From assembly GCA_000509225.1 (NCBI GenBank), contig BAOK01000001.1:2588914-2652913 (forward strand): DNA of 64,000 bases. The letters run 5' to 3'. Of the stretch, positions 1 to 64,000 are shown in pieces (the first letter of the stretch is position 1; each line of letters begins with the position of its first letter). The DNA is from Parvibaculaceae bacterium Mf 1.05b.01 (GTDB lineage Bacteria; Pseudomonadota; Alphaproteobacteria; Parvibaculales; Parvibaculaceae). The position numbers and the translations under genes are program-made. The notes under the pieces are model-generated. The model had not been told where the DNA came from. It saw nothing but the letters and a program-made list of their open reading frames with translations, and searched no databases.

Positions 1-82
1 GCCCTGGCGTACGACGGACCTGCATTGGTGGAAATCATCTCAGACTCGGATTTGCTCTGATCCCAGAGCATGCAAAAACAGC

Positions 83-195
83 GAATTCAGGGGAATATTC
101 GAGATTGTCTCAGTTTCGGGACGATTTGACAGGCCCAATGGAAACCGGATTTTACCTTTTTTAACCTTGTACTGACTAAATACACCCCTGAATTC
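83..195 (+). repeat. Widely spaced inverted repeat in the leader of the hybrid kinase gene
   Basis: An 11-base arm GAATTCAGGGG at 83-93 is exactly complementary to CCCCTGAATTC at 185-195, with 91 bases between. The second arm ends 3 bases before the GGGGGAG ribosome-binding sequence (about 198-204) of the histidine kinase gene that starts at 209. If both arms are on the transcript, pairing would put a long stem-loop next to the start site. I cannot place the transcription start, so the repeat might instead be a pair of protein-binding sites. The rest of bases 1-208 shows no gene I can support. Confidence 0.45.
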
Positions 196-208
196 TCGGG
201 GGAGTGAG

Positions 209-2245
209 ATGGTCGAGGCTGTTGCAAAACATAGCGCCAGCAATGCGAGCGCCAGTGACATTGAGGCGCTGTTTTCGGAAGCCATCGAGGCTCTCGATGA
301 CGGCTTTGCCATCTATGACAGCGAATTCCGTGTGCTCTACGCCAATGCACAAGCGCGAACAGATTTTAAAGACTGGTACGACGTTATTGAAGCAGGTGGC
401 ACATTTAAGGACGCAATGCTTGCGTCCCTGGTGAGCCTCACAAAATATTCCGAAGATGACGGTCTGGATGAGCTTGCAGAAGCTGCGGTAAAAATGCTGT
501 TGGACGGCGAGCCCCTAAAGACAGCCATGCCTGACGGCCGCACACTCCTGATCACGCACAGACCTATGACGGGCGATCGCTGGGTGGGCACATCTATCGA
601 CATGACCGACGAGCTGGTGCGACAGCAAGAGCTTAAAGACATGAAGAAAGAGGCGGAGGCCGCGTCGAGGGCCAAGTCGCAGTTTCTTGCAAATATGAGC
701 CATGAGATCCGCACACCGCTTAATGCTGTGTTGGGATTTGCGAGCCTCATTAAAGATACGGAGCTTGATGAGCGGCAGGCAGACTATGTTGAGACCATTG
801 CCGAGAGCGGTGAATCTCTTCTTTCGATCCTGAACGATGTCCTGGACGTCTCAAAGATTGAAGCCGGTGCGCTCGATCTGGACGAAACCGAAGTTAATAT
901 TGAACGGCTCATTCGTAGTGTCATGGCTTTGATGTCCGTGCGCGCTCAGTCGAAAGACCTTGAAATTGCGTCCTATGTGGACCCGAACATTCCCGTCTCT
1001 CTGATCGGAGACCAGGGGCGCATCCGCCAGATCCTCGTCAACCTTATTGGCAATGCGATCAAATTTACAGAAGAAGGTGGCATCTCCCTTGAGGTGCGCC
1101 TGGAAGACCGCCTTCCAGGTGACAAGGTCGCTGTTCTTTTCAGTGTCAGCGACACGGGCATGGGAATCTCCCCTGAACAACAGGCCCAACTTTTTGAGCG
1201 CTTCACGCAAGCCGATGTTTCCACCACGCGCGAGTTTGGCGGCACCGGTCTTGGCCTTTCCATCTGCCACGACCTTGTGGAGCTCATGGAAGGGACACTT
1301 GAGGTTCAGAGCGAGGTTGGCGAAGGCAGTACGTTTAGGGCGCGTATCGTCCTGGAAGCAGATGATGGTGATGAGCGCTATCTCGACTCCGACGATGCCC
1401 AGACGTTGCGCGGACGTCGCCTCCTTGTTGTCGATGACAACCAAGTCAATCTGCGTGTTATCGGTCTTATGCTGGCAGCCTATGGGTGCCGCGTGGAAAC
1501 GATCGACGATCCCCTCGGTGCTCGCGATCTTATTCTTGCAGCCCAGGAAAAGGGCAAACCCTTTGAGACGGTCATTATCGATCATATGATGCCCGGCATG
1601 GACGGCGTTCAGCTCGCCGCTCAGCTTCAGGATGATGCCGAGGTTAAGCCTGTGAAACTCATCCTCTCGTCTTCCGGCATTGCCACGGCAAGCCAGGCAG
1701 AGGACTGGGGCTTTGATGCAATTGCGCCCAAGCCCATAAGTCAGCGACGCCTGATTAACACACTCAACCGGTTCTTCGAAAACCTGCCGACAAAAGCAAA
1801 GGCCTCCAAGAAGGTCCAGAAAACGGCGCCCGCGCCCAAGAGACCATCCGGTGACGGCGCAGGCTGTCGCATTCTCCTTGCAGATGACAATCCCACCAAC
1901 CTGAAATTCATCCAGAGCGCCCTGGAGAAACACCCGGTGACTGTGGATACGGTGGGCGATGGCCGCGAGGCTGTAAGCGCCGCGCGTTCGCTTCCTTATG
2001 ATTTGGTACTCATGGACGTGCAGATGATTCATATGGATGGCATCGAAGCCACAAAACGCATTCGCAAGCTCGGTGGCGAGATTGCCAGCGTGCCCATTAT
2101 CGCCATCACCGCGAGTGCCATGGCGGGTGACCGCGAACGCTGTATTGATGCCGGCATGAACGACTATCTCGCAAAACCGGTCGCCATTGATCAGTTGCTC
2201 GACAAGATCCGCTACTGGACCGAAGAAGCTGTTCGCGAGGCCTAG
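209..2245 (+). CDS. Hybrid sensor histidine kinase with two receiver domains
   Basis: Cytoplasmic-looking hybrid sensor kinase of 678 aa that should autophosphorylate on His and pass phosphate to its own receivers. A PAS-like sensor covers roughly residues 25-140. It is followed by a HisKA domain with the H-box NMSHEIRTPLN (His165), then an HATPase domain with N-box LIGNAIKFTE, G1 DTGMGIS and G2 GGTGLGLS. Receiver 1 has the acidic pair VVDDN, phospho-acceptor Asp458 and a KP motif. Receiver 2 has LADDN, Asp603 (LMDVQM) and AKP, so both look competent. No transmembrane helix is evident and no separate Hpt domain is seen, so the phosphorelay partner must be encoded elsewhere. GGGGGAG lies just ahead of the ATG. 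No response regulator gene is adjacent. The sensed signal cannot be read from the sequence. Confidence 0.93.
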   Translation: MVEAVAKHSASNASASDIEALFSEAIEALDDGFAIYDSEFRVLYANAQARTDFKDWYDVIEAGGTFKDAMLASLVSLTKYSEDDGLDELAEAAVKMLLDGEPLKTAMPDGRTLLITHRPMTGDRWVGTSIDMTDELVRQQELKDMKKEAEAASRAKSQFLANMSHEIRTPLNAVLGFASLIKDTELDERQADYVETIAESGESLLSILNDVLDVSKIEAGALDLDETEVNIERLIRSVMALMSVRAQSKDLEIASYVDPNIPVSLIGDQGRIRQILVNLIGNAIKFTEEGGISLEVRLEDRLPGDKVAVLFSVSDTGMGISPEQQAQLFERFTQADVSTTREFGGTGLGLSICHDLVELMEGTLEVQSEVGEGSTFRARIVLEADDGDERYLDSDDAQTLRGRRLLVVDDNQVNLRVIGLMLAAYGCRVETIDDPLGARDLILAAQEKGKPFETVIIDHMMPGMDGVQLAAQLQDDAEVKPVKLILSSSGIATASQAEDWGFDAIAPKPISQRRLINTLNRFFENLPTKAKASKKVQKTAPAPKRPSGDGAGCRILLADDNPTNLKFIQSALEKHPVTVDTVGDGREAVSAARSLPYDLVLMDVQMIHMDGIEATKRIRKLGGEIASVPIIAITASAMAGDRERCIDAGMNDYLAKPVAIDQLLDKIRYWTEEAVREA

Positions 2246-2313
2246 ATTTGCCATCTTTCCCAATAGAGAGGCTGTGATATAGTCATACCTTCTCTTGGGA
2301 GTGCTCTGACAGT

Positions 2314-2388
2314 GATCAAGTAACCACCAGAAAATTCGCAAAAACGGGCGCCGCATCCGGGCCGCCCGCACTTTCTGGCTACTTGATC
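2314..2388 (+). other. Structured intergenic element ahead of the RibD-C/DHFR-like gene
   Basis: GATCAAGTA at 2314-2322 pairs with TACTTGATC at 2380-2388. The stem continues with CAGAAA against TTTCTG after a small bulge (CCA). A GC-rich inner segment, GGGCG against CGCCC near 2346-2367, could add a second stem. The element ends 2 bases before the TGGAG ribosome-binding site of the next gene. There is no T-run after the stem, so it does not look like an intrinsic terminator. It may be a structured leader or a remnant of a palindromic repeat. Confidence 0.4.
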
Positions 2389-2400
2389 TTTGGAGCTTTC

Positions 2401-2934
2401 ATGCAACCGATTGTTTATGACGTCGCCGTTTCGGCGGACGGTTTCATCTGTGGTGCGTCCGACGACGTATCTCTTTTTCCCCATTCCGGCCCAGTGGTTG
2501 ACGACTATCTTGAGCGGATGGCGACCTATTCATGTGCCTTGATGGGTCGGCGAACCTATGAGTTCGGCTACGGCCATGGGCTGCCGCCTGGCGCTAACCC
2601 CTATCCGGCCATGCAATCCCTGGTTTTTTCCGAGACCATCGTTCTTCCGGAGAACTCGGAGGTTGAGACTGTTGAGCGTGCTCCGCTCGATCGGATTGAT
2701 GCGCTGAAGCGAACCTGCCCCGGTCCCATCTATCTGTGCGGTGGGGGCGGTTTTGCCGGTTGGCTCTTATCGCACAACCGCATTGATCTGCTGCGATTGA
2801 AGCGGGCACCGATATTCTATGGTTCCGGGGTCAGGCTGTTTGGGCCCCACGACCGGCCAATCTCCGCCCGGTTAACCTTGTCCAAGCCCTATGAATGCGG
2901 GGTGCTTTTCCAGGAGTTCGTCCTGACTTCTTAA
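2401..2934 (+). CDS. Dihydrofolate reductase family protein (RibD C-terminal domain)
   Basis: A single-domain protein of 177 aa resembling the reductase half of RibD and bacterial DHFR-like proteins, which bind NADPH. The start is typical of the family (VAVSADGFICG, residues 8-18). ALMGRRTYE follows in the middle, and the C-terminal half has the Gly-rich CGGGGFAGWLL and FYGSGVRLFG segments expected for cofactor binding. The ATG at 2401 is chosen over an in-frame upstream start at 2383 because TGGAGC lies just ahead of it and the family fold begins here. It stands alone, with the hybrid kinase upstream and an acyl-CoA synthetase downstream. These proteins are usually of unknown substrate, and true folate reductase activity is not implied. 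Confidence 0.8.
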   Translation: MQPIVYDVAVSADGFICGASDDVSLFPHSGPVVDDYLERMATYSCALMGRRTYEFGYGHGLPPGANPYPAMQSLVFSETIVLPENSEVETVERAPLDRIDALKRTCPGPIYLCGGGGFAGWLLSHNRIDLLRLKRAPIFYGSGVRLFGPHDRPISARLTLSKPYECGVLFQEFVLTS

Positions 2935-3078
2935 GATCTAGCTTGTGACAATCCAAGAGACGGGGCACTGAGTGGAAAAAATCCACATTGTGTCCTGCTC
3001 TTTTGCTCGATCTCGTTGTTTTTGCTCGCAATTCCGGGTATCGATGTGAAAACGAAAACCTGGGGAGGTTTCCAGCCT

Positions 3079-4794
3079 ATGTATAAAGAATTGGATGCTG
3101 CGTGGACTGAATTGACGCAGCCAGGACAAATGTTCGAAGTCGATACCGTTGACGCGCTCGGCCGGACGATCAAAACGTTCAAACATGCGCCCGCAAGCCT
3201 GCGGGATATCTGGTTGCTCACCGCAGCCCATGGCGACAAGGACCATCTTGTTTATCAGGACGAGCGGTGGACATATACCGAAGCCCACAATGAAGTGGCT
3301 GCGATTGCTGCATGGCTGACTGCCCAGGGCATTGGACAACATGACCGCGTCGCCATTGCCATGCGCAACTATCCAGAGTGGATGCTTGCCTATTGGGCGA
3401 TCATTTCAATCGGCGCCGTAGCTGTCGGCATGAATGCCTGGTGGGTGCCGGATGAAATGAAATACGGCCTTGAAGATTCAGACGTCAAGGTCTTGATCGC
3501 AGATGGCGAACGCCTTGAGCGCTTTCTGCAGGTCCGCGACGCCTTCCCAGATATGAAGGTCGCTGGTGTTCGCTTACCAGAAGCTCTTCAAGGAACTGTA
3601 GGCGTGACGCCATGGTCGGACGTGAAAGCAACCACGCCGAACATGCCCGATGTCACCATCGCGCCAGATGATGATGCCTGCATCTTCTATACATCCGGCA
3701 CGACGGGTCGCCCAAAGGGTGCCCAGCTTACCCATCGTGGGTGCGTGAATAATATCATGAACATCGCCTTCTCTGCCCAGTGTCAGGGGCTTGCCCTTGC
3801 TATGGTCGAAGGTGAGGCTGCGGTCACAGAACTCCAGGCTACTGAGCCTGCAGCCATGACTGCGCTTGTGGCGACACCACTCTTCCACGTCACAGCCAAT
3901 AACTGCGTGGCCCATGCGGCCACGGTCAGCGGCGGGAAGCTTGTGCATATGTATCGCTGGGACGCGGGCGAAGCGCTTCGTCTCATCGAAGCAGAAAAGA
4001 TCACCCATTTGAGTGGTGTGCCGGTTATGTCTCGAGAGATCATCGCACATCCCGACTTTGCAACGACAGATACCTCAACCATGGTCTCCATCGGCGGCGG
4101 CGGTGCTCAGTTGCAACCTGACCTGGTCGGCAAGCTCGACACCACAATGGAAAATGCGCGGCCCTCAACCGGCTATGGCATGACTGAAACATGTGGCATC
4201 ATCACCTCTGTTGGCGCTGACTATTTCGTCGACAAGCCTGCAAGTGCGGGACGGGCCATGCCTGTTTTTGAAACCAAATGCATTGATGCCAATGGGGATG
4301 AAGTGAAGCCTGGGGAAGCTGGCGAGCTTTGCGTTCGCGGTGCTCCGGTCATTAAAGGCTATCTCAACCGTGAAGAAGCTACAGCTGAAGCCATTCAGGA
4401 TGGGTGGCTGCGGACCGGCGACATTGTGAAGATCGACGAAGACGGCTTCATCTTCATCGTCGACCGCGCCAAAGACATGGTGCTGCGAGGCGGTGAAAAC
4501 GTGTTCTGTTCTGAAGTCGAGAGCGCGATTTTCGAGCATGACGCGGTGGCCGAATGTGTCGTCTTTGGGGTGCCTGATGACCGACTGGGCGAAGAAGTCG
4601 GTGCCGTGATCGTTCCTGCTACAGGCAAGACTGTTTCGGCAGAAGAACTCCGGGCGTTCTGCAAAGAGAAGCTCGCAGCCTACAAGATCCCGCGCTACAT
4701 CTGGACACAGGCTGAAAACCTGCCACGCAATGCGAGCGGCAAATTCCTCAAGAAGGAATTGCGCACCACGATGGACGTGAAGCTCGCAAGCTAG
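3079..4794 (+). CDS. Acyl-CoA synthetase (AMP-forming, class I adenylating enzyme)
   Basis: Activates a carboxylic acid to its CoA thioester via an acyl-adenylate. 571 aa, normal for the ANL superfamily. The P-loop-like motif YTSGTTGRPKG begins at about residue 204. The adenine-binding stretch STGYGMTE, the WLRTGD hinge region, DMVLRGGENV and the catalytic lysine in NASGK near the C terminus are all present. The ATG at 3079 follows GGGGAGG with good spacing. An upstream in-frame TTG at 3016 is less likely. The stop shares CTAG with the stop of the convergent hydrolase at 4791. No signal peptide is seen. The substrate may be a long-chain or cyclic fatty acid given the lipid-degrading surroundings, but that is inference. 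Confidence 0.92.
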   Translation: MYKELDAAWTELTQPGQMFEVDTVDALGRTIKTFKHAPASLRDIWLLTAAHGDKDHLVYQDERWTYTEAHNEVAAIAAWLTAQGIGQHDRVAIAMRNYPEWMLAYWAIISIGAVAVGMNAWWVPDEMKYGLEDSDVKVLIADGERLERFLQVRDAFPDMKVAGVRLPEALQGTVGVTPWSDVKATTPNMPDVTIAPDDDACIFYTSGTTGRPKGAQLTHRGCVNNIMNIAFSAQCQGLALAMVEGEAAVTELQATEPAAMTALVATPLFHVTANNCVAHAATVSGGKLVHMYRWDAGEALRLIEAEKITHLSGVPVMSREIIAHPDFATTDTSTMVSIGGGGAQLQPDLVGKLDTTMENARPSTGYGMTETCGIITSVGADYFVDKPASAGRAMPVFETKCIDANGDEVKPGEAGELCVRGAPVIKGYLNREEATAEAIQDGWLRTGDIVKIDEDGFIFIVDRAKDMVLRGGENVFCSEVESAIFEHDAVAECVVFGVPDDRLGEEVGAVIVPATGKTVSAEELRAFCKEKLAAYKIPRYIWTQAENLPRNASGKFLKKELRTTMDVKLAS

Positions 4795-5732
4795 TCTTTG
4801 AGAAAATCGACAATGAGGTCGGCCACTTTTTCCGGTGCTTCCAGCTGGGGAAAGTGGCCGATGTCGTTTAGGGCTTCGAATTGATAGCCGCCGGTGAAAG
4901 CTGGTTCTGCAAGAGCGTAGCGCTCAATTGACACGGCGCCATCCGCATCTCCCGCAATCACCAGAGTCGGAACACTGATTTCTGACTCCGCTGATGACAC
5001 GCGGCCTTCATTCAGATCGCTGTCGAAAAGTGCCCAGTAATACCCGAGGATCCCATCCAGGGCATCAGGCTCCCCCATGGTCGCTTTGATGTCGGCAAGT
5101 TCCGTCTCTGGAACGTCGAAGGTGGGTGCCCAGGCCTGATAGATCCCATCAATATGAGAAAAATCATTCATGGCCACCCATTCGCGAATGAAGGGCAGTT
5201 GGTAGTAGAGAAAGTGCGGAGCCTCGAGAAAGATCGACGGATCGTCCGCAACTGCCCGAGCATGGGGAACAGAGAGGGCAACCAGTTTCGTAACCTTCGA
5301 AGGATTCGCTGTGGCCGCCTCGTAAACCGTCGATGCCCCCCAATCATGACCAATCAGAATAGCGCTATCTTCTCCCAGGGCATCAATCAGCGCCAGCGCA
5401 TCCTGCCCCAAGACACGAACACTATAGTCGCCCGTTTCGCTCGCGGTTGTGGGCGGATAACCCCGTGTGAACGGCGCTACGGCGCGGTAGCCCTCCCCAG
5501 CAATGCGAGATTGTACCGACGCCCAGCTGCGGGCGGTTTCCGGATACCCATGAAACAGGAGCACGAGCGGCCCTTCGCCTTCTTCCAGGTAGGCAAAGAT
5601 GATGCCATTGGCCTCAACATGTTTCAGCTCTTCTGCAGTGACAGGCGTGGTGCCAAGCACCGCTCCTGTTAGGAACATCAAAGTCAGACAGGCCGGTAAA
5701 CGGACAAATATCGCTTTGAGTTGCTGAATCAT
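4791..5732 (-). CDS. Secreted alpha/beta hydrolase, epoxide-hydrolase-like
   Basis: About 313 aa. An N-terminal signal peptide (hydrophobic core LTLMFLTGAVLG, likely cleavage after PVTA) predicts export. The body is an alpha/beta hydrolase with the oxyanion HGYPETARSW motif at about residues 61-70. Its nucleophile elbow is GHDWGAS with Asp130, the aspartate arrangement of epoxide hydrolases and haloalkane dehalogenases rather than a serine esterase. The acid is probably in AGDADG and the catalytic His in DIGHFPQ. The start at 5732 has CGGGAG upstream. A start at 5762 (MSESQ) is possible but lacks a good ribosome-binding site. It lies behind the TetR gene on the same strand and beside an oxidative operon, suggesting it opens epoxides made during catabolism. 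Confidence 0.82.
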   Translation of the reverse strand: MIQQLKAIFVRLPACLTLMFLTGAVLGTTPVTAEELKHVEANGIIFAYLEEGEGPLVLLFHGYPETARSWASVQSRIAGEGYRAVAPFTRGYPPTTASETGDYSVRVLGQDALALIDALGEDSAILIGHDWGASTVYEAATANPSKVTKLVALSVPHARAVADDPSIFLEAPHFLYYQLPFIREWVAMNDFSHIDGIYQAWAPTFDVPETELADIKATMGEPDALDGILGYYWALFDSDLNEGRVSSAESEISVPTLVIAGDADGAVSIERYALAEPAFTGGYQFEALNDIGHFPQLEAPEKVADLIVDFLKD

Positions 5733-5805
5733 TTTGCGCACTCCCGGCTGGCTTTCGCTCATGGTAGGCAGTGTGCGCCCGAGAAACAAATTGTCCCGGC
5801 AGCCG

Positions 5806-6435
5806 TCATTCTGGCGTGTGTGCAGCGACGGCCTTCTGCGCTTTGGCCCGTGTAAACCCGCAAAGTCGCAATATGTTCTCACAGGTCCTGGCCGTTTTGA
5901 CGGGATCGGGTCCAGTGTCAATTTGTGTGCGGATGCTCGCCGCAAGCAGGCTTGCGATCTGGTCCAGGAAGAATTCATCCAATTCAATGTCGAAGAGATC
6001 TTGGTCAATACCACGCTGAAGATCCGCTTTCAGAAACTGCAAGATGTCTCCGCGCACTGACGGTAAGTGCTGAAGCGCACCAATGATCACGGCACCCCAA
6101 GCAGATTCACTGACCGCCATGCGGATAGCGCGGGTTGTTGCGGTAACCATCCGAGCAACCGCACTGTCTACGGTCCTCATCTCATTGTCGATCTCGCGCG
6201 CCATCTCGACGGCGATACGCTGAGCTGCTTCGGTCAGGATCTCATCTTTGTCCGCAAAGTGGTTGTAGAAGGTGCCATTGGCGAGCCCCGCATGCTCGGT
6301 AATGTCGCTGATCTTTGCGAGGTCCATGCCCTTCTGCGCGATCACCTCCACCGTGCTGTCGATAAGCGCCAACCGCGTGCGGTCCCGCTTGGGCAAGCCC
6401 TTGCTCCGATCTCGAAATAGCGCCTGTGAGGACAC
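5806..6435 (-). CDS. TetR/AcrR family transcriptional regulator
   Basis: 209 aa with the standard TetR N-terminal helix-turn-helix at about residues 20-66 (AKISDITEHAGLANGTFYNHFADKDEIL) and a divergent all-helical C-terminal ligand domain. The gene is divergent from the FAD monooxygenase at 6559, and interlocked palindromes lie between them at 6518-6541. By analogy with other TetR genes it probably represses that operon and itself, released by a small hydrophobic ligand. The hydrolase follows 73 bases downstream on the same strand and could be cotranscribed. Confidence 0.92.
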   Translation of the reverse strand: MSSQALFRDRSKGLPKRDRTRLALIDSTVEVIAQKGMDLAKISDITEHAGLANGTFYNHFADKDEILTEAAQRIAVEMAREIDNEMRTVDSAVARMVTATTRAIRMAVSESAWGAVIIGALQHLPSVRGDILQFLKADLQRGIDQDLFDIELDEFFLDQIASLLAASIRTQIDTGPDPVKTARTCENILRLCGFTRAKAQKAVAAHTPE

Positions 6436-6491
6436 GTGGACTCTCCTTTCCAGTCAATTGAGCCTTATTAGACCCCAGAAACGCTCACGAT

Positions 6492-6541
6492 TTGACACAT
6501 TTCCATTTTTGACATATCTCTCATTTTTGAGAGTTCTCTCA
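6492..6541 (+). promoter_or_regulatory. Candidate promoter and TetR operator with interlocked palindromes
   Basis: TTGACA at 6492-6497 is followed after 17 bases by TATCTC at 6515-6520, a plausible sigma-70 promoter for the monooxygenase operon. Overlapping and following the -10 are three hexamers in alternating orientation: CTCTCA (6518-6523), TGAGAG (6528-6533) and CTCTCA (6536-6541). Each neighbouring pair forms a perfect inverted repeat, with 4- and 2-base centres. The site sits between a TetR gene and its divergent target, so it is the best candidate operator. This is inferred from position and symmetry only. Confidence 0.55.
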
Positions 6542-6558
6542 TTTATGGAGACGTTAAG

Positions 6559-8253
6559 TTGGAAACGCAAGTTCTTATTGTTGGCGCTGGGCCTGTTGGA
6601 CAAATGGCCGCGCTTCTACTGGCGCGCCAGGGCGTTCAGTCAATCATTGTTGATCGTCGCGAAACACGCCTGACGGCTCCCAAAGCACATGCGGTAAATT
6701 CCCGAACACTCGAGATCTGTGAGGCTGTTGGGGTATCTGCGGAAAAGATACGCAGTACCGGCGCCCCTGCAGATGAAGCCGGATGGGTTCGGTTCGCCTC
6801 GACACTCACCGGGACGCATTTCGGGCACCTGCCCTATGAACGGCAGCAGGATGACGTAAAGGATCTCACCCCCTTCCCGCTCTCCAACATCGCGCAGCCT
6901 GATTTTGAGGAATTGCTGGAGGCTGAATTGCGCCGCTGCTCGCAGGTGACGCTTCTTCGGGGAACTGAATGTTTGAGTGTGACGGAAACCGGTGATGGCG
7001 TGACCGCCTCCGTAACGTCCACCGAAACGGAGGCGGAGAAAATTTCCTGCCGCTATGTGATTGCCGCCGATGGTGCAAATTCACCCATCCGCTCGGCTCT
7101 CGGGATCAACCTGGATGGCCCCGAAGGCCTACAGCACAATATGATGATCCACTTTGAGGCGGACCTGCGTCCTCTTGTGGCTGACAGACCGGGTATTCTC
7201 TATTTTCTCTTTGAGCCAGAGGCTCAGGGCGCCTTGATCGCCTATGACCACGGCAAGACCTGGGTATTGATGCACGGGTTTGATCCATCAACCGCATCAC
7301 CAGACTCATTTGATGATGCGACATGCAGAGGTCTGGTCGAGAAAGCCGTCGGTGCCTCCCTCCCCGACCTTAAGATCAAGAATGTTGGCCCCTGGACGAT
7401 GTGCGCCCAAGTCGCGGAACGTTATCGCGCCGGGCGAATCTTCTTGGCGGGTGATGCAGCCCATCGCTTTCCACCAACCGGCGGACTTGGCCTCAACACC
7501 GGTATTGGTGATGCGCAGAACATCGCCTGGAAAATCGCCGCCGTTGAAAACGGGTGGGCCGGTGACGCGCTGTTGGACAGTTATGAAACCGAACGCCGTC
7601 CGGTCGCGCAAATCAATACAGAACAAAGCCTCGAAAATGCAGGCAAAATATTTGAACTCTTTGGTGCTCTCTACGGTCCCGATCCGGAGAAAACGCGAGA
7701 ACGGTTTGACGCTCTGTGCAAAGACCCAGCTACTTTCCCGGAGCTTGCGCCTGCCATCGAGGTGCAACGACCGCATTTTGACAGCCTCAATCTGCAGCTT
7801 GGATATCGATATGTATCCGAGGCGGTCCTCAACGCCCAACCTGTCGACAAGGCCGCACCAATTGATATCAGCCGATATGAGCCATCAACCCAGTCCGGCG
7901 CCATCCTTCCTCATCAATGGCTGAAACAGAGCGAGGAAGAAAAATCGCTTTTGTCTTTGATTCCTATGGACCGCTTCACGCTTCTTGCGGGACCGGATGG
8001 AGGCGCGTGGGCTGAGCTGATTTCTACTTTCCCTGCGCCGATAGCTTTGCTGGTAGACGGTCTCGATTATGAGGCAGGCACCGATTGGTCAGACTTCACT
8101 GGCTTGCCGGATCAAGGGGCCCTACTCATTCGCCCGGATCGACATATTGCACACCGATATAGCGCAACCTGTTCGGCTGAGCAGCTCTCACACGATCTGG
8201 CCTCGCTTCTTTCGCACACAGAAAAGGAACTCCTTCATGGATCTCGGGCTTAA
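6559..8253 (+). CDS. FAD-dependent aromatic-type monooxygenase (PheA/TfdB/MhpA class)
   Basis: A 564 aa class A flavoprotein hydroxylase that would use NAD(P)H and O2 to hydroxylate a phenolic or related ring. The N terminus has the Rossmann FAD site VGAGPVGQMAALLLARQG. The DG motif AADGANSPIRSALG follows near residues 170-185, then the FAD ribityl-binding GD motif LAGDAAHRFPPTGGLGLN near 297-315. A thioredoxin-like C-terminal region is present as in phenol hydroxylases. The start is a TTG at 6559 with GGAG 8 bases upstream. The only nearby ATG is out of frame. It overlaps the SDR gene by 17 bases and is the first gene of a four-gene operon under a divergent TetR. The substrate is unknown. 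Confidence 0.88.
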   Translation: METQVLIVGAGPVGQMAALLLARQGVQSIIVDRRETRLTAPKAHAVNSRTLEICEAVGVSAEKIRSTGAPADEAGWVRFASTLTGTHFGHLPYERQQDDVKDLTPFPLSNIAQPDFEELLEAELRRCSQVTLLRGTECLSVTETGDGVTASVTSTETEAEKISCRYVIAADGANSPIRSALGINLDGPEGLQHNMMIHFEADLRPLVADRPGILYFLFEPEAQGALIAYDHGKTWVLMHGFDPSTASPDSFDDATCRGLVEKAVGASLPDLKIKNVGPWTMCAQVAERYRAGRIFLAGDAAHRFPPTGGLGLNTGIGDAQNIAWKIAAVENGWAGDALLDSYETERRPVAQINTEQSLENAGKIFELFGALYGPDPEKTRERFDALCKDPATFPELAPAIEVQRPHFDSLNLQLGYRYVSEAVLNAQPVDKAAPIDISRYEPSTQSGAILPHQWLKQSEEEKSLLSLIPMDRFTLLAGPDGGAWAELISTFPAPIALLVDGLDYEAGTDWSDFTGLPDQGALLIRPDRHIAHRYSATCSAEQLSHDLASLLSHTEKELLHGSRA

Positions 8254-9016
8254 AGGAAAAACGGCCATCGTCTGCGCATCGTCGCGGGGCCTCGGCAAAG
8301 CCTGCGCCCTCTCGCTCGCCCGCGAAGGCGCAAATGTGGTGATCAATGGCAGAGCGGCCCCAGCTTTGGCGGAAGCCAAACCTGAGCTTGAGGCTGCCGG
8401 TCCCGGTACTGTGACCGCCATTGCAGGCGACCTCAATACCAAGGAGGGTCGGGCCAAGCTCATCGCCGCAGCGCCAGACGCCGATATTCTGGTCAACAAT
8501 AATGAAGGCCCGCCGCCCGGTGCGTTTGAGCAGTGGGAACTGGACGACTGGCAGGCCGCTTTGGACGCCAATCTGCTCGCACCGGTTTTCATGATCAAAT
8601 CGCTTATTGGCGGCATGAAGGAGCGCCGCTTTGGGCGGATCGTTAACATCACCTCAGCGATGGTGAAGTCACCCCACAGCGCCATGGGCCTGTCTACCGC
8701 GGCCCGGTCTGGTCTGACGGCCGTTTGCAAAGGCCTGTCAAAAGACGTGGCGCCGTTCAATGTCACGCTCAACAATATGCTGCCTGAACGGTTTGACACA
8801 GACCGGCAGGAACAGATGGCGCAGCTTGCCATGCAGTTCAAAGGCATAACGCGGGACGAAGCCCGCGCAGAGATGGCAGAGACCATTGCTGCAAAACGCC
8901 TGGGCGACCCGGCTGAGTTCGGTGACGCCTGCGCCTATCTGTGTAGTGCCCAGGCCGGCTTTATCTCCGGCCAAAATCTTCAACTCGACGGCGGGTCCTA
9001 CGCCGGCCTTATCTGA
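8237..9016 (+). CDS. Atypical short-chain dehydrogenase/reductase lacking the usual catalytic Tyr and Lys
   Basis: A 259 aa SDR-fold protein. The cofactor site is present but altered (CASSRGLGKA instead of TGxxxGIG, NNNEGPPPG instead of NNAG). The serine of the tetrad is visible (NITSAM). Where YxxSK is expected the sequence reads LSTAARSGLTAVCKG, so the catalytic Tyr-x-x-x-Lys pair is missing. The C terminus (GQNLQLDGGSYAGLI) is classic SDR. From memory, an SDR-like subgroup annotated near 3-oxoacyl-ACP reductases has these same deviations, so this is a family trait and not a local mutation. The ATG at 8237 has AAGGAAC upstream and overlaps the monooxygenase end. It is probably cotranscribed and coupled. 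Confidence 0.85.
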   Translation: MDLGLKGKTAIVCASSRGLGKACALSLAREGANVVINGRAAPALAEAKPELEAAGPGTVTAIAGDLNTKEGRAKLIAAAPDADILVNNNEGPPPGAFEQWELDDWQAALDANLLAPVFMIKSLIGGMKERRFGRIVNITSAMVKSPHSAMGLSTAARSGLTAVCKGLSKDVAPFNVTLNNMLPERFDTDRQEQMAQLAMQFKGITRDEARAEMAETIAAKRLGDPAEFGDACAYLCSAQAGFISGQNLQLDGGSYAGLI

Positions 9017-9039
9017 ATAATGCTTGAGAGGAATACACC

Positions 9040-9477
9040 ATGGAACCGACCTTCGTTGCCCGCATCATCTTCTCCCTGATCGCCATCGCCATCAGCATTG
9101 GACCGATGGTTGCTGACTTCAACAAGACTCACGCAACCAACCCCCTATGGACGCCCCATGCCCGCTTCCACGTGGTCTGGCAGGTCCTGACCCAGGCAGG
9201 TGTTTCTATGATCATTCTGACGCTGCTCTGGCTACCAGCAGCCGACCAGATAACCCACACCTGGATTGCTGTTTGCCTGCTATATGTCTGGTTTATCGCC
9301 TTCTACGCGACACTTGCATCCATGAGCCTGTTCGAAGGATCGCTGAAAGATGTCAATGGGATCAAGCCGTGGCACTGGAAGCTCTTTGGCAAAACATATC
9401 TGGTGGACACCAATCTGGGTGGCGGTACCATCCTGTTCATCATCAGTGGGGTGGGTGTTTACCTGCTCACAGCCTAA
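9040..9477 (+). CDS. Small four-helix membrane protein, DUF6640-like
   Basis: 145 aa with about four hydrophobic segments: residues 5-24, 52-72, 77-97 and 123-143. The conserved-looking TNPLWTPHARFHVVWQ segment between the first two recalls the DUF6640 family, a recognition made from memory and only moderately sure. The function is unknown. The gene is the third in the monooxygenase/SDR operon, 23 bases after the SDR stop, with GAGAGGAA ahead of the ATG. Its place suggests a membrane role linked to that pathway, but nothing in the sequence shows a catalytic site or transport path. Confidence 0.75.
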   Translation: MEPTFVARIIFSLIAIAISIGPMVADFNKTHATNPLWTPHARFHVVWQVLTQAGVSMIILTLLWLPAADQITHTWIAVCLLYVWFIAFYATLASMSLFEGSLKDVNGIKPWHWKLFGKTYLVDTNLGGGTILFIISGVGVYLLTA

Positions 9478-9510
9478 GGCGCGCAAAGCCCGAACAGAGG
9501 AATCCTCAAG

Positions 9511-10653
9511 ATGAAGTTTTTCCCTTCGCCCGTTCTCGCTGGCGTCGCTGCAGCGATCTTCGCCGCTCACCTTTCACTGACAGGTGTAGCATCCGCGTCG
9601 ACATCGACCATTGAAATCGCTGACCCGAGCGAGGCTCTCACCCTTGCGCGGGTCTCGGTGAATGGCAGCCCCCAGCTGATGTCGGTGAGTTCCTACGTCG
9701 ACGGAGATGTTTCTGGGGTTGTGCTCACCGGCGCACCTGACGATCCCATCACGGCCTTTCAGGCCTTGGGATTTGAAGGTCTCGACACGCTGATCTCGGA
9801 ATCCGGTACGCAGTTAGAGACTTCGGCATCGGATCTTCTCATCCCCGTGTCGCTTACCGACCGCCATATTGCTGCAGGGACGAACTTTCCAGAGCACGCA
9901 GAAGAAGCAACCGTGGAGGATGGTCCGTTCCTCTTCACCAAAGCGGTGCAGCCAACGAAAGCCGGTGAGCTGCCCTATTCAGAAAATTGGCTGTTAGACT
10001 TTGAGGTGGAGCTCTGTTTTGTGGGCTTTGACGTGATTGACTTGAACAATCCGCCAGAGCATGTCGGCCTCTTTCTCTGTAACGATTTTACGGATCGGGC
10101 AGCACTTCTGCGTCACCTCGATCCGTTTGATCCGGCATCTGGCAAAGGCTTCACAACGGGCAAGAGCGCACCCGGCTTCATGCCGATCGGCGATCTGTTT
10201 GTCATCCCCCGCGACCGAAAGAGTTTCGTTCCAGACATAGAGTTGACGCTTTCTGTCGATGGCAAAGAGCGGCAACGGGCTTTCCAGCGTCAGGCGGTCT
10301 GGAACTTTGAGGAGATGCTCGGTCAGATCGATCAGCGTCGCGACATGGTCTGGGACTATCGAGGTACGCCGATCATGCTGCCCCTCGACAATGGGACCAT
10401 CCCGCTTCGCACCGCCCTGCTTGGCGGCACACCAAGCGGCACCATCTTCCAGGGCGACATCGGTCTCTCTGTCTATCTTCGCGCCGCCTTCAGTTGGCTT
10501 TTCGGTGGCTGGGATCGCTCGATTGTTCAATGGGTCATTGAAACCGTCATTGAAGATGCAAAAGCAAGCGGAGACTTTCTTAAGCCCGGCAATCAGGTCG
10601 TACTCCACGCTGACAAGCTTGGCACCGTGGAGACGTTGATCGTCGCTCCTTAG
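9511..10653 (+). CDS. Secreted protein of unknown function
   Basis: 380 aa, beginning with a signal peptide (KFFPSPVLAGVAAAIFAAHL, probable cleavage after VASA). The mature part is soluble, mixed alpha/beta by appearance, with only two cysteines (in ELCFVG and LFLCND, spaced about 20 residues) that could form a disulfide. I recognise no catalytic motif. It is 33 bases downstream of the DUF6640-like gene with AGAGGAA ahead of the ATG and ends the operon. It stops 6 bases from the end of the convergent DUF4345 gene. It might bind the substrate of the upstream enzymes in the periplasm, which is a guess from position. Confidence 0.75.
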   Translation: MKFFPSPVLAGVAAAIFAAHLSLTGVASASTSTIEIADPSEALTLARVSVNGSPQLMSVSSYVDGDVSGVVLTGAPDDPITAFQALGFEGLDTLISESGTQLETSASDLLIPVSLTDRHIAAGTNFPEHAEEATVEDGPFLFTKAVQPTKAGELPYSENWLLDFEVELCFVGFDVIDLNNPPEHVGLFLCNDFTDRAALLRHLDPFDPASGKGFTTGKSAPGFMPIGDLFVIPRDRKSFVPDIELTLSVDGKERQRAFQRQAVWNFEEMLGQIDQRRDMVWDYRGTPIMLPLDNGTIPLRTALLGGTPSGTIFQGDIGLSVYLRAAFSWLFGGWDRSIVQWVIETVIEDAKASGDFLKPGNQVVLHADKLGTVETLIVAP

Positions 10654-10659
10654 TCACTG

Positions 10660-11088
10660 TCAGTCGAGATGTGTGGCATCCAGGCGGCGGTGCCACACAT
10701 AGAGGATCGGCATACCGATCAATTCGGCGGCAAGCGAGCCAATAATGTCTGGTCCAAACGCTATTTCCGGATTGTCTGAGAGCAATCGCATCACGCCGCC
10801 GCAAAAGATCAAGGCAAAGGCAAGCCGGAGCACTTGCGCGTACCGCGGCGGGCTCCATGCACCTGCCCATAGTGCGAGACCGACGCCCAACCAAACGCCG
10901 CCCAAGAATTTTACATGGTTGTCCTGAACTGCGTATGCGTGCGCATTTGTGATCGCCACAAAATCGTTTGAGCCCAACCAGCCGCGTGTCGTGATGCCGC
11001 CAAGGCCAATGTCGAGCCCCAGTACCATAATGAATGCTCCAGCCATAAAGAGGACGGCTCTGAAGATGGTCGGTGATGCCTCATGCAT
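10660..11088 (-). CDS. DUF4345 family membrane protein
   Basis: 142 aa with four predicted transmembrane helices (around residues 10-30, 60-80, 85-105 and 110-130). The pattern of a short polar loop after helix 1 (ITNAHAYAVQDNHVKFLGGVWLG) matches DUF4345 proteins as I remember them. No function is established for the family. It is divergent from a TetR gene, with a perfect palindrome between them, so it is probably the target of that regulator. Confidence 0.75.
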   Translation of the reverse strand: MHEASPTIFRAVLFMAGAFIMVLGLDIGLGGITTRGWLGSNDFVAITNAHAYAVQDNHVKFLGGVWLGVGLALWAGAWSPPRYAQVLRLAFALIFCGGVMRLLSDNPEIAFGPDIIGSLAAELIGMPILYVWHRRLDATHLD

Positions 11089-11117
11089 GCCGTTTTCCTT
11101 GATTATTTTCTACCACG

Positions 11118-11134
11118 CGTTATATTTAATAACG
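11118..11134. promoter_or_regulatory. Candidate TetR operator between DUF4345 and TetR genes
   Basis: CGTTAT at 11118-11123 and ATAACG at 11129-11134 form a perfect inverted repeat around a 5-base AT centre. The 71-base gap holds both divergent promoters, so a bound TetR dimer would silence both genes. Assigned from symmetry and position. Confidence 0.55.
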
Positions 11135-11159
11135 ACGCTCGGCCAATCAAGGACCCTCC

Positions 11160-11765
11160 ATGAATGAAATGAAGCGCCGTGGACGACCGCCCAGGGCTGA
11201 GGCAGATATTGAATACGAGCGAGGCCGGGTCGGTACCATTGCAGGCACCCTTTTTCAAAGCGAGGGCGTAGAAGCGATCTCCATGCGCCGTCTTGCGAAA
11301 GAAGCCGGGGTCACGCCGAAAACCCTCTACGCCTATTTCGCTGACAAGCGGGACATCCTTCAACACATCTGGGCGACATTTTTTGTGGAGCTATTCGATC
11401 AGATTGACCAGATCGCGACGTCCAAAAAAGCCCCCAAGGCACGCCTGCGCGCGGCCTGTCTCCACTATCTCGCCTATTGGATAGACCAGCCGGACCGGTA
11501 CCGCATGGTCTTCATGTCGGACGGGGTCTCCCAAACAGACGTCTCAGTTTTTCTGGACGCGAGCCCGATTGTCGCCAGGTACGACGTTTTTGGGAAATTG
11601 CTGGGTGATGCCACAGGTTCAGGCAAATCCTCAGCCGCCAGGCTGAATGCTCTCATATGCGCCCTCAACGGCATTGCCCACAACAAAATCACGACCAGCA
11701 ATTATGATTGGGGAAAGTCCGAGGCACTGCTCGACACTCTGCTTCCTGGCATTATCGGATCTTAA
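11160..11765 (+). CDS. TetR/AcrR family transcriptional regulator
   Basis: 201 aa. A basic N-terminal arm (MKRRGRPPRAEAD) precedes the TetR helix-turn-helix at about residues 25-70 (SMRRLAKEAGVTPKTLYAYFADK). The C-terminal domain resembles the WHG-type TetR ligand domain (LRAACLHYLAYWIDQPDRYRMVF). AAGGA lies upstream of the ATG. It is divergent from the DUF4345 gene and likely controls it. Its stop overlaps the stop of the convergent TerB-like gene by 4 bases. Confidence 0.92.
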   Translation: MNEMKRRGRPPRAEADIEYERGRVGTIAGTLFQSEGVEAISMRRLAKEAGVTPKTLYAYFADKRDILQHIWATFFVELFDQIDQIATSKKAPKARLRAACLHYLAYWIDQPDRYRMVFMSDGVSQTDVSVFLDASPIVARYDVFGKLLGDATGSGKSSAARLNALICALNGIAHNKITTSNYDWGKSEALLDTLLPGIIGS

Positions 11766-12232
11766 GAGGCGTTCAGGCGCGCTGTGACCCGCAACAAGGA
11801 TTTGATGCGCTCATGTTCCGGCAGATCAATGGCCTGGCCAATACGTAGAAGCAAATCTGCTTCAAGATCGTGCAGTTCACCATCTGCCAGCGCGACTTCC
11901 CACAGGTAGGTCATGAGCTCGCCGCGTTCGGCAACATCAAAGTTTTCCTTGATCGTCTTTGTGAAAATCCAATTCGCGTAAGCCTCTTCATGCCGCTCTT
12001 CTGCCACTGAGAGCAGTTCTTCGATCTGGTCAGGCTGCAATTCTAGACGGTTGCGGATGATGTCGATGATGTGGTTACGCTCGCTGTCATCGAAGTCCGT
12101 GTCGAGATGGGCGAGTTCCACCATGAGCGTTGCCGCCGCAACGACGGTGCGGTCAAATTCCTGATGCGCCGATTGCTCCTTCTTTCCTGCACCCATTGCC
12201 TTCAGTGCGGCTTTCTTAAATCCTTTGAGCAT
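11762..12232 (-). CDS. TerB-family protein
   Basis: 156 aa, all-helical. Residues 30-150 contain two acidic Asp/Glu-rich helix pairs typical of TerB-like (tellurite resistance B) folds: AHLDTDFDDSERNHI and the second ALADGELHDLEADLL. Both recall the paired metal-binding-like segments of the family. The N terminus is basic and amphipathic (MLKGFKKAALKAMGAGKK) and might touch the membrane. It is a single gene with no other ter gene next to it, so a role in tellurite resistance cannot be claimed. Bacterial homologues of this stand-alone type are uncharacterised. Confidence 0.8.
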   Translation of the reverse strand: MLKGFKKAALKAMGAGKKEQSAHQEFDRTVVAAATLMVELAHLDTDFDDSERNHIIDIIRNRLELQPDQIEELLSVAEERHEEAYANWIFTKTIKENFDVAERGELMTYLWEVALADGELHDLEADLLLRIGQAIDLPEHERIKSLLRVTARLNAS

Positions 12233-12480
12233 GATCGGTCCCCCTTACCCGCTGGCCTGCGCCTCTGATTTCCTGCGGCCTTTGAGGTGCCGATTGTTCA
12301 CACATGACCGCCCAAACGCAATTGCCAATAGTCATTTAAATCTGTGTGCGTTCAGGTCGTGTTCTGGCCCTCTTCCTCTTGCTGGGCGCCCCGGTTGCTG
12401 TCATTCTCCCACCCACTGATCCGCCGTGGCAGGCGTAGGGGATGACCAGCTTTTGGGGAAGCTGACGGTGGGGGAAGCTG

Positions 12481-14832
12481 ATGGTTAAGGCGTTCGAAGA
12501 GTTCATTTTTCGGTTTCGGTTCGCGATATTGATCGTCATGGCGATCTTTACGATCGCGACCGGGTATTTTGCGACGGGCCTCAAACTGGAAGCGGGGTTC
12601 CTGAAACAGGTTCCAACTGAACATCCCTATCTTCAGACCTATTTTGAGTATCAGCAGGAAATGCCAGGCGCCAACCTGGTGCTTGTGGCCCTCAAGGCAA
12701 AGGAGGGCACCATATGGAACAAGGAAATTCTGCAGCGCCTGCACAAAATCACAGAAGAAATTTCCTACCTTCCTGGCGTCGACCGTTCGCGTCTCTATTC
12801 CCTTTGGTATCCGACCACCCGCGCGCTGACGATCGATGAATTCGGTTTTCAGATGGAAGACCTGATTCCCGGCACCATCACACCTGAACGGTTAACTGAC
12901 GAAGACATTGCAGGTATACGTGCGCGTACAATTGCCGGTGACTGGATTGGTGCGATTGTTTCGGAAGACGAAACATCAGTTCTTGTTGCCTTTGAAATAA
13001 AGGCGCCTGGCGGCGCATCTGGTGACATTGAGAGCGCGCAGTCGACTGCCCTTGATGTGGCGAGCCTGTTGGAAACCAAAATCAGAGCGCCCTTCAGCGA
13101 TGACGTAAGCGACGTCGCCATTATCGGGTTTCCCAAGTTTATCGGCGACATTGCCGAGGGCGCCATCATTGCAACGAGCTTCTTCTTGCTTGCCTTTGTG
13201 ATCACAGGCGTTGCTGTTTTTGCCTATGTCCGGTCGTTTATTCTAACCGCCCTTGCCATTGGCTGCTCGCTTGTCTCTGTCGTTTGGCAATTGGGTGTGC
13301 TCAATCTGATTGGCATGGGACTTGACCCGCTCGCCATCCTCGTCCCCTTCCTTGTCTACGCCATTGGGGTTAGCCATGGCATGCAGCAGGTCAATCTGAT
13401 CGCAACCCAGATTGCCAAAGGATCCGATGGTCTCAACGCCGCCCGCCAAACATTTCGACGGCTCTTGGTCCCTGGCTCCATGGCGCTCATCACGGACCTG
13501 GTAGGCTTTATCACGCTCTATCTGATCCCTGTGGGCGTTGTGCGCGACATCGCCATTATCGCAACCATAGGCGTTGGCCTTAAAATCATTTCCAACCTCA
13601 TCATGTTGCCTTTGCTTGCATCCTACTTTCGCAGGGATGAGAAGCAGGTACGGCTCTTCATTAAGGCCCGTGTTTTCCGCGAGCGGATCATGACCTGGAT
13701 TGCAGGCGTTGCGAAGCCCGGAACCGCACCTCTGATTGCCGGTGGTTTGGTTGTCGTGCTTGTCGGGTCTGCGATCGGGGCGCAATACAGGCACGTAGGC
13801 GACCTCACACCAGCTGCCTCTGAACTGCGACCCGATTCCAAATATAATCAGGACACGGCCTTCATCACGTCGAATTTCGATGTGGGAACGGATGTCCTCG
13901 TACTTGTCCTCGAGACACCTCAGGATGCCTGCATCAATCCAGGCTATATGAAATATCTGGACGCGATGACGAGGGATCTCTCGTCAATTGATGGGGTCCT
14001 GAAAGTCGATTCACTCGCATCCACCGCTCGCATTGCCTCCTCTATTTCGGCACTGGGCAATCTGAAATGGCGCAATCTGCCCGGGACAGAGCGGCAGCTT
14101 ATTTCCGCCACGGCGCAAGTTGATCCAGCCCTCGGGCTGCTAAACGATACCTGCACGATCCTGCCTCTCTTTATCTATACCGTGGACCACAAGGCAGAGA
14201 CGATTGATCGGCTGATTGATGAAATCACCGCTTATGCGGCGGCACACCCTCTTGACGGCGTGAATGCGCGGATTGGTCTTGGCGGCGTCAGTGTGATTGC
14301 CGCGACCAACCAAGTTGTGGAGGCGTCAGAAGCGCCCCTTCTGATTTATGTGTTCCTCACCATCATCATTCTGGTCCTGATCGCCTATGTGGACTGGCGG
14401 GCCATCATTTGCTGCTGCGTGCCGCTCCTGCTCGCGACCTCGCTGGGCTATGTCTTTATGGTGGTGTTTGGGATCGGCCTCAAGGTCACCACCCTCCCCG
14501 TGCTTGTACTTGCCACAGGCATTGGCGTTGACTATGCGTTCTACCTCTATAGCCAGATCCGCATTTTCCAGCGCGAAGGGTTTGCAATCGCCGACGCCTA
14601 TCATGGCGCTCTGTTGAGCACCGGCATGGCGGTCGTTTACGCGTCGATCATGCTGGCAGGTGGCGTCGGAACCTGGGTCTTCTCGCCCTTGCAGTTTCAA
14701 GCGGACATGGGCGCGCTGCTCGCCTTCATGTTCATTGCCAATATGATCTGCGCCATTGTCGGGTTGCCGGCGCTCGCGGCGCTCCTGGAGCGGATTGCAC
14801 CACCAAAACATCTTCGAACTGCAGGAGCTTAG
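12481..14832 (+). CDS. RND superfamily (MMPL-type) exporter
   Basis: 783 aa inner-membrane transporter with the two-fold layout of MMPL/HpnN-like RND proteins. There is one N-terminal helix (about 12-32), a periplasmic domain, and a block of helices at about 225-390 carrying the first sterol-sensing-like bundle. A helix at about 415-435, a second periplasmic domain and a final helix bundle at about 618-775 follow. It would use proton motive force to move a lipid or hydrophobic compound. Such exporters in hydrocarbon-degrading bacteria often have unknown cargo. GGGGGAAGCTG precedes the ATG. In the 248 bases upstream (12233-12480), a short tandem GGGGAAGCTGAcGG/GGGGAAGCTGAtGG duplicates the ribosome-binding region. 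Nothing else is evident there. Confidence 0.9.
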   Translation: MVKAFEEFIFRFRFAILIVMAIFTIATGYFATGLKLEAGFLKQVPTEHPYLQTYFEYQQEMPGANLVLVALKAKEGTIWNKEILQRLHKITEEISYLPGVDRSRLYSLWYPTTRALTIDEFGFQMEDLIPGTITPERLTDEDIAGIRARTIAGDWIGAIVSEDETSVLVAFEIKAPGGASGDIESAQSTALDVASLLETKIRAPFSDDVSDVAIIGFPKFIGDIAEGAIIATSFFLLAFVITGVAVFAYVRSFILTALAIGCSLVSVVWQLGVLNLIGMGLDPLAILVPFLVYAIGVSHGMQQVNLIATQIAKGSDGLNAARQTFRRLLVPGSMALITDLVGFITLYLIPVGVVRDIAIIATIGVGLKIISNLIMLPLLASYFRRDEKQVRLFIKARVFRERIMTWIAGVAKPGTAPLIAGGLVVVLVGSAIGAQYRHVGDLTPAASELRPDSKYNQDTAFITSNFDVGTDVLVLVLETPQDACINPGYMKYLDAMTRDLSSIDGVLKVDSLASTARIASSISALGNLKWRNLPGTERQLISATAQVDPALGLLNDTCTILPLFIYTVDHKAETIDRLIDEITAYAAAHPLDGVNARIGLGGVSVIAATNQVVEASEAPLLIYVFLTIIILVLIAYVDWRAIICCCVPLLLATSLGYVFMVVFGIGLKVTTLPVLVLATGIGVDYAFYLYSQIRIFQREGFAIADAYHGALLSTGMAVVYASIMLAGGVGTWVFSPLQFQADMGALLAFMFIANMICAIVGLPALAALLERIAPPKHLRTAGA

Positions 14833-14892
14833 TCTTCCCCCCTGCAGAAAAGCTGCTAGGGTTGCGGAGTTAAATTTCTCGGGGGGAGAATT

Positions 14893-16173
14893 ATGGTCGA
14901 TGCTACCGTTCAGGGACGGAGCCATGCCGGACGCCATCTGGCGCTTGGTCTGCTCGTCGTTGTTTATACGTTCAATTTTATTGACCGGCAAATATTGTCG
15001 ATCCTGATTGAGCCCATCAAACTAGAGCTCGGCCTCAATGACACTCAGATGGGACTTTTGACCGGGTTCGCCTTTGCTCTTTTTTACGCGACGCTTGGCA
15101 TCCCTATTGCCCGGTATGCTGACCGTGGCAATCGCCGGAATCTGATTGCGCTGGCGCTTGGCGTCTGGAGCTTCATGACAGCAATCTCTGGTCTTGCGCT
15201 CAATTTCTGGCACCTGCTTATCGCACGTATCGGCGTTGGTGTCGGCGAAGCAGGCTGCAGCCCACCTGCCCACTCTATGATCGCTGACTATTTCCCGGCA
15301 GAAAGCCGCGCCACAGCGCTTGGCATCTATTCGCTCGGTATTCCTGTTGGCATCATGTTCGGTCTTTTTGCGGGTGGCTGGATCAATGAATTTTTCGGCT
15401 GGCGGATGGCATTCTTTGTCGTCGGCATTCCAGGCATTCTCCTCGCGTTTCTGGTCCGGTTTGCCATCAAAGAACCTGAGCGGGGCATGGCCGAGGGGCG
15501 GGTCGCGTCTGGGGAACAGCCCTCCATCGGAGACACGCTTTCCTACCTCTGGAAAAAACAATCCTTTCGCCATCTGGCATTTGCAGCAGCGCTCACAGCC
15601 TTCGTTGGTTATGGGGTTGTCACCTGGGTACCGACCTTCCTCATCCGGTCCTTCGGTTTGGGAACTGGTGAGATCGGCACTTGGTTTGGGCTCATTCTGG
15701 GCATTCCAGGCGGCCTTGGGATTGCGCTTGGAGGATATTTTGCCGATAAGTTTGGGGCGAAAGACACGCGCTGGTACCTCTGGACGACAGCGGTCGCGCT
15801 GGTGATTTCCATACCCTTTAGCGTCTATGCCTATCTGGCCGGGACTGCGACCATTGCCTTTATCGCAATGATCATTCCGATCTTCCTGGGCAACTTCTAT
15901 CAGGCCACCACCTTCAGTCAGACCCAAGGCTTGGTTGAGCTGAAAATGCGCTCTGTTGCCGCGGGCATCCTGCTTTTCATCATCAACATTATTGGCCTTG
16001 GCCTCGGTCCGACGCTCGTGGGTGTGGTGACGGACTTACTTGAACCCACTTATGGCCAGGAAGCGCTTCGCTACAGCCTGGTCATCTTCACCTTTGTGAA
16101 TATCTGGGCAGCGTTCCACTATTACGTTGCTGGGAAACACTTGAAGAAAGACCTGGTTCTGTCTGGCAGCTAA
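14893..16173 (+). CDS. MFS transporter, Spinster-like
   Basis: 426 aa, 12 predicted membrane helices. The N-terminal segment FNFIDRQILSILIEPIKLEL and the MFS loop 2-3 motif IARYADRGNRRN match the Spinster (sphingosine-1-phosphate/lysophospholipid-like) branch. That branch is common in Alphaproteobacteria and often placed with lipid or aromatic degradation genes. GGGGGGAGAA precedes the ATG. It follows the RND exporter after 60 bases on the same strand and may be cotranscribed. The true substrate is unknown. Confidence 0.88.
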   Translation: MVDATVQGRSHAGRHLALGLLVVVYTFNFIDRQILSILIEPIKLELGLNDTQMGLLTGFAFALFYATLGIPIARYADRGNRRNLIALALGVWSFMTAISGLALNFWHLLIARIGVGVGEAGCSPPAHSMIADYFPAESRATALGIYSLGIPVGIMFGLFAGGWINEFFGWRMAFFVVGIPGILLAFLVRFAIKEPERGMAEGRVASGEQPSIGDTLSYLWKKQSFRHLAFAAALTAFVGYGVVTWVPTFLIRSFGLGTGEIGTWFGLILGIPGGLGIALGGYFADKFGAKDTRWYLWTTAVALVISIPFSVYAYLAGTATIAFIAMIIPIFLGNFYQATTFSQTQGLVELKMRSVAAGILLFIINIIGLGLGPTLVGVVTDLLEPTYGQEALRYSLVIFTFVNIWAAFHYYVAGKHLKKDLVLSGS

Positions 16174-16185
16174 GAGGCGCGCTTG

Positions 16186-17874
16186 TTATCGCCGAAATGT
16201 TGAGCGTGCAATCGACACGCTCAACATGATGGTGGGGATGAGACCGAGTGCCACGATGAGCAGAGCGGCGGTGGATGCTTCTGCCAGCCTCTCATCAGAT
16301 GCCAGTCTGTATGTGCGCGTCGCCAGTGTTTCGAAGTTAAAGGGACGCAGCAGAAGCGTCGCGGGCAATTCCTTCATCACATCGATAAACACCAGCAGGA
16401 AACCAGCGAGCAGCGGCCCCCGCAACAAGGGCAGATGGATTGCGGTTAACACGCGTCCGGGCCCTGCACCCAGCATGCGGGCTGCATCATCCAGGGTGCC
16501 GTGAACTTTTTCGAGGCCCGCCTGGGTGCTGTTGAAAGCGGCGGTCAGGAAACGCGCCACATAAGCAAAGAGAAGACCCGCAATCGTTCCCGTCAGCAGC
16601 AATCGCGGTTCCATGCCCAGCGTGTCCCGCATGAATATCGCGAGCTTCGTATCAAGCGTGCCCGCTAGGGCGAGAATCCCGATGGCAATCATGGCACCCG
16701 GCAGGGCATAGCCAAGGGTCGCCAAACGAATGAGAAGCTGGTTCTGCATTGAGGCATCTCTGCGCTCTGCATAGGCTAGGAACAGTGCGATACCCGTCGC
16801 AATGAGTGCCGCGGCCGCAGCAACTGTGAGCGAGTTTCCCGCGAAGGCAAGGAACTGGGACCCGAGAAGCGGATCCCCCACATTGATGGCATAGCGGATC
16901 AGCACGAAGGCGGGTAAGAGAAAGCCAAACGTCACTGGCAATGCACAGGCCAGAAACGCTGCGAGGCTTTTCAACGGGGGCAGGACGATGCGCGCGGCGG
17001 CCACGTCACGCCCGAGCGGGTTGGCCACTGTCCCCTGGCGATTCAAGCGCTCCAGCACGACAAGTCCGCCTGCAAAGAGAAAGAGCACGGCGGCAATCTG
17101 TGCAGCGGCAACCGGCTCTCCCATACCAAGCCAGGTACGGAAGATCCCCGCTGTCAGCGTCGAGACGCCGAAATAGTCGGCCACACCATAGTCGGCAATG
17201 GTCTCCATGAGGGCGAGCGCCACGCCACCGGCAATGGCTGGACGGGCGCACGGCAGCGCGACACGCAAGAAGGCTTGGGTGGGCGACACGCCCAGCACGC
17301 GGGTTGCTTCAACAAGCGCAACAGACTGGCGCTGAAAGGAGGTCCGGGTGAGGAGATAGACATAAGGATAAAGAACGAGGCTCAACATGAGCGCTGCGCC
17401 GCCTAGAGAGCGGATCGGCGGGAAGGCATAATCGCCCGCCTGCCAGCCAGTGATGTCTCGGAGCAGAGTCTGCACAGGCCCGGCAAACTCCAAAAGGTCT
17501 GTGTAGACATAGGCGATGATGTAGCCCGGCATCGCAAGTGGCAGCACCAGAGCCCAACTCAAGATGCGTTGGCCTGGAAACTCAAATGAGACGATGAGCC
17601 AGGCACTGCCCACGCCCAACAGGATGGTCATGATGCCGACCAACACCATCAGAAGGAGCGTGTTCCCCACATAGCCGGGCAAGACGGTGCTGCCCAAATG
17701 AACCCAGGCATCCCCGCTTGTCTGTGTCAGACTCCAGAGCACGGCCAAAATGGGGGCCGCGACAAGAAGTGCCACCAGGGCTGTCGCCACAGGCCAGCCG
17801 AGCGTCGAAGCAAACCGCGGGCGCCCACTGGTGGGTATTCCTGAAGAACCATGATCTTTTTGGGTGACTGACAT
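16186..17874 (-). CDS. fbpB: Ferric iron ABC transporter permease (FbpB type, double-domain)
   Basis: About 562 aa, a fused pair of ABC permease domains with about 12 helices. The two EAA-type loops that contact the ATPase are visible (EATRVLGVSPTQAFLRVALP in the first half, DDAARMLGAGPGRVLTAIHLP in the second). This double architecture is typical of FbpB/SfuB/HitB iron importers. I take the ATG at 17874 (MSVTQKDHG). The frame stays open upstream to 18240 but would run through the divergent ATPase gene. It is divergent from fbpC, sharing a 90-base control region. Confidence 0.88.
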   Translation of the reverse strand: MSVTQKDHGSSGIPTSGRPRFASTLGWPVATALVALLVAAPILAVLWSLTQTSGDAWVHLGSTVLPGYVGNTLLLMVLVGIMTILLGVGSAWLIVSFEFPGQRILSWALVLPLAMPGYIIAYVYTDLLEFAGPVQTLLRDITGWQAGDYAFPPIRSLGGAALMLSLVLYPYVYLLTRTSFQRQSVALVEATRVLGVSPTQAFLRVALPCARPAIAGGVALALMETIADYGVADYFGVSTLTAGIFRTWLGMGEPVAAAQIAAVLFLFAGGLVVLERLNRQGTVANPLGRDVAAARIVLPPLKSLAAFLACALPVTFGFLLPAFVLIRYAINVGDPLLGSQFLAFAGNSLTVAAAAALIATGIALFLAYAERRDASMQNQLLIRLATLGYALPGAMIAIGILALAGTLDTKLAIFMRDTLGMEPRLLLTGTIAGLLFAYVARFLTAAFNSTQAGLEKVHGTLDDAARMLGAGPGRVLTAIHLPLLRGPLLAGFLLVFIDVMKELPATLLLRPFNFETLATRTYRLASDERLAEASTAALLIVALGLIPTIMLSVSIARSTFRR

Positions 17875-17903
17875 TCTACACTTGATACAAATAGCGCTCG
17901 CCT

Positions 17904-17948
17904 GCGCAAAGTAATTTTGCGCCTCAATCGCAATTCTAGCCTCAATCG
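17904..17948. promoter_or_regulatory. Inverted repeat and direct repeat in the fbpB/fbpC control region
   Basis: GCGCAAA (17904-17910) and TTTGCGC (17916-17922) form a perfect 7-5-7 palindrome between the divergent iron-import genes. It is followed by two copies of GCCTCAATCG at 17921-17930 and 17939-17948, 18 bases apart. Iron importers in Alphaproteobacteria are normally controlled by Fur/Mur, Irr or RirA. The GCAAA-n5-TTTGC core loosely recalls an alphaproteobacterial Fur/Mur-type site, but I cannot score it. The regulator is therefore left open. Confidence 0.5.
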
Positions 17949-17964
17949 AGCCAATTAGTCGCGC

Positions 17965-19014
17965 ATGCCCTTGGATTTCAGCAATATCGCCCATGCCTAT
18001 GGCAGCGAAAAAGTGCTCACCGACATCAGCCTGTCGGCGGCGGACGGGGAAATACTCTGTCTTCTGGGCGCATCTGGCAGCGGTAAAACAACCCTTCTGA
18101 GACTGGCTGCCGGGCTTGAAACTCTTCAGGCCGGCAGCATTGGTCTCAACGGGAATATGCTTTCTCAACCTGGACGGGATGTCCGGGCGGAAGAACGCAA
18201 GATTGGCATGGTTTTTCAGGATCATGCCCTCTTTCCCCATTTATCGATCGCAGAAAATGTGGCGTTCGGTTTGCCGAGGTCCAACCCAGATCGGGGAGAA
18301 ATTGTTGCACGGACCCTCGCCGATGTGGGCCTTGAAGGGCTTGGCGAGCGCTACCCTCACACCCTGTCAGGCGGTCAGCAGCAACGGGTCGCTCTTGCCC
18401 GTGCGCTCGCGCCAGCCCCCTCTGTGATCCTGTTGGATGAACCCTTTGCCAGCATTGATGTGACACGACGGCGGCAGCTCCGCGAACATGCGCGCCTTGC
18501 CCTCAAACAATCGGGTGCGATCACCATCATGGTGACACATGACCCGGACGAAGCCCTGGACATGGCGGACAAAATTGCCGTGATGGATGACGGCCATATC
18601 CTGCAATGCGGCGAGCCAATTGAGCTCTACAACGCACCTGCAACAGCGCTTGTCGCTTCTCTCTTTGGCGATGCCCAGACGTTTCGGGCAAAAATCTCTG
18701 GTGCCGAAGCGCATTTCGACTATGGGACTTGCCCTGTTAGCTCGTCGACAAACGGGCACGCTGATGGGACCGTCGCAAACCTTGTGGTGCGTCCGAGCAG
18801 TGTGACCCTGACGCCCGCGTCAGAGGGCGAGGGACTTCATGTTCTTGATAGGCGGTTTCGTGGAAGTCATTGGCTTGTGCTTGTTGGCACCAACAATGCA
18901 AACGACGCGCCGCTCCGGGTTCATATGGCTGATGCATCAGAATTTGAAGAAGGCACACCTGTTCGCGCATCCTTTGGAGGCACGGGCGTCTTCCTTTTTC
19001 CCGCGGCGAACTGA
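17965..19014 (+). CDS. fbpC: Ferric iron ABC transporter ATP-binding protein (FbpC type)
   Basis: 349 aa. Walker A is GASGSGKTT (about residues 36-44), the Q-loop is VFQDHALFPH, the ABC signature is LSGGQQQRVA and Walker B is VILLDEPFASID, followed by the H-loop MVTHDPDEA. A C-terminal TOBE-like domain (about 240-345) fits the FbpC/PotA branch. It energises the FbpB permease encoded divergently and is followed by the binding-protein gene on the same strand. The ribosome-binding sequence is weak. The ATG at 17965 fits the family start. Confidence 0.93.
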   Translation: MPLDFSNIAHAYGSEKVLTDISLSAADGEILCLLGASGSGKTTLLRLAAGLETLQAGSIGLNGNMLSQPGRDVRAEERKIGMVFQDHALFPHLSIAENVAFGLPRSNPDRGEIVARTLADVGLEGLGERYPHTLSGGQQQRVALARALAPAPSVILLDEPFASIDVTRRRQLREHARLALKQSGAITIMVTHDPDEALDMADKIAVMDDGHILQCGEPIELYNAPATALVASLFGDAQTFRAKISGAEAHFDYGTCPVSSSTNGHADGTVANLVVRPSSVTLTPASEGEGLHVLDRRFRGSHWLVLVGTNNANDAPLRVHMADASEFEEGTPVRASFGGTGVFLFPAAN

Positions 19015-19103
19015 CCCATCGAGCGCAATATCCCTTGTTTTGCACCGGTGGCGGCCCTACATTTCTCGGAATTGATAGTCATTCTTAAAAAGGTGCCCGC
19101 CCC

Positions 19104-20138
19104 GTGTCCAAAACATTCGGCAAAGCTCTGATCCCCATTATCGGCGTGTTTCTGGTCATTTTTGCCGTTTCCAATGGTCAGGCATCTGAAGAACTCAACA
19201 TCTATTCCGCCCGGCACTACGACACGGACCTGATGCTCTATGAGCGTTTTACCGAAGAGACAGGCATCAAGCTCAATCTGATCGAAGGCAAGAGCGAAGA
19301 GCTACTCGCGCGCCTAACACAAGAGGGAGAGTTCAGCCCCGGCGACGTTCTCCTCACTGTTGATGCGGGTCGACTGTGGCGCGCGGAAGAAGCCGGGCTC
19401 TTTGCTCCCATCACATCGACACTGATTGAAGAGCGTATCCCAGCCCATCTCAGACATCCGGACGGGTTGTGGTTTGGTATTTCAAAGCGCGCACGTGTGG
19501 TGATTTACAATAAGGATGCAGGTGCGCCTCAAGACCTCACCACTTACGCCGATCTGGCGGACCCTTCCCTCGCGGGCCAGGTTTGTGTGCGGTCGTCGAG
19601 CAATATCTACAATATCTCCCTTCTTGCCTCGATTGTGGCGCATGACGGCGCAGAGGCGGCGGAAGCCTGGACCGAGGGTGTTGTCGCCAATTTCGCCCGC
19701 GCGCCTCAGGGCAATGACACAGCGCAGATCCGTGCGGTTGCAGCTGGAGAGTGCCGCGTGGGCATTGCCAACACTTACTATGTTGCACGCCTCATGCGAT
19801 CAGAAGACGAGGCTGACCAAGCTGTCGCTGACAAGATCGGTGTGATCTTCCCGGAACAAGAGACCCGCGGAACCCATGTTAACATTTCCGGTGCCGGGCT
19901 GCTTGCTCACGCTCCTAACAAGGACAATGCGGTTCGGTTTCTGGAATTTCTGACCAGTGACTGGGCACAGAAGGTGCTCGCTGACGGCAATAATGAATAT
20001 CCCGCTGTCGCCAGTGTTGACGCAGAAGGCCCCGTGACTGCTCTGGGCACCTTCAAAGAGGACGAGATTAACGCCTCTGCCCTTGGGGAAAATCAGTCGC
20101 TTGCGATTAGAATCTACGACCGAGCAGGCTGGCGCTAA
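19104..20138 (+). CDS. fbpA: Ferric iron ABC transporter substrate-binding protein (FbpA/FutA type)
   Basis: 344 aa periplasmic protein with signal peptide (LIPIIGVFLVIFAVSNGQA, cleavage about residue 27). The mature start LNIYSARHYDTD and the paired tyrosines in NTYYVARL are the usual iron ligands of FbpA/FutA proteins. The start is a GTG at 19104 with AAAAAGG upstream. It lies 89 bases after fbpC. The gap includes GATAGTCATTC, weakly Fur-box-like but not convincing. It completes the importer with fbpB and fbpC. Confidence 0.92.
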   Translation: MSKTFGKALIPIIGVFLVIFAVSNGQASEELNIYSARHYDTDLMLYERFTEETGIKLNLIEGKSEELLARLTQEGEFSPGDVLLTVDAGRLWRAEEAGLFAPITSTLIEERIPAHLRHPDGLWFGISKRARVVIYNKDAGAPQDLTTYADLADPSLAGQVCVRSSSNIYNISLLASIVAHDGAEAAEAWTEGVVANFARAPQGNDTAQIRAVAAGECRVGIANTYYVARLMRSEDEADQAVADKIGVIFPEQETRGTHVNISGAGLLAHAPNKDNAVRFLEFLTSDWAQKVLADGNNEYPAVASVDAEGPVTALGTFKEDEINASALGENQSLAIRIYDRAGWR

Positions 20139-20183
20139 ATCACGGACAAGCGGTCAAAACGGCGCGCATTTCTGCTACAAAGA

Positions 20184-20210
20184 GCCCGCAAATGCATTGT
20201 TGAAAGCGGG
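20184..20210 (+). promoter_or_regulatory. Hairpin covering the cobT ribosome-binding region
   Basis: CCCGC at about 20185-20189 can pair with GCGGG at 20206-20210, with an A-T and a G-U pair extending the stem. The GCGGG arm is the only purine-rich stretch just before the cobT ATG at 20213. Pairing would lower initiation. No cobalamin riboswitch consensus is found ahead of cobT. Confidence 0.35.
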
Positions 20211-20212
20211 TT

Positions 20213-21274
20213 ATGAGTGAATTTCCAAATTGGGTAACCAGTGCGCCGCCAAAGCCGGATGCGGCGGCAGAGGCCCGGGCGCAGGCACGCCAAGCGCGGC
20301 TGACGAAGCCCGCTGGGTCTCTGGGGCAGCTGGAAGACATTGCGATCCAACTTGCAAGTCTCAGCAACACAGATCGGCCCTCGGTCTCAAAGCCGCATAT
20401 ACTGATCTTCGCAAGTGATCACGGCATTACTGCGGAAGGCGTTTCCGCTTATCCGTCTGAAGTCACCGGCCAGATGCTTGCAAATTTTGTTACCGGCGGT
20501 GCTGCCATCTCTGTTCTTGCGCGCGAACAAGGCGCGGCGCTGCAGGTAGTCGATGTCGGCACCCTGGCGCACGACGTGCCGCATGGCGTGCATGCTGACA
20601 AGATTGCCCACGGCACTGATAATTTTCGGCGCTTTGAGGCCATGAGCGAAGATGAACTGTTCCACGCGCTGGGAGCCGGGCGGAACGCAGCAGCGCGGGC
20701 CATTGGCGAAGGGGCCGACCTGCTTCTCCTCGGTGAGATGGGCATTGGGAACACCAGCGCAGCAAGTGCTGTCGCAGCAGCCCTCACGGACGGAAATGTT
20801 GCTGCCCTTGCTGGCGCGGGAACCGGTCTTAATGCTGAAGGCATCTCACACAAAACCCGCGTCATTGCCGAGAGCCTTGCCTTCCACAAGCTGGATGCAG
20901 GGAGCGCTGACGCAGCACAAGCCCTTCGTAAAGTGGGTGGACATGAAATTGCCGCTCTCGCAGGTGCTGCGATCACCGCCGCACAGGCCCGTGTGCCTGT
21001 CTTGGTTGATGGGTTCATTTGTACAGCAGCAATGCTCGCTGCTGTCAGCGCAAACCCGTCTATTCGTCCTTGGCTTCTTTTCTCTCACCGGTCTGCGGAA
21101 AGTGGCCATGCAAGGGTGCTTGACGCGCTTGATGCCAATCCGCTTTTTGATCTGGGACTTCGCCTCGGAGAAGGCAGCGGCGCTGCTCTCGCACTTCCCC
21201 TTCTTCGGCTTGCCTGCTCTCTTCATAATGAGATGGCGACGTTTGACAGTGCCGGCGTATCGTCGATCACATGA
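20213..21274 (+). CDS. cobT: Nicotinate-nucleotide:DMB phosphoribosyltransferase
   Basis: Makes alpha-ribazole phosphate from nicotinate mononucleotide and 5,6-dimethylbenzimidazole for the lower loop of cobalamin (CobT in Salmonella naming, CobU in Pseudomonas naming). 353 aa, normal length. Family signatures include KPAGSLGQLEDIA near residue 30, FASDHGITAEGVSAYP near 65, LLLGEMGIGNTSAASA near 170 and a HRSAESGH segment near 290. The catalytic Glu expected near the C terminus is plausibly in LRLGEGSGAALAL. It is the first gene of a tightly packed forward operon. Its stop overlaps the next start by 4 bases. Confidence 0.95.
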   Translation: MSEFPNWVTSAPPKPDAAAEARAQARQARLTKPAGSLGQLEDIAIQLASLSNTDRPSVSKPHILIFASDHGITAEGVSAYPSEVTGQMLANFVTGGAAISVLAREQGAALQVVDVGTLAHDVPHGVHADKIAHGTDNFRRFEAMSEDELFHALGAGRNAAARAIGEGADLLLLGEMGIGNTSAASAVAAALTDGNVAALAGAGTGLNAEGISHKTRVIAESLAFHKLDAGSADAAQALRKVGGHEIAALAGAAITAAQARVPVLVDGFICTAAMLAAVSANPSIRPWLLFSHRSAESGHARVLDALDANPLFDLGLRLGEGSGAALALPLLRLACSLHNEMATFDSAGVSSIT

Positions 21275-21867
21275 ACAATCCCGCACATATCACCATCTTG
21301 CGCCACGGTGAGACTCCGCTCACCGGTCTTTTTTGCGGTAGCAGCGACCCGGAGCTCACAGACGCCGGATGGCGCTCGCTTGCGGCCCGCACAAAAGACG
21401 AGTCGTGGGACCGGGTCATCACGTCGCCGCTTAGGCGCTGTCATGCCTTTGCCGAAAGCCTCGAGCTTCCGCTAGATGTTGATGCGCGGGTCAGAGAAAT
21501 GGATTTCGGAGACTGGGAAGGAAAGTCGACGGAAGAAGTCTGGACATCCGACCAAAAAGCACTCACGGCGTTCTGGAATGATCCCACTGCAAATCCGGCG
21601 CCGGGCGGTGAGCCCTGGGCCGTGATGTGCGCCCGCACCGCAGAGGCATTTGAGGAGATAGCGCGCGCGGCCCAAGGGCAGCGCGTCCTTCTTCTGACTC
21701 ATGCTGGTGTTATGCGGTCTCTGCTCGTTACTCAGCTTGGCCTTCCCTTCGCATCTGCCTGGAAAGTCTCTCTGCCGACCGCAAGCGTGCTGGAGGTAAC
21801 TGCACATCACGATCCTGACCACGCAACTCTTGACGTCCAGCTGACAGCGTTAAAGGGGGATGGATGA
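21271..21867 (+). CDS. cobC: Histidine phosphatase, probable alpha-ribazole phosphatase
   Basis: 198 aa histidine-phosphatase-fold protein. The RHGET motif (residues 9-13) contains the phosphorylated His. The second catalytic His is in LLTHAGVMRSLL, and MDFGDWEGKS is the conserved middle motif seen in CobC/phosphoglycerate-mutase-like enzymes. It should remove the phosphate from alpha-ribazole phosphate or adenosylcobalamin phosphate. It overlaps cobT and cobS by 4 bases each, so translation is coupled. Assignment to CobC rests on the gene order. Confidence 0.9.
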   Translation: MNNPAHITILRHGETPLTGLFCGSSDPELTDAGWRSLAARTKDESWDRVITSPLRRCHAFAESLELPLDVDARVREMDFGDWEGKSTEEVWTSDQKALTAFWNDPTANPAPGGEPWAVMCARTAEAFEEIARAAQGQRVLLLTHAGVMRSLLVTQLGLPFASAWKVSLPTASVLEVTAHHDPDHATLDVQLTALKGDG

Positions 21868-22607
21868 CGGCGCCACTCACTTCTTTCATTCTCGCGGTGC
21901 AGTTTTTAACGCGCCTGCCCACACCTCAAGTGACCGAATTTGAACCAAGGGCGCTCAGCCGTGCATCGAGCTTCTTCCCTGCCGTCGGTCTTATCGTCGG
22001 CTCTCTTTTAGCGTCGGTGCTCTGGAGCGGATCACTTATTGATCCCTGGGTGGGTGCCGTGCTGACGCTTGGCGCGTGGGCCCTCGTCACCGGCGCACTT
22101 CACCTTGATGGTCTGTCAGACCTTGCCGATGCGCTGGGTGCCGCGCACGCAGATGAAACACGCTTCCATGAGGTCCTAAAAGATCCCCATATCGGTACGT
22201 TTGGCGTCGTAAGCCTGATCGTGCAATTGGCCGTGAAGCTTGTGCTCCTGATGCTGATCGCCGAGCAAGAGCTCTTTTGGGTTTTGATCCCGCTCTGCGC
22301 CTGGGCACGGCTTGGCCCGCTTTTCTGGGCCCAGTACCTGCCGGTCCTGCATCCGCAATCCACTGAAGCAGAAGGCATGGGGGAGCGGTTTTCGTGGGAG
22401 ATCAACCCGCTCACACCTTGGGCATGGGCGGCCCTCCTCCTGGTGAGCGCCTGGAGTGCGCCCGTCTTTCTGGCAGCACCGTTCATCCTTCTGGTTTGGG
22501 GAGCATACTTACAGATAAGATTAAAGGGCCAGACCGGTGATAGCCTCGGTGCAGGGATTGAGGTTTCAGAGAGTTTGCTGCTTCTGGCCTGTGTCATTTT
22601 CATTTGA
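21864..22607 (+). CDS. cobS: Adenosylcobinamide-GDP ribazoletransferase
   Basis: 247 aa integral membrane enzyme that joins adenosylcobinamide-GDP to alpha-ribazole (phosphate). About six helices. The hallmark GALHLDGLSDLADAL and DPHIGTFGV loops supply the acidic residues that bind Mg and substrate. The N-terminal LAVQFLTRLPTP is typical. It overlaps the phosphatase gene by 4 bases and is followed by cobU after a 10-base gap. Confidence 0.95.
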   Translation: MTAPLTSFILAVQFLTRLPTPQVTEFEPRALSRASSFFPAVGLIVGSLLASVLWSGSLIDPWVGAVLTLGAWALVTGALHLDGLSDLADALGAAHADETRFHEVLKDPHIGTFGVVSLIVQLAVKLVLLMLIAEQELFWVLIPLCAWARLGPLFWAQYLPVLHPQSTEAEGMGERFSWEINPLTPWAWAALLLVSAWSAPVFLAAPFILLVWGAYLQIRLKGQTGDSLGAGIEVSESLLLLACVIFI

Positions 22608-22617
22608 GGGTACTCCA

Positions 22618-23172
22618 ATGACCAATGCCTTCCATCTGCCAGACGCAGGTCCTTTCGCGGCTCTCATTCTCGGCGGTGCGCGGTCGGGCAAGAGTCGGTA
22701 CGGCGAAGGCCTTGTGACAGATGCCTCGGGTGATTTGGTCTATGTGGCAACAGCCGAAGCCCGCGATGATGAAATGGCGGAGCGCATCACCCATCATCAG
22801 AGCCGCCGTGGAACAGACTGGCGATTGATTGAAGAGCCCCTCGATCTGCCAGGCGTCCTGCGCAATCAGGTGAGTGACAAAGACATCGTTCTCATCGACT
22901 GCCTGACGCTCTGGCTGGGCAATCTGATGGAGGCAAAAGAAGACATTGCTTCTGCCACCTCCAACCTATTGGCCGCGATCAAAGCCTGCCCTGCGCGGCT
23001 TGTGTTCATCTCAAATGAGGTGGGTCAGGGTATCGTGCCGGACAATGCACTGGCACGGCAGTTCCGAGACGAAGCGGGGTGGCTGCATCAATCCTTGGCG
23101 GCAGAAATTCACGCTGTCCTTGTCGTGATGGCGGGTCTGCCTCTTATTTTGAAGACACCGCAGCAAGACTAA
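22618..23172 (+). CDS. cobU: Bifunctional adenosylcobinamide kinase / phosphate guanylyltransferase
   Basis: 184 aa. Phosphorylates adenosylcobinamide and transfers GMP from GTP to make adenosylcobinamide-GDP. The P-loop [12 protein letters not shown] lies at about residues 18-29. The [10 protein letters not shown] segment holds the His expected to carry GMP. The later [10 protein letters not shown] and [12 protein letters not shown] are also family signatures. The ATG at 22618 is used. An upstream in-frame start at 22537 would run into cobS. Its last 29 bases overlap the 3' end of cobQ on the other strand. Confidence 0.95.
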
Positions 23173-24610
23173 GAAGTCCATCCACGTCGAGCGCCTCTTC
23201 CATTGCATCCGCCAGATTATCCAGGGCGCGGTCGGTTTTATCGTCGTGATTCTTACCGTCGCTCGCCACGCCTAACTGGCTCAAGAAGTCCCTGCGAAAC
23301 GCGCCACTCTTAAAAAGTCCGTGAACGTAAGCGCCCATAATGTGCCCATCTTCACTAACGGCGCCATGTGGAATGCCTTCGACTTCCAGGAACGGGCGTT
23401 CCAGATCCCGCCCTTTGGTCTCACCGATATGGATCTCGTATCCGGAAAAAGCGGCGCCCGAGATCGCAGCTTTTCCTCTGACAGTGCGCACCTGTTTCTC
23501 AGGCTGCATAATGGTCGCCACATCGAGAAGCCCGATACCCGGTGTTTGTGTCGCCGGGCCTTCAATGCTCTCAGGGTCGTCTATCTGTGCCCCCAGCATC
23601 TGATACCCACCGCAAAGACCCAGGACCCATCCGCCACGACGGATATGCGCCTGCAGGTCAATGTCCCACCCTTGAGTTCTGAAGAAACCCAGATCTGCAA
23701 TCGTTGATTTGGTGCCTGGTAAGATGACCAGGTCTGCATCACCCGGAAGCGGTTTGCCTGGCGGGATGAATTGCAAATCTACGCTTTCTTCCTGTGCGAG
23801 CGGATCGACATCGTCGAAATTCGCAATGCGCGAGAGCATGGGCACAGCTATTTTGAGTTGGCCTGCCGCATGTGTCTGGCTGCGCTCCAGCACCACCGCA
23901 TCTTCAGCAGGCAGATCAGCAACCGCACGAACCCAAGGCAGGACACCGAAGCTTGGCCATCCGGTTCGTCGCTCAATCTCCCGCAATCCCTCGTCAAAGA
24001 GAGAGATATCGCCCCTGAACTTGTTAATGAGGAAGCCTTTAATCATATCTTGGTCAGCAGGATCGAGCACTGCATGGGTGCCGACAAGACTTGCGATGAC
24101 CCCCCCACGGTCAATGTCCCCAATGAGGACCACTGGCGTTCCGGTTTCGGTTGCAAAGCCCATATTGGCGATGTCGCCTGCGCGCAGATTGGTTTCTGCA
24201 GGACTGCCTGCGCCCTCTACCAGAAGGAGATCTGCATCCCCCTTTAGCGCTTCAAAGCTTTCAATGACTGACGCCAGCAACTGCTTTTTGCGGGTCTGAT
24301 AATCCCGGGCCTCCGCCATTCCCCAGACTTTCCCCTGCACAACTATCTGAGCTCCGACGTCACTTTGGGGTTTGAGAAGGACCGGATTCATGTGAATGCT
24401 CGGTGCCACTTTGCAGGCACGCGCCTGCAGCCATTGTGCCCGACCGATCTCGCCCCCCTCAACAGTAACAGCGGCATTGTTTGACATGTTTTGCGGCTTG
24501 AACGGGCGGACCGACAACCCCCGATTTACTGCAGCCCGGGCCAGCCCCGCAACAAGCACGGACTTGCCGACATCGGACCCTGTGCCCTGAAGCATGAGCG
24601 CCTTTGTCAT
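23144..24610 (-). CDS. cobQ: Cobyric acid synthase
   Basis: Amidates side chains b, d, e and g of adenosylcobyrinic acid a,c-diamide using glutamine and ATP. 488 aa. The N-terminal dethiobiotin-synthetase-like ATP domain ([11 protein letters not shown] at residues 8-18) is joined to a class I glutamine amidotransferase domain. Its nucleophile Cys is in [12 protein letters not shown] and the His is probably in GAYVHGLF. It is the last gene of the riboswitch-headed operon and overlaps btuD by 4 bases (ATGA). Corrin-ring genes and CobB are not in this window, so whether de novo synthesis exists cannot be decided here. Confidence 0.95.
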
Positions 24611-25377
24611 GGGGCGTCGCTCAGGCGCCGATCAACCACCACATCTCCACGGTCATCCCGGCGCACACCGATGCGATAGACACGGGCGAGATTTTCGTCA
24701 CTCAATACCTGGTCGGGCGTTCCATCTGCGACAAGCTTCCCCTCGTGCATCAGACAGAGGCGGTCACAATAGCGGCCAGCCAGGTTGAGATCATGCAGCA
24801 CGACCCCAACGGCAGTTCCATCGCTTGCAGTCGCCTTCAGGGCTTCCATAGTAGTCAGCTGATGATAGGGATCGAGGGAGGCGGTGGGTTCATCCACCAG
24901 CAGGACTGTCGCCTGTACCGCAAGAGCCCGTGCAAGCAGGACCCGGCTCCGCTCGCCACCTGAGAGCTCTGTCACCGGGCGATGGGCAAATGACTCAACG
25001 TCTGTTGCCGCCAATGCTGCATCGATTGCCTGCTCATCTTCAGGCTTCAGGGTTTCCCATGTGGAGCGATGTGGCACACGGCCAAGCGCCACCAGACGCC
25101 GGGCGGTCAATGGCCAGGCAACGCTCTGACCCTGCGGGAGATAGGCAATGGCTTGTGCATGTTTGTGCGGCGCGTCAGCGGTAATATCGGTGCCGTCCAA
25201 CAAAACTGAGCCCCTGTCCACCGGCACGAGACGCAAGAGGGATCGCAGAAGGCTTGTTTTGCCCGCACCGTTTGGCCCCACAAACCCCACTATCTCACCA
25301 GGCCCTATTTCCATGGAGACATTGCGGACCGCGGCGTGGGTGCCCAGCGACACTGATATGTTCTGCGCAGCGATCAT
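24607..25377 (-). CDS. btuD: Cobalamin ABC transporter ATP-binding protein (BtuD/HmuV type)
   Basis: 256 aa ATPase of the FecE/BtuD group. Walker [10 protein letters not shown], signature [15 protein letters not shown], Walker [14 protein letters not shown] and H-loop VLHDLNLA are all present in order. It pairs with the adjacent FecCD permease; the two genes overlap by 4 bases. Position between btuC and cobQ, downstream of the cobalamin riboswitch, makes corrinoid the likely cargo rather than haem or siderophore. Confidence 0.92.
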
Positions 25378-26372
25378 CGCATGGACCGCCGTGTGTAGAT
25401 GATGAGCCAGAGGAAAAACGGTGCGCCGAGCAAGGCGGTCACCACGCCCAGTTTGAGTTCCGCATCCCCTGGGATTGTGCGCACACCAATATCTGCCAGG
25501 ACCAAGAGCAGTGCGCCCGCCAGCGCGCTTGGCACCAGCAGGCGCCCTGGGTCATGCCCTACCAACGGGCGAACGAGGTGTGGCGCCACAAGGCCGACAA
25601 AGCCAATGGCACCGCTTACCGCAACGCCCCCGCCAACAGCAAAAGCCGCCCCAAAAACAGTTTGCAGCCGCACCCGTCGCAGATCGACCCCCAATGACGC
25701 TGCTGCATCTTCTCCCAAGCTAAGGGACGGAAGGGCGCGTGCTGTCGACAGAAGGAGCACCCAGCCTGCGACCATGAAAGGCCCCGCAATCCAAAGTTCG
25801 GTGAAACTGCGATTGGCAAGCGACCCCAACAGCCAAAGGATAATGTCGTTCAGCGAAAACGGATTGGGCGAGAGGTTCATTGCCAGCGATGTTAAGGCGG
25901 CGGCGAGGCTTGAAATGGCCACACCCGCCAGGATGAGCGTCAGGATGCTGGCGTCCTTGCCAGCGAGCCACACCAAAACCAACATGGCGGCGATGGCAAA
26001 GCTGATCGCAAATACCGGTACGAAGATTGCTGACGAAGCGGCGAAGCCATAATAGATCGCGACGACTGCTCCGAGCCCGGCACTTGACGACACACCAATC
26101 ACACTTGGGTCTGCCAGTGGGTTTCTGAGAAGCCCCTGGATAGCCGCTCCTGCGAGGCCCAGAGAGCCGCCCACCATGGCGCCCAAAACAATGCGAGGTG
26201 CTCTGATGTCCTGCACGATGAAGACGTAGCGCTCGTCGCCTACGCCCAAGAGCCCTTGAAAAACCTCGCCGACACCTAAGGGCGCATAGCCCAAGAAGAG
26301 GCTTGCGGCCATCGTTGTCAGCAGCAGGGCAGCCAGAAGCATTGAGGCGGCGTATGGTGAGCGTCGGCTCAT
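25374..26372 (-). CDS. btuC: Cobalamin ABC transporter permease (BtuC/FecCD type)
   Basis: 332 aa with about ten predicted helices. FecCD signatures include RAPRIVLGAMVGGSLGLAGA near residue 55, RNPLADPSVIGVSSSAGLGA near 85 and VGLVAPHLVRPLVGHDPGRL near 265. It forms the membrane pore fed by the BtuF-like binding protein. Its start codon shares a base with the cobO stop (TAATG). Confidence 0.93.
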   Translation of the reverse strand: MSRRSPYAASMLLAALLLTTMAASLFLGYAPLGVGEVFQGLLGVGDERYVFIVQDIRAPRIVLGAMVGGSLGLAGAAIQGLLRNPLADPSVIGVSSSAGLGAVVAIYYGFAASSAIFVPVFAISFAIAAMLVLVWLAGKDASILTLILAGVAISSLAAALTSLAMNLSPNPFSLNDIILWLLGSLANRSFTELWIAGPFMVAGWVLLLSTARALPSLSLGEDAAASLGVDLRRVRLQTVFGAAFAVGGGVAVSGAIGFVGLVAPHLVRPLVGHDPGRLLVPSALAGALLLVLADIGVRTIPGDAELKLGVVTALLGAPFFLWLIIYTRRSMR

Positions 26373-26983
26373 TAGTAGTCGATGCCCCGCTTTGCTTTAA
26401 TCCCAGATTCGAATGGGTGCTTAATCGGTGTCATCTCCGTAATGAGATCGGCTTCAACGCGAAGCTCTTCTTTGGCATCCCGTCCGGTCACCATAACGCT
26501 TGTGCGCGGATGGCGGTTCATGAGACCCGCGAGAACTTCGTCTACCGGCAGGTAGTCGTATCGCAGGACAATGTTCAGCTCATCGAGGACCACCAGGTCA
26601 TACTCGCCGGACGCCAACATTTTCGTGGATACATCCCATGCCGCCCGTGCCGCTTCAATGTCTTTTTCCCTGTCCTGGGTGTCCCAGGTAAAGCCCTGAC
26701 CCATTGTGTGCCAGGTGACGAGGTCAGGATATTTCTGAAAAAACTGGCGTTCTCCCGTTTTCCAGTTTCCCTTCACATATTGCACAACCCCGACGCTATG
26801 CCCCCATCCGAGCGCACGGATGATTGATCCAAAAGCAGAGCTCGACTTGCCCTTACCGTCTCCTGTCAGGATCAGGAACAAGCCTCGGTCCGCCTCTTTC
26901 TTCTCCGACATTTTTTCGCGGTGCGCTGACTGAACCTTCTTCATCTCTTTTGTATGTGTCGCGTTCTCATCTTTAGCACTCAT
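26372..26983 (-). CDS. cobO: Cob(I)yrinic acid a,c-diamide adenosyltransferase
   Basis: Transfers the adenosyl group of ATP to cobalt(I) corrinoids (CobO/BtuR/CobA family). 203 aa. The unusual P-loop LTGDGKGKSSSAFG (about residues 38-51) and the family motifs VVQYVKGNW, FTWDTQD, LVVLDELN and VTGRDAKEEL are clear. The first start at 26983 is preferred since GGGAG precedes it. It overlaps the end of cobD by 11 bases. A charged N-terminal extension of about 30 residues precedes the core. Confidence 0.95.
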   Translation of the reverse strand: MSAKDENATHTKEMKKVQSAHREKMSEKKEADRGLFLILTGDGKGKSSSAFGSIIRALGWGHSVGVVQYVKGNWKTGERQFFQKYPDLVTWHTMGQGFTWDTQDREKDIEAARAAWDVSTKMLASGEYDLVVLDELNIVLRYDYLPVDEVLAGLMNRHPRTSVMVTGRDAKEELRVEADLITEMTPIKHPFESGIKAKRGIDY

Positions 26984-27980
26984 TTTTGTGCTCCCATTCT
27001 GTCAAAGCGGTTTCGAGACGCTCCCACGCCCACGGCTCGCCCGGCAGGCCCAAGCGAAGATAGTCTCGCATATTCGGAAATGTGCGGACGAAAATTCCAT
27101 GATCTGCCATCAGGGCTGCCGCCGCCCTGGCATCCGCACACTCCAGCAACATAAAAAGAGGTGTCAGTCCTACTTCTTTGCCAAGCAGCGGGGTCACCCG
27201 GTCCCGCAAGCGCTCCATCTGCTCGCGTAGACTTTTTCGGGTTTCAGCAATCCACGCCGTATCATCATAGGCCTTAGCCGCAATGCACAGCGCCGGGGTG
27301 CTCACACCCCATGGCCCCATACGTTCTACCAAGGGCGCCGAAACTTCGGCAGGCCCCAGAAGAAAACCGAGACGCAGACCTGCAAGCCCGAAGAACTTTC
27401 CGAAAGACCGCAAAACCAGAAGGCCGCCGTTCTGGACATCTGGCGCGACGCTGAACTCAGGCGTGCAATCCACAAAGGCTTCATCAACGATCAACCAACC
27501 GCCACGTTCCCTTTGACGCGCCTGACAGGCGCGGAGCGCCTCTGCCTCAAAAACAAAACCGTCGGGATTGTTGGGATTGGTCACAACAATGATGTCAGCG
27601 TCTGCGGTCAAAACTTCCGACGCCGGATATTGCGCCAAAACATGCCCTGCGGCCCGCCAGCTCGCATCATGCTCTCCATAGGTTGGCGACAGTATGGCGA
27701 TGCGTTTTTTGTGAAAGAGATGCGGCAGGCCAGAGATGATGGTCTGAGTGCCCGGCATCACTTGCACAAGCGCTGGGTCAACACCTGCATAAGTCGCAAA
27801 AGCGAGGCGACATGTTTCCTCATCGACATGGTTCGGCAGCCGGGTCATCCAGCCCTTGTCGACACCTGTCTCATAAGCGTGTGGATTGATGCCGGTGCTT
27901 AGATCTATCAACGGCCTTGTTGCCTCTGGATTTTGTCGGCCAAATGCTTCGAGGTCACCACCATGCAGAAGTGTCTTCAA
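26973..27980 (-). CDS. cobD: Threonine-phosphate decarboxylase (aminopropanol arm synthesis), TTG start
   Basis: PLP-dependent fold-type I aminotransferase-like enzyme making (R)-1-amino-2-propanol phosphate (CobD in Salmonella, CobC in Pseudomonas naming). About 335 aa. GGDLEAFG and DLSTGINP at the N terminus, NPNNPDG and WLIVDEAFVD in the middle, and the PLP lysine in RSFGKFFGLAGLRLGF are typical. The frame is open to 28160, but homology begins after a TTG at 27980. That TTG has GGGGGG 8 bases upstream, and TTGA there overlaps the cbiB stop, so I take it as the start. Confidence 0.9.
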   Translation of the reverse strand: MKTLLHGGDLEAFGRQNPEATRPLIDLSTGINPHAYETGVDKGWMTRLPNHVDEETCRLAFATYAGVDPALVQVMPGTQTIISGLPHLFHKKRIAILSPTYGEHDASWRAAGHVLAQYPASEVLTADADIIVVTNPNNPDGFVFEAEALRACQARQRERGGWLIVDEAFVDCTPEFSVAPDVQNGGLLVLRSFGKFFGLAGLRLGFLLGPAEVSAPLVERMGPWGVSTPALCIAAKAYDDTAWIAETRKSLREQMERLRDRVTPLLGKEVGLTPLFMLLECADARAAAALMADHGIFVRTFPNMRDYLRLGLPGEPWAWERLETALTEWEHKNEC

Positions 27981-28954
27981 AGCATATGCCCCCCAAGGAG
28001 GGCGACGACCAAGATCAGGCACACAGCCAGTCCGAGCATTATCAGATAGAGCTGTAATGATCGTCGAATATCGCTTGCGTCCAGGTCTGCCGATCCGTCT
28101 CCGAGCCACACACCGTCTGTGACCTGCCCCTGATATGCTCGCGGCCCGCCCAAGCGACACTCCAACGCGCCGGCCATAGCCGCTTCCGGCCAGCCAGCAT
28201 TTGGCGACAGATGGTTTGATGCATCACGCCACATGACCCGAAAGGCAGCTCTGCTGTGTCCCACGCCAAGAGAAGCCACACAAAACAGGATACCGGTCAG
28301 CCGCGCTGGGATCAGGTTCACAAGATCATCCAGGCGCGCCGCGGTTTTGCCGAACCATTCATATCGTTCACTTCTATGACCCCACATGCTGTCTGCTGTG
28401 TTAACCAGCTTATAGACCGCAATGCCCGGCAGACCGGCAACAAGGCCCCAGAACAGCGGCGCGATTACGCCGTCGGAGGCATTCTCCGCGAGGCTCTCTA
28501 TCGCTGCGCGGGTAATGGCCGGCTCCTCCAATGCGTCAGTATTCCTTCCGACAATGAGGGATACCTTCTCACGTGCTTGCTCAATATTGTTCGTGGAGAG
28601 AGCAGCGTACACATCACGCACATGGGCATAGAGAGAACGGCTTGCGATCAACGTCGCCATAATGAGCAGCTCCCCTATCCATCCATAAGCAATTTGGCTA
28701 AGGGTCATGCTCAGACCCCAGGCCATCCCACCAAGTAACGTGATGCCCGCAGCCAGCCAAACCATACCGGCGACGAAGTCCCGTCGGGGGCGCCGACCAT
28801 GGGTGTTCATCCAAGTTTCGCCGAGGCTCAGAAACCGCCCCATCCATGAAACAGGGTGGCCGATGGTGCGCCAGAAAACAGAGGGGTACCCAAGCAGCCC
28901 TTCAGCTGCGAGAGCCCCTAGCAGCAGCCAAGGAGTATAGAGGGCACCCAACAT
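27977..28954 (-). CDS. cbiB: Adenosylcobinamide-phosphate synthase
   Basis: 325 aa membrane enzyme (CbiB, also CobD in Pseudomonas naming) that attaches the aminopropanol arm to adenosylcobyric acid. Family motifs GHPVSWMGR, RAAIESLAENASDGVIAPLFW, YKLVNTADSMWGHRS and LNPNAG-like SPNAGWPEAAMAGAL are all present, with about five helices. It starts right after the btuF-like stop codon with no gap, and its stop overlaps the TTG start of cobD. Confidence 0.95.
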   Translation of the reverse strand: MLGALYTPWLLLGALAAEGLLGYPSVFWRTIGHPVSWMGRFLSLGETWMNTHGRRPRRDFVAGMVWLAAGITLLGGMAWGLSMTLSQIAYGWIGELLIMATLIASRSLYAHVRDVYAALSTNNIEQAREKVSLIVGRNTDALEEPAITRAAIESLAENASDGVIAPLFWGLVAGLPGIAVYKLVNTADSMWGHRSERYEWFGKTAARLDDLVNLIPARLTGILFCVASLGVGHSRAAFRVMWRDASNHLSPNAGWPEAAMAGALECRLGGPRAYQGQVTDGVWLGDGSADLDASDIRRSLQLYLIMLGLAVCLILVVALLGGHML

Positions 28955-29803
28955 TCACTGCTCCGCCGCGTCGGGTGACAACGACCTGCGCGTGGCGGCG
29001 ATTTCCTCAATGGCGTCCACGACAAACCACGCGGCACAGGCGATCTCGCGGCTCGGAATGCGCGCGACAGGTCGGATCTCTCCTTGCCGCCGCAAAAACT
29101 CATGACGGGACAAAGACCAATTGCTGAGCTTGCCTGATCTCAAGTCATAAAACCCTGCGACAATCATGTCAGGCGGGCTAAGCGCCAAAGCTTCCAGATT
29201 CACCGGGTGCCAAGGTGATGTCCCGAGCGCTGCCGACATATTGTCGACTCCTGCGGTTGTCATCATCTCGTGGATAAAAGTGCCACGACCTGTCGTCGTC
29301 CCAGAAGGTGTTACATAAAGCGCCACTGGACGTTCCTCATCTGGAACCGCCTGAATTGCGGAAATCCGCGTCTCCAGATCCACCGCGATGGCCTTCGCGC
29401 GGTCCAGATGTCCAAGGGCCTCACCGACTGCCAGAAGATTTTCTTTTGTCTCTTCTAGTGTGACCGCCAGGGAGACCTGTACGACGGGAATACCATAGCG
29501 TTCCAATGTGTCTTTTGCGCCATAGCCGCCACCCCATAAGCGCACGACCATCTCAGGCTCCAGGACCAATATTTCTTCTGCCGTTGGCCGGATCTTGGGA
29601 ATGCCACTGGCCTTTTCTGCGAGGTAGGAAAACTCTGTTTCCGCGTGAGGCGAGACCCCGACGATTTGATCAGGGTCTGCCAACGCCAAGACATATTGGT
29701 CAGCGCAGAAGTCCAGCGAGGCAACCGACGGGCCTGCCGCCTGGCCAGCGGACACACCGCTGACCAGAAGACCGAACCCTAAACCGATTGCCGCTTTATT
29801 CAT
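28955..29803 (-). CDS. btuF: Cobalamin ABC transporter substrate-binding protein (BtuF-like)
   Basis: 282 aa periplasmic class III binding protein. The signal peptide is IGLGFGLLVSGVSAGQAA (cleavage about residue 23). The mature start VASLDFCADQYVLALAD and the GVSPHAETEF segment resemble BtuF/FecB-type proteins. MVVRLWGGGYGAKDTLERYGIPVV is the central region that lines the ligand cleft. It overlaps btuB by 4 bases (ATGA). Corrinoid specificity is inferred from the operon. Confidence 0.88.
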   Translation of the reverse strand: MNKAAIGLGFGLLVSGVSAGQAAGPSVASLDFCADQYVLALADPDQIVGVSPHAETEFSYLAEKASGIPKIRPTAEEILVLEPEMVVRLWGGGYGAKDTLERYGIPVVQVSLAVTLEETKENLLAVGEALGHLDRAKAIAVDLETRISAIQAVPDEERPVALYVTPSGTTTGRGTFIHEMMTTAGVDNMSAALGTSPWHPVNLEALALSPPDMIVAGFYDLRSGKLSNWSLSRHEFLRRQGEIRPVARIPSREIACAAWFVVDAIEEIAATRRSLSPDAAEQ

Positions 29804-31626
29804 CCTTTGACCCGAACACCAAAGAAGCCGGAGATGCCAGGTGTGCCGAAGCCCAGAATGTCCTGATATTGCTCATCCAGCAAATTCTCTACACGTCCGA
29901 AGAGCTCCACCTGATCATTCAGCTGATAGGAGCTTCGCACATCCACCCGGAACCAGTCCTGCACCAGACCATTGCGGTCTGTTTCGTCGTCGTTCCACGT
30001 TACCGCACCACCCAAAGCTAGCGCCTCCACTGGATAAGTCGTGACATTGAGCGTTGCGATGTTTGCCGGTGTTCGCACCAGCTGACTGCCCGTGGACACA
30101 TCTATGGCAGACTGATGAGTGAAGTTCGCGCTCAGATCAATCCAGTCGGCCGGGCGAGCTGATGCAATAAATTCCCACCCTTCTGTATCAACCTGATCGA
30201 TGTTCAAGTACCCGCCTGCCGGGAAGGAAAAATCAATCTGATTTTCGACATCTTGTTGGAAGTAGTTCACCTGAACATCGGCTTTGCCGTTCAAGAATTC
30301 CTGCTCAACGCCTAGATCCCAGCCTCGAGATTCCTCTGGTTTCAGGTTGGTGTTCGGCCCGGTAGCCCCACAGCAGAAAAAAGTTAGCTGGAACGGTGTC
30401 GGCGACTTGAAACCTTCGCCCCAGGACCCTCTAAACACGGTGCCTGTTTCTACCAACTCGTAAGCGCTTGTGAAACGGAAAGTGGTAACGCCGCCAGTGC
30501 TTTCATGGTCGTCATGACGAACACCACCAATAAGCGAAAGGCCCTCAAGCGGAAGCACTTGAACCTGGCCGAAAACACTGTCGGTTCGAATTGACGATGT
30601 GCCCCTAATTTCTGTGTCCTCAGTCTTTAAGCCAATAATGGCGTTCCAGATATCTGACGTGGTAACCGTACCCAGATACTCTAACGATGTCCGCTCGCCG
30701 GTTGCGCTAAAAGAACGAGCGCCGTTTGAGTCATTGTCACGGTCAGTGAGGGAGTAACTGCCCGTCAGGCTATTTTCAAGTTGACCTGAAAATGTGCTGA
30801 GGTGAAGTGAGGCATTTGCCTGAAACTCACGCGTATGCCCCACACGGTCTCCATCACCCCCAACACCACCGCTGGCGTCAAATTCGTTTCTGCTGTCTGA
30901 ATAACGAAGCCCACCCTCAGCACGTAATATTTCGGTCAGGTTTGAGCCAACATTTCCGCTGAAGGTGTAGTTCTTGTAGCCATCTTCTTCCGTATTGCCA
31001 TCATTCTCATCAGCCTTGGAGATACCATTCGTGCGAATGCCGCTGAGAGAAAATCTGTAATCCGTATCGTCCAGCCTTCCCGAGACACTTCCGCCGGAAC
31101 GAAGCGTGTCGAATGAACCCGCCTCTGCAAATGCGCTGTAGGCAAACGGTTCTTCAGCCCGTTTTGTGATGATGTTGACGACACCACCAATAGCCTGAGA
31201 TCCGTACAGCGTACTCTGCGGCCCTCTCAACAGCTCTATCCGTTCAATGTCATTTGGATCGAGATTGGCAAAATTGAATCCTGCGCCCGGGCTTGCCGGG
31301 TCATTGACGATGACGCCATCAACCAGCACCAATGTCTGGTCTGAAGATGCTCCGCGAATTCGCACGGACGCCGATCCGCCGAAAGGCCCATTCTGATTTA
31401 TGATAACACCAGGTAGTGAGCGGATTGCATCGACCGTAAAGGCGTATTGGCGTTCTTCGATCTGTTCTGCTGTGAGCACGGAGATAGAACTGCCGACCTG
31501 GTTGGTGGCGATTTCCGTCCGTGTGGCAGTCACAACGATCTCAGGAGCCTGCTCTGCCGCAATTGCGGGCTGCGCAACTGCCCAGACAGGGATGGTCGTT
31601 AGAAGAAGTTTCTTTAGCAATGACAT
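29800..31626 (-). CDS. btuB: TonB-dependent outer-membrane cobalamin receptor
   Basis: About 608 aa. A signal peptide (MSLLKKLLLTTIPVWAVAQPAIA) is followed by a TonB box-like PEIVVTATRT. A plug domain carries DAIRSLPGVII, VRIRGASSDQTLVLVDGV and ELLRGPQSTLYGSQAIGGVVNII. A beta-barrel follows, ending in the NLLDEQYQDILGFGTPG region as in BtuB. The start at 31626 has GGGGA upstream. The frame extends further upstream but into the riboswitch leader. It is first in an eight-gene operon. Confidence 0.95.
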   Translation of the reverse strand: MSLLKKLLLTTIPVWAVAQPAIAAEQAPEIVVTATRTEIATNQVGSSISVLTAEQIEERQYAFTVDAIRSLPGVIINQNGPFGGSASVRIRGASSDQTLVLVDGVIVNDPASPGAGFNFANLDPNDIERIELLRGPQSTLYGSQAIGGVVNIITKRAEEPFAYSAFAEAGSFDTLRSGGSVSGRLDDTDYRFSLSGIRTNGISKADENDGNTEEDGYKNYTFSGNVGSNLTEILRAEGGLRYSDSRNEFDASGGVGGDGDRVGHTREFQANASLHLSTFSGQLENSLTGSYSLTDRDNDSNGARSFSATGERTSLEYLGTVTTSDIWNAIIGLKTEDTEIRGTSSIRTDSVFGQVQVLPLEGLSLIGGVRHDDHESTGGVTTFRFTSAYELVETGTVFRGSWGEGFKSPTPFQLTFFCCGATGPNTNLKPEESRGWDLGVEQEFLNGKADVQVNYFQQDVENQIDFSFPAGGYLNIDQVDTEGWEFIASARPADWIDLSANFTHQSAIDVSTGSQLVRTPANIATLNVTTYPVEALALGGAVTWNDDETDRNGLVQDWFRVDVRSSYQLNDQVELFGRVENLLDEQYQDILGFGTPGISGFFGVRVKG

Positions 31627-31630
31627 TTCA

Positions 31631-31654
31631 ATGTCCCCAGTTAAGGAAGGACAC
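31631..31654 (-). promoter_or_regulatory. Possible expression platform hairpin hiding the btuB ribosome-binding site
   Basis: On the minus strand GTGTCC (31654-31649) can pair with GGACAT (31636-31631) over a 12-base loop, one pair being G-U. The second arm overlaps the GGGGA ribosome-binding sequence of btuB. A competing perfect 5-4-5 hairpin, GACAT-TGAA-ATGTC on the minus strand (31635-31622), includes the start codon itself. With no T-run in the leader, translational rather than transcriptional control by the riboswitch is more likely. Confidence 0.45.
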
Positions 31655-31769
31655 TGACCCGGCCGCGCACAACAATGCGTGGAGCACGGAACCAGCCGCC
31701 CTTCATCCAAACATTGTCGTCACTGCGAGAACCGCTCCCATGGACATGACCCGGTCCGGGGACGGACGA

Positions 31770-31945
31770 CGCAATGGCAGGTTTCCTGACTTGTGGATCG
31801 ACGTTTGCTGCCTGTCTTCCCAAAGTGCCAAAGGCACTTCAGTGACATTTACTGGCGGCAGAAAACTTCCCACTTACAGTTGCGGGTACAGTTCCGGGTT
31901 TTCACCGGATTCCCTTTTACCCCCAAAGAACGGGGCACCATTGCG
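31770..31945 (-). promoter_or_regulatory. Cobalamin riboswitch (B12 element)
   Basis: Reading the minus strand, conserved pieces occur in the right order: GGTAAAAGGGAATCCGGTG, then CCGGAACTGTACCCGCAACTG, then GTCACTG, then GAAGACAGGCAG. The B12 box AGTCAGGAAACCTGCC lies at 31790-31775. Together these identify an adenosylcobalamin-sensing aptamer upstream of btuB. It should lower expression of btuB and the downstream uptake and assembly genes when cobalamin is plentiful. The remainder of the 368-base gap (31627-31769) is leader with the expression platform. Bases 31946-31994 would hold the promoter, with bluB ending at 31995. Confidence 0.95.
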
Positions 31946-31994
31946 GGTGGGTTTAGCGCATACGCCAGGTGGCGGCAAGGGAGAGGCGGCCTGA

Positions 31995-32636
31995 CTAACG
32001 GCGCAAAAGCACTTTTGATCGATCTATCCGCTCCTGCCAGCCGGGGCGCACAAGCTCCGGATCGTCATGATTTTCAATGGGATAGCCAAGGCAGAGATAG
32101 CCAACAAACTGCCAATTGGCTGGCACATTTAATGTGCGCGTGATCACTTTTGGGTCGAGAATCGACACCCAACCGACCCCGACACCTCTCGTTCTGGCGG
32201 CCAGCCAGAGCGTATGGATGGCGCAGACTGTTGAATAAACAAGCGTCTCTGGCATGGTTTGGCGCCCAAGCCCCCTGCCAAGCAGTGTATCAGTGTCTGA
32301 GAATACGGCCAGATGGACCGGCGCTTCCTTCAGACCCGCGAGCTTCAGTTCGGAATAAAGCCGCGCTTGCTCATCTTTATAGAGCTTGGCCGCCGCCGCG
32401 TTTTCGATTTCGAAACTCTCAGCAACCACATGCCGGAGATCAGGGTTCTCTACAGAGACAAAACGCCAAGGTTGCGCGTTTCCGACACTGGGAGCGAGAC
32501 AGGCCCGGTCAATCAGTTCTTCAAGGAGGCCCGGTGCCAACGGCTCTGTTTTGAAGCGGCGCACGTCACGTCGCCAGGCAAGCAGGCTGTCGAACTGGGC
32601 AGCGAATTCATCTGTGGCCTGGAACGCATCTGTCAT
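31995..32636 (-). CDS. bluB: 5,6-Dimethylbenzimidazole synthase
   Basis: Oxygen-dependent, nitroreductase-fold enzyme that cannibalises FMNH2 to make DMB, the lower ligand of cobalamin. About 213 aa. The N-terminal RRDVRRFKTEPL, the LAPSVGNAQPWRFV loop, GVGVGWVSILDP and YLCLGYP near the C terminus are BluB signatures. The start is the ATG at 32636; an in-frame GTG at 32645 is also possible and neither has a strong ribosome-binding site. It lies upstream of the riboswitch, on the same strand as btuB but outside the riboswitch-controlled transcript. It feeds CobT encoded 11 kb away. Confidence 0.93.
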   Translation of the reverse strand: MTDAFQATDEFAAQFDSLLAWRRDVRRFKTEPLAPGLLEELIDRACLAPSVGNAQPWRFVSVENPDLRHVVAESFEIENAAAAKLYKDEQARLYSELKLAGLKEAPVHLAVFSDTDTLLGRGLGRQTMPETLVYSTVCAIHTLWLAARTRGVGVGWVSILDPKVITRTLNVPANWQFVGYLCLGYPIENHDDPELVRPGWQERIDRSKVLLRR

Positions 32637-32676
32637 GCGCCGCACTCAATCAGATTGACGCAAGATTGTCAGCAAC

Positions 32677-34845
32677 TCATCTCGCCGCACGCCCGCCAGG
32701 CCGATAGCTTTCGGCAATGGTTGGTTCAAACGCGTCCCAATCCAGCAGGACGGGCGTTGTTTTTTCTTCTGCAAATAGGGGGGCTTGGTCTGCAAAATGC
32801 GACGATGTTTCGTCAATCGTCGCGGAGCCAAACTGATGGATGCTTTCTGAGGTAACAGCACCGTCTTCATCCCACTCAACAAACATGATGTAGGTATCTC
32901 CACCTTCGGCACCAAGGCGCCCATCTTCGTCAGCCTTCCTGCCATAGACGGCACGCAGAATGTCCGGCCCGCCCTGGATCGGCATATCGACGCCGCCCCG
33001 AATGATGCGATTCACCTCTCCCCACATGGGATCGAGACGCCCAAAATGCTCTTTCAAATGCGCAATGGCTTCTTGCAGGCTATCTAATGGCGCGGGCGGT
33101 TCCTTACCGCCGAGCCGTGCGCGCACAACTGGTTCTCCCATCAACACACCCAACGCTGCGCCACGACTTTCATAATCGGTCCGAAGGTCCCAATCCCGCA
33201 GGATATTCTGGGCCTGTTTCAGATCTTCATCGCTGCCTGCCTCGACAGCGAGCACTTCTGCGATCAGCGAAGCGAGTTCTGATTCAGTCGAGTAGGCGTG
33301 ATCATATTTGTAAGCGCGGAACTCTTCTGCGGTGATGGAGGTATCTGACCCAAGCAGCTCCAAGGCACGAAAGGCACGGTTGGTCATTCGCGTTTCGATG
33401 CCAAGTGTTGCCGAGAAATCTTCGGGCTTCAAATCATCTTCCGGTGCGGTCGCCCTGAAAGGCGTGCTGTTTGCTTCCGTGATGAATCCCGCCTTCGGAT
33501 TCAATAAAAGCGGGACATGCTCAAACGGCAGATATTCCCTCCAGATCAGATCTGACCTGTCACCCGGCAGATATTCCTGCCAATCGAAACCCTCCACCCG
33601 CTTTGGCATCTGGCCATTATAGAGGAGCGCAATGTTTCCATCTGCATCAGCGTAAATATAGTTGATGGACGGCAGAGCCTGCATGGCCATCGCTGCCAGC
33701 CACTCCTCCAGAGAGCCCGCTTTGTTCATGGCGAGGCGCTGGTCAAGGTTGCCGACTTCGCCCATACCTGCATAGCGAACGGCATAGGTTCCATGTTCTT
33801 GACGAATGACGGGCCCATGCTCGGAATATTCAACGTCGCGCGAAACGGTCCACCAGAACGGACCCCAGAGTCGTACCTTGATATCGACACTTGTTTTCTC
33901 AAACTCCCGCCACTCCCCATCCAGCAGGTACTGATCCGGATTATCCGGGTTCACGGTAAGAACGTAGGTATCGACGAGATCCGGCTTGTTCACCGTTGAG
34001 GCCCACCCAACCCGGCGGTTATGCCCATGCAGCATGAGTGGCGAGCCGGGGAACACGCCACCGACCGCGTCCCATCCCTCCTCGCTTTTCAAGCGTGCTT
34101 CATACCAGGCAACCGGGCCTTTATAGGGCTGGTGGGAGTTAACAAGCAGACGGGTTTTTCCATCAGCAGACCTTGACGGTGCAACGGCAAATCCGTTGGA
34201 CCCTGCATGGGCAAACGCTTCATCGGTCAGCAGAAAGGCATTTTCCGGGCCCATCGACATTTCACGTTTCCGCTCCGGCTCGAAGAGTTCGAGAATGTGG
34301 TTCTGCATGCCGTAGAAAAAAGGAGCTTTGAAGGTAAATCCTGCGACCACATCCTTCCCGGTCATCGGCAGAAGTCCGGCTTCAACCTCATCGGGGTTCA
34401 GTGCGGCATAATAATTCACACCGTCAGCATAGGCTTCCGCCAGCGCGCGGGCTTCGGGCGATACATGTGTGTAATATTTGGCGTCTACCGCTTCCCACAC
34501 CCGCAAAAGATGCACGAGATAGTCTGTAACCGCTGCATCTATTCCTTTGATGGCTGCGAGCTGGCCTCTTGCGGCAATCGCTACTTCCTGAATGGTCGCA
34601 AAATCATCTTCTGCATGCGCGAACGCCAGACCAAAGGCGACATCCGGATCTGTCTGACCGTAGATATGGGGAATGCCAAAATGATCGCGATGGATCGTCA
34701 CCTCGTACTTGGCTGCCTGCGCGATCAGGGGAGCCGCATCAACGGGTGGCGGCGCGCCTGCTTCAGCGCGGAGCAGCACGACAGCAAAGGTCGCCAACAA
34801 CACCACCGCTAACAGGCTTCCCATTGTCGCTAAAACAGTTCGCAT
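32677..34845 (-). CDS. Penicillin acylase family protein (Ntn hydrolase)
   Basis: 722 aa precursor. An N-terminal hydrophobic segment (about residues 8-27) is a signal peptide or anchor. The proenzyme should cleave itself before Ser216 in AGSNGFAVAP, giving an N-terminal serine nucleophile. HRDHFGIPHIYG near residue 52 and VNSHQPY and HGHNRRVGWASTVN downstream are typical of the family, which includes beta-lactam and acyl-homoserine-lactone acylases. It could therefore hydrolyse an amide of a fatty acid, possibly a quorum signal, but no luxI/luxR pair lies nearby and the substrate is open. Confidence 0.9.
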   Translation of the reverse strand: MRTVLATMGSLLAVVLLATFAVVLLRAEAGAPPPVDAAPLIAQAAKYEVTIHRDHFGIPHIYGQTDPDVAFGLAFAHAEDDFATIQEVAIAARGQLAAIKGIDAAVTDYLVHLLRVWEAVDAKYYTHVSPEARALAEAYADGVNYYAALNPDEVEAGLLPMTGKDVVAGFTFKAPFFYGMQNHILELFEPERKREMSMGPENAFLLTDEAFAHAGSNGFAVAPSRSADGKTRLLVNSHQPYKGPVAWYEARLKSEEGWDAVGGVFPGSPLMLHGHNRRVGWASTVNKPDLVDTYVLTVNPDNPDQYLLDGEWREFEKTSVDIKVRLWGPFWWTVSRDVEYSEHGPVIRQEHGTYAVRYAGMGEVGNLDQRLAMNKAGSLEEWLAAMAMQALPSINYIYADADGNIALLYNGQMPKRVEGFDWQEYLPGDRSDLIWREYLPFEHVPLLLNPKAGFITEANSTPFRATAPEDDLKPEDFSATLGIETRMTNRAFRALELLGSDTSITAEEFRAYKYDHAYSTESELASLIAEVLAVEAGSDEDLKQAQNILRDWDLRTDYESRGAALGVLMGEPVVRARLGGKEPPAPLDSLQEAIAHLKEHFGRLDPMWGEVNRIIRGGVDMPIQGGPDILRAVYGRKADEDGRLGAEGGDTYIMFVEWDEDGAVTSESIHQFGSATIDETSSHFADQAPLFAEEKTTPVLLDWDAFEPTIAESYRPGGRAAR

Positions 34846-34898
34846 CTCTCATTTAACTCCCAAGGTTTCGCGCGGTCGCGCCCATATTCATCTCAAAC

Positions 34899-36674
34899 TT
34901 AGTCTTCGCGAGGGAGCGGTTCAGGTTTAACTGCCTGCACATGCAGCCGCTCCATGCCCGACCGCATATCACCCGCGGCCTGCTCTGCCAAACGCAACCG
35001 GTCCCGTCTGCGGATGTCCGCAATTACATCTTCAGCCTCGTCCTTTGTCGTGCCAAGAGCCTCCAAAGCGACAGCCCCCATCCGCAGGGCCGATTCAAAA
35101 GTCTCGCGGACAACAAACTCTACCTCACTCCGCCGGAGCTCAATCGAGTGCGCACGATCCCACGAGCGTACGAAGAGCTTGGCGTGCGGGAATGCAGACT
35201 TTGCCAGGTCCACGATCTGATTTACAGCCGCTGCATTGTCTATACAGACCAGAATGATGTCCGCCTTCTCAGCTCCTGCTGCACGCAAGACATCGCGCCT
35301 TGTCCCATCGCCAAAGTGAACGGCGAAACCAAACTTCTTCGCCTCATTAACCCGATGAACGTCTGCATCTAGAATTGTGACATTGCAGCCTTTTCCAAAG
35401 AGCGGCTGCGCAACGATCTGTCCAAACCTGCCAAACCCAATCATCAGAATATTGGCAGTTGCGCTGGAATAGTCCTCGACCATCTCCTCTTGCGGCTGTT
35501 CCCTCATGAACAAGAGACCCAACTTCTCAAAAAGTGGGGACGCCGCCATGGACACGGTCACAATTGCAATCAGGATTGAGGCGAGCGCGTCGGTAAACAG
35601 GCCCGCCGTCGAAGCCGCGGCAAACAGGACAAATCCAAATTCGCCGTGCTGCGGCAAGACAAAAGCCGTCTTGATCGACGTTGCATGGTCGCTTCCCGTG
35701 CCGCGCGCCAGGGAGTAAATCACCGCAGCCTTGGCGGCCATTGTCAGCGGTACAGCACCAAAAATGATCCAGATGTTGGCAGCCACTGCACCCAGGTCCA
35801 ACGAAAGCCCTACAGCCATAAAAAAGAGACCGAGGAAGAGTCCGCGGAATGGCTCAATATCTGCCTCAATCTCGTGCCGATACTCTGATTCCGCAAGCAT
35901 GACACCAGCGATGAATGCGCCCATCGCATAGGACATACCAACCAGGTCCATGAGAAGTGCTGCCATAATGACAACCCCCAGCGCACCAGCAGTTGTGATT
36001 TCGGGCATGCCCGTCTGGGCAAGCAGACGGAACATCGGGTTGAGCAAGTAGCGGCCTAGGCCGATGAGCCCCGCAATTGCCAAGAAGGCAAACAGAAGAC
36101 GGGTGAGACTTTCCTGGAGTCCCAGGTCAGCGCTGGCGGGTGCCAAGATTGCAACAAGCAACAGTAGCGGCACGATAGCCAGATCCTGAAACAGGAGGAT
36201 GGAGAAGCTCTTCCTCCCATAGGTCGTCCCTCTGTCTCCGCGCTCTTCAAGTAATTGCATCACAAGTGCAGTAGAGGAAAGCGCCAAGCCCAGGCCGATT
36301 GCTACGGCCACGGGCACGGAAAACCCCGCCAACAAGGCAGGAACCGCCAATACCGCCCCACACCCCATCATCTGTAACAGGCCAAGTCCGAATATGTCTC
36401 GACGCATGTCCCAGAGCGTTGAGGGTTTGAGCTCCAAACCGATGACGAAGAGAAACAGAACGACGCCAAACTCGGCAAAATGTAAGAGGTCTTCGGGGTG
36501 GGCGGAGAAGCTTAGAGACAGCGTTACCTGAACTGCCAAGCCGGCGGTCAAATAGCCCAAAATGGCGCCCAGTTTCAATGCGCGAAAAAGAGGGGCGAAG
36601 ATGCAGGCTGCCACGATCAGCGCCAGCGCTTCCCAAAACAGAATTTCGATTGATGTCGGCTCAAAAACCGGCAT
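34899..36674 (-). CDS. Kef/YbaL-type cation:proton antiporter with RCK domain
   Basis: About 591 aa. The membrane part (residues about 1-390) is a CPA2 exchanger with LGYLTAGLAVQ, LFLFVIGLELKPS and LALSSTALVMQLLEERG. The C-terminal half has an RCK-N (TrkA-N) Rossmann domain, MIGFGRFGQIVAQPLF near residue 412, for nucleotide gating. The family moves K+ or Na+ against H+. The ATG at 36674 has GGGAAG upstream. A longer reading to 36746 is less likely. Confidence 0.92.
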   Translation of the reverse strand: MPVFEPTSIEILFWEALALIVAACIFAPLFRALKLGAILGYLTAGLAVQVTLSLSFSAHPEDLLHFAEFGVVLFLFVIGLELKPSTLWDMRRDIFGLGLLQMMGCGAVLAVPALLAGFSVPVAVAIGLGLALSSTALVMQLLEERGDRGTTYGRKSFSILLFQDLAIVPLLLLVAILAPASADLGLQESLTRLLFAFLAIAGLIGLGRYLLNPMFRLLAQTGMPEITTAGALGVVIMAALLMDLVGMSYAMGAFIAGVMLAESEYRHEIEADIEPFRGLFLGLFFMAVGLSLDLGAVAANIWIIFGAVPLTMAAKAAVIYSLARGTGSDHATSIKTAFVLPQHGEFGFVLFAAASTAGLFTDALASILIAIVTVSMAASPLFEKLGLLFMREQPQEEMVEDYSSATANILMIGFGRFGQIVAQPLFGKGCNVTILDADVHRVNEAKKFGFAVHFGDGTRRDVLRAAGAEKADIILVCIDNAAAVNQIVDLAKSAFPHAKLFVRSWDRAHSIELRRSEVEFVVRETFESALRMGAVALEALGTTKDEAEDVIADIRRRDRLRLAEQAAGDMRSGMERLHVQAVKPEPLPRED

Positions 36675-36762
36675 GAGGCGCTTCCCGACCACTCCACCTG
36701 AAGGTTTCAACCTCCCACGGTTCAGGGTTCCGCCGCAAGCATTCACCAGTCACAAAAGCGCC

Positions 36763-38877
<2,115 letters not shown>

Positions 38878-38884
38878 TCATTCA

Positions 38885-38901
38885 CGTGCAAATTCGTGCA
38901 A
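38885..38901. promoter_or_regulatory. Ten-base-period direct repeat upstream of the FadH-like gene
   Basis: CGTGCAA occurs at 38885-38891 and again at 38895-38901, one helical turn apart. It lies in the 159-base gap between the FadH-like gene and the acyl-CoA dehydrogenase gene. It could be bound by a regulator of fatty-acid catabolism. No other signal is recognised in the gap. Confidence 0.3.
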
Positions 38902-38958
38902 CACTCTGCCCGTTGGTGAACACAACCGGGGACGCTACGTCAATATGACACGTGTCTG

Positions 38959-40080
38959 TTAAAGAAGCAGGTCGGCGAGCTTTGCCCGCTGATATGCAGC
39001 GTCGCCAAACTGGTTTTCGCACCAGAGCGAGCGGCGCCGATAGAGCTGAGCATCGCAGTCATATGTGAAGCCAAAACCACCATGGAACTGAATGGCCCTG
39101 TCGGCCGCAAAGGAGAGCGCATCGCCGGCTTGAGCCTTGGCGATCCGGGTCGCGGCCTCCCCTTCACCCTGCTGCGTAAAGTTAAACGCCGCACAATAGA
39201 GATGGGAGCGCGCCTGCTCATAGCCTACATGGGCATCCACAATCGGATGTTTCAGCGCCTGATAAGACCCGATCTTCTTGCCAAACTGTTTACGGGTCTG
39301 AAGGTAATCGATTGTGTAGTCGATACAGCTCATCGCCGCGCCACACATTTCAGCCGAGAGCAAAAGCGAGGCACAAAGATCGACATGCGCAAGTGCGGCG
39401 GCTGTCAGCGCGGGATCCAGCAACCCGTCGGCAGAAACCTCGACGCCATCAAGGGTCACCTGATAGGACCGGCGTGTTTCGTCAATGACCACCTCGCGAC
39501 GGAGCGCGCCTTCAGGCAGAGAAGATCGCTCGATCACCACAAGCGCTGGGGCGCCGTTGAGAGATAGGGAGACTAGAAGAAGCTCTGCAGTCTCCGCATT
39601 TTCAACAAAGGTTTTGCGGCCTGAGAGCTTGAGGGTGTCGCCTGTGCGCTCCGCTGTGCACTCCACATGACCAAGATCCCAGTCACCATGGGGTTCGCTG
39701 AGGGCAAGGGTGGCTTTCGTACCTGCACAGAGATCAGCCAGATATTTCTGTTTCTGGTCGTCGGTCCCACCTACGAGGATTGCCTGCGCTGCAAGGGTCG
39801 TGCTTACAAAGGGGCCTGCCATCATGGCACGGCCCATCTGCTCGACAACGGGGACGACTTCAGCCATTCCCAGTCCGATGCCGCCAAATTCTTCTGGCAC
39901 GGCTATGGCAAGCCAGCCAAGTTCTGCCATCTCTGTCCAGATCGCATCGTCATAGCCACGTTCGTCTTCCAGCAGGGAGCGGACTTTTTCGATTGGCGAT
40001 TTGTCGCGACAGAATGTTGTTGCCACTTCAAGCAGCTGTGCTTGTTCTTCGCTGAAGCCGATGGTTGCTTTTTTTGACAT
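38959..40080 (-). CDS. Acyl-CoA dehydrogenase (shorter subunit-like)
   Basis: About 373 aa flavoprotein of the ACAD fold. N-terminal helical domain (residues 1-120), middle beta domain (about 125-215) and C-terminal helices containing ADRAIQFHGGFGFTYDCDAQLYRRRS. The expected catalytic Glu is not obvious from the usual motif, and the protein resembles the divergent partner in two-subunit ACAD pairs of sterol or cyclic lipid degraders. The next ACAD gene lies 81 bases upstream on the same strand, which fits a heteromer. The ATG at 40080 has AAGGAAAAG upstream. Confidence 0.9.
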   Translation of the reverse strand: MSKKATIGFSEEQAQLLEVATTFCRDKSPIEKVRSLLEDERGYDDAIWTEMAELGWLAIAVPEEFGGIGLGMAEVVPVVEQMGRAMMAGPFVSTTLAAQAILVGGTDDQKQKYLADLCAGTKATLALSEPHGDWDLGHVECTAERTGDTLKLSGRKTFVENAETAELLLVSLSLNGAPALVVIERSSLPEGALRREVVIDETRRSYQVTLDGVEVSADGLLDPALTAAALAHVDLCASLLLSAEMCGAAMSCIDYTIDYLQTRKQFGKKIGSYQALKHPIVDAHVGYEQARSHLYCAAFNFTQQGEGEAATRIAKAQAGDALSFAADRAIQFHGGFGFTYDCDAQLYRRRSLWCENQFGDAAYQRAKLADLLL

Positions 40081-40100
40081 GTTTACTTTTCCTTCAGAAC

Positions 40101-40144
40101 GCCTTTCCGGACGGAAAACCGGAGTCCACTTTTCTTTGAAAGGC
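40101..40144 (-). other. Hairpin between the two acyl-CoA dehydrogenase genes
   Basis: GCCTTTC at 40101-40107 and GAAAGGC at 40138-40144 are perfectly complementary. Inside them a second stem, TCCGG against CCGGA, could form. There is no T-run. In an operon mRNA such a stem often marks a processing or stabilising site between unequal-dose genes. That role is inference. Confidence 0.35.
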
Positions 40145-40161
40145 TTGCCCTTCAACCCGGT

Positions 40162-41370
40162 TCAGCTTTTTGGCAGGCCGAGCACGTGCTCGCCAATAAT
40201 GTTGCGCTGGATCTGCGACGTACCACCGCCAATCGTCGCCGAAAATGAGTTCAGATAGGCGCGCTGCCAAAGACCTTCGTCATAGGCATCCGGCTCACCC
40301 ACATAATATGCACCGCGTTGACCCTGCAAGGTGATCGCAAACTCATTCAATCGGCGCATAAATTCCGTCGCCATCAGCTTGCTTGAGAGCGCAAGGGACG
40401 CAGGCTTGTCCTGCACCAGAGGTTGAATGTGCCCGCGCTTGGAGTTGAGCTGCAGGGACCGCGCCTCAATCATCAGCTGGATGAGCTGATCCTTGATGAC
40501 GGGGTCTTCCAAGGCAGGCTTGCCGCCACGCGTCGCTTTACGTGCAAGCTCTACAATTTCAAACGGATCTGACGCGCGCATCACATATCCGCCAGGCTGT
40601 CCGCCTTTGACACCGCGCTCATATTCCAATGTCCGCATGGCAACCAGCCAACCTTCGCCTTCTTTACCCATAAGACTCTCGCCGGGTATCCGGGCATCGG
40701 TGAAGAAAGTTTGCGTGAAACCATATTCGCCCGTGAGCTTGCGGATCGGCACTGTTTCGATGCCATCCACCTGCATGGGCGAGAGGAAGAAGCTGAGACC
40801 CGCATATTTGTTGGGCGCATCCGGGTTGGTTCGCGCCAGCAGGATCATGTATTTGGCGTAGTTACCCTGGGTGGTCCAGATTTTTGAGCCGTTCAACACC
40901 CAGTCATCACCATCACGCACGGCTTTGGTTTGGGCATTGCCGAGGTCAGATCCGTTTTCCGGCTCTGAGAATCCCTGGCACCAGATGTCCTCTGCCGACA
41001 GAATGCCTTTGATGTAACGCTTGCGTTCTTCATCGGTCCCCATGTCCAGAATGAGGGGGCCAGCCCAATTGAGGCCAATAGCATTCAGCATGATAGGGCC
41101 GTTAGCCTTCGCCATTTCTTCTGTCGCAATGGTCTGGAACTTCTGATCCAGCCCGCCGCCGCCATATTCTTTTGGCCAGGCAGCGCCCAGATATCCCGCC
41201 TCATAGACTTTGTTCTGCCAATCGCGGAGGAAGTTGAACTGCTGATCTGTCCCCACCTCCATGAAGGTAAGCGGGAGCATGAAGCCGGGGTCGGCAATTG
41301 TATTCTCGGCAAACCAGGCCGCCGCTTCGCTGCGATAGTCGCTCAGTTCTTTTTCGCTGATCGTGCTCAT
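40162..41370 (-). CDS. Acyl-CoA dehydrogenase (catalytic subunit-like)
   Basis: 402 aa. KWCQGFSEPENGSDLGNAQTKA-type FAD/substrate region (GFSEPENGSDLG near residue 135), WVLNGSKIWTTQGNYA near 155, and the conserved C-terminal region containing SFSATIGGGTSQIQRNIIGEHVLG near 375-400. These match the FadE-type ACADs common in terpenoid and sterol catabolism. It should oxidise an acyl-CoA to the 2-enoyl-CoA, using electron-transfer flavoprotein. It lies between the GST gene and its likely ACAD partner, all on the minus strand. Confidence 0.93.
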   Translation of the reverse strand: MSTISEKELSDYRSEAAAWFAENTIADPGFMLPLTFMEVGTDQQFNFLRDWQNKVYEAGYLGAAWPKEYGGGGLDQKFQTIATEEMAKANGPIMLNAIGLNWAGPLILDMGTDEERKRYIKGILSAEDIWCQGFSEPENGSDLGNAQTKAVRDGDDWVLNGSKIWTTQGNYAKYMILLARTNPDAPNKYAGLSFFLSPMQVDGIETVPIRKLTGEYGFTQTFFTDARIPGESLMGKEGEGWLVAMRTLEYERGVKGGQPGGYVMRASDPFEIVELARKATRGGKPALEDPVIKDQLIQLMIEARSLQLNSKRGHIQPLVQDKPASLALSSKLMATEFMRRLNEFAITLQGQRGAYYVGEPDAYDEGLWQRAYLNSFSATIGGGTSQIQRNIIGEHVLGLPKS

Positions 41371-41387
41371 GGAGAGTCCTTGCTTCT

Positions 41388-41993
41388 CTATAGTTCGATG
41401 GCGCGCTGGAAAGCTGGGCGCTCTGTCAATCGTGCATAGTATTTTTCAGTATTCGGTTTGAAGCCTTCGCGGAAGCCCAGCGTGTCGGCCAGGTAGAGAG
41501 CGTAGCCCACACAAATGTCGGCAATGGTGAACCGGTCGGCACACAGATACTCGCGATCTGCCGTTGCCAGCTCCACTGACTTCAGACGTGAAAAGAACCA
41601 TTGGGCATAGTCATCTGCCGCCTGCTTGATCCGGCGTTTTTCCGGTTCCAGCTGGGTATAGCGTAAAACAATCGTCTGCGGGAATGTCAGCGTCGCATCA
41701 CTTCGGTGAAGCCAGTTGAGATAGGGTCCATAGTCTTTGTCGCCGGGCTTCAAGCCGATATCCGACGGCCCGTGCACATCCACAAGATATTGCGAGATGC
41801 CGGCGGATTCTGTCATCTCAACATCGCCGTCAACGAAATAGGGAACAGTTCCGATGGGGTTGAGGTCTGTATAGCCATCTCGCAGGAACCGGGGCGGGAA
41901 CTTCATCGACTCCAATTCATAGTCGAGGCCCATTTCTTCCAATGTCCAGAGCGGACGAACCGATCGTGCGCCCGTGCAATGGTAGAGTTTCAT
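41388..41993 (-). CDS. Glutathione S-transferase family protein
   Basis: About 201 aa. N-terminal thioredoxin-like domain (KLYHCTGARSVRPLWTLEE, residues 2-20, with the Ser11-region as likely glutathione-activating site; TDLNPIGTVPYFVDG and ESAGISQYL follow). A helical C-terminal domain begins at about residue 85. The start has GGAGG upstream. It lies 18 bases ahead of the catalytic acyl-CoA dehydrogenase gene on the same strand, so is probably the first gene of that operon. It may handle reactive intermediates or isomerise them. Confidence 0.9.
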   Translation of the reverse strand: MKLYHCTGARSVRPLWTLEEMGLDYELESMKFPPRFLRDGYTDLNPIGTVPYFVDGDVEMTESAGISQYLVDVHGPSDIGLKPGDKDYGPYLNWLHRSDATLTFPQTIVLRYTQLEPEKRRIKQAADDYAQWFFSRLKSVELATADREYLCADRFTIADICVGYALYLADTLGFREGFKPNTEKYYARLTERPAFQRAIEL

Positions 41994-42313
41994 GTAACCG
42001 CCTCCGACTTTTCTGCCGCCGCCCGTTGCGACGCGGGCGGAGTTCATCACAAGAGTTTGGACAATTCAAACGAGCCCTCAAAGGCCCAAGCTTCCGTAGC
42101 GGCATCGTTTCACCAGCGCACTCAATTCGCTCACAATCCACCCCAAAAGACCTCTGCATTTTGTGCTCGAATCGAGATTTCGCAGGTCCATGTCGACCGG
42201 AGCACCTCAAAAACCGCTCTTTTCGGTCATTTTTGACCCCTTGCTTCCGCACCCCAGATTCGTGCTATGGTCCGCCAAACTGATAATTTGTCATTTTATA
42301 GGAATGCGCACGA

Positions 42314-43801
42314 ATGGAACATATTGATGTTGTAGTGGTCGGTGCTGGAATTTCCGGAATTGGCGCGGGCTATCACCTGCAAAAGGACTGCCCGAACAAG
42401 GATTATGTCATTCTCGAAGGCCGCCACACAATGGGCGGCACCTGGGACTTGTTCAAGTATCCCGGCATCCGCTCAGACTCTGACATGTACACGCTTGGCT
42501 ATTCCTTCAAGCCGTGGCGCGACGCCGAGGCAATTGCCGACGGCCCGTCCATTCTGAAATACCTGGAGGAGACGGCGGCTGAAAACGGTATCGACAAGAA
42601 GATCCGCTACAACCACATGGTGAAGAATGCCGCCTGGTCCACTGCCGATGCGCAATGGACGCTGGACGTTGAACGCGATGGCGAGATGATCCAGATGAGC
42701 TGCAACTTCCTGTTCATGTGCAGCGGCTATTACAGCTACAAAGAAGGCTATACGCCGGACTTCGCTGGTGTTGATGATTTCAAAGGCCGCTTTGTTCACC
42801 CGCAAAAGTGGACTGACGACATTGTCTACAAAGACAAAAACGTGGTGGTGATCGGGTCGGGGGCGACTGCGGTAACACTCATCCCAGAGATGGCTGGCGA
42901 AGCAAAACATGTCACCATGCTGCAGCGTTCACCAACCTATATGGCGGCGCGTCCTTCACAGGATGCGATTGCCAACTTCCTGCGTCGCAACCTACCGGCA
43001 AAACTCGCCTACGGGATAACACGCTGGAAGAATGTGCTTCTAGGCATGTATTTCTTCAATCTCTGCAAGAGAGCACCTGGGAAGGTCAAACAGCTGCTGC
43101 TTAACCAGGTCCGCGAAGCGCTCGGACCCGATTATGATGTGGAGAAGCACTTCACGCCGAAATACAATCCTTGGGACCAGCGTCTCTGCCTCGTTCCAAA
43201 TGGCGACATGTTTGACGCCATCAATGCAGGCACGGCGTCTGTTGTGACGGACACGATTGAGACGTTTACCGAAACCGGTATCAAGCTTTCTTCTGGCGAA
43301 GAATTGGAAGCTGATCTCGTGGTGTCTGCAACGGGCCTCAAACTCGAAGTGCTGGGTGGCATGACGGTAAGCGTTGACGGCAAGCCTGTGAACTTTGCCG
43401 ACACGATCAGTTATAAAGGCATCATGTATTCCAACGTGCCAAACCTGGCTTCATCGTTCGGGTACACGAATGCGTCCTGGACATTGAAGTGTGACCTCAC
43501 TTGCGGCTATGTCGCACGCCTGATCAACCACATGGATAAAACAGGCACGCAACAGTGCATGCCAGTGCTGGAAGATGACAGCATGCAAGAAGAACCTTGG
43601 CTGAACCTCTCCTCAGGCTATATCCAGCGCGCTCAGGGCATTCTTCCAAAGCAGGGTGCACATGCCCCTTGGAAACAACACCAGAACTATGCGCTTGATA
43701 TTGTGACGCTTGGATATGGCAAAGTGGAAGATGGCACGATGACATTTTCCCGTGCGACAGGGTCGGCTGCAAAACAGGAAGCAGAAAAAGAAGCTGCTTA
43801 A
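42314..43801 (+). CDS. Flavin-containing Baeyer-Villiger-type monooxygenase (copy 1)
   Basis: 495 aa. Two Rossmann sites: FAD at VVGAGISGIGAGYHLQ (residues 8-23) and NADPH at VIGSGATAVTL (about 177-187). The BVMO fingerprint FKGRFVHPQKWTDD (FxGxxxHxxxW) lies between them. It would insert oxygen next to a ketone or oxidise a heteroatom. It is colinear with the product of 51225-52727. AGGA lies ahead of the ATG at 42314. The 320-base gap upstream (41994-42313) contains CTCGA-A-TCGAG at 42166-42176 and probable promoters for both divergent genes, with no further gene visible. Confidence 0.93.
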   Translation: MEHIDVVVVGAGISGIGAGYHLQKDCPNKDYVILEGRHTMGGTWDLFKYPGIRSDSDMYTLGYSFKPWRDAEAIADGPSILKYLEETAAENGIDKKIRYNHMVKNAAWSTADAQWTLDVERDGEMIQMSCNFLFMCSGYYSYKEGYTPDFAGVDDFKGRFVHPQKWTDDIVYKDKNVVVIGSGATAVTLIPEMAGEAKHVTMLQRSPTYMAARPSQDAIANFLRRNLPAKLAYGITRWKNVLLGMYFFNLCKRAPGKVKQLLLNQVREALGPDYDVEKHFTPKYNPWDQRLCLVPNGDMFDAINAGTASVVTDTIETFTETGIKLSSGEELEADLVVSATGLKLEVLGGMTVSVDGKPVNFADTISYKGIMYSNVPNLASSFGYTNASWTLKCDLTCGYVARLINHMDKTGTQQCMPVLEDDSMQEEPWLNLSSGYIQRAQGILPKQGAHAPWKQHQNYALDIVTLGYGKVEDGTMTFSRATGSAAKQEAEKEAA

Positions 43802-43833
43802 GCTCGAAACCTGACATCAATCGTCAAAGTGAC

Positions 43834-43866
43834 AAAAAGGCTGTTCCAGAGGAACAGCCTTTTTTA
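43834..43866 (+). terminator. Rho-independent terminator after the monooxygenase gene
   Basis: A perfect 14-pair stem, AAAAAGGCTGTTCC with GGAACAGCCTTTTT, and a 3-base AGA loop, ending in six T residues. It lies 33 bases after the stop at 43801. Confidence 0.95.
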
Positions 43867-44035
43867 TGAGCATTCCGCTCCCAGAATATCCTGTAAACAC
43901 TGTTTCCCACAGGTTTGCGAGAAAATGTGATCAATCACCCCCGCGGTCGTGATTTCGCGTCCCCCCCCTATCCGTGTAGCCTGTTGGCTCTAGTTTGGTG
44001 GGAGCGTGAGCTCTCACAGACTTTCTGGGGGGAAC

Positions 44036-45289
44036 ATGACTTCGGTGCTCTTGATCGCTGCCGTCTTTACGATGGGCTATACGATGATCGCCAAGCGGTT
44101 GACGACCACCGTCATCACCGCGCCGATGGTCTTTTTGAGTTTTGGGTTCCTCCTCTCCCAATCAGGTATGATGCTGCATGGAGATGCGGAAGAAACCCTT
44201 CACCTCGTCGCTGAAATTGCGTTGGTCATTCTGCTCTTTCTTGATGCCTCTCAAATCGATCTCGAGGCCCTGAAAGAAAGGCATATCTGGCCGCAGCGCA
44301 TGCTGCTGATCGGCTTGCCCCTCACCATCGCATTGGGCACGATTGCGGCGGCGCCGTTTCTGCCCGGATGGCCACTTGTGGCACTTGTTCTCATGGCGGC
44401 CATACTTGCGCCAACCGATGCAGCACTTGGTCAGGCCGTCGTCACCAATCCGGATGTGCCGGAACGTCCCCGCCGCGCCCTCACCGTTGAGAGCGGCCTC
44501 AATGACGGCATTGCGCTGCCAGCCATTCTCCTCTTTGCAAGCCTGACGGCAGAAGCAATGGACCAAAACGGCGTCGACTGGGCTCTTTTCGGCGCCAAGC
44601 AGCTGATCCTAGGGCCGCTTGTCGGGATCGCCACGGGGTATCTCGGCGGACGGGTCCTGATTTGGGCGAAATCCCGGGACTTCACCTCTGATACCTATGA
44701 AGGGGTTGGGGCCATCGCGCTGGCAGGTGCTGCCTATCTCGCGGCGACAATCGTTGATGGCAATGGTTTCATCTCCGCGTTTGTCGCAGGACTCTGCTTC
44801 GGCAATGTGGTGAAGGGACGCTGCAAGTTCATCTATGAATTCACAGAAAGCGAAGGCCAGCTGCTGACCTGGGCGGCATTCTTCCTGCTTGGTGCTGCGC
44901 TCGTCCCGGAAGCAATTCAACACCTTACCTGGTCGACACTCGCCCTTATCCTCATCAGTCTGTTTGTCGTGCGCCCGCTTGCCATTTGGCTCTCACTCAT
45001 CGGCACCGACGCGTCGACGACCACACGCTTGTTCTTTGGCTGGTTCGGTCCCAGAGGTCTCGCGACGGCGCTTTTTGCGCTCTTGATTGTTCAGCAGATC
45101 GACATGGAGATAGGCGAGCCTATTCTCTATATCGCGATCAACGCAGTATGGATCAGCGCATTTCTTCATGGCCTCTCCGCCTTGCCCGCCGCGCGCTGGT
45201 ACGGCGCCCATGTCGAGTCGAAAGGCAAATGCCCCGAGGCCGAACCCATTACGCACTCGGCCAAGCCGCTGATAACCGACAATACCTAA
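44036..45289 (+). CDS. NhaP-type cation:proton antiporter (CPA1)
   Basis: About 417 aa, around 12 helices. The helices include LVILLFLDASQIDLEAL near residue 75 and PTDAALGQAVVTNPDVPERPRRALTVESGLNDGIALP near 130-165. The second holds the acidic residues of the ion site (ESGLND) seen in NhaP/NhaK proteins. It exchanges Na+ or K+ for H+. The ATG at 44036 has GGGGGGAAC upstream; a start at 44006 is less likely. It is followed 19 bases later by the Rieske/glutamate-synthase fusion gene and may be cotranscribed. The 234-base gap before it contains only the terminator at 43834 and presumably a promoter. Confidence 0.9.
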   Translation: MTSVLLIAAVFTMGYTMIAKRLTTTVITAPMVFLSFGFLLSQSGMMLHGDAEETLHLVAEIALVILLFLDASQIDLEALKERHIWPQRMLLIGLPLTIALGTIAAAPFLPGWPLVALVLMAAILAPTDAALGQAVVTNPDVPERPRRALTVESGLNDGIALPAILLFASLTAEAMDQNGVDWALFGAKQLILGPLVGIATGYLGGRVLIWAKSRDFTSDTYEGVGAIALAGAAYLAATIVDGNGFISAFVAGLCFGNVVKGRCKFIYEFTESEGQLLTWAAFFLLGAALVPEAIQHLTWSTLALILISLFVVRPLAIWLSLIGTDASTTTRLFFGWFGPRGLATALFALLIVQQIDMEIGEPILYIAINAVWISAFLHGLSALPAARWYGAHVESKGKCPEAEPITHSAKPLITDNT

Positions 45290-45308
45290 CTCACTGACAG
45301 GACCCGTG

Positions 45309-46922
45309 ATGAAAAAAGTAGCGATCGCCAAGCTTGATGATTTGAAAGACCGGGAACCGCATTATGCGCTTGTGGACACAGTTGATCTCGTGATCGTTCG
45401 GTTCGACAAAGAGATCTCGGTTTTTTACGGACGGTGTCTGCACCGTGGAGCGCTTATGTCCGACGGATTTGTCGATGACAATGACAACCTCATATGCGGC
45501 GTTCACAATTGGGACTATCGGCTCGACACGGGCGTTTCCGAATACAACAATTCTGAAGCTCTTGAAAAATTCACCTCCTGGGTGAAAGGCGGCAAAGTCT
45601 ATGTCGATACGGAAGAAGTCACCGCCTGGGCGGAGAAGAACCCTCAGCCGTTCAACCGTGATGAATATCTCGGCCTCTATGCCGACACGAGCCATGGCAC
45701 GCAAGAGGAGCCCTATAACGGGCTCATTCAACAATATGCAAAAGATGGACTGTCCAAGACCGGCCATCACGGGGTTGTCGATGCCATGGGCGTGCCCCGC
45801 GCTGAGCTTCCTGACTGGGATGACATCCAACTGCTCACGGCTCAACTTCACAAACCGCCATTGCTGGACGAAGATGATGTCGGAACAGAGGTGGTTATCG
45901 GCCCAAACGCACAAAAGCCCCTGACGCTCGACATTCCCTTGATGGTCTCTGACATGAGTTTTGGCGCGCTTTCAGAGCCCGCCAAAGTAGCACTTGCACG
46001 CGGCGCCGATCTGGCCGGGACAGGCATCTGCTCTGGCGAGGGTGGCATGTTACCGGAAGAGCAACAGGCGAATTCCCGCTATTTCTACGAATTGGCTTCA
46101 GCCCGTTTCGGCTTTGATTGGGACAAACTCAGCAAGGTCCAGGCCTTCCATTTCAAAGGTGGGCAAGGCGCCAAAACAGGCACAGGCGGCCACCTGCCGG
46201 GAAACAAAGTGAAGGGAAAGATCGCGGAAGTCCGTGGCCTGAACGAAGGCGAATCTGCCATTTCACCTCCGCGGTTCCCTGAATGGACGGAAGTCTCACA
46301 GATCAAAGAATTTGCGGATGAGGTTCGATCACGAACGGGCGGCATTCCAATCGGCTATAAGCTGTCTGCCCAACACATCGAAAAAGACATCGATGCAGCA
46401 CTTGATGTGGGGGTGGACTATGTGATCCTCGATGGTCGTGGTGGTGGCACTGGTGCCGCACCCATCATATTCCGGGACAATATTTCAGTACCAACCATCC
46501 CAGCGCTTGCGCGCGCCAGACGACATCTTGATCACGCCGGGCGTAAGGATGTGACACTGGTGATCACGGGCGGTCTTCGTAAACCGGCAGATTTTGTGAA
46601 AGCACTTGCGCTCGGTGCCGATGCGATCGCTGTTTCCAACGCTGCGATGCAAGCCATCGGATGCATCGCGATGCGCGCCTGCCACACAAACAATTGTCCG
46701 GTCGGCATTGCGACACAGAAGCCTCATCTGATGAACCGGCTGGTGATCGAGAAGTCTGCCCACCAACTCAAAAACTTCTTTGAGGCGTCGACTGAACTTA
46801 TGAAGGTCATGGCACGTGCCTGCGGGCACTCGCACCTGTCGCATTTTTCGCAGGATGATTTGACCACCTGGAAACACGAAATGGCGGACCTTTCAGGTGT
46901 CGCCTATGGCGGCATGAGGTAA
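45309..46922 (+). CDS. Rieske domain fused to a glutamate-synthase-like FMN domain
   Basis: 537 aa. Residues 1-110 form a Rieske [2Fe-2S] domain with exact ligand spacing: Cys43-x-His45, 17 residues, Cys63-x-x-His66. Residues about 150-525 match the FMN-binding synthase domain of glutamate synthase: FHFKGGQGAKTGTGGHLPG, LDGRGGGTGAAP and the [3Fe-4S] motif CIAMRACHTNNC (C-x5-C-x4-C). There is no glutaminase domain and no N-terminal Cys, so ammonia would not come from glutamine here. Two iron-sulfur centres and FMN in one chain suggest an electron-transfer chain feeding FMN chemistry. The substrate is unknown; possibly an amino or keto acid. A DUF5996-like gene follows after 3 bases. Confidence 0.9.
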   Translation: MKKVAIAKLDDLKDREPHYALVDTVDLVIVRFDKEISVFYGRCLHRGALMSDGFVDDNDNLICGVHNWDYRLDTGVSEYNNSEALEKFTSWVKGGKVYVDTEEVTAWAEKNPQPFNRDEYLGLYADTSHGTQEEPYNGLIQQYAKDGLSKTGHHGVVDAMGVPRAELPDWDDIQLLTAQLHKPPLLDEDDVGTEVVIGPNAQKPLTLDIPLMVSDMSFGALSEPAKVALARGADLAGTGICSGEGGMLPEEQQANSRYFYELASARFGFDWDKLSKVQAFHFKGGQGAKTGTGGHLPGNKVKGKIAEVRGLNEGESAISPPRFPEWTEVSQIKEFADEVRSRTGGIPIGYKLSAQHIEKDIDAALDVGVDYVILDGRGGGTGAAPIIFRDNISVPTIPALARARRHLDHAGRKDVTLVITGGLRKPADFVKALALGADAIAVSNAAMQAIGCIAMRACHTNNCPVGIATQKPHLMNRLVIEKSAHQLKNFFEASTELMKVMARACGHSHLSHFSQDDLTTWKHEMADLSGVAYGGMR

Positions 46923-46925
46923 TAT

Positions 46926-47774
46926 ATGGCCCGCAATCAGCACATCGAAGCAATACTGCCTGCCGAACTCGGCGCCGCCCGTGCGCTTGCCCATGCAGCA
47001 GCACAGCTTCTAACAAAAGCAGCCCGTGCCAATCTGGCAGCATCGCCCGATGACAGCCACTCCAATCTTAGCTGGGATGGTGACGCACAAAGGTTTGCGA
47101 GCCAGCCCCTTCCCGGGGCCAATGGTGAGGTTTATGTTGGCCTCTCGCTCGTTCCCTTCGAACTCTGCCTTATCGACAGTGCAACCGGCACGTCGGTCTA
47201 CCCGCTCGCAGGCCACCGCCTCGCGGAGGCTGCAGCCTGGCTTGATGATGTGCTTGAAAGCGTTGCGCTAGAGCCTGGCGCCAATGTGTCGCTTCCTTAT
47301 GACCTTCCGGACGATGTCGCGACGATCTCAAGAATTCCCGACGCGCTCCCTGACGGCCTCAAATCGCTTGCCGCCTGGTTCGACCTTGCCGATAGGGCTT
47401 TTAGGAAACTCGCGGCAGATCATGCCGGACTGAACCCAGGCGCCAGCCCCGTGCGGTGCTGGCCTCATCATTTCGATATTGCCACCTATGTCAGCCTGGA
47501 AGCGGGCGATGCTGAAACAGCCAAGGGCATCGGTGTTGGCATGTCGCCTGGCGATGAGAGCTATGGCCAACCCTATTTCTATGTCAATCCCTGGCCGCAC
47601 CTTGACCCTGCAAAGCTGCCCGACGCCCCAACGCCCGGGCACTGGCACACGCAAGGATTTGTCGGCGCCATTGCAACCGGTGACGAAATATTGAGCGCTC
47701 CGGAAACAAAAAAGGCGCTGTCCGGTTTTCTGGAAAGCGCCTTTTCTATTGGCCACAGGTTGTTGATGCGATGA
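46926..47774 (+). CDS. DUF5996-like protein of unknown function
   Basis: 282 aa, soluble. The segment SPVRCWPHHFDIATYVSLE near residue 180, the YFYVNPWPH stretch and TPGHWHTQGFVGAI near 240 recall DUF5996 proteins. Their His-rich motifs (PHHFD, PWPH, HWHTQG) could be metal or substrate ligands. That family link is from memory and moderately sure. It begins 3 bases after the Rieske fusion stop, so almost certainly translated from the same mRNA. It may act on or bind the same compound. Near its end the coding DNA doubles as a hairpin terminator for the facing gmd gene. Confidence 0.7.
   Translation: MARNQHIEAILPAELGAARALAHAAAQLLTKAARANLAASPDDSHSNLSWDGDAQRFASQPLPGANGEVYVGLSLVPFELCLIDSATGTSVYPLAGHRLAEAAAWLDDVLESVALEPGANVSLPYDLPDDVATISRIPDALPDGLKSLAAWFDLADRAFRKLAADHAGLNPGASPVRCWPHHFDIATYVSLEAGDAETAKGIGVGMSPGDESYGQPYFYVNPWPHLDPAKLPDAPTPGHWHTQGFVGAIATGDEILSAPETKKALSGFLESAFSIGHRLLMR
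47706..47745 (-). terminator. Intrinsic terminator for gmd, embedded in the end of the facing coding sequence
   Basis: On the minus strand AAAAGGCGCT (47745-47736) pairs perfectly with AGCGCCTTTT (47719-47710) over a 16-base loop. The 3' side runs into six T residues, then GTTT. It lies about 48 bases past the gmd stop at 47793 but within the DUF5996-like gene, which ends at 47774. On the plus strand the T-run is broken (TTTTCTATT), so it is best oriented for gmd. Confidence 0.75.
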
Positions 47775-47792
47775 TTGCCTTAGGTTTGGGCC

Positions 47793-48827
47793 TCAGAATT
47801 TAAGCGACCCGTTTTTGATGCGGTCATAGTCTGCTCGGACCATCATTTCTGTGAGCTCTTCCAGCTGCACGGTAGGCTCCCACCCAAGTTTGTCTTTTGC
47901 CTTGGCTGCGTCTCCGAGGAGAAGCTCGACCTCTGCTGGGCGGAAAAACTGCGGGTCAACCCGAACAATCACCTTGCCGGACTTCTTGTCCGTTGCCGTC
48001 GTTTGTTCGCCCTCCCCATCCCATTCGAGATCAAGATCAAGGGCCTTAGCAGAAGCCGTGATAAAGTCGCGAACCTTCGTGGTGCGTCCTGTCGCCAGAA
48101 CGTAATCATCCGGTTCATCCTGCTGGAGCATGCGCCACATGCCCTCCACATAGTCTCCAGCGAAGCCCCAGTCCCGTTCAGCTTCAACATTGCCGACGCT
48201 CAACACGTCCTGCTCACCCTGTACGATGCGCGCAAGCGCCAGGGTCACTTTGCGGGTCACAAATTCCGCACCACGCAGCGGTGACTCGTGATTGAACAGG
48301 ATGCCCGATGTCGCGAACATGTTGTAGCTCTCGCGATAGTTCACCACGATCCAATGCGCATAGAGCTTGGCGACCGCATACGGACTTCTAGGATGAAACG
48401 GTGTTTCTTCGTTCTGCGGGGTTTCTTTGACCTTGCCGAACATTTCAGACGTCGAGGCCTGATAAAAGCGGGCTTTGCTTCCCATACTGCGCAGGACTTC
48501 CAGCATCCGCAGGACACCCATCCCGTCAACATCGCCTGTGTAAAGCGGCTGGTCGAACGAGGTGCCTACAAAGCTCTGCGCTGCCAGATTGTAAACCTCG
48601 TCTGGTGCGACCTGATTGAGAACGCTTGAAATGTTTGCGTATTCCAACAACTCAAAAGGGACCGTTTCGATTTCATTCAAAACGCCAAGCTCTTCAAGAC
48701 GCGCTGTGTTGAGGCTCGCGCCCCTGCGCTGCGCCCCGTAAACCTTATACCCCTTGTCCACGAGCAGGCGTGCAAGATACGCCCCATCCTGTCCGGAAAT
48801 GCCGGTGATCAGTGCCGACTTGCCCAT
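47793..48827 (-). CDS. gmd: GDP-mannose 4,6-dehydratase
   Basis: Converts GDP-D-mannose to GDP-4-keto-6-deoxy-D-mannose, precursor of GDP-fucose, rhamnose or perosamine for surface polysaccharides. About 344 aa. It has the NADP-binding GISGQDGAYLARLL (residues 8-21), RRGASLNTARLEEL, the catalytic QASTSEMFG region and SPYAVAKLYAHW with the Tyr-x-x-x-Lys pair, plus LFNHESPLRG. The ATG at 48827 has AAGGAAG upstream. No fucose synthase or glycosyltransferase gene lies beside it, so the sugar end product is unknown. Confidence 0.95.
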   Translation of the reverse strand: MGKSALITGISGQDGAYLARLLVDKGYKVYGAQRRGASLNTARLEELGVLNEIETVPFELLEYANISSVLNQVAPDEVYNLAAQSFVGTSFDQPLYTGDVDGMGVLRMLEVLRSMGSKARFYQASTSEMFGKVKETPQNEETPFHPRSPYAVAKLYAHWIVVNYRESYNMFATSGILFNHESPLRGAEFVTRKVTLALARIVQGEQDVLSVGNVEAERDWGFAGDYVEGMWRMLQQDEPDDYVLATGRTTKVRDFITASAKALDLDLEWDGEGEQTTATDKKSGKVIVRVDPQFFRPAEVELLLGDAAKAKDKLGWEPTVQLEELTEMMVRADYDRIKNGSLKF

Positions 48828-48988
48828 TCTTCTTCCTTCGTGCGGCGCCGCGCGTGCGGCCAACTGGCCTCTCATAGCAGGGAAATTATGGCCGCGACAG
48901 ACCTATATCGGCAAAAGAGTGCGGGGGAACCAAGCAAAGGCCCGCCGCCTGATCGATCTCCTGTTAACCATGCCCGAAAAGCAGGAAG

Positions 48989-50761
48989 TCAGTGCTTGTG
49001 AGCCACTCCTGCGCCTGTCGGCACGCGGATATCATCGACAAGATCCTGGACATGAGCTGGTGGTGGGCTGGTCGCCTGACTAACCGAGAAGGCAACCAGG
49101 AAATTCAACAGCATTCCGATCGTGCCAATCCCCTCCGGTGAGATGCCCCACAACCAGTTTTCTGAGCTGTTGAGCTCTGGCGACACAAATTTGAAGAACA
49201 CGATATAGGCAAAGGTGAATATGAGGCCGGACAACATGCCAGCGATCACACCTTCTTTGTTCATTCGTTTCACGAAGATGCCGAGCAGGATTGCCGGAAA
49301 GAGTGATGCTGCTGCCAAGCCGAATGCAAACGCCACGACCTGCGCCACAAATCCCGGCGGATTGATTCCGAGATAGCCTGCAACACCAATCGCCACCGCC
49401 GCGGCAATGCGGGCATAAAGCAGCTCCTGGCGCTCGGTTATTTCCGGCATCAGTGTTTTCTTTAGCAGGTCGTGAGATATCGATGTCGAAACGACAAGAA
49501 GAAGCCCCGCGGCAGTCGATAAGGCTGCCGCAAGACCACCGGCAGCAACGAGCGCGATGACCCATCCGGGCAGACTTGCAATCTCAGGATTGGCAAGAAC
49601 AAAAATGTCCCTATCAGCATAGACTTCATTGACACTGTCGGTCGGCGCATTGGTCAAACCACGTTCACCGTTCGCGCCGTTCTCATCGCTATAAGTTGGG
49701 CTGCCTGCAAAAGCGGCGCCCGCTGCATATTGAATAACCCCGTCTTCATTCTTATCGATCCAACCGATAAGACCGATCTCTTCCCAGTTTTTAAACCAGC
49801 CGGGTGCTTCCGCATAGCTTGTATTGTTGATGGTCTCAACGAAGTTGAGACGCGCAAAGGCAGCGACAGCCGGCGCGGTCGTATAGAGAAGCGCAATAAA
49901 AATGAGCGCATAGCCCGCAGACAGGCGAGCGTCCGACACTTTGGGTACTGTGAAAAACCGCACGATGACATGGGGGAGACCTGCGGTTCCGACCATGAGG
50001 GCCATGGTGATGGCGAACACATCTATGGTCGCCTTCGAGCCTTCTGTATAGGGACTGAAGCCTAAGTCCAATAAGGTCTTGTCCAGTTTTGCGAGTACAG
50101 AGAGCCCTGACCCGTCGGCCACCGTGGCGCCGAGCCCCAACTGGGGCACGGGATTTCCTGTGATCAGAATTGAAATGAAGATCGCCGGTACCATGTAGGC
50201 GAAAATCAGCACGCAATACTGCGCGACCTGGGTATAGGTGATGCCCTTCATGCCACCGAGCACAGCATAGACAAACACAACGCCCATCCCCACGATCACG
50301 CCAACAGTAATGTCGACCTCGAGAAAGCGTGAGAACACAATTCCTACGCCGCGCATCTGCCCAGCGACGTAAGTAAATGAGATGAAGATCAGGCAAATGA
50401 CGGCTACGATCCGGGCGGCTCTTGAATAGTAGCGCTCACCAATGAAGTCCGGGACGGTGAATTGTCCGAACTTGCGCAGGTAAGGCGCAAGAAGAAGCGC
50501 GAGCAAAACATAACCGCCGGTCCAGCCCAAGAGATAGACCGACCCGTCATAGCCCAGAAATGCAATGATACCCGCCATGGAAATGAATGAAGCGGCACTC
50601 ATCCAGTCTGCTGCGGTCGCCATTCCGTTTGCGATCGGATGCACGCCGCCACCGGCGACGTAGAATTCCTTCGTTGTTCCGGCCCGCGACCAGATGGCGA
50701 TGCCGATATAGAGCGTGAATGACGCGCCCACGAAAAGATATGTCAGGATTGCTGTGCTCAT
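48989..50761 (-). CDS. Sodium:solute symporter (large subunit, acetate/organic-acid type)
   Basis: 590 aa, about 13 helices, SSS family close to ActP. Signatures include EFYVAGGGVHPIANGMATAADWMSAASF near residue 30 and GLPHVIVRFFTVP in the middle. The segment WIDKNEDGVIQYAAG around residues 337-351 reads as most of an EF-hand calcium loop (D-x-N-x-D-G-x-I) but lacks the final Glu. It lies in a long loop between helices. A DUF4212 gene lies 8 bases upstream, which identifies the two-subunit branch of the family. The likely cargo is a short organic acid such as acetate or propionate, by analogy only. Confidence 0.92.
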   Translation of the reverse strand: MSTAILTYLFVGASFTLYIGIAIWSRAGTTKEFYVAGGGVHPIANGMATAADWMSAASFISMAGIIAFLGYDGSVYLLGWTGGYVLLALLLAPYLRKFGQFTVPDFIGERYYSRAARIVAVICLIFISFTYVAGQMRGVGIVFSRFLEVDITVGVIVGMGVVFVYAVLGGMKGITYTQVAQYCVLIFAYMVPAIFISILITGNPVPQLGLGATVADGSGLSVLAKLDKTLLDLGFSPYTEGSKATIDVFAITMALMVGTAGLPHVIVRFFTVPKVSDARLSAGYALIFIALLYTTAPAVAAFARLNFVETINNTSYAEAPGWFKNWEEIGLIGWIDKNEDGVIQYAAGAAFAGSPTYSDENGANGERGLTNAPTDSVNEVYADRDIFVLANPEIASLPGWVIALVAAGGLAAALSTAAGLLLVVSTSISHDLLKKTLMPEITERQELLYARIAAAVAIGVAGYLGINPPGFVAQVVAFAFGLAAASLFPAILLGIFVKRMNKEGVIAGMLSGLIFTFAYIVFFKFVSPELNSSENWLWGISPEGIGTIGMLLNFLVAFSVSQATSPPPAHVQDLVDDIRVPTGAGVAHKH

Positions 50762-50769
50762 GATCGCCC

Positions 50770-51132
50770 CTAGTCGTCGTCGACGCCGAAGCGGCGTTCA
50801 ATGCGTTTCATCTGCACGACATAGACAAAAATCAATGCCACGAATACGTAGATGGACCCCTGCTGTGCCCACCAGAAGCCGAGCTTGAAACCGAAGAGGG
50901 AATATTGATTGAGTGCATCTACAAAGAGGATGGAAAAACCAAATGAAACGACGAACCAGATGACGAGCAGACCGCCAAGGAGTCTCAGATTCGCGCGCCA
51001 ATAAAGACGCACGACGTCTTCTTTGAGTGTTTCCTCATCATGGTGTCCATGGCTCGGGAGGTTTTCCCCCTCATGATGGAAGATACTCCTCTGGGCATCC
51101 TTCTCTGATGACCCGTTTTTTTGCTCGTCCAC
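50770..51132 (-). CDS. DUF4212 small subunit of the sodium:solute symporter, GTG start
   Basis: About 120 aa with a charged, His-rich N-terminal tail (NLPSHGHHDEETLKED) and two helices. YWRANLRLLGGLLVIWFVVS and LGFWWAQQGSIYVFVALIFVY are typical for DUF4212. It sits 8 bases ahead of the symporter gene, the arrangement usual for this two-component transporter. The start is a GTG at 51132 preceded by GGGGGAGGG with 6-base spacing. A longer reading to 51195 is unlikely. Confidence 0.9.
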   Translation of the reverse strand: MDEQKNGSSEKDAQRSIFHHEGENLPSHGHHDEETLKEDVVRLYWRANLRLLGGLLVIWFVVSFGFSILFVDALNQYSLFGFKLGFWWAQQGSIYVFVALIFVYVVQMKRIERRFGVDDD

Positions 51133-51224
51133 GAAAAACCCTCCCCCGCGATTCGATCCACGGAAGAGGGTAAACCGGATAGACCCTAATCTCATATAGG
51201 TCTTTGTGAGACGGCGATGCCGAT

Positions 51225-52727
51225 CTATTTGTAGTCGAAGATTGGATCGTCCAGATCAATCTTTGGCAGCTCATCCTTCTCCGCCCAATAATCCTGGGTG
51301 TGCTGCCATTCTGCCTTGTTGCCCCGTTTCGGCAGGAGATGCATTGAGCGCATAAGATAGCCTGGATTGAAGTTTTCTGGATCCATCCACGGCAGAAGCT
51401 CCATGTCCTCATCTTCTTCGCGCAAGACAGGTGTAACGCTCTTAACACCTTTTTCCTTCATGTGATTGAGCAGGCGGGCGACAAAATCACCCAGAATGTC
51501 CACACGCAGCGTCCAGCTGGCACGAAAATAGCCGAAGATCCACACGAGGTTCGGCACGCCTGTAAACATCATGCCGCGATAGGTCACCGTGTCGGCGAAG
51601 TTAAGTGGCTTGTCATCAATGCTGAAGTCGATATCCCCCAGCACAGACAGATTGAAGCCCGTTGCCGTCACAATGATGTCTGCCTCGAGTTCTTTGCCCG
51701 ACTTCAGCAGAATGCCCTTCTTGGTGAACCGATCAATTTCATCCGTCACAATAGAGGCCTTGCCGGATTTGACGCCTTCAAAAATGTCGCCATCTGGCAC
51801 GAAGGCAATACGCTGACGCCAGGGCAGATATTTCGGCGTGAAGTGGGTATCCATGTCGAAGTCAGGGCCGAGATATTCCCGCACCCCCGCTAACAGTTCC
51901 TCTTTCACCACTTCTGGTTCATCGAAAGCCCGTCTGGTGAACTCGGCCTGATTGTACAATATCGCCTTGCGGGTGATCTCGTGGATCCAGCTTTCATCAA
52001 TGTCGAGCACCCGCAGCAGATCGGCGAGTTCGTTCTCGTTGCGGCCTGGAATGAAGTATGTCGGCGAGCGCTGCAGCAGGGTTACGTGATTGCAATCCCC
52101 GGCAATCGCGGGAACAAGGGTCGCTGCTGTCGCACCGGAGCCAATGACAAGGACATTTTTCCCCTTATAGTCGAGGTCTTCCGGCCAGGTTTGCGGATGA
52201 ACGATCTTGCCTCCAAAATCATCCATTCCTTCCCAGTCTGGGGTATAGCCCTCTGAGTGGCGATAGTAGCCCTGGCACATCCACAGGAAGTTTGCGGTGA
52301 AATGAACTTTCTCACCGGTGTCTGTGCGTACACCTTCAAGCTTGTAGACTTGATCTTTTGACGACCAATTTGCTGAAGTGATTTTGTGGCCATAGCGGAT
52401 GTGGTCATCAAGATTGTTTTCCTCAATCACCTCGCCCATGTATCTCAAGATTTCTTCGGCACTGGCGATTGGCGCGCCCGTCCATGGCTTGAACCTGTAT
52501 CCAAATGTATAGAGGTCGCTATCTGAGCGGATACCGGGATAGCGATGCATGTGCCAGGTGCCACCAAAGCTCTCAAGACTTTCCAACACGACGAAGCTCT
52601 TGTCAGGGCACTGTTCCTTCAGATGGTATGCCGCGCCAACGCCAGAGATCCCAGCGCCAACGATCAGGACGTCGAAATGCTCTGTTTTCTGGTCAGTCGG
52701 TTTTTCCAGCGTCTGTGTATCCGCCAT
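51225..52727 (-). CDS. Flavin-containing Baeyer-Villiger-type monooxygenase (copy 2)
   Basis: 500 aa. FAD site IVGAGISGVGAAYHL, fingerprint FGGKIVHPQTWPEDL (FxGxxxHxxxWP) and NADPH site VIGSGATAATL appear in that order. It is colinear with the enzyme at 42314-43801 but differs in many positions, so the two are paralogues with possibly different substrates. AGAGGAAGC precedes the ATG. Upstream lie an inverted repeat and a palindrome at 52757-52790 that overlap its likely promoter. Such enzymes open ketones in terpenoid, steroid or alkane degradation. Confidence 0.93.
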   Translation of the reverse strand: MADTQTLEKPTDQKTEHFDVLIVGAGISGVGAAYHLKEQCPDKSFVVLESLESFGGTWHMHRYPGIRSDSDLYTFGYRFKPWTGAPIASAEEILRYMGEVIEENNLDDHIRYGHKITSANWSSKDQVYKLEGVRTDTGEKVHFTANFLWMCQGYYRHSEGYTPDWEGMDDFGGKIVHPQTWPEDLDYKGKNVLVIGSGATAATLVPAIAGDCNHVTLLQRSPTYFIPGRNENELADLLRVLDIDESWIHEITRKAILYNQAEFTRRAFDEPEVVKEELLAGVREYLGPDFDMDTHFTPKYLPWRQRIAFVPDGDIFEGVKSGKASIVTDEIDRFTKKGILLKSGKELEADIIVTATGFNLSVLGDIDFSIDDKPLNFADTVTYRGMMFTGVPNLVWIFGYFRASWTLRVDILGDFVARLLNHMKEKGVKSVTPVLREEDEDMELLPWMDPENFNPGYLMRSMHLLPKRGNKAEWQHTQDYWAEKDELPKIDLDDPIFDYK

Positions 52728-52756
52728 TCTCGTGCTTCCTCTTTTTTGATTATTTG

Positions 52757-52790
52757 TATTGGCGCCAATAATAAACTGACAAAACGTCAG
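52757..52790. promoter_or_regulatory. Palindrome pair at the promoter of monooxygenase copy 2
   Basis: TATTGGCGCCAATA at 52757-52770 is a perfect 14-base palindrome. CTGAC-AAAAC-GTCAG at 52776-52790 is a perfect 5-5-5 inverted repeat. On the minus strand TTGTCA and a hexamer ATACAA 17 bases later would give a weak promoter with the palindrome inside the spacer. A dimeric regulator binding here could block it. Assigned by symmetry and position. Confidence 0.4.
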
Positions 52791-52857
52791 GTCACATGAG
52801 ATATGTCAAAAACCGGCTCATTCTTGCGCCATAAGCCATTGGGCTGGTGAAGGGAAT

Positions 52858-52901
52858 CCTGTTCTTTGAAGGCGAAAAATCACCTAGAACAGGACTTTTT
52901 T
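52858..52901 (+). terminator. Apparently orphan terminator hairpin in a 327-base gap
   Basis: CCTGTTCT at 52858-52865 pairs perfectly with AGAACAGG at 52886-52893, followed by ACTTTTTT. The inner loop can add AGGCG/CACCT pairs. It is oriented for plus-strand transcripts, yet no plus-strand gene lies upstream: the monooxygenase before it is on the minus strand. It may end a short RNA starting in 52728-52857, or attenuate the XRE gene at 53055. Apart from the palindromes at 52757-52790 and this hairpin I see nothing else in the gap 52728-53054. Confidence 0.55.
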
Positions 52902-53054
52902 CCTAGCTCTCAACATCTATCCGACGGCGCGTGCTCGAACAAGCAATTGTCATCAAAAGCGAGGGTCTCGTGAACGCATATGGCGGCCTCACATGCTAGA
53001 AACCAGCCAATGCTCCCCCATCTATTCAGTAACCAGGATCGTCTCGGAGACCCT

Positions 53055-53405
53055 ATGGCTTCGACTATTGAAAAACATGTTGGCTCCAGGCTTGCCCATG
53101 CGCGAAATGCCAAGGGATATTCAACGCTTGAACTGGCCTCTCTGCTGTCAGTCACGCAGCCCCATATAGAAGTGATGGAGGCTGGAGAAGCCGGTCTCAG
53201 CCTTAAGCTCGTTGCAGAGGCAGCAGGTGTGCTCGACGTGCCGCCCAGTTTCTTTCTGGAGGGCTTTCAAGCTGACATTATGGACAATACGGAGACCGCC
53301 CGGCGCCGATCTGAGATCTCAGCGATAGCGGCCCGCATTGGCGAGCGACGCGTTCCGCTTCTCCTTAAACTATCTCAAGCTTTAGAAGATTCTCCAGGGC
53401 TTTGA
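53055..53405 (+). CDS. XRE-family helix-turn-helix regulator
   Basis: 116 aa. Residues 5-60 form a Cro/C1-type helix-turn-helix (GSRLAHARNAKGYSTLELASLLSVTQPHIEVMEAGEA, with the usual Q-P-H-I-recognition helix), followed by the LAEAAGVLDVPPSFFLEG segment common in SinR-like proteins. The ATG at 53055 follows CGGAGA; upstream in-frame starts at 52980 and 53010 are possible. The basic tail RRSEISAIAARIGER may join the dimer. It lies 55 bases ahead of opgG and could be cotranscribed with or control the glucan genes. Confidence 0.85.
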   Translation: MASTIEKHVGSRLAHARNAKGYSTLELASLLSVTQPHIEVMEAGEAGLSLKLVAEAAGVLDVPPSFFLEGFQADIMDNTETARRRSEISAIAARIGERRVPLLLKLSQALEDSPGL

Positions 53406-53460
53406 CCGCGATGGCGGCTGCCTTACTTCCTCCACAAATCCTCGCGATACCGGGCAGCTC

Positions 53461-55032
53461 ATGTCTAAGAGAATTAGAAATATCGCGTTTGTCCTCGCCG
53501 TCGCATTAGCGACCGCCCTCAGCGTGCCATTTGCCCAGAGAGGGTTTGCTGATAGTGCTGACATTGTCGGCACGCCCTTGCCGCGACCTATGGCGCCATT
53601 CACGCATGAAAGCCTTGTCCAGCACGCAAAATATCTGTCAGAACGTACCTATGAGCCCGCGATCCCGACGAGTGAGCGCTGGGCGTCACTGACGTTTGAT
53701 CAACACAGAGCGATCCGGTTTAAATCTGACCTTTCTCTGCCTCTTTCCCCCAATGAGTCCGTGACCGCCCAGCTGCTGCCGCCCGGGCGGGCTCTCAACA
53801 ATCCTGTGCGCATCAACCTCATCGAAGACGGCAAGGTGGTCCCTGTTCCCTTTGATCCAGCGTTCTTTTCGCTAGGGGAGACCGCACCTGACAACCTCTC
53901 TGAGGTTGGCGGCGACTATTCCGGATTTCGCCTTCATGGCTCGCTCAATTCTCCCGACACGCTTGATGAGTTTCTCGTCTTTCAAGGCGCTTCCTACTTC
54001 AGAGCGATTGCCAAAGGCCATGTATATGGTCTCTCAGCGCGGGGACTCGCGATCGATATTGGTGAAGAGAGCGGCGAAGAGTTTCCGATCTTTACCGATT
54101 TCTGGATTCAACGAAGTGCGGAAGCCGATCAACCGATCACGCTTTACGCACTCATGAACTCGCCCGGCATAACCGGCATCTACACGTTTAAAACTCAACC
54201 CGGCACCACAACCGATATGGATGTCTCGGCGGTTTTGTTTCCGCGACGCGATCTCACCAATTTTGGATTAGCGCCGCTGACCAGCATGTTCCTGTTTGAC
54301 GAGACGAACCGACATCGCTTCGACGACTTCCGCTCCGGTGCACATGATTCAGATGGCTTAGCGATCAATAATGGTGCGGGAGAATGGCTATGGCGACCAC
54401 TCGCCAACCCTTTAGGGGTTCAGGAGAGTGCCTTTGTGGACCGCAACCCTAGAGGCTTTGGACTTATTCAGCGCTCCCGTGAGTTCGAAGATTTTGGCGA
54501 TCTGTCTCTCGACTATAATGATCGTCCCTCTGCCTGGGTGACACCGCACGGCGATTGGGGAAAGGGCTCAGTCACCCTTGTGGAACTGCCAACCGAGACA
54601 GAAACGTTTGATAATATCGTCGCATACTGGCGCCCCGCTGCGCCATTTCTCAAAGGCGAGCGATATGAATTCTCCTATACACTCTCTTGGCGAGACAGCG
54701 CGCCTGTCACAAATGGTCTCCTGAAAGTGATTAATACCCGTATTGGCGCGCGGCCAGAAGGCGGTAAAATCGTTGTCATCGACTATGCGCATCAAGACGG
54801 TCTGAACGGTCTTGCCACGGCGCAATTTGTAGATGAGTTTGTCCCAGAAGTTTTCACCAGCAAAGGCATCGCTCAATTTCCTGTTCTTGAAGCCAACCCA
54901 CATACTGGAGGCCTTCGCTTAACCTTCCAATATGATCCGCAAGAAGAGAATTCATCGGAGTTTCGCATAGCGCTGCGACAGAATGGGAAACAGGCTAGCG
55001 AGAAGTGGTTATATCGATGGACGCGTCAGTGA
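53461..55032 (+). CDS. opgG: Periplasmic glucan biosynthesis protein OpgG/OpgD
   Basis: 523 aa, near the E. coli length. Signal peptide NIAFVLAVALATALSVPFAQRGFA (cleavage about residue 30) leads to a periplasmic beta-sandwich protein. Family signatures include SLVQHAKYLSERTYEPA, FQGASYFRAIAKGHVYGLSARGLAID, EEFPIFTDFWIQ, TSMFLFDETNRHRFDDFR and HDSDGLAI. OpgG acts on nascent glucans, adding branches or shaping the backbone. It overlaps the opgH start by 16 bases, so translation is coupled. Confidence 0.94.
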   Translation: MSKRIRNIAFVLAVALATALSVPFAQRGFADSADIVGTPLPRPMAPFTHESLVQHAKYLSERTYEPAIPTSERWASLTFDQHRAIRFKSDLSLPLSPNESVTAQLLPPGRALNNPVRINLIEDGKVVPVPFDPAFFSLGETAPDNLSEVGGDYSGFRLHGSLNSPDTLDEFLVFQGASYFRAIAKGHVYGLSARGLAIDIGEESGEEFPIFTDFWIQRSAEADQPITLYALMNSPGITGIYTFKTQPGTTTDMDVSAVLFPRRDLTNFGLAPLTSMFLFDETNRHRFDDFRSGAHDSDGLAINNGAGEWLWRPLANPLGVQESAFVDRNPRGFGLIQRSREFEDFGDLSLDYNDRPSAWVTPHGDWGKGSVTLVELPTETETFDNIVAYWRPAAPFLKGERYEFSYTLSWRDSAPVTNGLLKVINTRIGARPEGGKIVVIDYAHQDGLNGLATAQFVDEFVPEVFTSKGIAQFPVLEANPHTGGLRLTFQYDPQEENSSEFRIALRQNGKQASEKWLYRWTRQ

Positions 55033-56951
55033 CCTCAACAAAAGCACATTTGCCGCCTGAGGCGCCCCTGGCAATGCCCGCCCAGTGTTTTGATGTCCCG
55101 TTCACAGATCCCGCTGCTGCGGCGCAAAACCAAGCCGAAAACCGCGGACTCCTCTCATTGAGGCGCGCAGCTGTCTTTTTCATTGCCACCCTCACAACAC
55201 TCTGGCTGCTATACGAAACACTTGCGGCGTTCTCTGTAGGCGGCGTTACGCCATCTGAAATCGGCATTGCCTGCCTCTTTGCCGCGAACTTCTTCTGGAT
55301 TTCACTTTCCGGCGTCAACGTGATCCTTGGTTTTTTAAGGCGCAACCATGACACGTTTGCTTCGCCTCGGCCCGCAAATCCAATGAAAGTCGCCCTTCTC
55401 GTGCCCGCCTATAATGAAGACCCGGGTCGCGTCTTTGCAAATGCCACTGCCATGCTGAAAAGCCTCAATGAGACTGACAGCATGCATGCGTATTCCTTCT
55501 TTGTTTTGAGCGATACGCGCGATGGCATCGCTGCTGCAGATGAAGTCGCGATGTTCGAAAGAGCGAAGCAACTCATGCCCGATGCGCCTCTGTTCTATCG
55601 ACGTCGTGCAGACAATGCGGGTCGCAAGGCTGGGAATATTGAAGAATGGGTGCGGCGCTGGGGAGGCGCTTATGACGCTATGGTCGTGCTCGATGCGGAT
55701 AGCGTTATGGAGGGCGGAACCATCCGTCGTTTGACAGACGAGATGGCGTCGGACCCAGCCGTGGGTCTTTTTCAAACGGTGCCCCGCCTCATCAAAACCA
55801 ACACTCTTTTCGGACGACTTCAACAGTTTGCGACGGCTGCCTATGGACAAACTCTTGCACGAGGGTTCGCCTCCTGGTTTTCGGGCGAAAGTAATTATTG
55901 GGGGCACAACGCGATCATTCGCACGCGCGCTTTTGCAGCTTCCGCAGGACTTCCCAATCTAAAAGGCACCGGACCCTTCGGCGGCGTTGTGATGAGCCAC
56001 GACTTTGTTGAAGCGGCGTTGCTGCGCCGCGCAGGATGGAAAGTTCGCCTGATGACCGAGCTTGGCGGGAGCTATGAAGAAACACCTCCGACACTGATCG
56101 ATCATGTCGTTCGGGATCAACGGTGGTGCCAAGGAAATCTCCAGCATGTCGGTGTGGTTGCCGCTGCTGGTCTGCATCCCCTTAGTCGTTTCCACCTCCT
56201 TCACGGCATCATGGCCTATATGGCAGCTCCCATGTGGCTCATGTTCATTTGTCTGGGTCTATTCACAACTGTGGACCCTATGGCATCGATCTTTGCTGTA
56301 GATCATTGGCAAAGCGTGAGTCGCAGCCTGACCATCAACTCCGATGTGACGCCTATGCAATTGATCTTTGCGGTGACGATCGGCGTTCTCTTTCTGCCAA
56401 AAGTGCTGGGTTTCTTGAGCCAGATTCTCCGCCGCGGCAGCGCGCAAGCCTGGGGCGGAAATCTTCGCACTGCGAGCTCATTCATCATTGAAGTGCTTCT
56501 CTCTGCAGCAGTTGCACCAGTTCTCATGGTCCAACAGACGCTGGCGGTTGTAAAAACACTGGCCGGTCGGGAACAGGGCTGGAATGCCCAACGTCGTTCC
56601 GCTGCTCGCGATGATTTCGGTGATCTGCTCCGCTGCCATGCCGTTGAAACCATCTTGGGTCTCGGGCTTCTTTATGGGATCGCAGCAGGTGTGATTACGC
56701 TTTGGCTCATTCCTGTGGTCACCGGACTTGTGCTAGCTGCCCCGCTTTCTAGCCTGTTGGCAAAGCGTCCCGGGGCCTTGTTCGACCGGTTTGGCCTCCT
56801 GGTTGCGCCGGAGCAGTTTACGACGCCTCCCATTGTCATGTTAGCTGATCAATATCATCGTCAGCTGTCGCCCTCAGAGGCCGTCGTGCTGCCTGAGGAC
56901 GAAGACGCATCGGCGCTCCCAGTGCCGGGCACCGTTCCTTCTTCTGCCTGA
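55017..56951 (+). CDS. opgH: Membrane glucosyltransferase OpgH
   Basis: About 644 aa, shorter than E. coli OpgH (847) and mainly lacking its long N-terminal part. A family 2 glycosyltransferase core carries LLVPAYNEDPGRVF, the D-x-D-like LDADSVMEGG, SHDFVEAALLRRAGW and the RDQRWCQGNLQH (Q-x-x-R-W) motif. About six to eight helices surround it, some at 45-75 and others past 380. It makes the beta-1,2 glucan chain from UDP-glucose and exports it. The ATG at 55017 is inside the end of opgG; a GTG at 55005 is the alternative. Confidence 0.93.
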   Translation: MDASVTSTKAHLPPEAPLAMPAQCFDVPFTDPAAAAQNQAENRGLLSLRRAAVFFIATLTTLWLLYETLAAFSVGGVTPSEIGIACLFAANFFWISLSGVNVILGFLRRNHDTFASPRPANPMKVALLVPAYNEDPGRVFANATAMLKSLNETDSMHAYSFFVLSDTRDGIAAADEVAMFERAKQLMPDAPLFYRRRADNAGRKAGNIEEWVRRWGGAYDAMVVLDADSVMEGGTIRRLTDEMASDPAVGLFQTVPRLIKTNTLFGRLQQFATAAYGQTLARGFASWFSGESNYWGHNAIIRTRAFAASAGLPNLKGTGPFGGVVMSHDFVEAALLRRAGWKVRLMTELGGSYEETPPTLIDHVVRDQRWCQGNLQHVGVVAAAGLHPLSRFHLLHGIMAYMAAPMWLMFICLGLFTTVDPMASIFAVDHWQSVSRSLTINSDVTPMQLIFAVTIGVLFLPKVLGFLSQILRRGSAQAWGGNLRTASSFIIEVLLSAAVAPVLMVQQTLAVVKTLAGREQGWNAQRRSAARDDFGDLLRCHAVETILGLGLLYGIAAGVITLWLIPVVTGLVLAAPLSSLLAKRPGALFDRFGLLVAPEQFTTPPIVMLADQYHRQLSPSEAVVLPEDEDASALPVPGTVPSSA

Positions 56952-56964
56952 CTGAGTTATTCGA

Positions 56965-58110
56965 TCAGGCTTGTGGTGCCTTCGGCGCGAGCTTCCAAGG
57001 CTGCCCCTTGAACCACCCGACAGAGTAGGCAATCCCGATCAGCAGAACAAAGCCGCCCAGATTTACAACCGCCGCAGAACCAAAGTTCCGGCCCATCTGA
57101 TCAAGCAGGAAGCCACCAAAACGCGCAGCAACTAGGCTCACCAGGAAGACCGCCAGGGATTGCTGTCCCACCTTTTGCACGATCATGACAAACCGGTTCC
57201 AGATCACCCCGCCTTGAAGGCGTTTTCCGCCCTCTCCGGCTGCAACCCAAGCCAAATAGGCGAGGGAGAGGAAATGCACATAGCGGAAAAATCCGAAGCG
57301 CGTTTTGTTGATGAGAAAAGAAATCTCTCCTCTCCATTCCGCAAAGAATGGGAGCGCGTTATAGGCGCGGTACCAGGCAAAGGGGATGGTGAGAACAACA
57401 AACAGTGCAGCTAGAATGATGAGTGTTTTATTCACAGGTGGAGCCGGTAGCCAGCGCAGCCCAAACGCAAATCCGGTGAAGAAAACAAGCTGCCAGGCAA
57501 AAGGATTGAAAAACCAGGTGCGATCAGACCAAGGCTCTGCTGGCAAATCCAGGAGATGGAAATTCGCCGCAAGCCAGAGCCCGGCGACCAGCAGACCTGC
57601 GAGGGCCGGGTGGCGCATCCCTAGAGCCATCACAAGGGGCACCAGCGCGAGGATTCCCAGATACATAGGCAGGATATCGAACAGGTTCGGGACATAGGTC
57701 AGCGTCAGATAGCCAACCATGTTCTCAGCGGGCCGCGCAAAGAAGTGCTGAAGGTTGAGCTTACGGACATACAAACCATCAAACCCGCCCAGATGGTCAA
57801 TGGTCACAAGCATGGCGGCAATCGTCAGGAACACTGCGATGTGGGACCAATAGACCTGCCAGATCCGATGGAGAATTCGAGCGGTCCCCATGGACCAGGA
57901 GTGTTCGTTAAAAACGCGACCAAAGGCAATTGCGGAGGCCATGCCCGAACAGAAGACAAAGATCTCGGTGGCATCAGAGAACCCGAAGCGCGCAGGTATC
58001 CACAAGGTCCAGGAGTTTCCGGGAACATGGGCGATGAAAATGATGAACATTCCGAGCCCGCGGAAAAAGTCGAGACGCGGGTCCCTTGGCCGTTTCTGAA
58101 TTTCTGTCAC
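56965..58110 (-). CDS. opgC: OpgC-family acyltransferase (glucan succinyl transfer), likely GTG start
   Basis: About 381 aa, ten or so helices, OpgC domain: RDPRLDFFRGLGMFIIFIAH near residue 10, FGFSDATEIFVFCSGMASAIAFG near 45, and NMVGYLTLTYVPNLFDILPMYLGIL in the middle. It adds succinyl groups to periplasmic glucans and ends 13 bases from the end of opgH on the other strand. The start is taken as GTG at 58110 with GGGGA upstream. A GTG at 58137 is equally possible. Convergent placement means it needs its own promoter. Confidence 0.88.
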   Translation of the reverse strand: MTEIQKRPRDPRLDFFRGLGMFIIFIAHVPGNSWTLWIPARFGFSDATEIFVFCSGMASAIAFGRVFNEHSWSMGTARILHRIWQVYWSHIAVFLTIAAMLVTIDHLGGFDGLYVRKLNLQHFFARPAENMVGYLTLTYVPNLFDILPMYLGILALVPLVMALGMRHPALAGLLVAGLWLAANFHLLDLPAEPWSDRTWFFNPFAWQLVFFTGFAFGLRWLPAPPVNKTLIILAALFVVLTIPFAWYRAYNALPFFAEWRGEISFLINKTRFGFFRYVHFLSLAYLAWVAAGEGGKRLQGGVIWNRFVMIVQKVGQQSLAVFLVSLVAARFGGFLLDQMGRNFGSAAVVNLGGFVLLIGIAYSVGWFKGQPWKLAPKAPQA

Positions 58111-58241
58111 GTGAAAAAAGTCCCCATGTCGAACCACCTGCAGCGGTCCTCATACCCTTTTAGAGAGCCGCTTAATACCCATTTGTGGGGCCATACACCC
58201 AGGGCCCACAGCGTAGAATTGTCGAAGAGTAGTGGCTATTT

Positions 58242-59627
58242 TTAGGCAAGGAGCGGCGCTGAAGCACCCATCACCAGAGGCTCTTCGTCGACAGACCTTG
58301 CGTCGGAAGGTTTCAGGCGCGCGGTTGAAAACGCATCTGGCGCGCCTCGGTTCTTTTCGCGGTCCTGCAAAACCAGCATTGCATCATTCGAGAGCTCCGC
58401 TCGTATCGCTGCATCTACTGTCAGTCGCTCAAAGACATCTCTCTGCGCGTGGCTGCCGCCCACGCTCTGCATCGTGGTACGCGCTGCCGCCAAATGACGG
58501 TAGGCCTCGCGATAGTTCCCGCGGTAGTATGAGAGTATTCCCCGCGCGGCCGGCACGCCGGCAGTGCTGGCAACCGAACTCATATCACTGTGCATATTCG
58601 TCGCGCTCTTCGTGAGCGTCTCGATGAGAGCCTCTGCAGCCTCCGACCAGCCTAGGCGCGCGAGCGGCATCATGTAATGCAGGTCGGCGAAGACAACACA
58701 CCCATCCTGGACTCTCTTCTCGCAGATATCTGCAAGCTCATCCCAGCGGTTTCCCACCGACACACCTTCGATTTCCAGGCGGACAAGCATTGAGGCTGCG
58801 TTTGAAATGTCGCGATAATCATCGGTGTGTTCTAGACGGAACTTATGATCATAGAGATCAAGCACTTCGTCGGTCGCGCCAATTGCGAGCAAAAAGAGCG
58901 CAAGGTGCCACCAGACATGGAATCCGAAATTGTTGCAATGGGCCCATCTCTCTGTTTGACCGCCAAGCCATCCGGCACCTGCCATAGGCTGACCGGTCAT
59001 ATCAAAGACGTGGGCAATCGCATGGAGCCCCCAGGCGTCATCGGGCGCCATTTCCAGGCCTGTGCGACCCTGGGCCTCCGCAAGCTCATAGTCGCCGGTC
59101 TCTTCTACTGAAAAAGCGTGACATCCGAGCACGTATCCCGTTGCCGGGTGGGCTTGGTCATAGACGGGCAGAACTGCTTCAATGGAGCGCCGCATGCCTT
59201 TTGCATCGCCTAAGATAAAGCGAATGGCATGGCCCAGCTTGAGCGCCATGGCATCACCGGGTGTCTCTGCCAACACATTGTCCATGATCACAGCTGCTTG
59301 CACCGGCTTGCCTGTCAGCCATGCTTCGAGCGCTTGAATATATTGTTCTTCTCTTCTGGTACACCCAGCGATCGCAGCAGCCTGCTTCGCGTTTGCCAGA
59401 CCTGCGCGCGCATTTTCAATCAGTTCTTTGCGGCCCAATGACAGATAGGAAATACCTTGAAACGCGTGAGCGAGCGCAAATGTCGGCGCTTCCTCCAGGA
59501 CGGCTGCAAGATGATTTGGGGTGGAAGATGCATGGGCTAAGAACGCGCGGGATGTCTTATTCCACTGATCTAGCGTTGTCCGCTGCTCCAGAGTTACATC
59601 TGATCCGAATGCGTCTGTGTGTGTCAT
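58242..59627 (-). CDS. TTC38-like tetratricopeptide repeat protein
   Basis: 461 aa, no signal peptide, made of helical TPR-like repeats. The middle matches TTC38: WGLHAIAHVFDMTGQP near residue 205, WLGGQTERWAHCNNFGFHVWWHLALFLLAIG, and later VVFADLHYMMPLARLGW. The conserved His and Trp residues are unusual for a simple scaffold and hint at a binding pocket, but no function is known for the family. A small palindromic stem (GCCTCCTAATTAGGC at 59794-59808) lies in the 190-base gap before the upstream ThDP gene. Confidence 0.85.
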   Translation of the reverse strand: MTHTDAFGSDVTLEQRTTLDQWNKTSRAFLAHASSTPNHLAAVLEEAPTFALAHAFQGISYLSLGRKELIENARAGLANAKQAAAIAGCTRREEQYIQALEAWLTGKPVQAAVIMDNVLAETPGDAMALKLGHAIRFILGDAKGMRRSIEAVLPVYDQAHPATGYVLGCHAFSVEETGDYELAEAQGRTGLEMAPDDAWGLHAIAHVFDMTGQPMAGAGWLGGQTERWAHCNNFGFHVWWHLALFLLAIGATDEVLDLYDHKFRLEHTDDYRDISNAASMLVRLEIEGVSVGNRWDELADICEKRVQDGCVVFADLHYMMPLARLGWSEAAEALIETLTKSATNMHSDMSSVASTAGVPAARGILSYYRGNYREAYRHLAAARTTMQSVGGSHAQRDVFERLTVDAAIRAELSNDAMLVLQDREKNRGAPDAFSTARLKPSDARSVDEEPLVMGASAPLLA

Positions 59628-59817
59628 TGGTCACTCTCAGTTTATGCCGCGTACCCAGCACTAGCCGTAGCACCAATTAGAAGTTGATTTCTACACACTT
59701 GAGCCGTTGTTCACTTGCATTTGAGAGTACGCGATGAGGCGCCTGCTTTCTGCGATCTACCGCACACGGATTTGTGATCGAGTGGCGGACAATGCCTCCT
59801 AATTAGGCGATGCCTGC

Positions 59818-61422
59818 CTAAAAAGCGCCATCATATGCGCGCCGCCCAATACGGCAGGCAAGCAGAGTGAAACTGTTTCGGTTCAGAGCTGCTGATGCCT
59901 CTCGCTCCAGCGTCTCGACATCATCAACCCAAAAGCCTTTACCGCCCATTGCATCTGCAACTGCAGGGAAGTCCGTTCCGTCAAAATCCACGCCCGTATT
60001 GGCGCGCCCCATTGCCCGTTGCTTCATTTCGATGAGGCCAAGGCTTTCGTCCACCATCACGGTGATAACGAGTGGGAGCTTTAGATCACGAATAGTGGCG
60101 AGTTCGCCTAAGATCATTTCAAGGCCGGCATCGCCCAAGACAGTTGCTACAGGCACGTCAGGCGCACACAGCTTATATCCAGCTGCTATTGGTACAGCAC
60201 AGCCCATTGTGCAGAGCGCTGAGGATTGCAGGAGCGTGCGAGGTGCATGGGTTGTCCATTTTTGCGACAACAAGATGCGATGCGCACCACTATCCGTCGT
60301 CATTACTGTGTTGTCCGGTAGAACCATTCGCAAGGTGTCGTAGACATGGCCAGGGGAGAAGCCTTCGCTTGTGGTGGTGAACGCGGTCGCCAGATCGGTC
60401 CTTACCAAGCTTGCTTCACCATTCGTCCATGTCTCACCCGACTTGGCTTCAGACAATGCAGACAGCGTGTCTGCTATCGGTGACAGGAAGCACTCGCTCA
60501 CCCTATGCATGCCGTGAGTCCGAACGACAGGCGTTATCTCCACCACCTGTTTCTCAGGCCCCCACGGATTGCGCCAGCCCACCCGCATCTCAATCGGGTC
60601 ATATCCAATCAGGAAGATTAAATCAGACCGCTCGATGAGTGGCATCAACACCTTGTCTGCTTTGGGCGACAGCCCTGCTCCCCCAATAGCCAGGGGATGG
60701 GTCTCGTTGATCAGCCCTTTGCCTTTGTAGCTGGTAATAAGGGGAACACCATAGCGCTCGCAAAAAGCCTGAATGGCAGGTCCAGCCTCTTCATTGACCG
60801 CGTCGACACCTGCAATTGCCAGGGGGCGCTCGGCTGCCTCCAAACTTGCAATTACACGCTCAAGCCCGACAACCGGCGGTGCGCCAAGGGCGGGTGCTGA
60901 CGAGAAAGGCCGATCTTCCTCTGGTGCCGCACCCTCCGCGGTTCCAATCGGCACATCAATATGGACCGGCCCTGGTTGACCTTCCGTGGCGATGAGAAGC
61001 GCCTTTTCAATCATTGCGCCGACAGCACCAGGTGCCGCACAGAAGCTTGCTTTAACAATGGGCCGCAACAGTGCCTGATGATCAAAGACCTGGTGGGTAT
61101 AGGTTTCAGCCTCTGCCGCATCGACACGACCGGTGAGGAAGATGAGCGGTACCTTGTCCTGATGGGCGTTGGCCACCACGTTCACCGCATTGGCGACTCC
61201 CGGCCCAAGCGTGGCGACAAGAATGCCAGGCGCGCCGGTTGCATGCCACGCACCTTCCGCCATAAAGCCCGCAGAATTTTCGTGTTTCGTCAGCACGAAC
61301 TGGATGCCACTTTGGGTCAGCGCATCAACCAATGCGAGCACTTCGCCACCGGGAATGCCAAAGGCTGTCCGACACCCTGCGTCATATAGATGATGTGCAA
61401 TGATCTGCGCGCCGGTTTTCAT
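59818..61422 (-). CDS. ThDP-dependent enzyme of the acetolactate synthase superfamily
   Basis: 534 aa with the three-domain layout of the superfamily. The activating Glu48 is in LTKHENSAGFMAEGA. The central Rossmann-like domain spans about residues 190-330. The ThDP motif reads GDAGLEMILGELATI, with VDES where NN is usual, so the metal-binding Asn appears to be Asp. It lacks the TGGA/oxalyl-CoA signature I would look for, so its carbon substrate is open. It starts 4 bases inside the end of the CoA transferase gene (ATGA), so is translated from the same mRNA. Confidence 0.88.
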   Translation of the reverse strand: MKTGAQIIAHHLYDAGCRTAFGIPGGEVLALVDALTQSGIQFVLTKHENSAGFMAEGAWHATGAPGILVATLGPGVANAVNVVANAHQDKVPLIFLTGRVDAAEAETYTHQVFDHQALLRPIVKASFCAAPGAVGAMIEKALLIATEGQPGPVHIDVPIGTAEGAAPEEDRPFSSAPALGAPPVVGLERVIASLEAAERPLAIAGVDAVNEEAGPAIQAFCERYGVPLITSYKGKGLINETHPLAIGGAGLSPKADKVLMPLIERSDLIFLIGYDPIEMRVGWRNPWGPEKQVVEITPVVRTHGMHRVSECFLSPIADTLSALSEAKSGETWTNGEASLVRTDLATAFTTTSEGFSPGHVYDTLRMVLPDNTVMTTDSGAHRILLSQKWTTHAPRTLLQSSALCTMGCAVPIAAGYKLCAPDVPVATVLGDAGLEMILGELATIRDLKLPLVITVMVDESLGLIEMKQRAMGRANTGVDFDGTDFPAVADAMGGKGFWVDDVETLEREASAALNRNSFTLLACRIGRRAYDGAF

Positions 61423-62690
61423 ATTTTCCTGTCCTCTATCACGCCTGCATCCGTTAGCTCAGCTATCTCCTCATCTGAGAGATGGAGCTTACTTGCCAGA
61501 ACACTATTGGTGTCAGCACCTCGCACAGGAGGTGATCGGTGATACTGAACAGGCGTCTCACTTAGTTTGAGTGGATTGCCAATGAGCGGAACACTTCCGC
61601 TGCCTGCGGTTGGGTGAGGCATTTCCACTTTCATTTCTCGGTGCTGAATTTGAGGATCTGCAAAAATATCTGGAATCGTGTTGATCGGCCCGCAAGGCAC
61701 GCCGGCCCCTTCCAACAGCTCAATCCATTCGGCCGCTGACTTTTGTCGGGTCAGGTCCTGCAATATTGGGATCAGCACGTCACGGTTGCGCACGCGGTCA
61801 ACATTCCTGGCAAAGCGTTCGTCGACAGATAGATGCTCTGCGCCTGCGGCCGAACAGAATTTCGAAAACTGACCATCATTTCCAACTGCGAGGATGAAGG
61901 TCTTGTCAGACGCGGGAAAGGTTTCATAAGGCACAATGGTCGGATGACCATTTCCCAGGGGCATGGGCGTTTCTCCTGAGACGAGATAGGAGGCACCCTG
62001 ATTCACCAACCAGGCAACCTGGCTGTCCAGAAGTGAGATGTCTATGTGCTGACCAGTTCCCGATTTGTGGCGCGCTTCCAACGCCGCCAGAATTCCGACC
62101 GTCGCATACATGCCGCACATGACATCGGCAATGCCGACCCCGACTTTCATCGGTCCTGTGCTTTGCGGATGGTCCAGAGGATCACCTGTAATGCTCATGA
62201 TCCCGCCCATTCCCTGAATGAGAAAGTCATAACCAGCACGGGGAGCATAGGGGCCGGTTTGACCAAAACCTGAAATAGAACAATAGATCAGCCGAGGATT
62301 TCGTTTGGAGAGCGTCTCATAGTCCAATCCATAGCGCGCAAGATCTCCCACTTTGAAATTCTCAACCAGAATGTCGGCGCTGTCGGCCAATTGACGAATG
62401 AGCTCGCGGCCTTCCTCACTTGCCAAGTTGATCGCGACGGATTGCTTGTTGCGGTTTGACGATAGGTAGTAGGCACTCTCTTCGGTGTCTTTGCCTTCGG
62501 CATCTTTCAGGAACGGGGGACCCCAGGCGCGGGTATCATCCCCCTTGCCAGGCCGCTCAATTTTGATGATCTCTGCGCCCAAATCGCCGAGCAATTGAGT
62601 CGCCGTTGGTCCGGCGAGGATCCTCGACAGATCCAGTACAGTAAGGCCAGACAGCGCGCCGGTCCCTTCTTGGTGGTTTTCAGTGGTCAT
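61419..62690 (-). CDS. CaiB/BaiF family (class III) CoA transferase
   Basis: About 423 aa. N-terminal GLTVLDLSRILAGPTATQLLGDLGAEIIKIE, RNKQSVAINLASEEGRELIRQL, YCSISGFGQTGPYAPRAGYD and QGMGGIMSITG are family motifs. The Asp in VGIADVMCGMYATVGILAALEAR is the likely covalent CoA carrier. It moves CoA between carboxylic acids. The ATG at 62690 fits the family start; longer reading to 62726 is unlikely. The pair with a ThDP enzyme is reminiscent of the formyl-CoA transferase/oxalyl-CoA decarboxylase pair but is not proof of oxalate use. Confidence 0.92.
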   Translation of the reverse strand: MTTENHQEGTGALSGLTVLDLSRILAGPTATQLLGDLGAEIIKIERPGKGDDTRAWGPPFLKDAEGKDTEESAYYLSSNRNKQSVAINLASEEGRELIRQLADSADILVENFKVGDLARYGLDYETLSKRNPRLIYCSISGFGQTGPYAPRAGYDFLIQGMGGIMSITGDPLDHPQSTGPMKVGVGIADVMCGMYATVGILAALEARHKSGTGQHIDISLLDSQVAWLVNQGASYLVSGETPMPLGNGHPTIVPYETFPASDKTFILAVGNDGQFSKFCSAAGAEHLSVDERFARNVDRVRNRDVLIPILQDLTRQKSAAEWIELLEGAGVPCGPINTIPDIFADPQIQHREMKVEMPHPTAGSGSVPLIGNPLKLSETPVQYHRSPPVRGADTNSVLASKLHLSDEEIAELTDAGVIEDRKI

Positions 62691-62719
62691 GATTGTTTCT
62701 CTATGGTCGACGCGCCACT

Positions 62720-63547
62720 CTACCAACCTTTAAGGCCGGACAGAATTTCCCAGCTGCGCTCAATCCAGGCCGCACGATAAATGTGGCCGCCTTCATGGAC
62801 GCAAAGCTCTAAAACGCTGCTGTCGCATCTCAATCTACGTTCGCAGCGGAACGGTTCAGCTTCCAGGATCTCCGGCTCTTCCTTTTCACACTGGCCTTGG
62901 GAGTGCCAGATATCAAAACTCTCATAGGTATTTCCCTGGCGATAGAGGCCTCCAGCGATCGCGCGCCCGATCAATGGAAAGGTCCCGTCTTTTTGCCCGT
63001 GATAATGCATAAGGTTTGGCGTGCCACTTGGACAGGTTTCTGGAAGCGGATTCCATAGCGTGCCCGCTACAGGCACAAAACCCGCGAACCTGTCACCCAT
63101 ATAACATGACAGACTCCACACCATCGAGGCACCTAAAGAAAAACCAGATGCCAGGATCTTGTCCCTTGGTACATGGAACCGGGCCTGGACGTCATCCAGC
63201 ACCTCTCCCACGTAGGCGAGCTCGTTTCTGGCTCTTGCTGGCGCCCCGGGAAATGACCAGCCGCCGCGGAGACCGTTCGCGGCAATGAGGGCGATGCCGT
63301 GACGATCACTCATCGCCTGCAGGTTCGTATTGCGCATGACACCTTCCGACGACCCCTTCCACCCATGGAAAAAGAGGACGGCTCCGGCAGGGCGGTCACC
63401 TGCCAAACTGTCAGGCAGGTAAATCCGATAGTCCCCTGATCGCACGACACAATCTGTGTCGCTCGCTCCACACGCTGCCGCGGGCGGCGCAAGGAGATTC
63501 AAGAATGCACAAATCATGAGCAGATTGATTGAAAAAAAACGGGACAC
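62720..63547 (-). CDS. Secreted PHB depolymerase/esterase-like hydrolase
   Basis: 275 aa. Signal peptide LLMICAFLNLLAPPAAACG, possibly a lipoprotein given Cys26, then an alpha/beta hydrolase with the VLFFHGWKGSSEG oxyanion region and the GFSLGAS nucleophile elbow (Ser in place). The His is plausibly in CVHEGGHIYRA, resembling LpqC/PHB depolymerase family esterases. Several cysteine pairs suggest disulfides. It would cut polyester or ester substrates outside the cytoplasm. It ends 30 bases upstream of the CoA transferase start. Confidence 0.85.
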   Translation of the reverse strand: MSRFFSINLLMICAFLNLLAPPAAACGASDTDCVVRSGDYRIYLPDSLAGDRPAGAVLFFHGWKGSSEGVMRNTNLQAMSDRHGIALIAANGLRGGWSFPGAPARARNELAYVGEVLDDVQARFHVPRDKILASGFSLGASMVWSLSCYMGDRFAGFVPVAGTLWNPLPETCPSGTPNLMHYHGQKDGTFPLIGRAIAGGLYRQGNTYESFDIWHSQGQCEKEEPEILEAEPFRCERRLRCDSSVLELCVHEGGHIYRAAWIERSWEILSGLKGW

Positions 63548-63670
63548 CTGACCCTCGATAAAGCTTTCGCCACTGCGAAATGAGTAGCGGAAATTCCGTT
63601 CACGAACACATGACGAATTTGAGAGCGAAACTGATCACAATGTTGCACTTGTGTATTGCACATAGGAAGC

Positions 63671-63712
63671 AAGACTCAATAGTCTTTGAGGCTCTACGAG
63701 CCGGTATCGTAG
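63671..63712 (+). promoter_or_regulatory. Overlapping hairpins ahead of the small membrane protein gene
   Basis: Four perfect inverted repeats interlock in 42 bases: AAGACT/AGTCTT (63671-63676 and 63681-63686), CTCAA/TTGAG (63675-63679 and 63686-63690), GGCTC/GAGCC (63690-63694 and 63698-63702) and CTACGA/TCGTAG (63694-63699 and 63707-63712). The first two exclude each other, as do the last two. A GGGGGG ribosome-binding site follows at 63723. Such alternating stems are typical of leader attenuators but short repeats also occur by chance. Earlier in the same gap are two TTGCAC repeats (63643-63648, 63656-63661). Confidence 0.4.
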
Positions 63713-63731
63713 GTCAAATTCTGGGGGGAAT

Positions 63732-63944
63732 ATGGATTTTGCTGAAATGGCCCTGGCCGCGTTGCGCATGTACGCTCTCGTGGGCGTCGGTGTGAGCGCC
63801 TTGTTTCTCTTGATCGGCATTGACCGCATCGATGAAGACGCTCGCGGCGCCTATCTGTTTCGCCCCTTGCTCATCCCGGCCATTGTCAGTCTCTGGCCTT
63901 TGGTCGTCCTGCGGTGGATCCGCCTTGAACTTAAAACGAGCTAG
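63732..63944 (+). CDS. Small membrane protein of unknown function
   Basis: 70 aa with two predicted helices: ALRMYALVGVGVSALFLLIGI (about residues 9-29 region) and LLIPAIVSLWPLVVLRWI. Between them is an acidic/basic loop DRIDEDARG. GGGGGGAAT stands just ahead of the ATG. It is followed after 9 bases by another start codon, so it probably belongs to an operon running out of the window. It could be an accessory subunit of a membrane oxidoreductase, but I do not recognise it. Confidence 0.75.
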   Translation: MDFAEMALAALRMYALVGVGVSALFLLIGIDRIDEDARGAYLFRPLLIPAIVSLWPLVVLRWIRLELKTS

Positions 63945-63953
63945 AGGCTACCC

Positions 63954-64000
63954 ATGAAAAGACGCCATAGAACGGCTCATTTTGCGATCTGGCGCGGATT
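63954..64000 (+). CDS. Start of a gene truncated by the window edge
   Basis: Fifteen codons in view: MKRRHRTAHFAIWRG. GAGG lies 8 bases upstream, overlapping the stop of the small membrane protein gene region. The basic start followed by hydrophobic residues could open a signal or membrane segment. Nothing more can be said of the product. Confidence 0.5.
   Translation, partial: MKRRHRTAHFAIWRG

Follow-up and report, generated by a model that had tools for sequence, protein, structure and literature searches.

A Rieske–glutamate synthase-like fusion protein and its Rieske-bearing partners in alphaproteobacteria and on haloarchaeal plasmids

We analyzed a 64,000-nucleotide stretch of contig BAOK01000001.1 of Parvibaculaceae bacterium Mf 1.05b.01, hereafter called the window. 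It contains a gene for a fusion of a Rieske domain with a glutamate synthase-like core (FUS), placed between the genes for a cation/proton antiporter and a DUF5996-family protein. The genes for two further Rieske-bearing proteins, designated RTP and RHB, lie just beyond the two window edges. No GltD gene was found beside FUS in the window. The features are as follows.

1..60, + strand: 3' end of the RTP gene, the main part of which precedes the window (G000:C2:2586985-2588973)
44006..45289, + strand: cation/proton antiporter (PF00999), ending 19 bases before FUS
45309..46922, + strand: FUS, Rieske–glutamate synthase-like fusion, 537 aa, ATG start
45318..45548, + strand: Rieske [2Fe-2S] domain of FUS (aa 4-80, PF00355), ligands kept in 50/50 aligned fusions
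45435, 45441, 45495 and 45504, + strand: codons of the Rieske ligands Cys43, His45, Cys63 and His66, respectively
45864..46829, + strand: Glu_synthase FMN/[3Fe-4S] core of FUS (aa 186-507, PF01645; fold match 1ofe)
46662..46697, + strand: [3Fe-4S] cysteines Cys452, Cys458 and Cys463 of FUS, aligned with solved glutamate synthases
46926..47774, + strand: DUF5996-family protein, 282 aa, PF19459, starting 3 bases after the FUS stop

The ORF reading of the window placed the ATG of FUS at 45309 and its stop codon at 46920-46922; the mechanical ORF list gave as the start a GTG one codon before this ATG. Pfam analysis detected the Rieske domain with 46.4 bits (cut-off 20.3) and the Glu_synthase domain with 305.9 bits (cut-off 20.4). 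A glutaminase domain was absent from the Pfam families reported for FUS, and the Rieske domain occupies the place held by the glutaminase domain in relatives. The four Rieske ligands (CxH...CxxH), numbered by translation count, are invariant across 50 aligned fusions, as are the three cysteines of the Cx5Cx4C pattern, which align with the cysteines of solved glutamate synthases. Pfam, the translation and this alignment bore out what the earlier note had read from the DNA, namely one chain with Rieske ligands, an FMN synthase domain and a [3Fe-4S] cysteine pattern but no glutaminase part.

A scan of named genomes confirmed at least 578 relatives of FUS, of which 80 were kept. These showed 73-85% identity, and most of them spanned aa 1-536. 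FUS is present in many alphaproteobacteria and in three haloarchaeal plasmid records, where it is labeled merely as a "glutamate synthase-related protein". The full-length fusion recurs in independent assemblies, one of them a complete genome, and in the plasmid records, which rules out a fusion artefact or a frameshift. The fusion is thus confirmed to be genuine and encoded by one intact ORF.

The FMN/[3Fe-4S] core is shared with ferredoxin-dependent and NADPH glutamate synthases (1ofe, 1ea0, 7mfm), which were the best sequence and fold matches, whereas FUS lacks their glutaminase domain and carries a Rieske domain of its own. The predicted model of FUS was of middling confidence (pLDDT 78.5, pTM 0.66). 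Its best fold matches included solved relatives with bound 2-oxoglutarate, and the ferredoxin-dependent glutamate synthase 1ofe was matched; such a core is in keeping with the redox chemistry that the earlier note proposed for amino or keto acids. We take E903, Q969, K972, Q978 and R992 to be the 2-oxoglutarate ligands of the Synechocystis ferredoxin-dependent enzyme. In the alignment FUS keeps four of these five residues and has His295 at the position of Q978, where six other GltS-like proteins also have His. Because of this change from Gln to His, the substrate may not be 2-oxoglutarate, and we give the glutamate/2-oxoglutarate pair about an even chance of being the substrate.

Two other families were compared with FUS. 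Type 5 CISD proteins consist of tandem CDGSH domains fused to the FMN-binding domain of glutamate synthase, as described in the available text of Lin et al. 2011 (PMC3174974). Both types have an N-terminal [2Fe-2S] domain and the [3Fe-4S] cysteines and lack a glutaminase domain, but the [2Fe-2S] domain is of the Rieske type in FUS and of the CDGSH type in type 5 CISD. Tandem CDGSH motifs were found neither in the window FUS nor in 17 other bacterial and three archaeal Rieske-type sequences. In the tree, the two types form one core clade (support 98/95; identity up to 69%); the CDGSH-bearing sister group has the same core, and one CDGSH clade falls inside the fusion clade. FUS is the Rieske counterpart of the known CDGSH–glutamate synthase fusion. 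The second family, MgsC of N-methylglutamate synthase, is also a GltS-type FMN subunit without a fused glutaminase (~35% identity), and the earlier note had asked whether FUS belongs to this type. Two MgsC-type proteins, assigned by gene order (L164 and L165), have D/W/D at the [3Fe-4S] cysteine positions, where FUS has C/C/C, and are located on a separate branch of the tree. Their operons contain genes for a glutamine amidotransferase, GlxC and a type III glutamate-ammonia ligase (gmaS-like), which are absent beside the window FUS. The absence of these cysteines from the two proteins and the separate branch rule out FUS as an N-methylglutamate synthase.

RTP is a Rieske–ThDP fusion resembling pyruvate oxidase, with an N-terminal Rieske domain followed by three ThDP-enzyme domains. 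The three ThDP-enzyme domains are common to RTP and PoxB-type enzymes, the best solved match being pyruvate dehydrogenase [cytochrome] (3eya), whereas the N-terminal Rieske domain is found in RTP but not in the PoxB type. The match to the PoxB-type chain stops at residue 528 and thus leaves out the end of a chain that is 572 residues long in 3ey9. RHB is a haem-b membrane protein of the ferric reductase-like type with a Rieske domain at its end, and is accompanied by a membrane-anchored partner bearing cysteines. It resembles model M4 of the ferric reductase domain superfamily, in which a ferric reductase domain is combined with a Rieske electron-transfer domain; M4 is listed with FMN, and no mention of FUS or RTP was found in the available text of that source (PMC3591440). 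The Rieske motifs are conserved nearly throughout 40 RTP and 36 RHB sequences. In our literature searches, which covered few subscription journals, no description of a Rieske–glutamate synthase or Rieske–ThDP fusion was seen among the papers listed.

The linkage of these genes was counted at 80 loci for gene neighborhoods and in 47 fusion-bearing genomes for partners. RTP was present in 32 of the 47 genomes and RHB in 35; 27 had both, eight had RHB without RTP, and seven had neither. The seven genomes with neither indicate that FUS can work with other partners; inspection by eye of the neighbors of nine loci revealed no shared extra partner for such fusions. The RTP gene was located at 43 of the 80 loci, in at least three arrangements (one copy is a remnant and a few are cut by contig ends), and RHB at 37. 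All three haloarchaeal plasmid records found with FUS also carry RTP. Gene linkage is seen in different lineages and in both bacteria and archaea; a search of the three plasmid records revealed no RHB. We also examined a class sample of 240 genomes, in which scoring covered part of the first-look candidates and kinship was allowed for by a genus-level count only. In this sample, five of six Rieske-type fusions were accompanied by RTP, RHB and DUF5996, and none of three CDGSH-type fusions by any of them. FUS was missing from six of 11 genomes with RTP and from seven of 12 with RHB.

The DUF5996 gene starts with an ATG at 46926, and its product passes the PF19459 cut-off (30.4 bits against 25), as expected from the earlier note, which had placed a DUF5996-like gene three bases after the fusion. 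A relative (L045) scored only 18.5 bits, below the cut-off, which places the subfamily of the window protein at the edge of the family. The AF2 model was of high confidence (pLDDT 93.5). Foldseek detected no clear solved relative (best E 0.094), and the best VIA matches, 2plg (Z 5.4), a type III secretion chaperone (5.3) and frataxin chains (~5), may reflect only a common alpha-beta arrangement. No literature on DUF5996 was found. Within the genus, FUS and DUF5996 are adjacent in four of the six other genomes and both missing from the remaining two. Together with the five Rieske-type fusions of the class sample that have DUF5996, this would suit a functional pair of FUS and DUF5996 with the other genes as passengers. 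However, DUF5996 occurs in only nine of the 47 fusion genomes and at 10 of the 80 loci, and at nine of these 10 it follows the RTP gene at a distance of 9-74 bases. In one genome (G042) it lies directly behind RTP (RTP 8373-10361, DUF5996 10358-11056), and FUS is absent at the threshold used. Such a pair is thus very improbable. The coupling claimed in the earlier note holds in that the two genes co-occur elsewhere and the link is real, but DUF5996 is a minor partner of FUS, RTP and RHB being the commoner ones. Its most probable role is accessory to that of RTP.

Our best explanation, put forward tentatively, is that FUS, RTP and RHB form a loose module, a Rieske-wired redox unit for amino acids and 2-oxo acids, in which the Rieske domain is the electron port of FUS. 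For the [3Fe-4S]/FMN core, this domain would take over the role of an external ferredoxin or NADPH subunit. The FMN core would interconvert glutamate, or an amino acid closely resembling it, with the corresponding 2-oxo acid plus ammonia, and electrons would pass from FMN through [3Fe-4S] and Rieske to RHB and the membrane. RTP would catalyze the oxidative decarboxylation of a 2-oxo acid and deliver electrons into the same carriers. Physical electron exchange among the three proteins is rather probable. The exchange of Rieske for CDGSH on the same core leaves a [2Fe-2S] domain as the constant part, which fits an electron port. It would also suit a sensor of redox state or iron by which the core is turned on or off, the neighboring genes then being tied to FUS by a common stress response. 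Nevertheless, two enzymes of different folds and a membrane haem protein all carry conserved Rieske domains, and electron traffic is a simpler explanation than three sensors; we regard the sensor as improbable.

The direction of electron flow in FUS was considered separately, and we give the oxidative direction slightly less than an even chance and the reductive direction an appreciable but smaller one. In a reductive scheme, FUS would be an ammonia-dependent glutamate synthase, in which electrons taken by RTP from a 2-oxo acid pass via the Rieske domains to FMN and drive the amination of 2-oxoglutarate; glutamate would serve as an osmolyte, the counter-ion of potassium, beside the cation/proton antiporter. 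This scheme agrees with the solved relatives found for the core, which are glutamate synthases, and with the occurrence of RTP in the 32 fusion genomes and all three archaeal records. An antiporter was indeed located before the fusion, as the earlier note had stated (PF00999, 132.5 bits, 19 bases upstream). One lies immediately upstream of FUS at 32 of the 80 loci and in the neighborhood at 35, and the fusion plasmids have haloarchaeal hosts, both of which count in favor of this scheme. On the other hand, an antiporter is near the fusion in only one of the three archaeal stretches. This antiporter, from Halorarius, is a PF00999 member, but was not found with the window antiporter as a tblastn query at 1e-4, and we dropped the idea that the two are the same gene. 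For the remaining two plasmids, the stretches read on either side of the fusion have no antiporter annotated. The link of FUS to salt, drawn from the upstream antiporter and the haloarchaeal plasmid copies, is thus circumstantial. The eight fusion genomes with RHB but without RTP also speak against the reductive scheme. Low-potential Rieske ferredoxins have potentials above those of the FMN and the [3Fe-4S] cluster of glutamate synthase. With potentials of -240 mV for FMN and -280 mV for [3Fe-4S], as given in the available text of PMC8097209, electron flow out of the core would be favored. Taken together, we consider the reductive scheme doubtful.

Extending the module of FUS, RTP and RHB, it is conceivable, though unlikely, that the Rieske domain serves as a common plug on cytoplasmic enzymes of unrelated folds, FUS being a GltS-type amino acid dehydrogenase and RTP a ThDP 2-oxo-acid oxidase. 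An amino acid would be oxidized to its 2-oxo acid and then to an acid one carbon shorter, all electrons would leave via RHB to the membrane or the outside, the antiporter would balance protons, and the circuit would have moved between bacteria and haloarchaea. If such a shared plug exists, it would represent a little-known way of tying enzymes into electron transfer chains, and it would offer clues to the functions of DUF5996 and of the CDGSH–glutamate synthase fusions. For the family itself, the label of a glutamate synthase-related protein can be replaced by a module of three proteins with tethered Rieske domains that is open to testing, occurs in many alphaproteobacteria and is carried in part by haloarchaeal plasmids.

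The domain search agreed with the fusion described in the earlier note (FUS, 537 residues), with a Rieske domain at residues 4–80, a Glu_synthase core at residues 186–507 and no glutaminase domain reported in the window protein. The claimed gene order was also recovered, on one strand and with nearly gapless spacing:

44006-45289, same strand as FUS: PF00999 cation/proton antiporter, upstream of FUS
45309-46922, same strand as the antiporter and DUF5996 genes: FUS, Rieske–glutamate synthase-like fusion
46926-47774, same strand as FUS: DUF5996-family protein, downstream of FUS

The Rieske ligands (Cys43, His45, Cys63, His66) and the [3Fe-4S] cysteines (452, 458, 463) were invariant across 50 aligned fusions. 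FUS is not the sole member of its family in the host (3.82 Mb, two contigs), because a GltB-like protein (open frame of 1581 residues) and a second GltS-like protein (521 residues) are also encoded.

A scan of named genomes confirmed at least 578 relatives, and the best 80 (73–85% identity, most spanning residues 1–536) were taken for neighbourhood analysis. By record title, their hosts are for the most part Alphaproteobacteria, many of marine genera; Nitrospirales, Nitrospinaceae, Woeseiaceae, Thiotrichaceae and Campylobacteraceae appear as title labels on one or two metagenome bins apiece. ORF clustering within the stretch covered per locus placed the antiporter near FUS in 35 loci (directly upstream on the same strand in 32), a Rieske-ThDP fusion gene (RTP, ~661 residues) in 43, including one remnant and a few copies cut by contig ends, and a ferric reductase-like haem-b membrane protein with a C-terminal Rieske domain (RHB, ~354 residues) in 37. 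DUF5996 was near FUS in ten; 63 loci held at least one of these four and 17 held none. The gene next after RHB encodes a membrane-anchored protein of ~253 residues with conserved cysteines in 35 of the 37 RHB loci, for which no family match was obtained. Two copies (L063, 11082-11843; L131, 2084-2854) have the arrangement CxxxC ... HxxCxxxC, and the former had no Pfam match. By eye, an uncultured Nioella locus (L070, 2215-5808) has the fusion downstream of an apparent glycine betaine/proline-type ABC transporter.

Pfam and NCBIfam assigned a Rieske domain and three ThDP-enzyme domains to RTP. Its nearest model was pyruvate oxidase (385 bits, under the 742 cut-off) and its best solved match pyruvate dehydrogenase [cytochrome] (3eya); the ThDP domains are alike, whereas the Rieske domain is an addition in RTP. 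No description of the Rieske–glutamate synthase or Rieske-ThDP fusions was found among the matches listed in the literature searched. RHB resembles in its domain pairing a ferric reductase domain protein with a Rieske domain recorded in a part of PMC3591440. RTP lies directly after FUS in 26 loci, ~4 kb downstream in others, and upstream on the opposite strand in still others; since several arrangements exist, the linkage was probably rebuilt more than once. In Ruegeria arenilitoris (L054, 7714-8897), broken remnants, by eye apparently of the cysteine-bearing protein and RTP genes, are found downstream of a fusion gene and an antiporter gene that are both intact; no intact RTP or RHB gene was found in that genome.

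In the window's genome, the last base of the RTP gene is window position 60, and the RHB gene begins 115 bases past the right edge, followed by its cysteine-bearing partner. Three Rieske-tethered genes thus lie inside ~67 kb, and their order is kept in a second genome (G002). Between FUS and RHB, 53461-58137 (MdoG, PF04349; a family-2-like glycosyltransferase; OpgC, PF10129) is probably an osmoregulated periplasmic glucan locus. A class III CoA-transferase adjoining a ThDP enzyme (59818-62726) presumably resembles the oxalyl-CoA decarboxylase/formyl-CoA transferase pair, and a DUF4212 protein adjoins a sodium:solute symporter (48989-51195).

Among 240 genomes drawn from the class, Rieske-type FUS occurred in six, a CDGSH-type counterpart in three, RTP in 11, RHB in 12 and DUF5996 in eight. 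RTP, RHB and DUF5996 were all present in five of the six FUS genomes, the sixth (G112) being 67% complete, and none was present in the three CDGSH-type genomes. RTP and RHB occurred together only in those five; RTP was found in six genomes and RHB in seven without FUS. Fisher P values for FUS with RTP, RHB and DUF5996 were 4e-7, 7e-7 and 5e-8 by genome and 2e-4, 3e-4 and 3e-5 by genus (three of four genera each), so that kinship enters only as the genus count. Among 47 fusion genomes hand-picked from the 80 for isolates and diversity, RTP was present in 32 and RHB in 35; 27 genomes have the two together, five have only RTP, eight have only RHB and seven have neither.

The proposed tie between FUS and DUF5996 held only in part. 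The two genes are adjacent in four of six other genomes of the genus (both absent in two) and co-occur in the class sample, where DUF5996 lies on a contig other than that of FUS and RTP in G134 and G161, so the association rests on more than adjacency. However, DUF5996 was present in only nine of the 47 fusion genomes, and in nine of its ten loci it follows RTP by 9–74 bases. It is also immediately behind RTP in G042, where FUS was not found at the threshold used. From these gene positions, the likelier role of DUF5996 is as an accessory of RTP, one that moved behind FUS in the window's genus. DUF5996 is also present without RTP, RHB or FUS in two genomes (G086, G210) from a different genus. 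Its presence in 5 of 12 fusion genomes without RHB versus 4 of 35 with RHB (P 0.035) weakly hints at a bias towards genomes lacking RHB. The predicted DUF5996 model, although confident (pLDDT 93.5), gave no clear solved relative in structure comparison.

The earlier note had set its proposal against FUS being of the N-methylglutamate synthase type, and this assignment was rejected by comparison with two MgsC-type loci. These loci (L164, L165) have an mgs-like order (amidotransferase, GlxC, FMN-binding GltS, type III glutamate-ammonia ligase), comparable to the mgsABC-gmaS order in a section of PMC6237917. Their GltS proteins differ from FUS in having Asp/Trp/Asp at the three [3Fe-4S] cysteine positions; in addition, Glu244 is replaced by Asp and His295 by Met. 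In the core tree, these two proteins group with others, apart from the fusion group.

In a genome of the same class (G060), a protein whose core matches FUS at 69% identity carries two CDGSH-type motifs where FUS has its Rieske domain. By motif, G239 and G248 of the class sample and Vibrio and Photobacterium replicons share this architecture, which Pfam zf-CDGSH confirmed in a Vibrio protein (L162). It corresponds to the type 5 CISD described by Lin et al. 2011 (PMC3174974), and the pairing of CDGSH with a Glu_synthase domain in one protein also appears in a passage of PMC5859297; the core is shared, whereas the N-terminus carries CDGSH motifs in the CISD and a Rieske domain in FUS. The full Rieske fusion also occurs, at 60–62% identity and named 'glutamate synthase-related protein', on three haloarchaeal plasmids (Salinirubellus, Halorarius, Halorubrum). 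All three records carry RTP (Rieske domain Pfam-confirmed in two, the third match spanning residues 8–660); searches of these records found neither RHB nor DUF5996. On the Halorarius halobius plasmid (L160, 4992-7702), RTP and FUS are separated by genes for a sodium:proton antiporter and a potassium channel. In the core tree (42 sequences), all fusions, whether Rieske, archaeal Rieske or CDGSH (26 sequences), formed one group (98/95); the five CDGSH rows formed a clade (96/91) whose sister group was the archaeal Rieske rows (97/98), and the Rieske rows were not a single clade, the deeper order being left undecided. The simplest history suggested by these sequences is a single exchange of Rieske for CDGSH. 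An N-terminal [2Fe-2S] domain is the constant feature of both fusions.

The best fold matches of FUS include Fd-glutamate synthases with 2-oxoglutarate. Of the five presumed 2-oxoglutarate ligands of the Synechocystis enzyme, FUS in alignment keeps four (Glu244, Gln286, Lys289, Arg309) and has His295 for the fifth, Gln. In each of the three Rieske domains, an aromatic residue takes the position at which high-potential Rieske proteins presumably have serine, which suggests that the centres of FUS, RTP and RHB are of low potential. Gene linkage and the common domain type suggest that the three proteins may exchange electrons. Glutamate synthase potentials in a part of PMC8097209 are near -240 mV for FMN and near -280 mV for [3Fe-4S]. 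Since these would make outward flow via the Rieske centre downhill, an oxidative direction of FUS is slightly preferred; a reductive direction, with RTP as the electron source, is almost as likely. In the oxidative direction, electrons would pass downhill from the FUS core to its Rieske centre and on to the haem-b protein.
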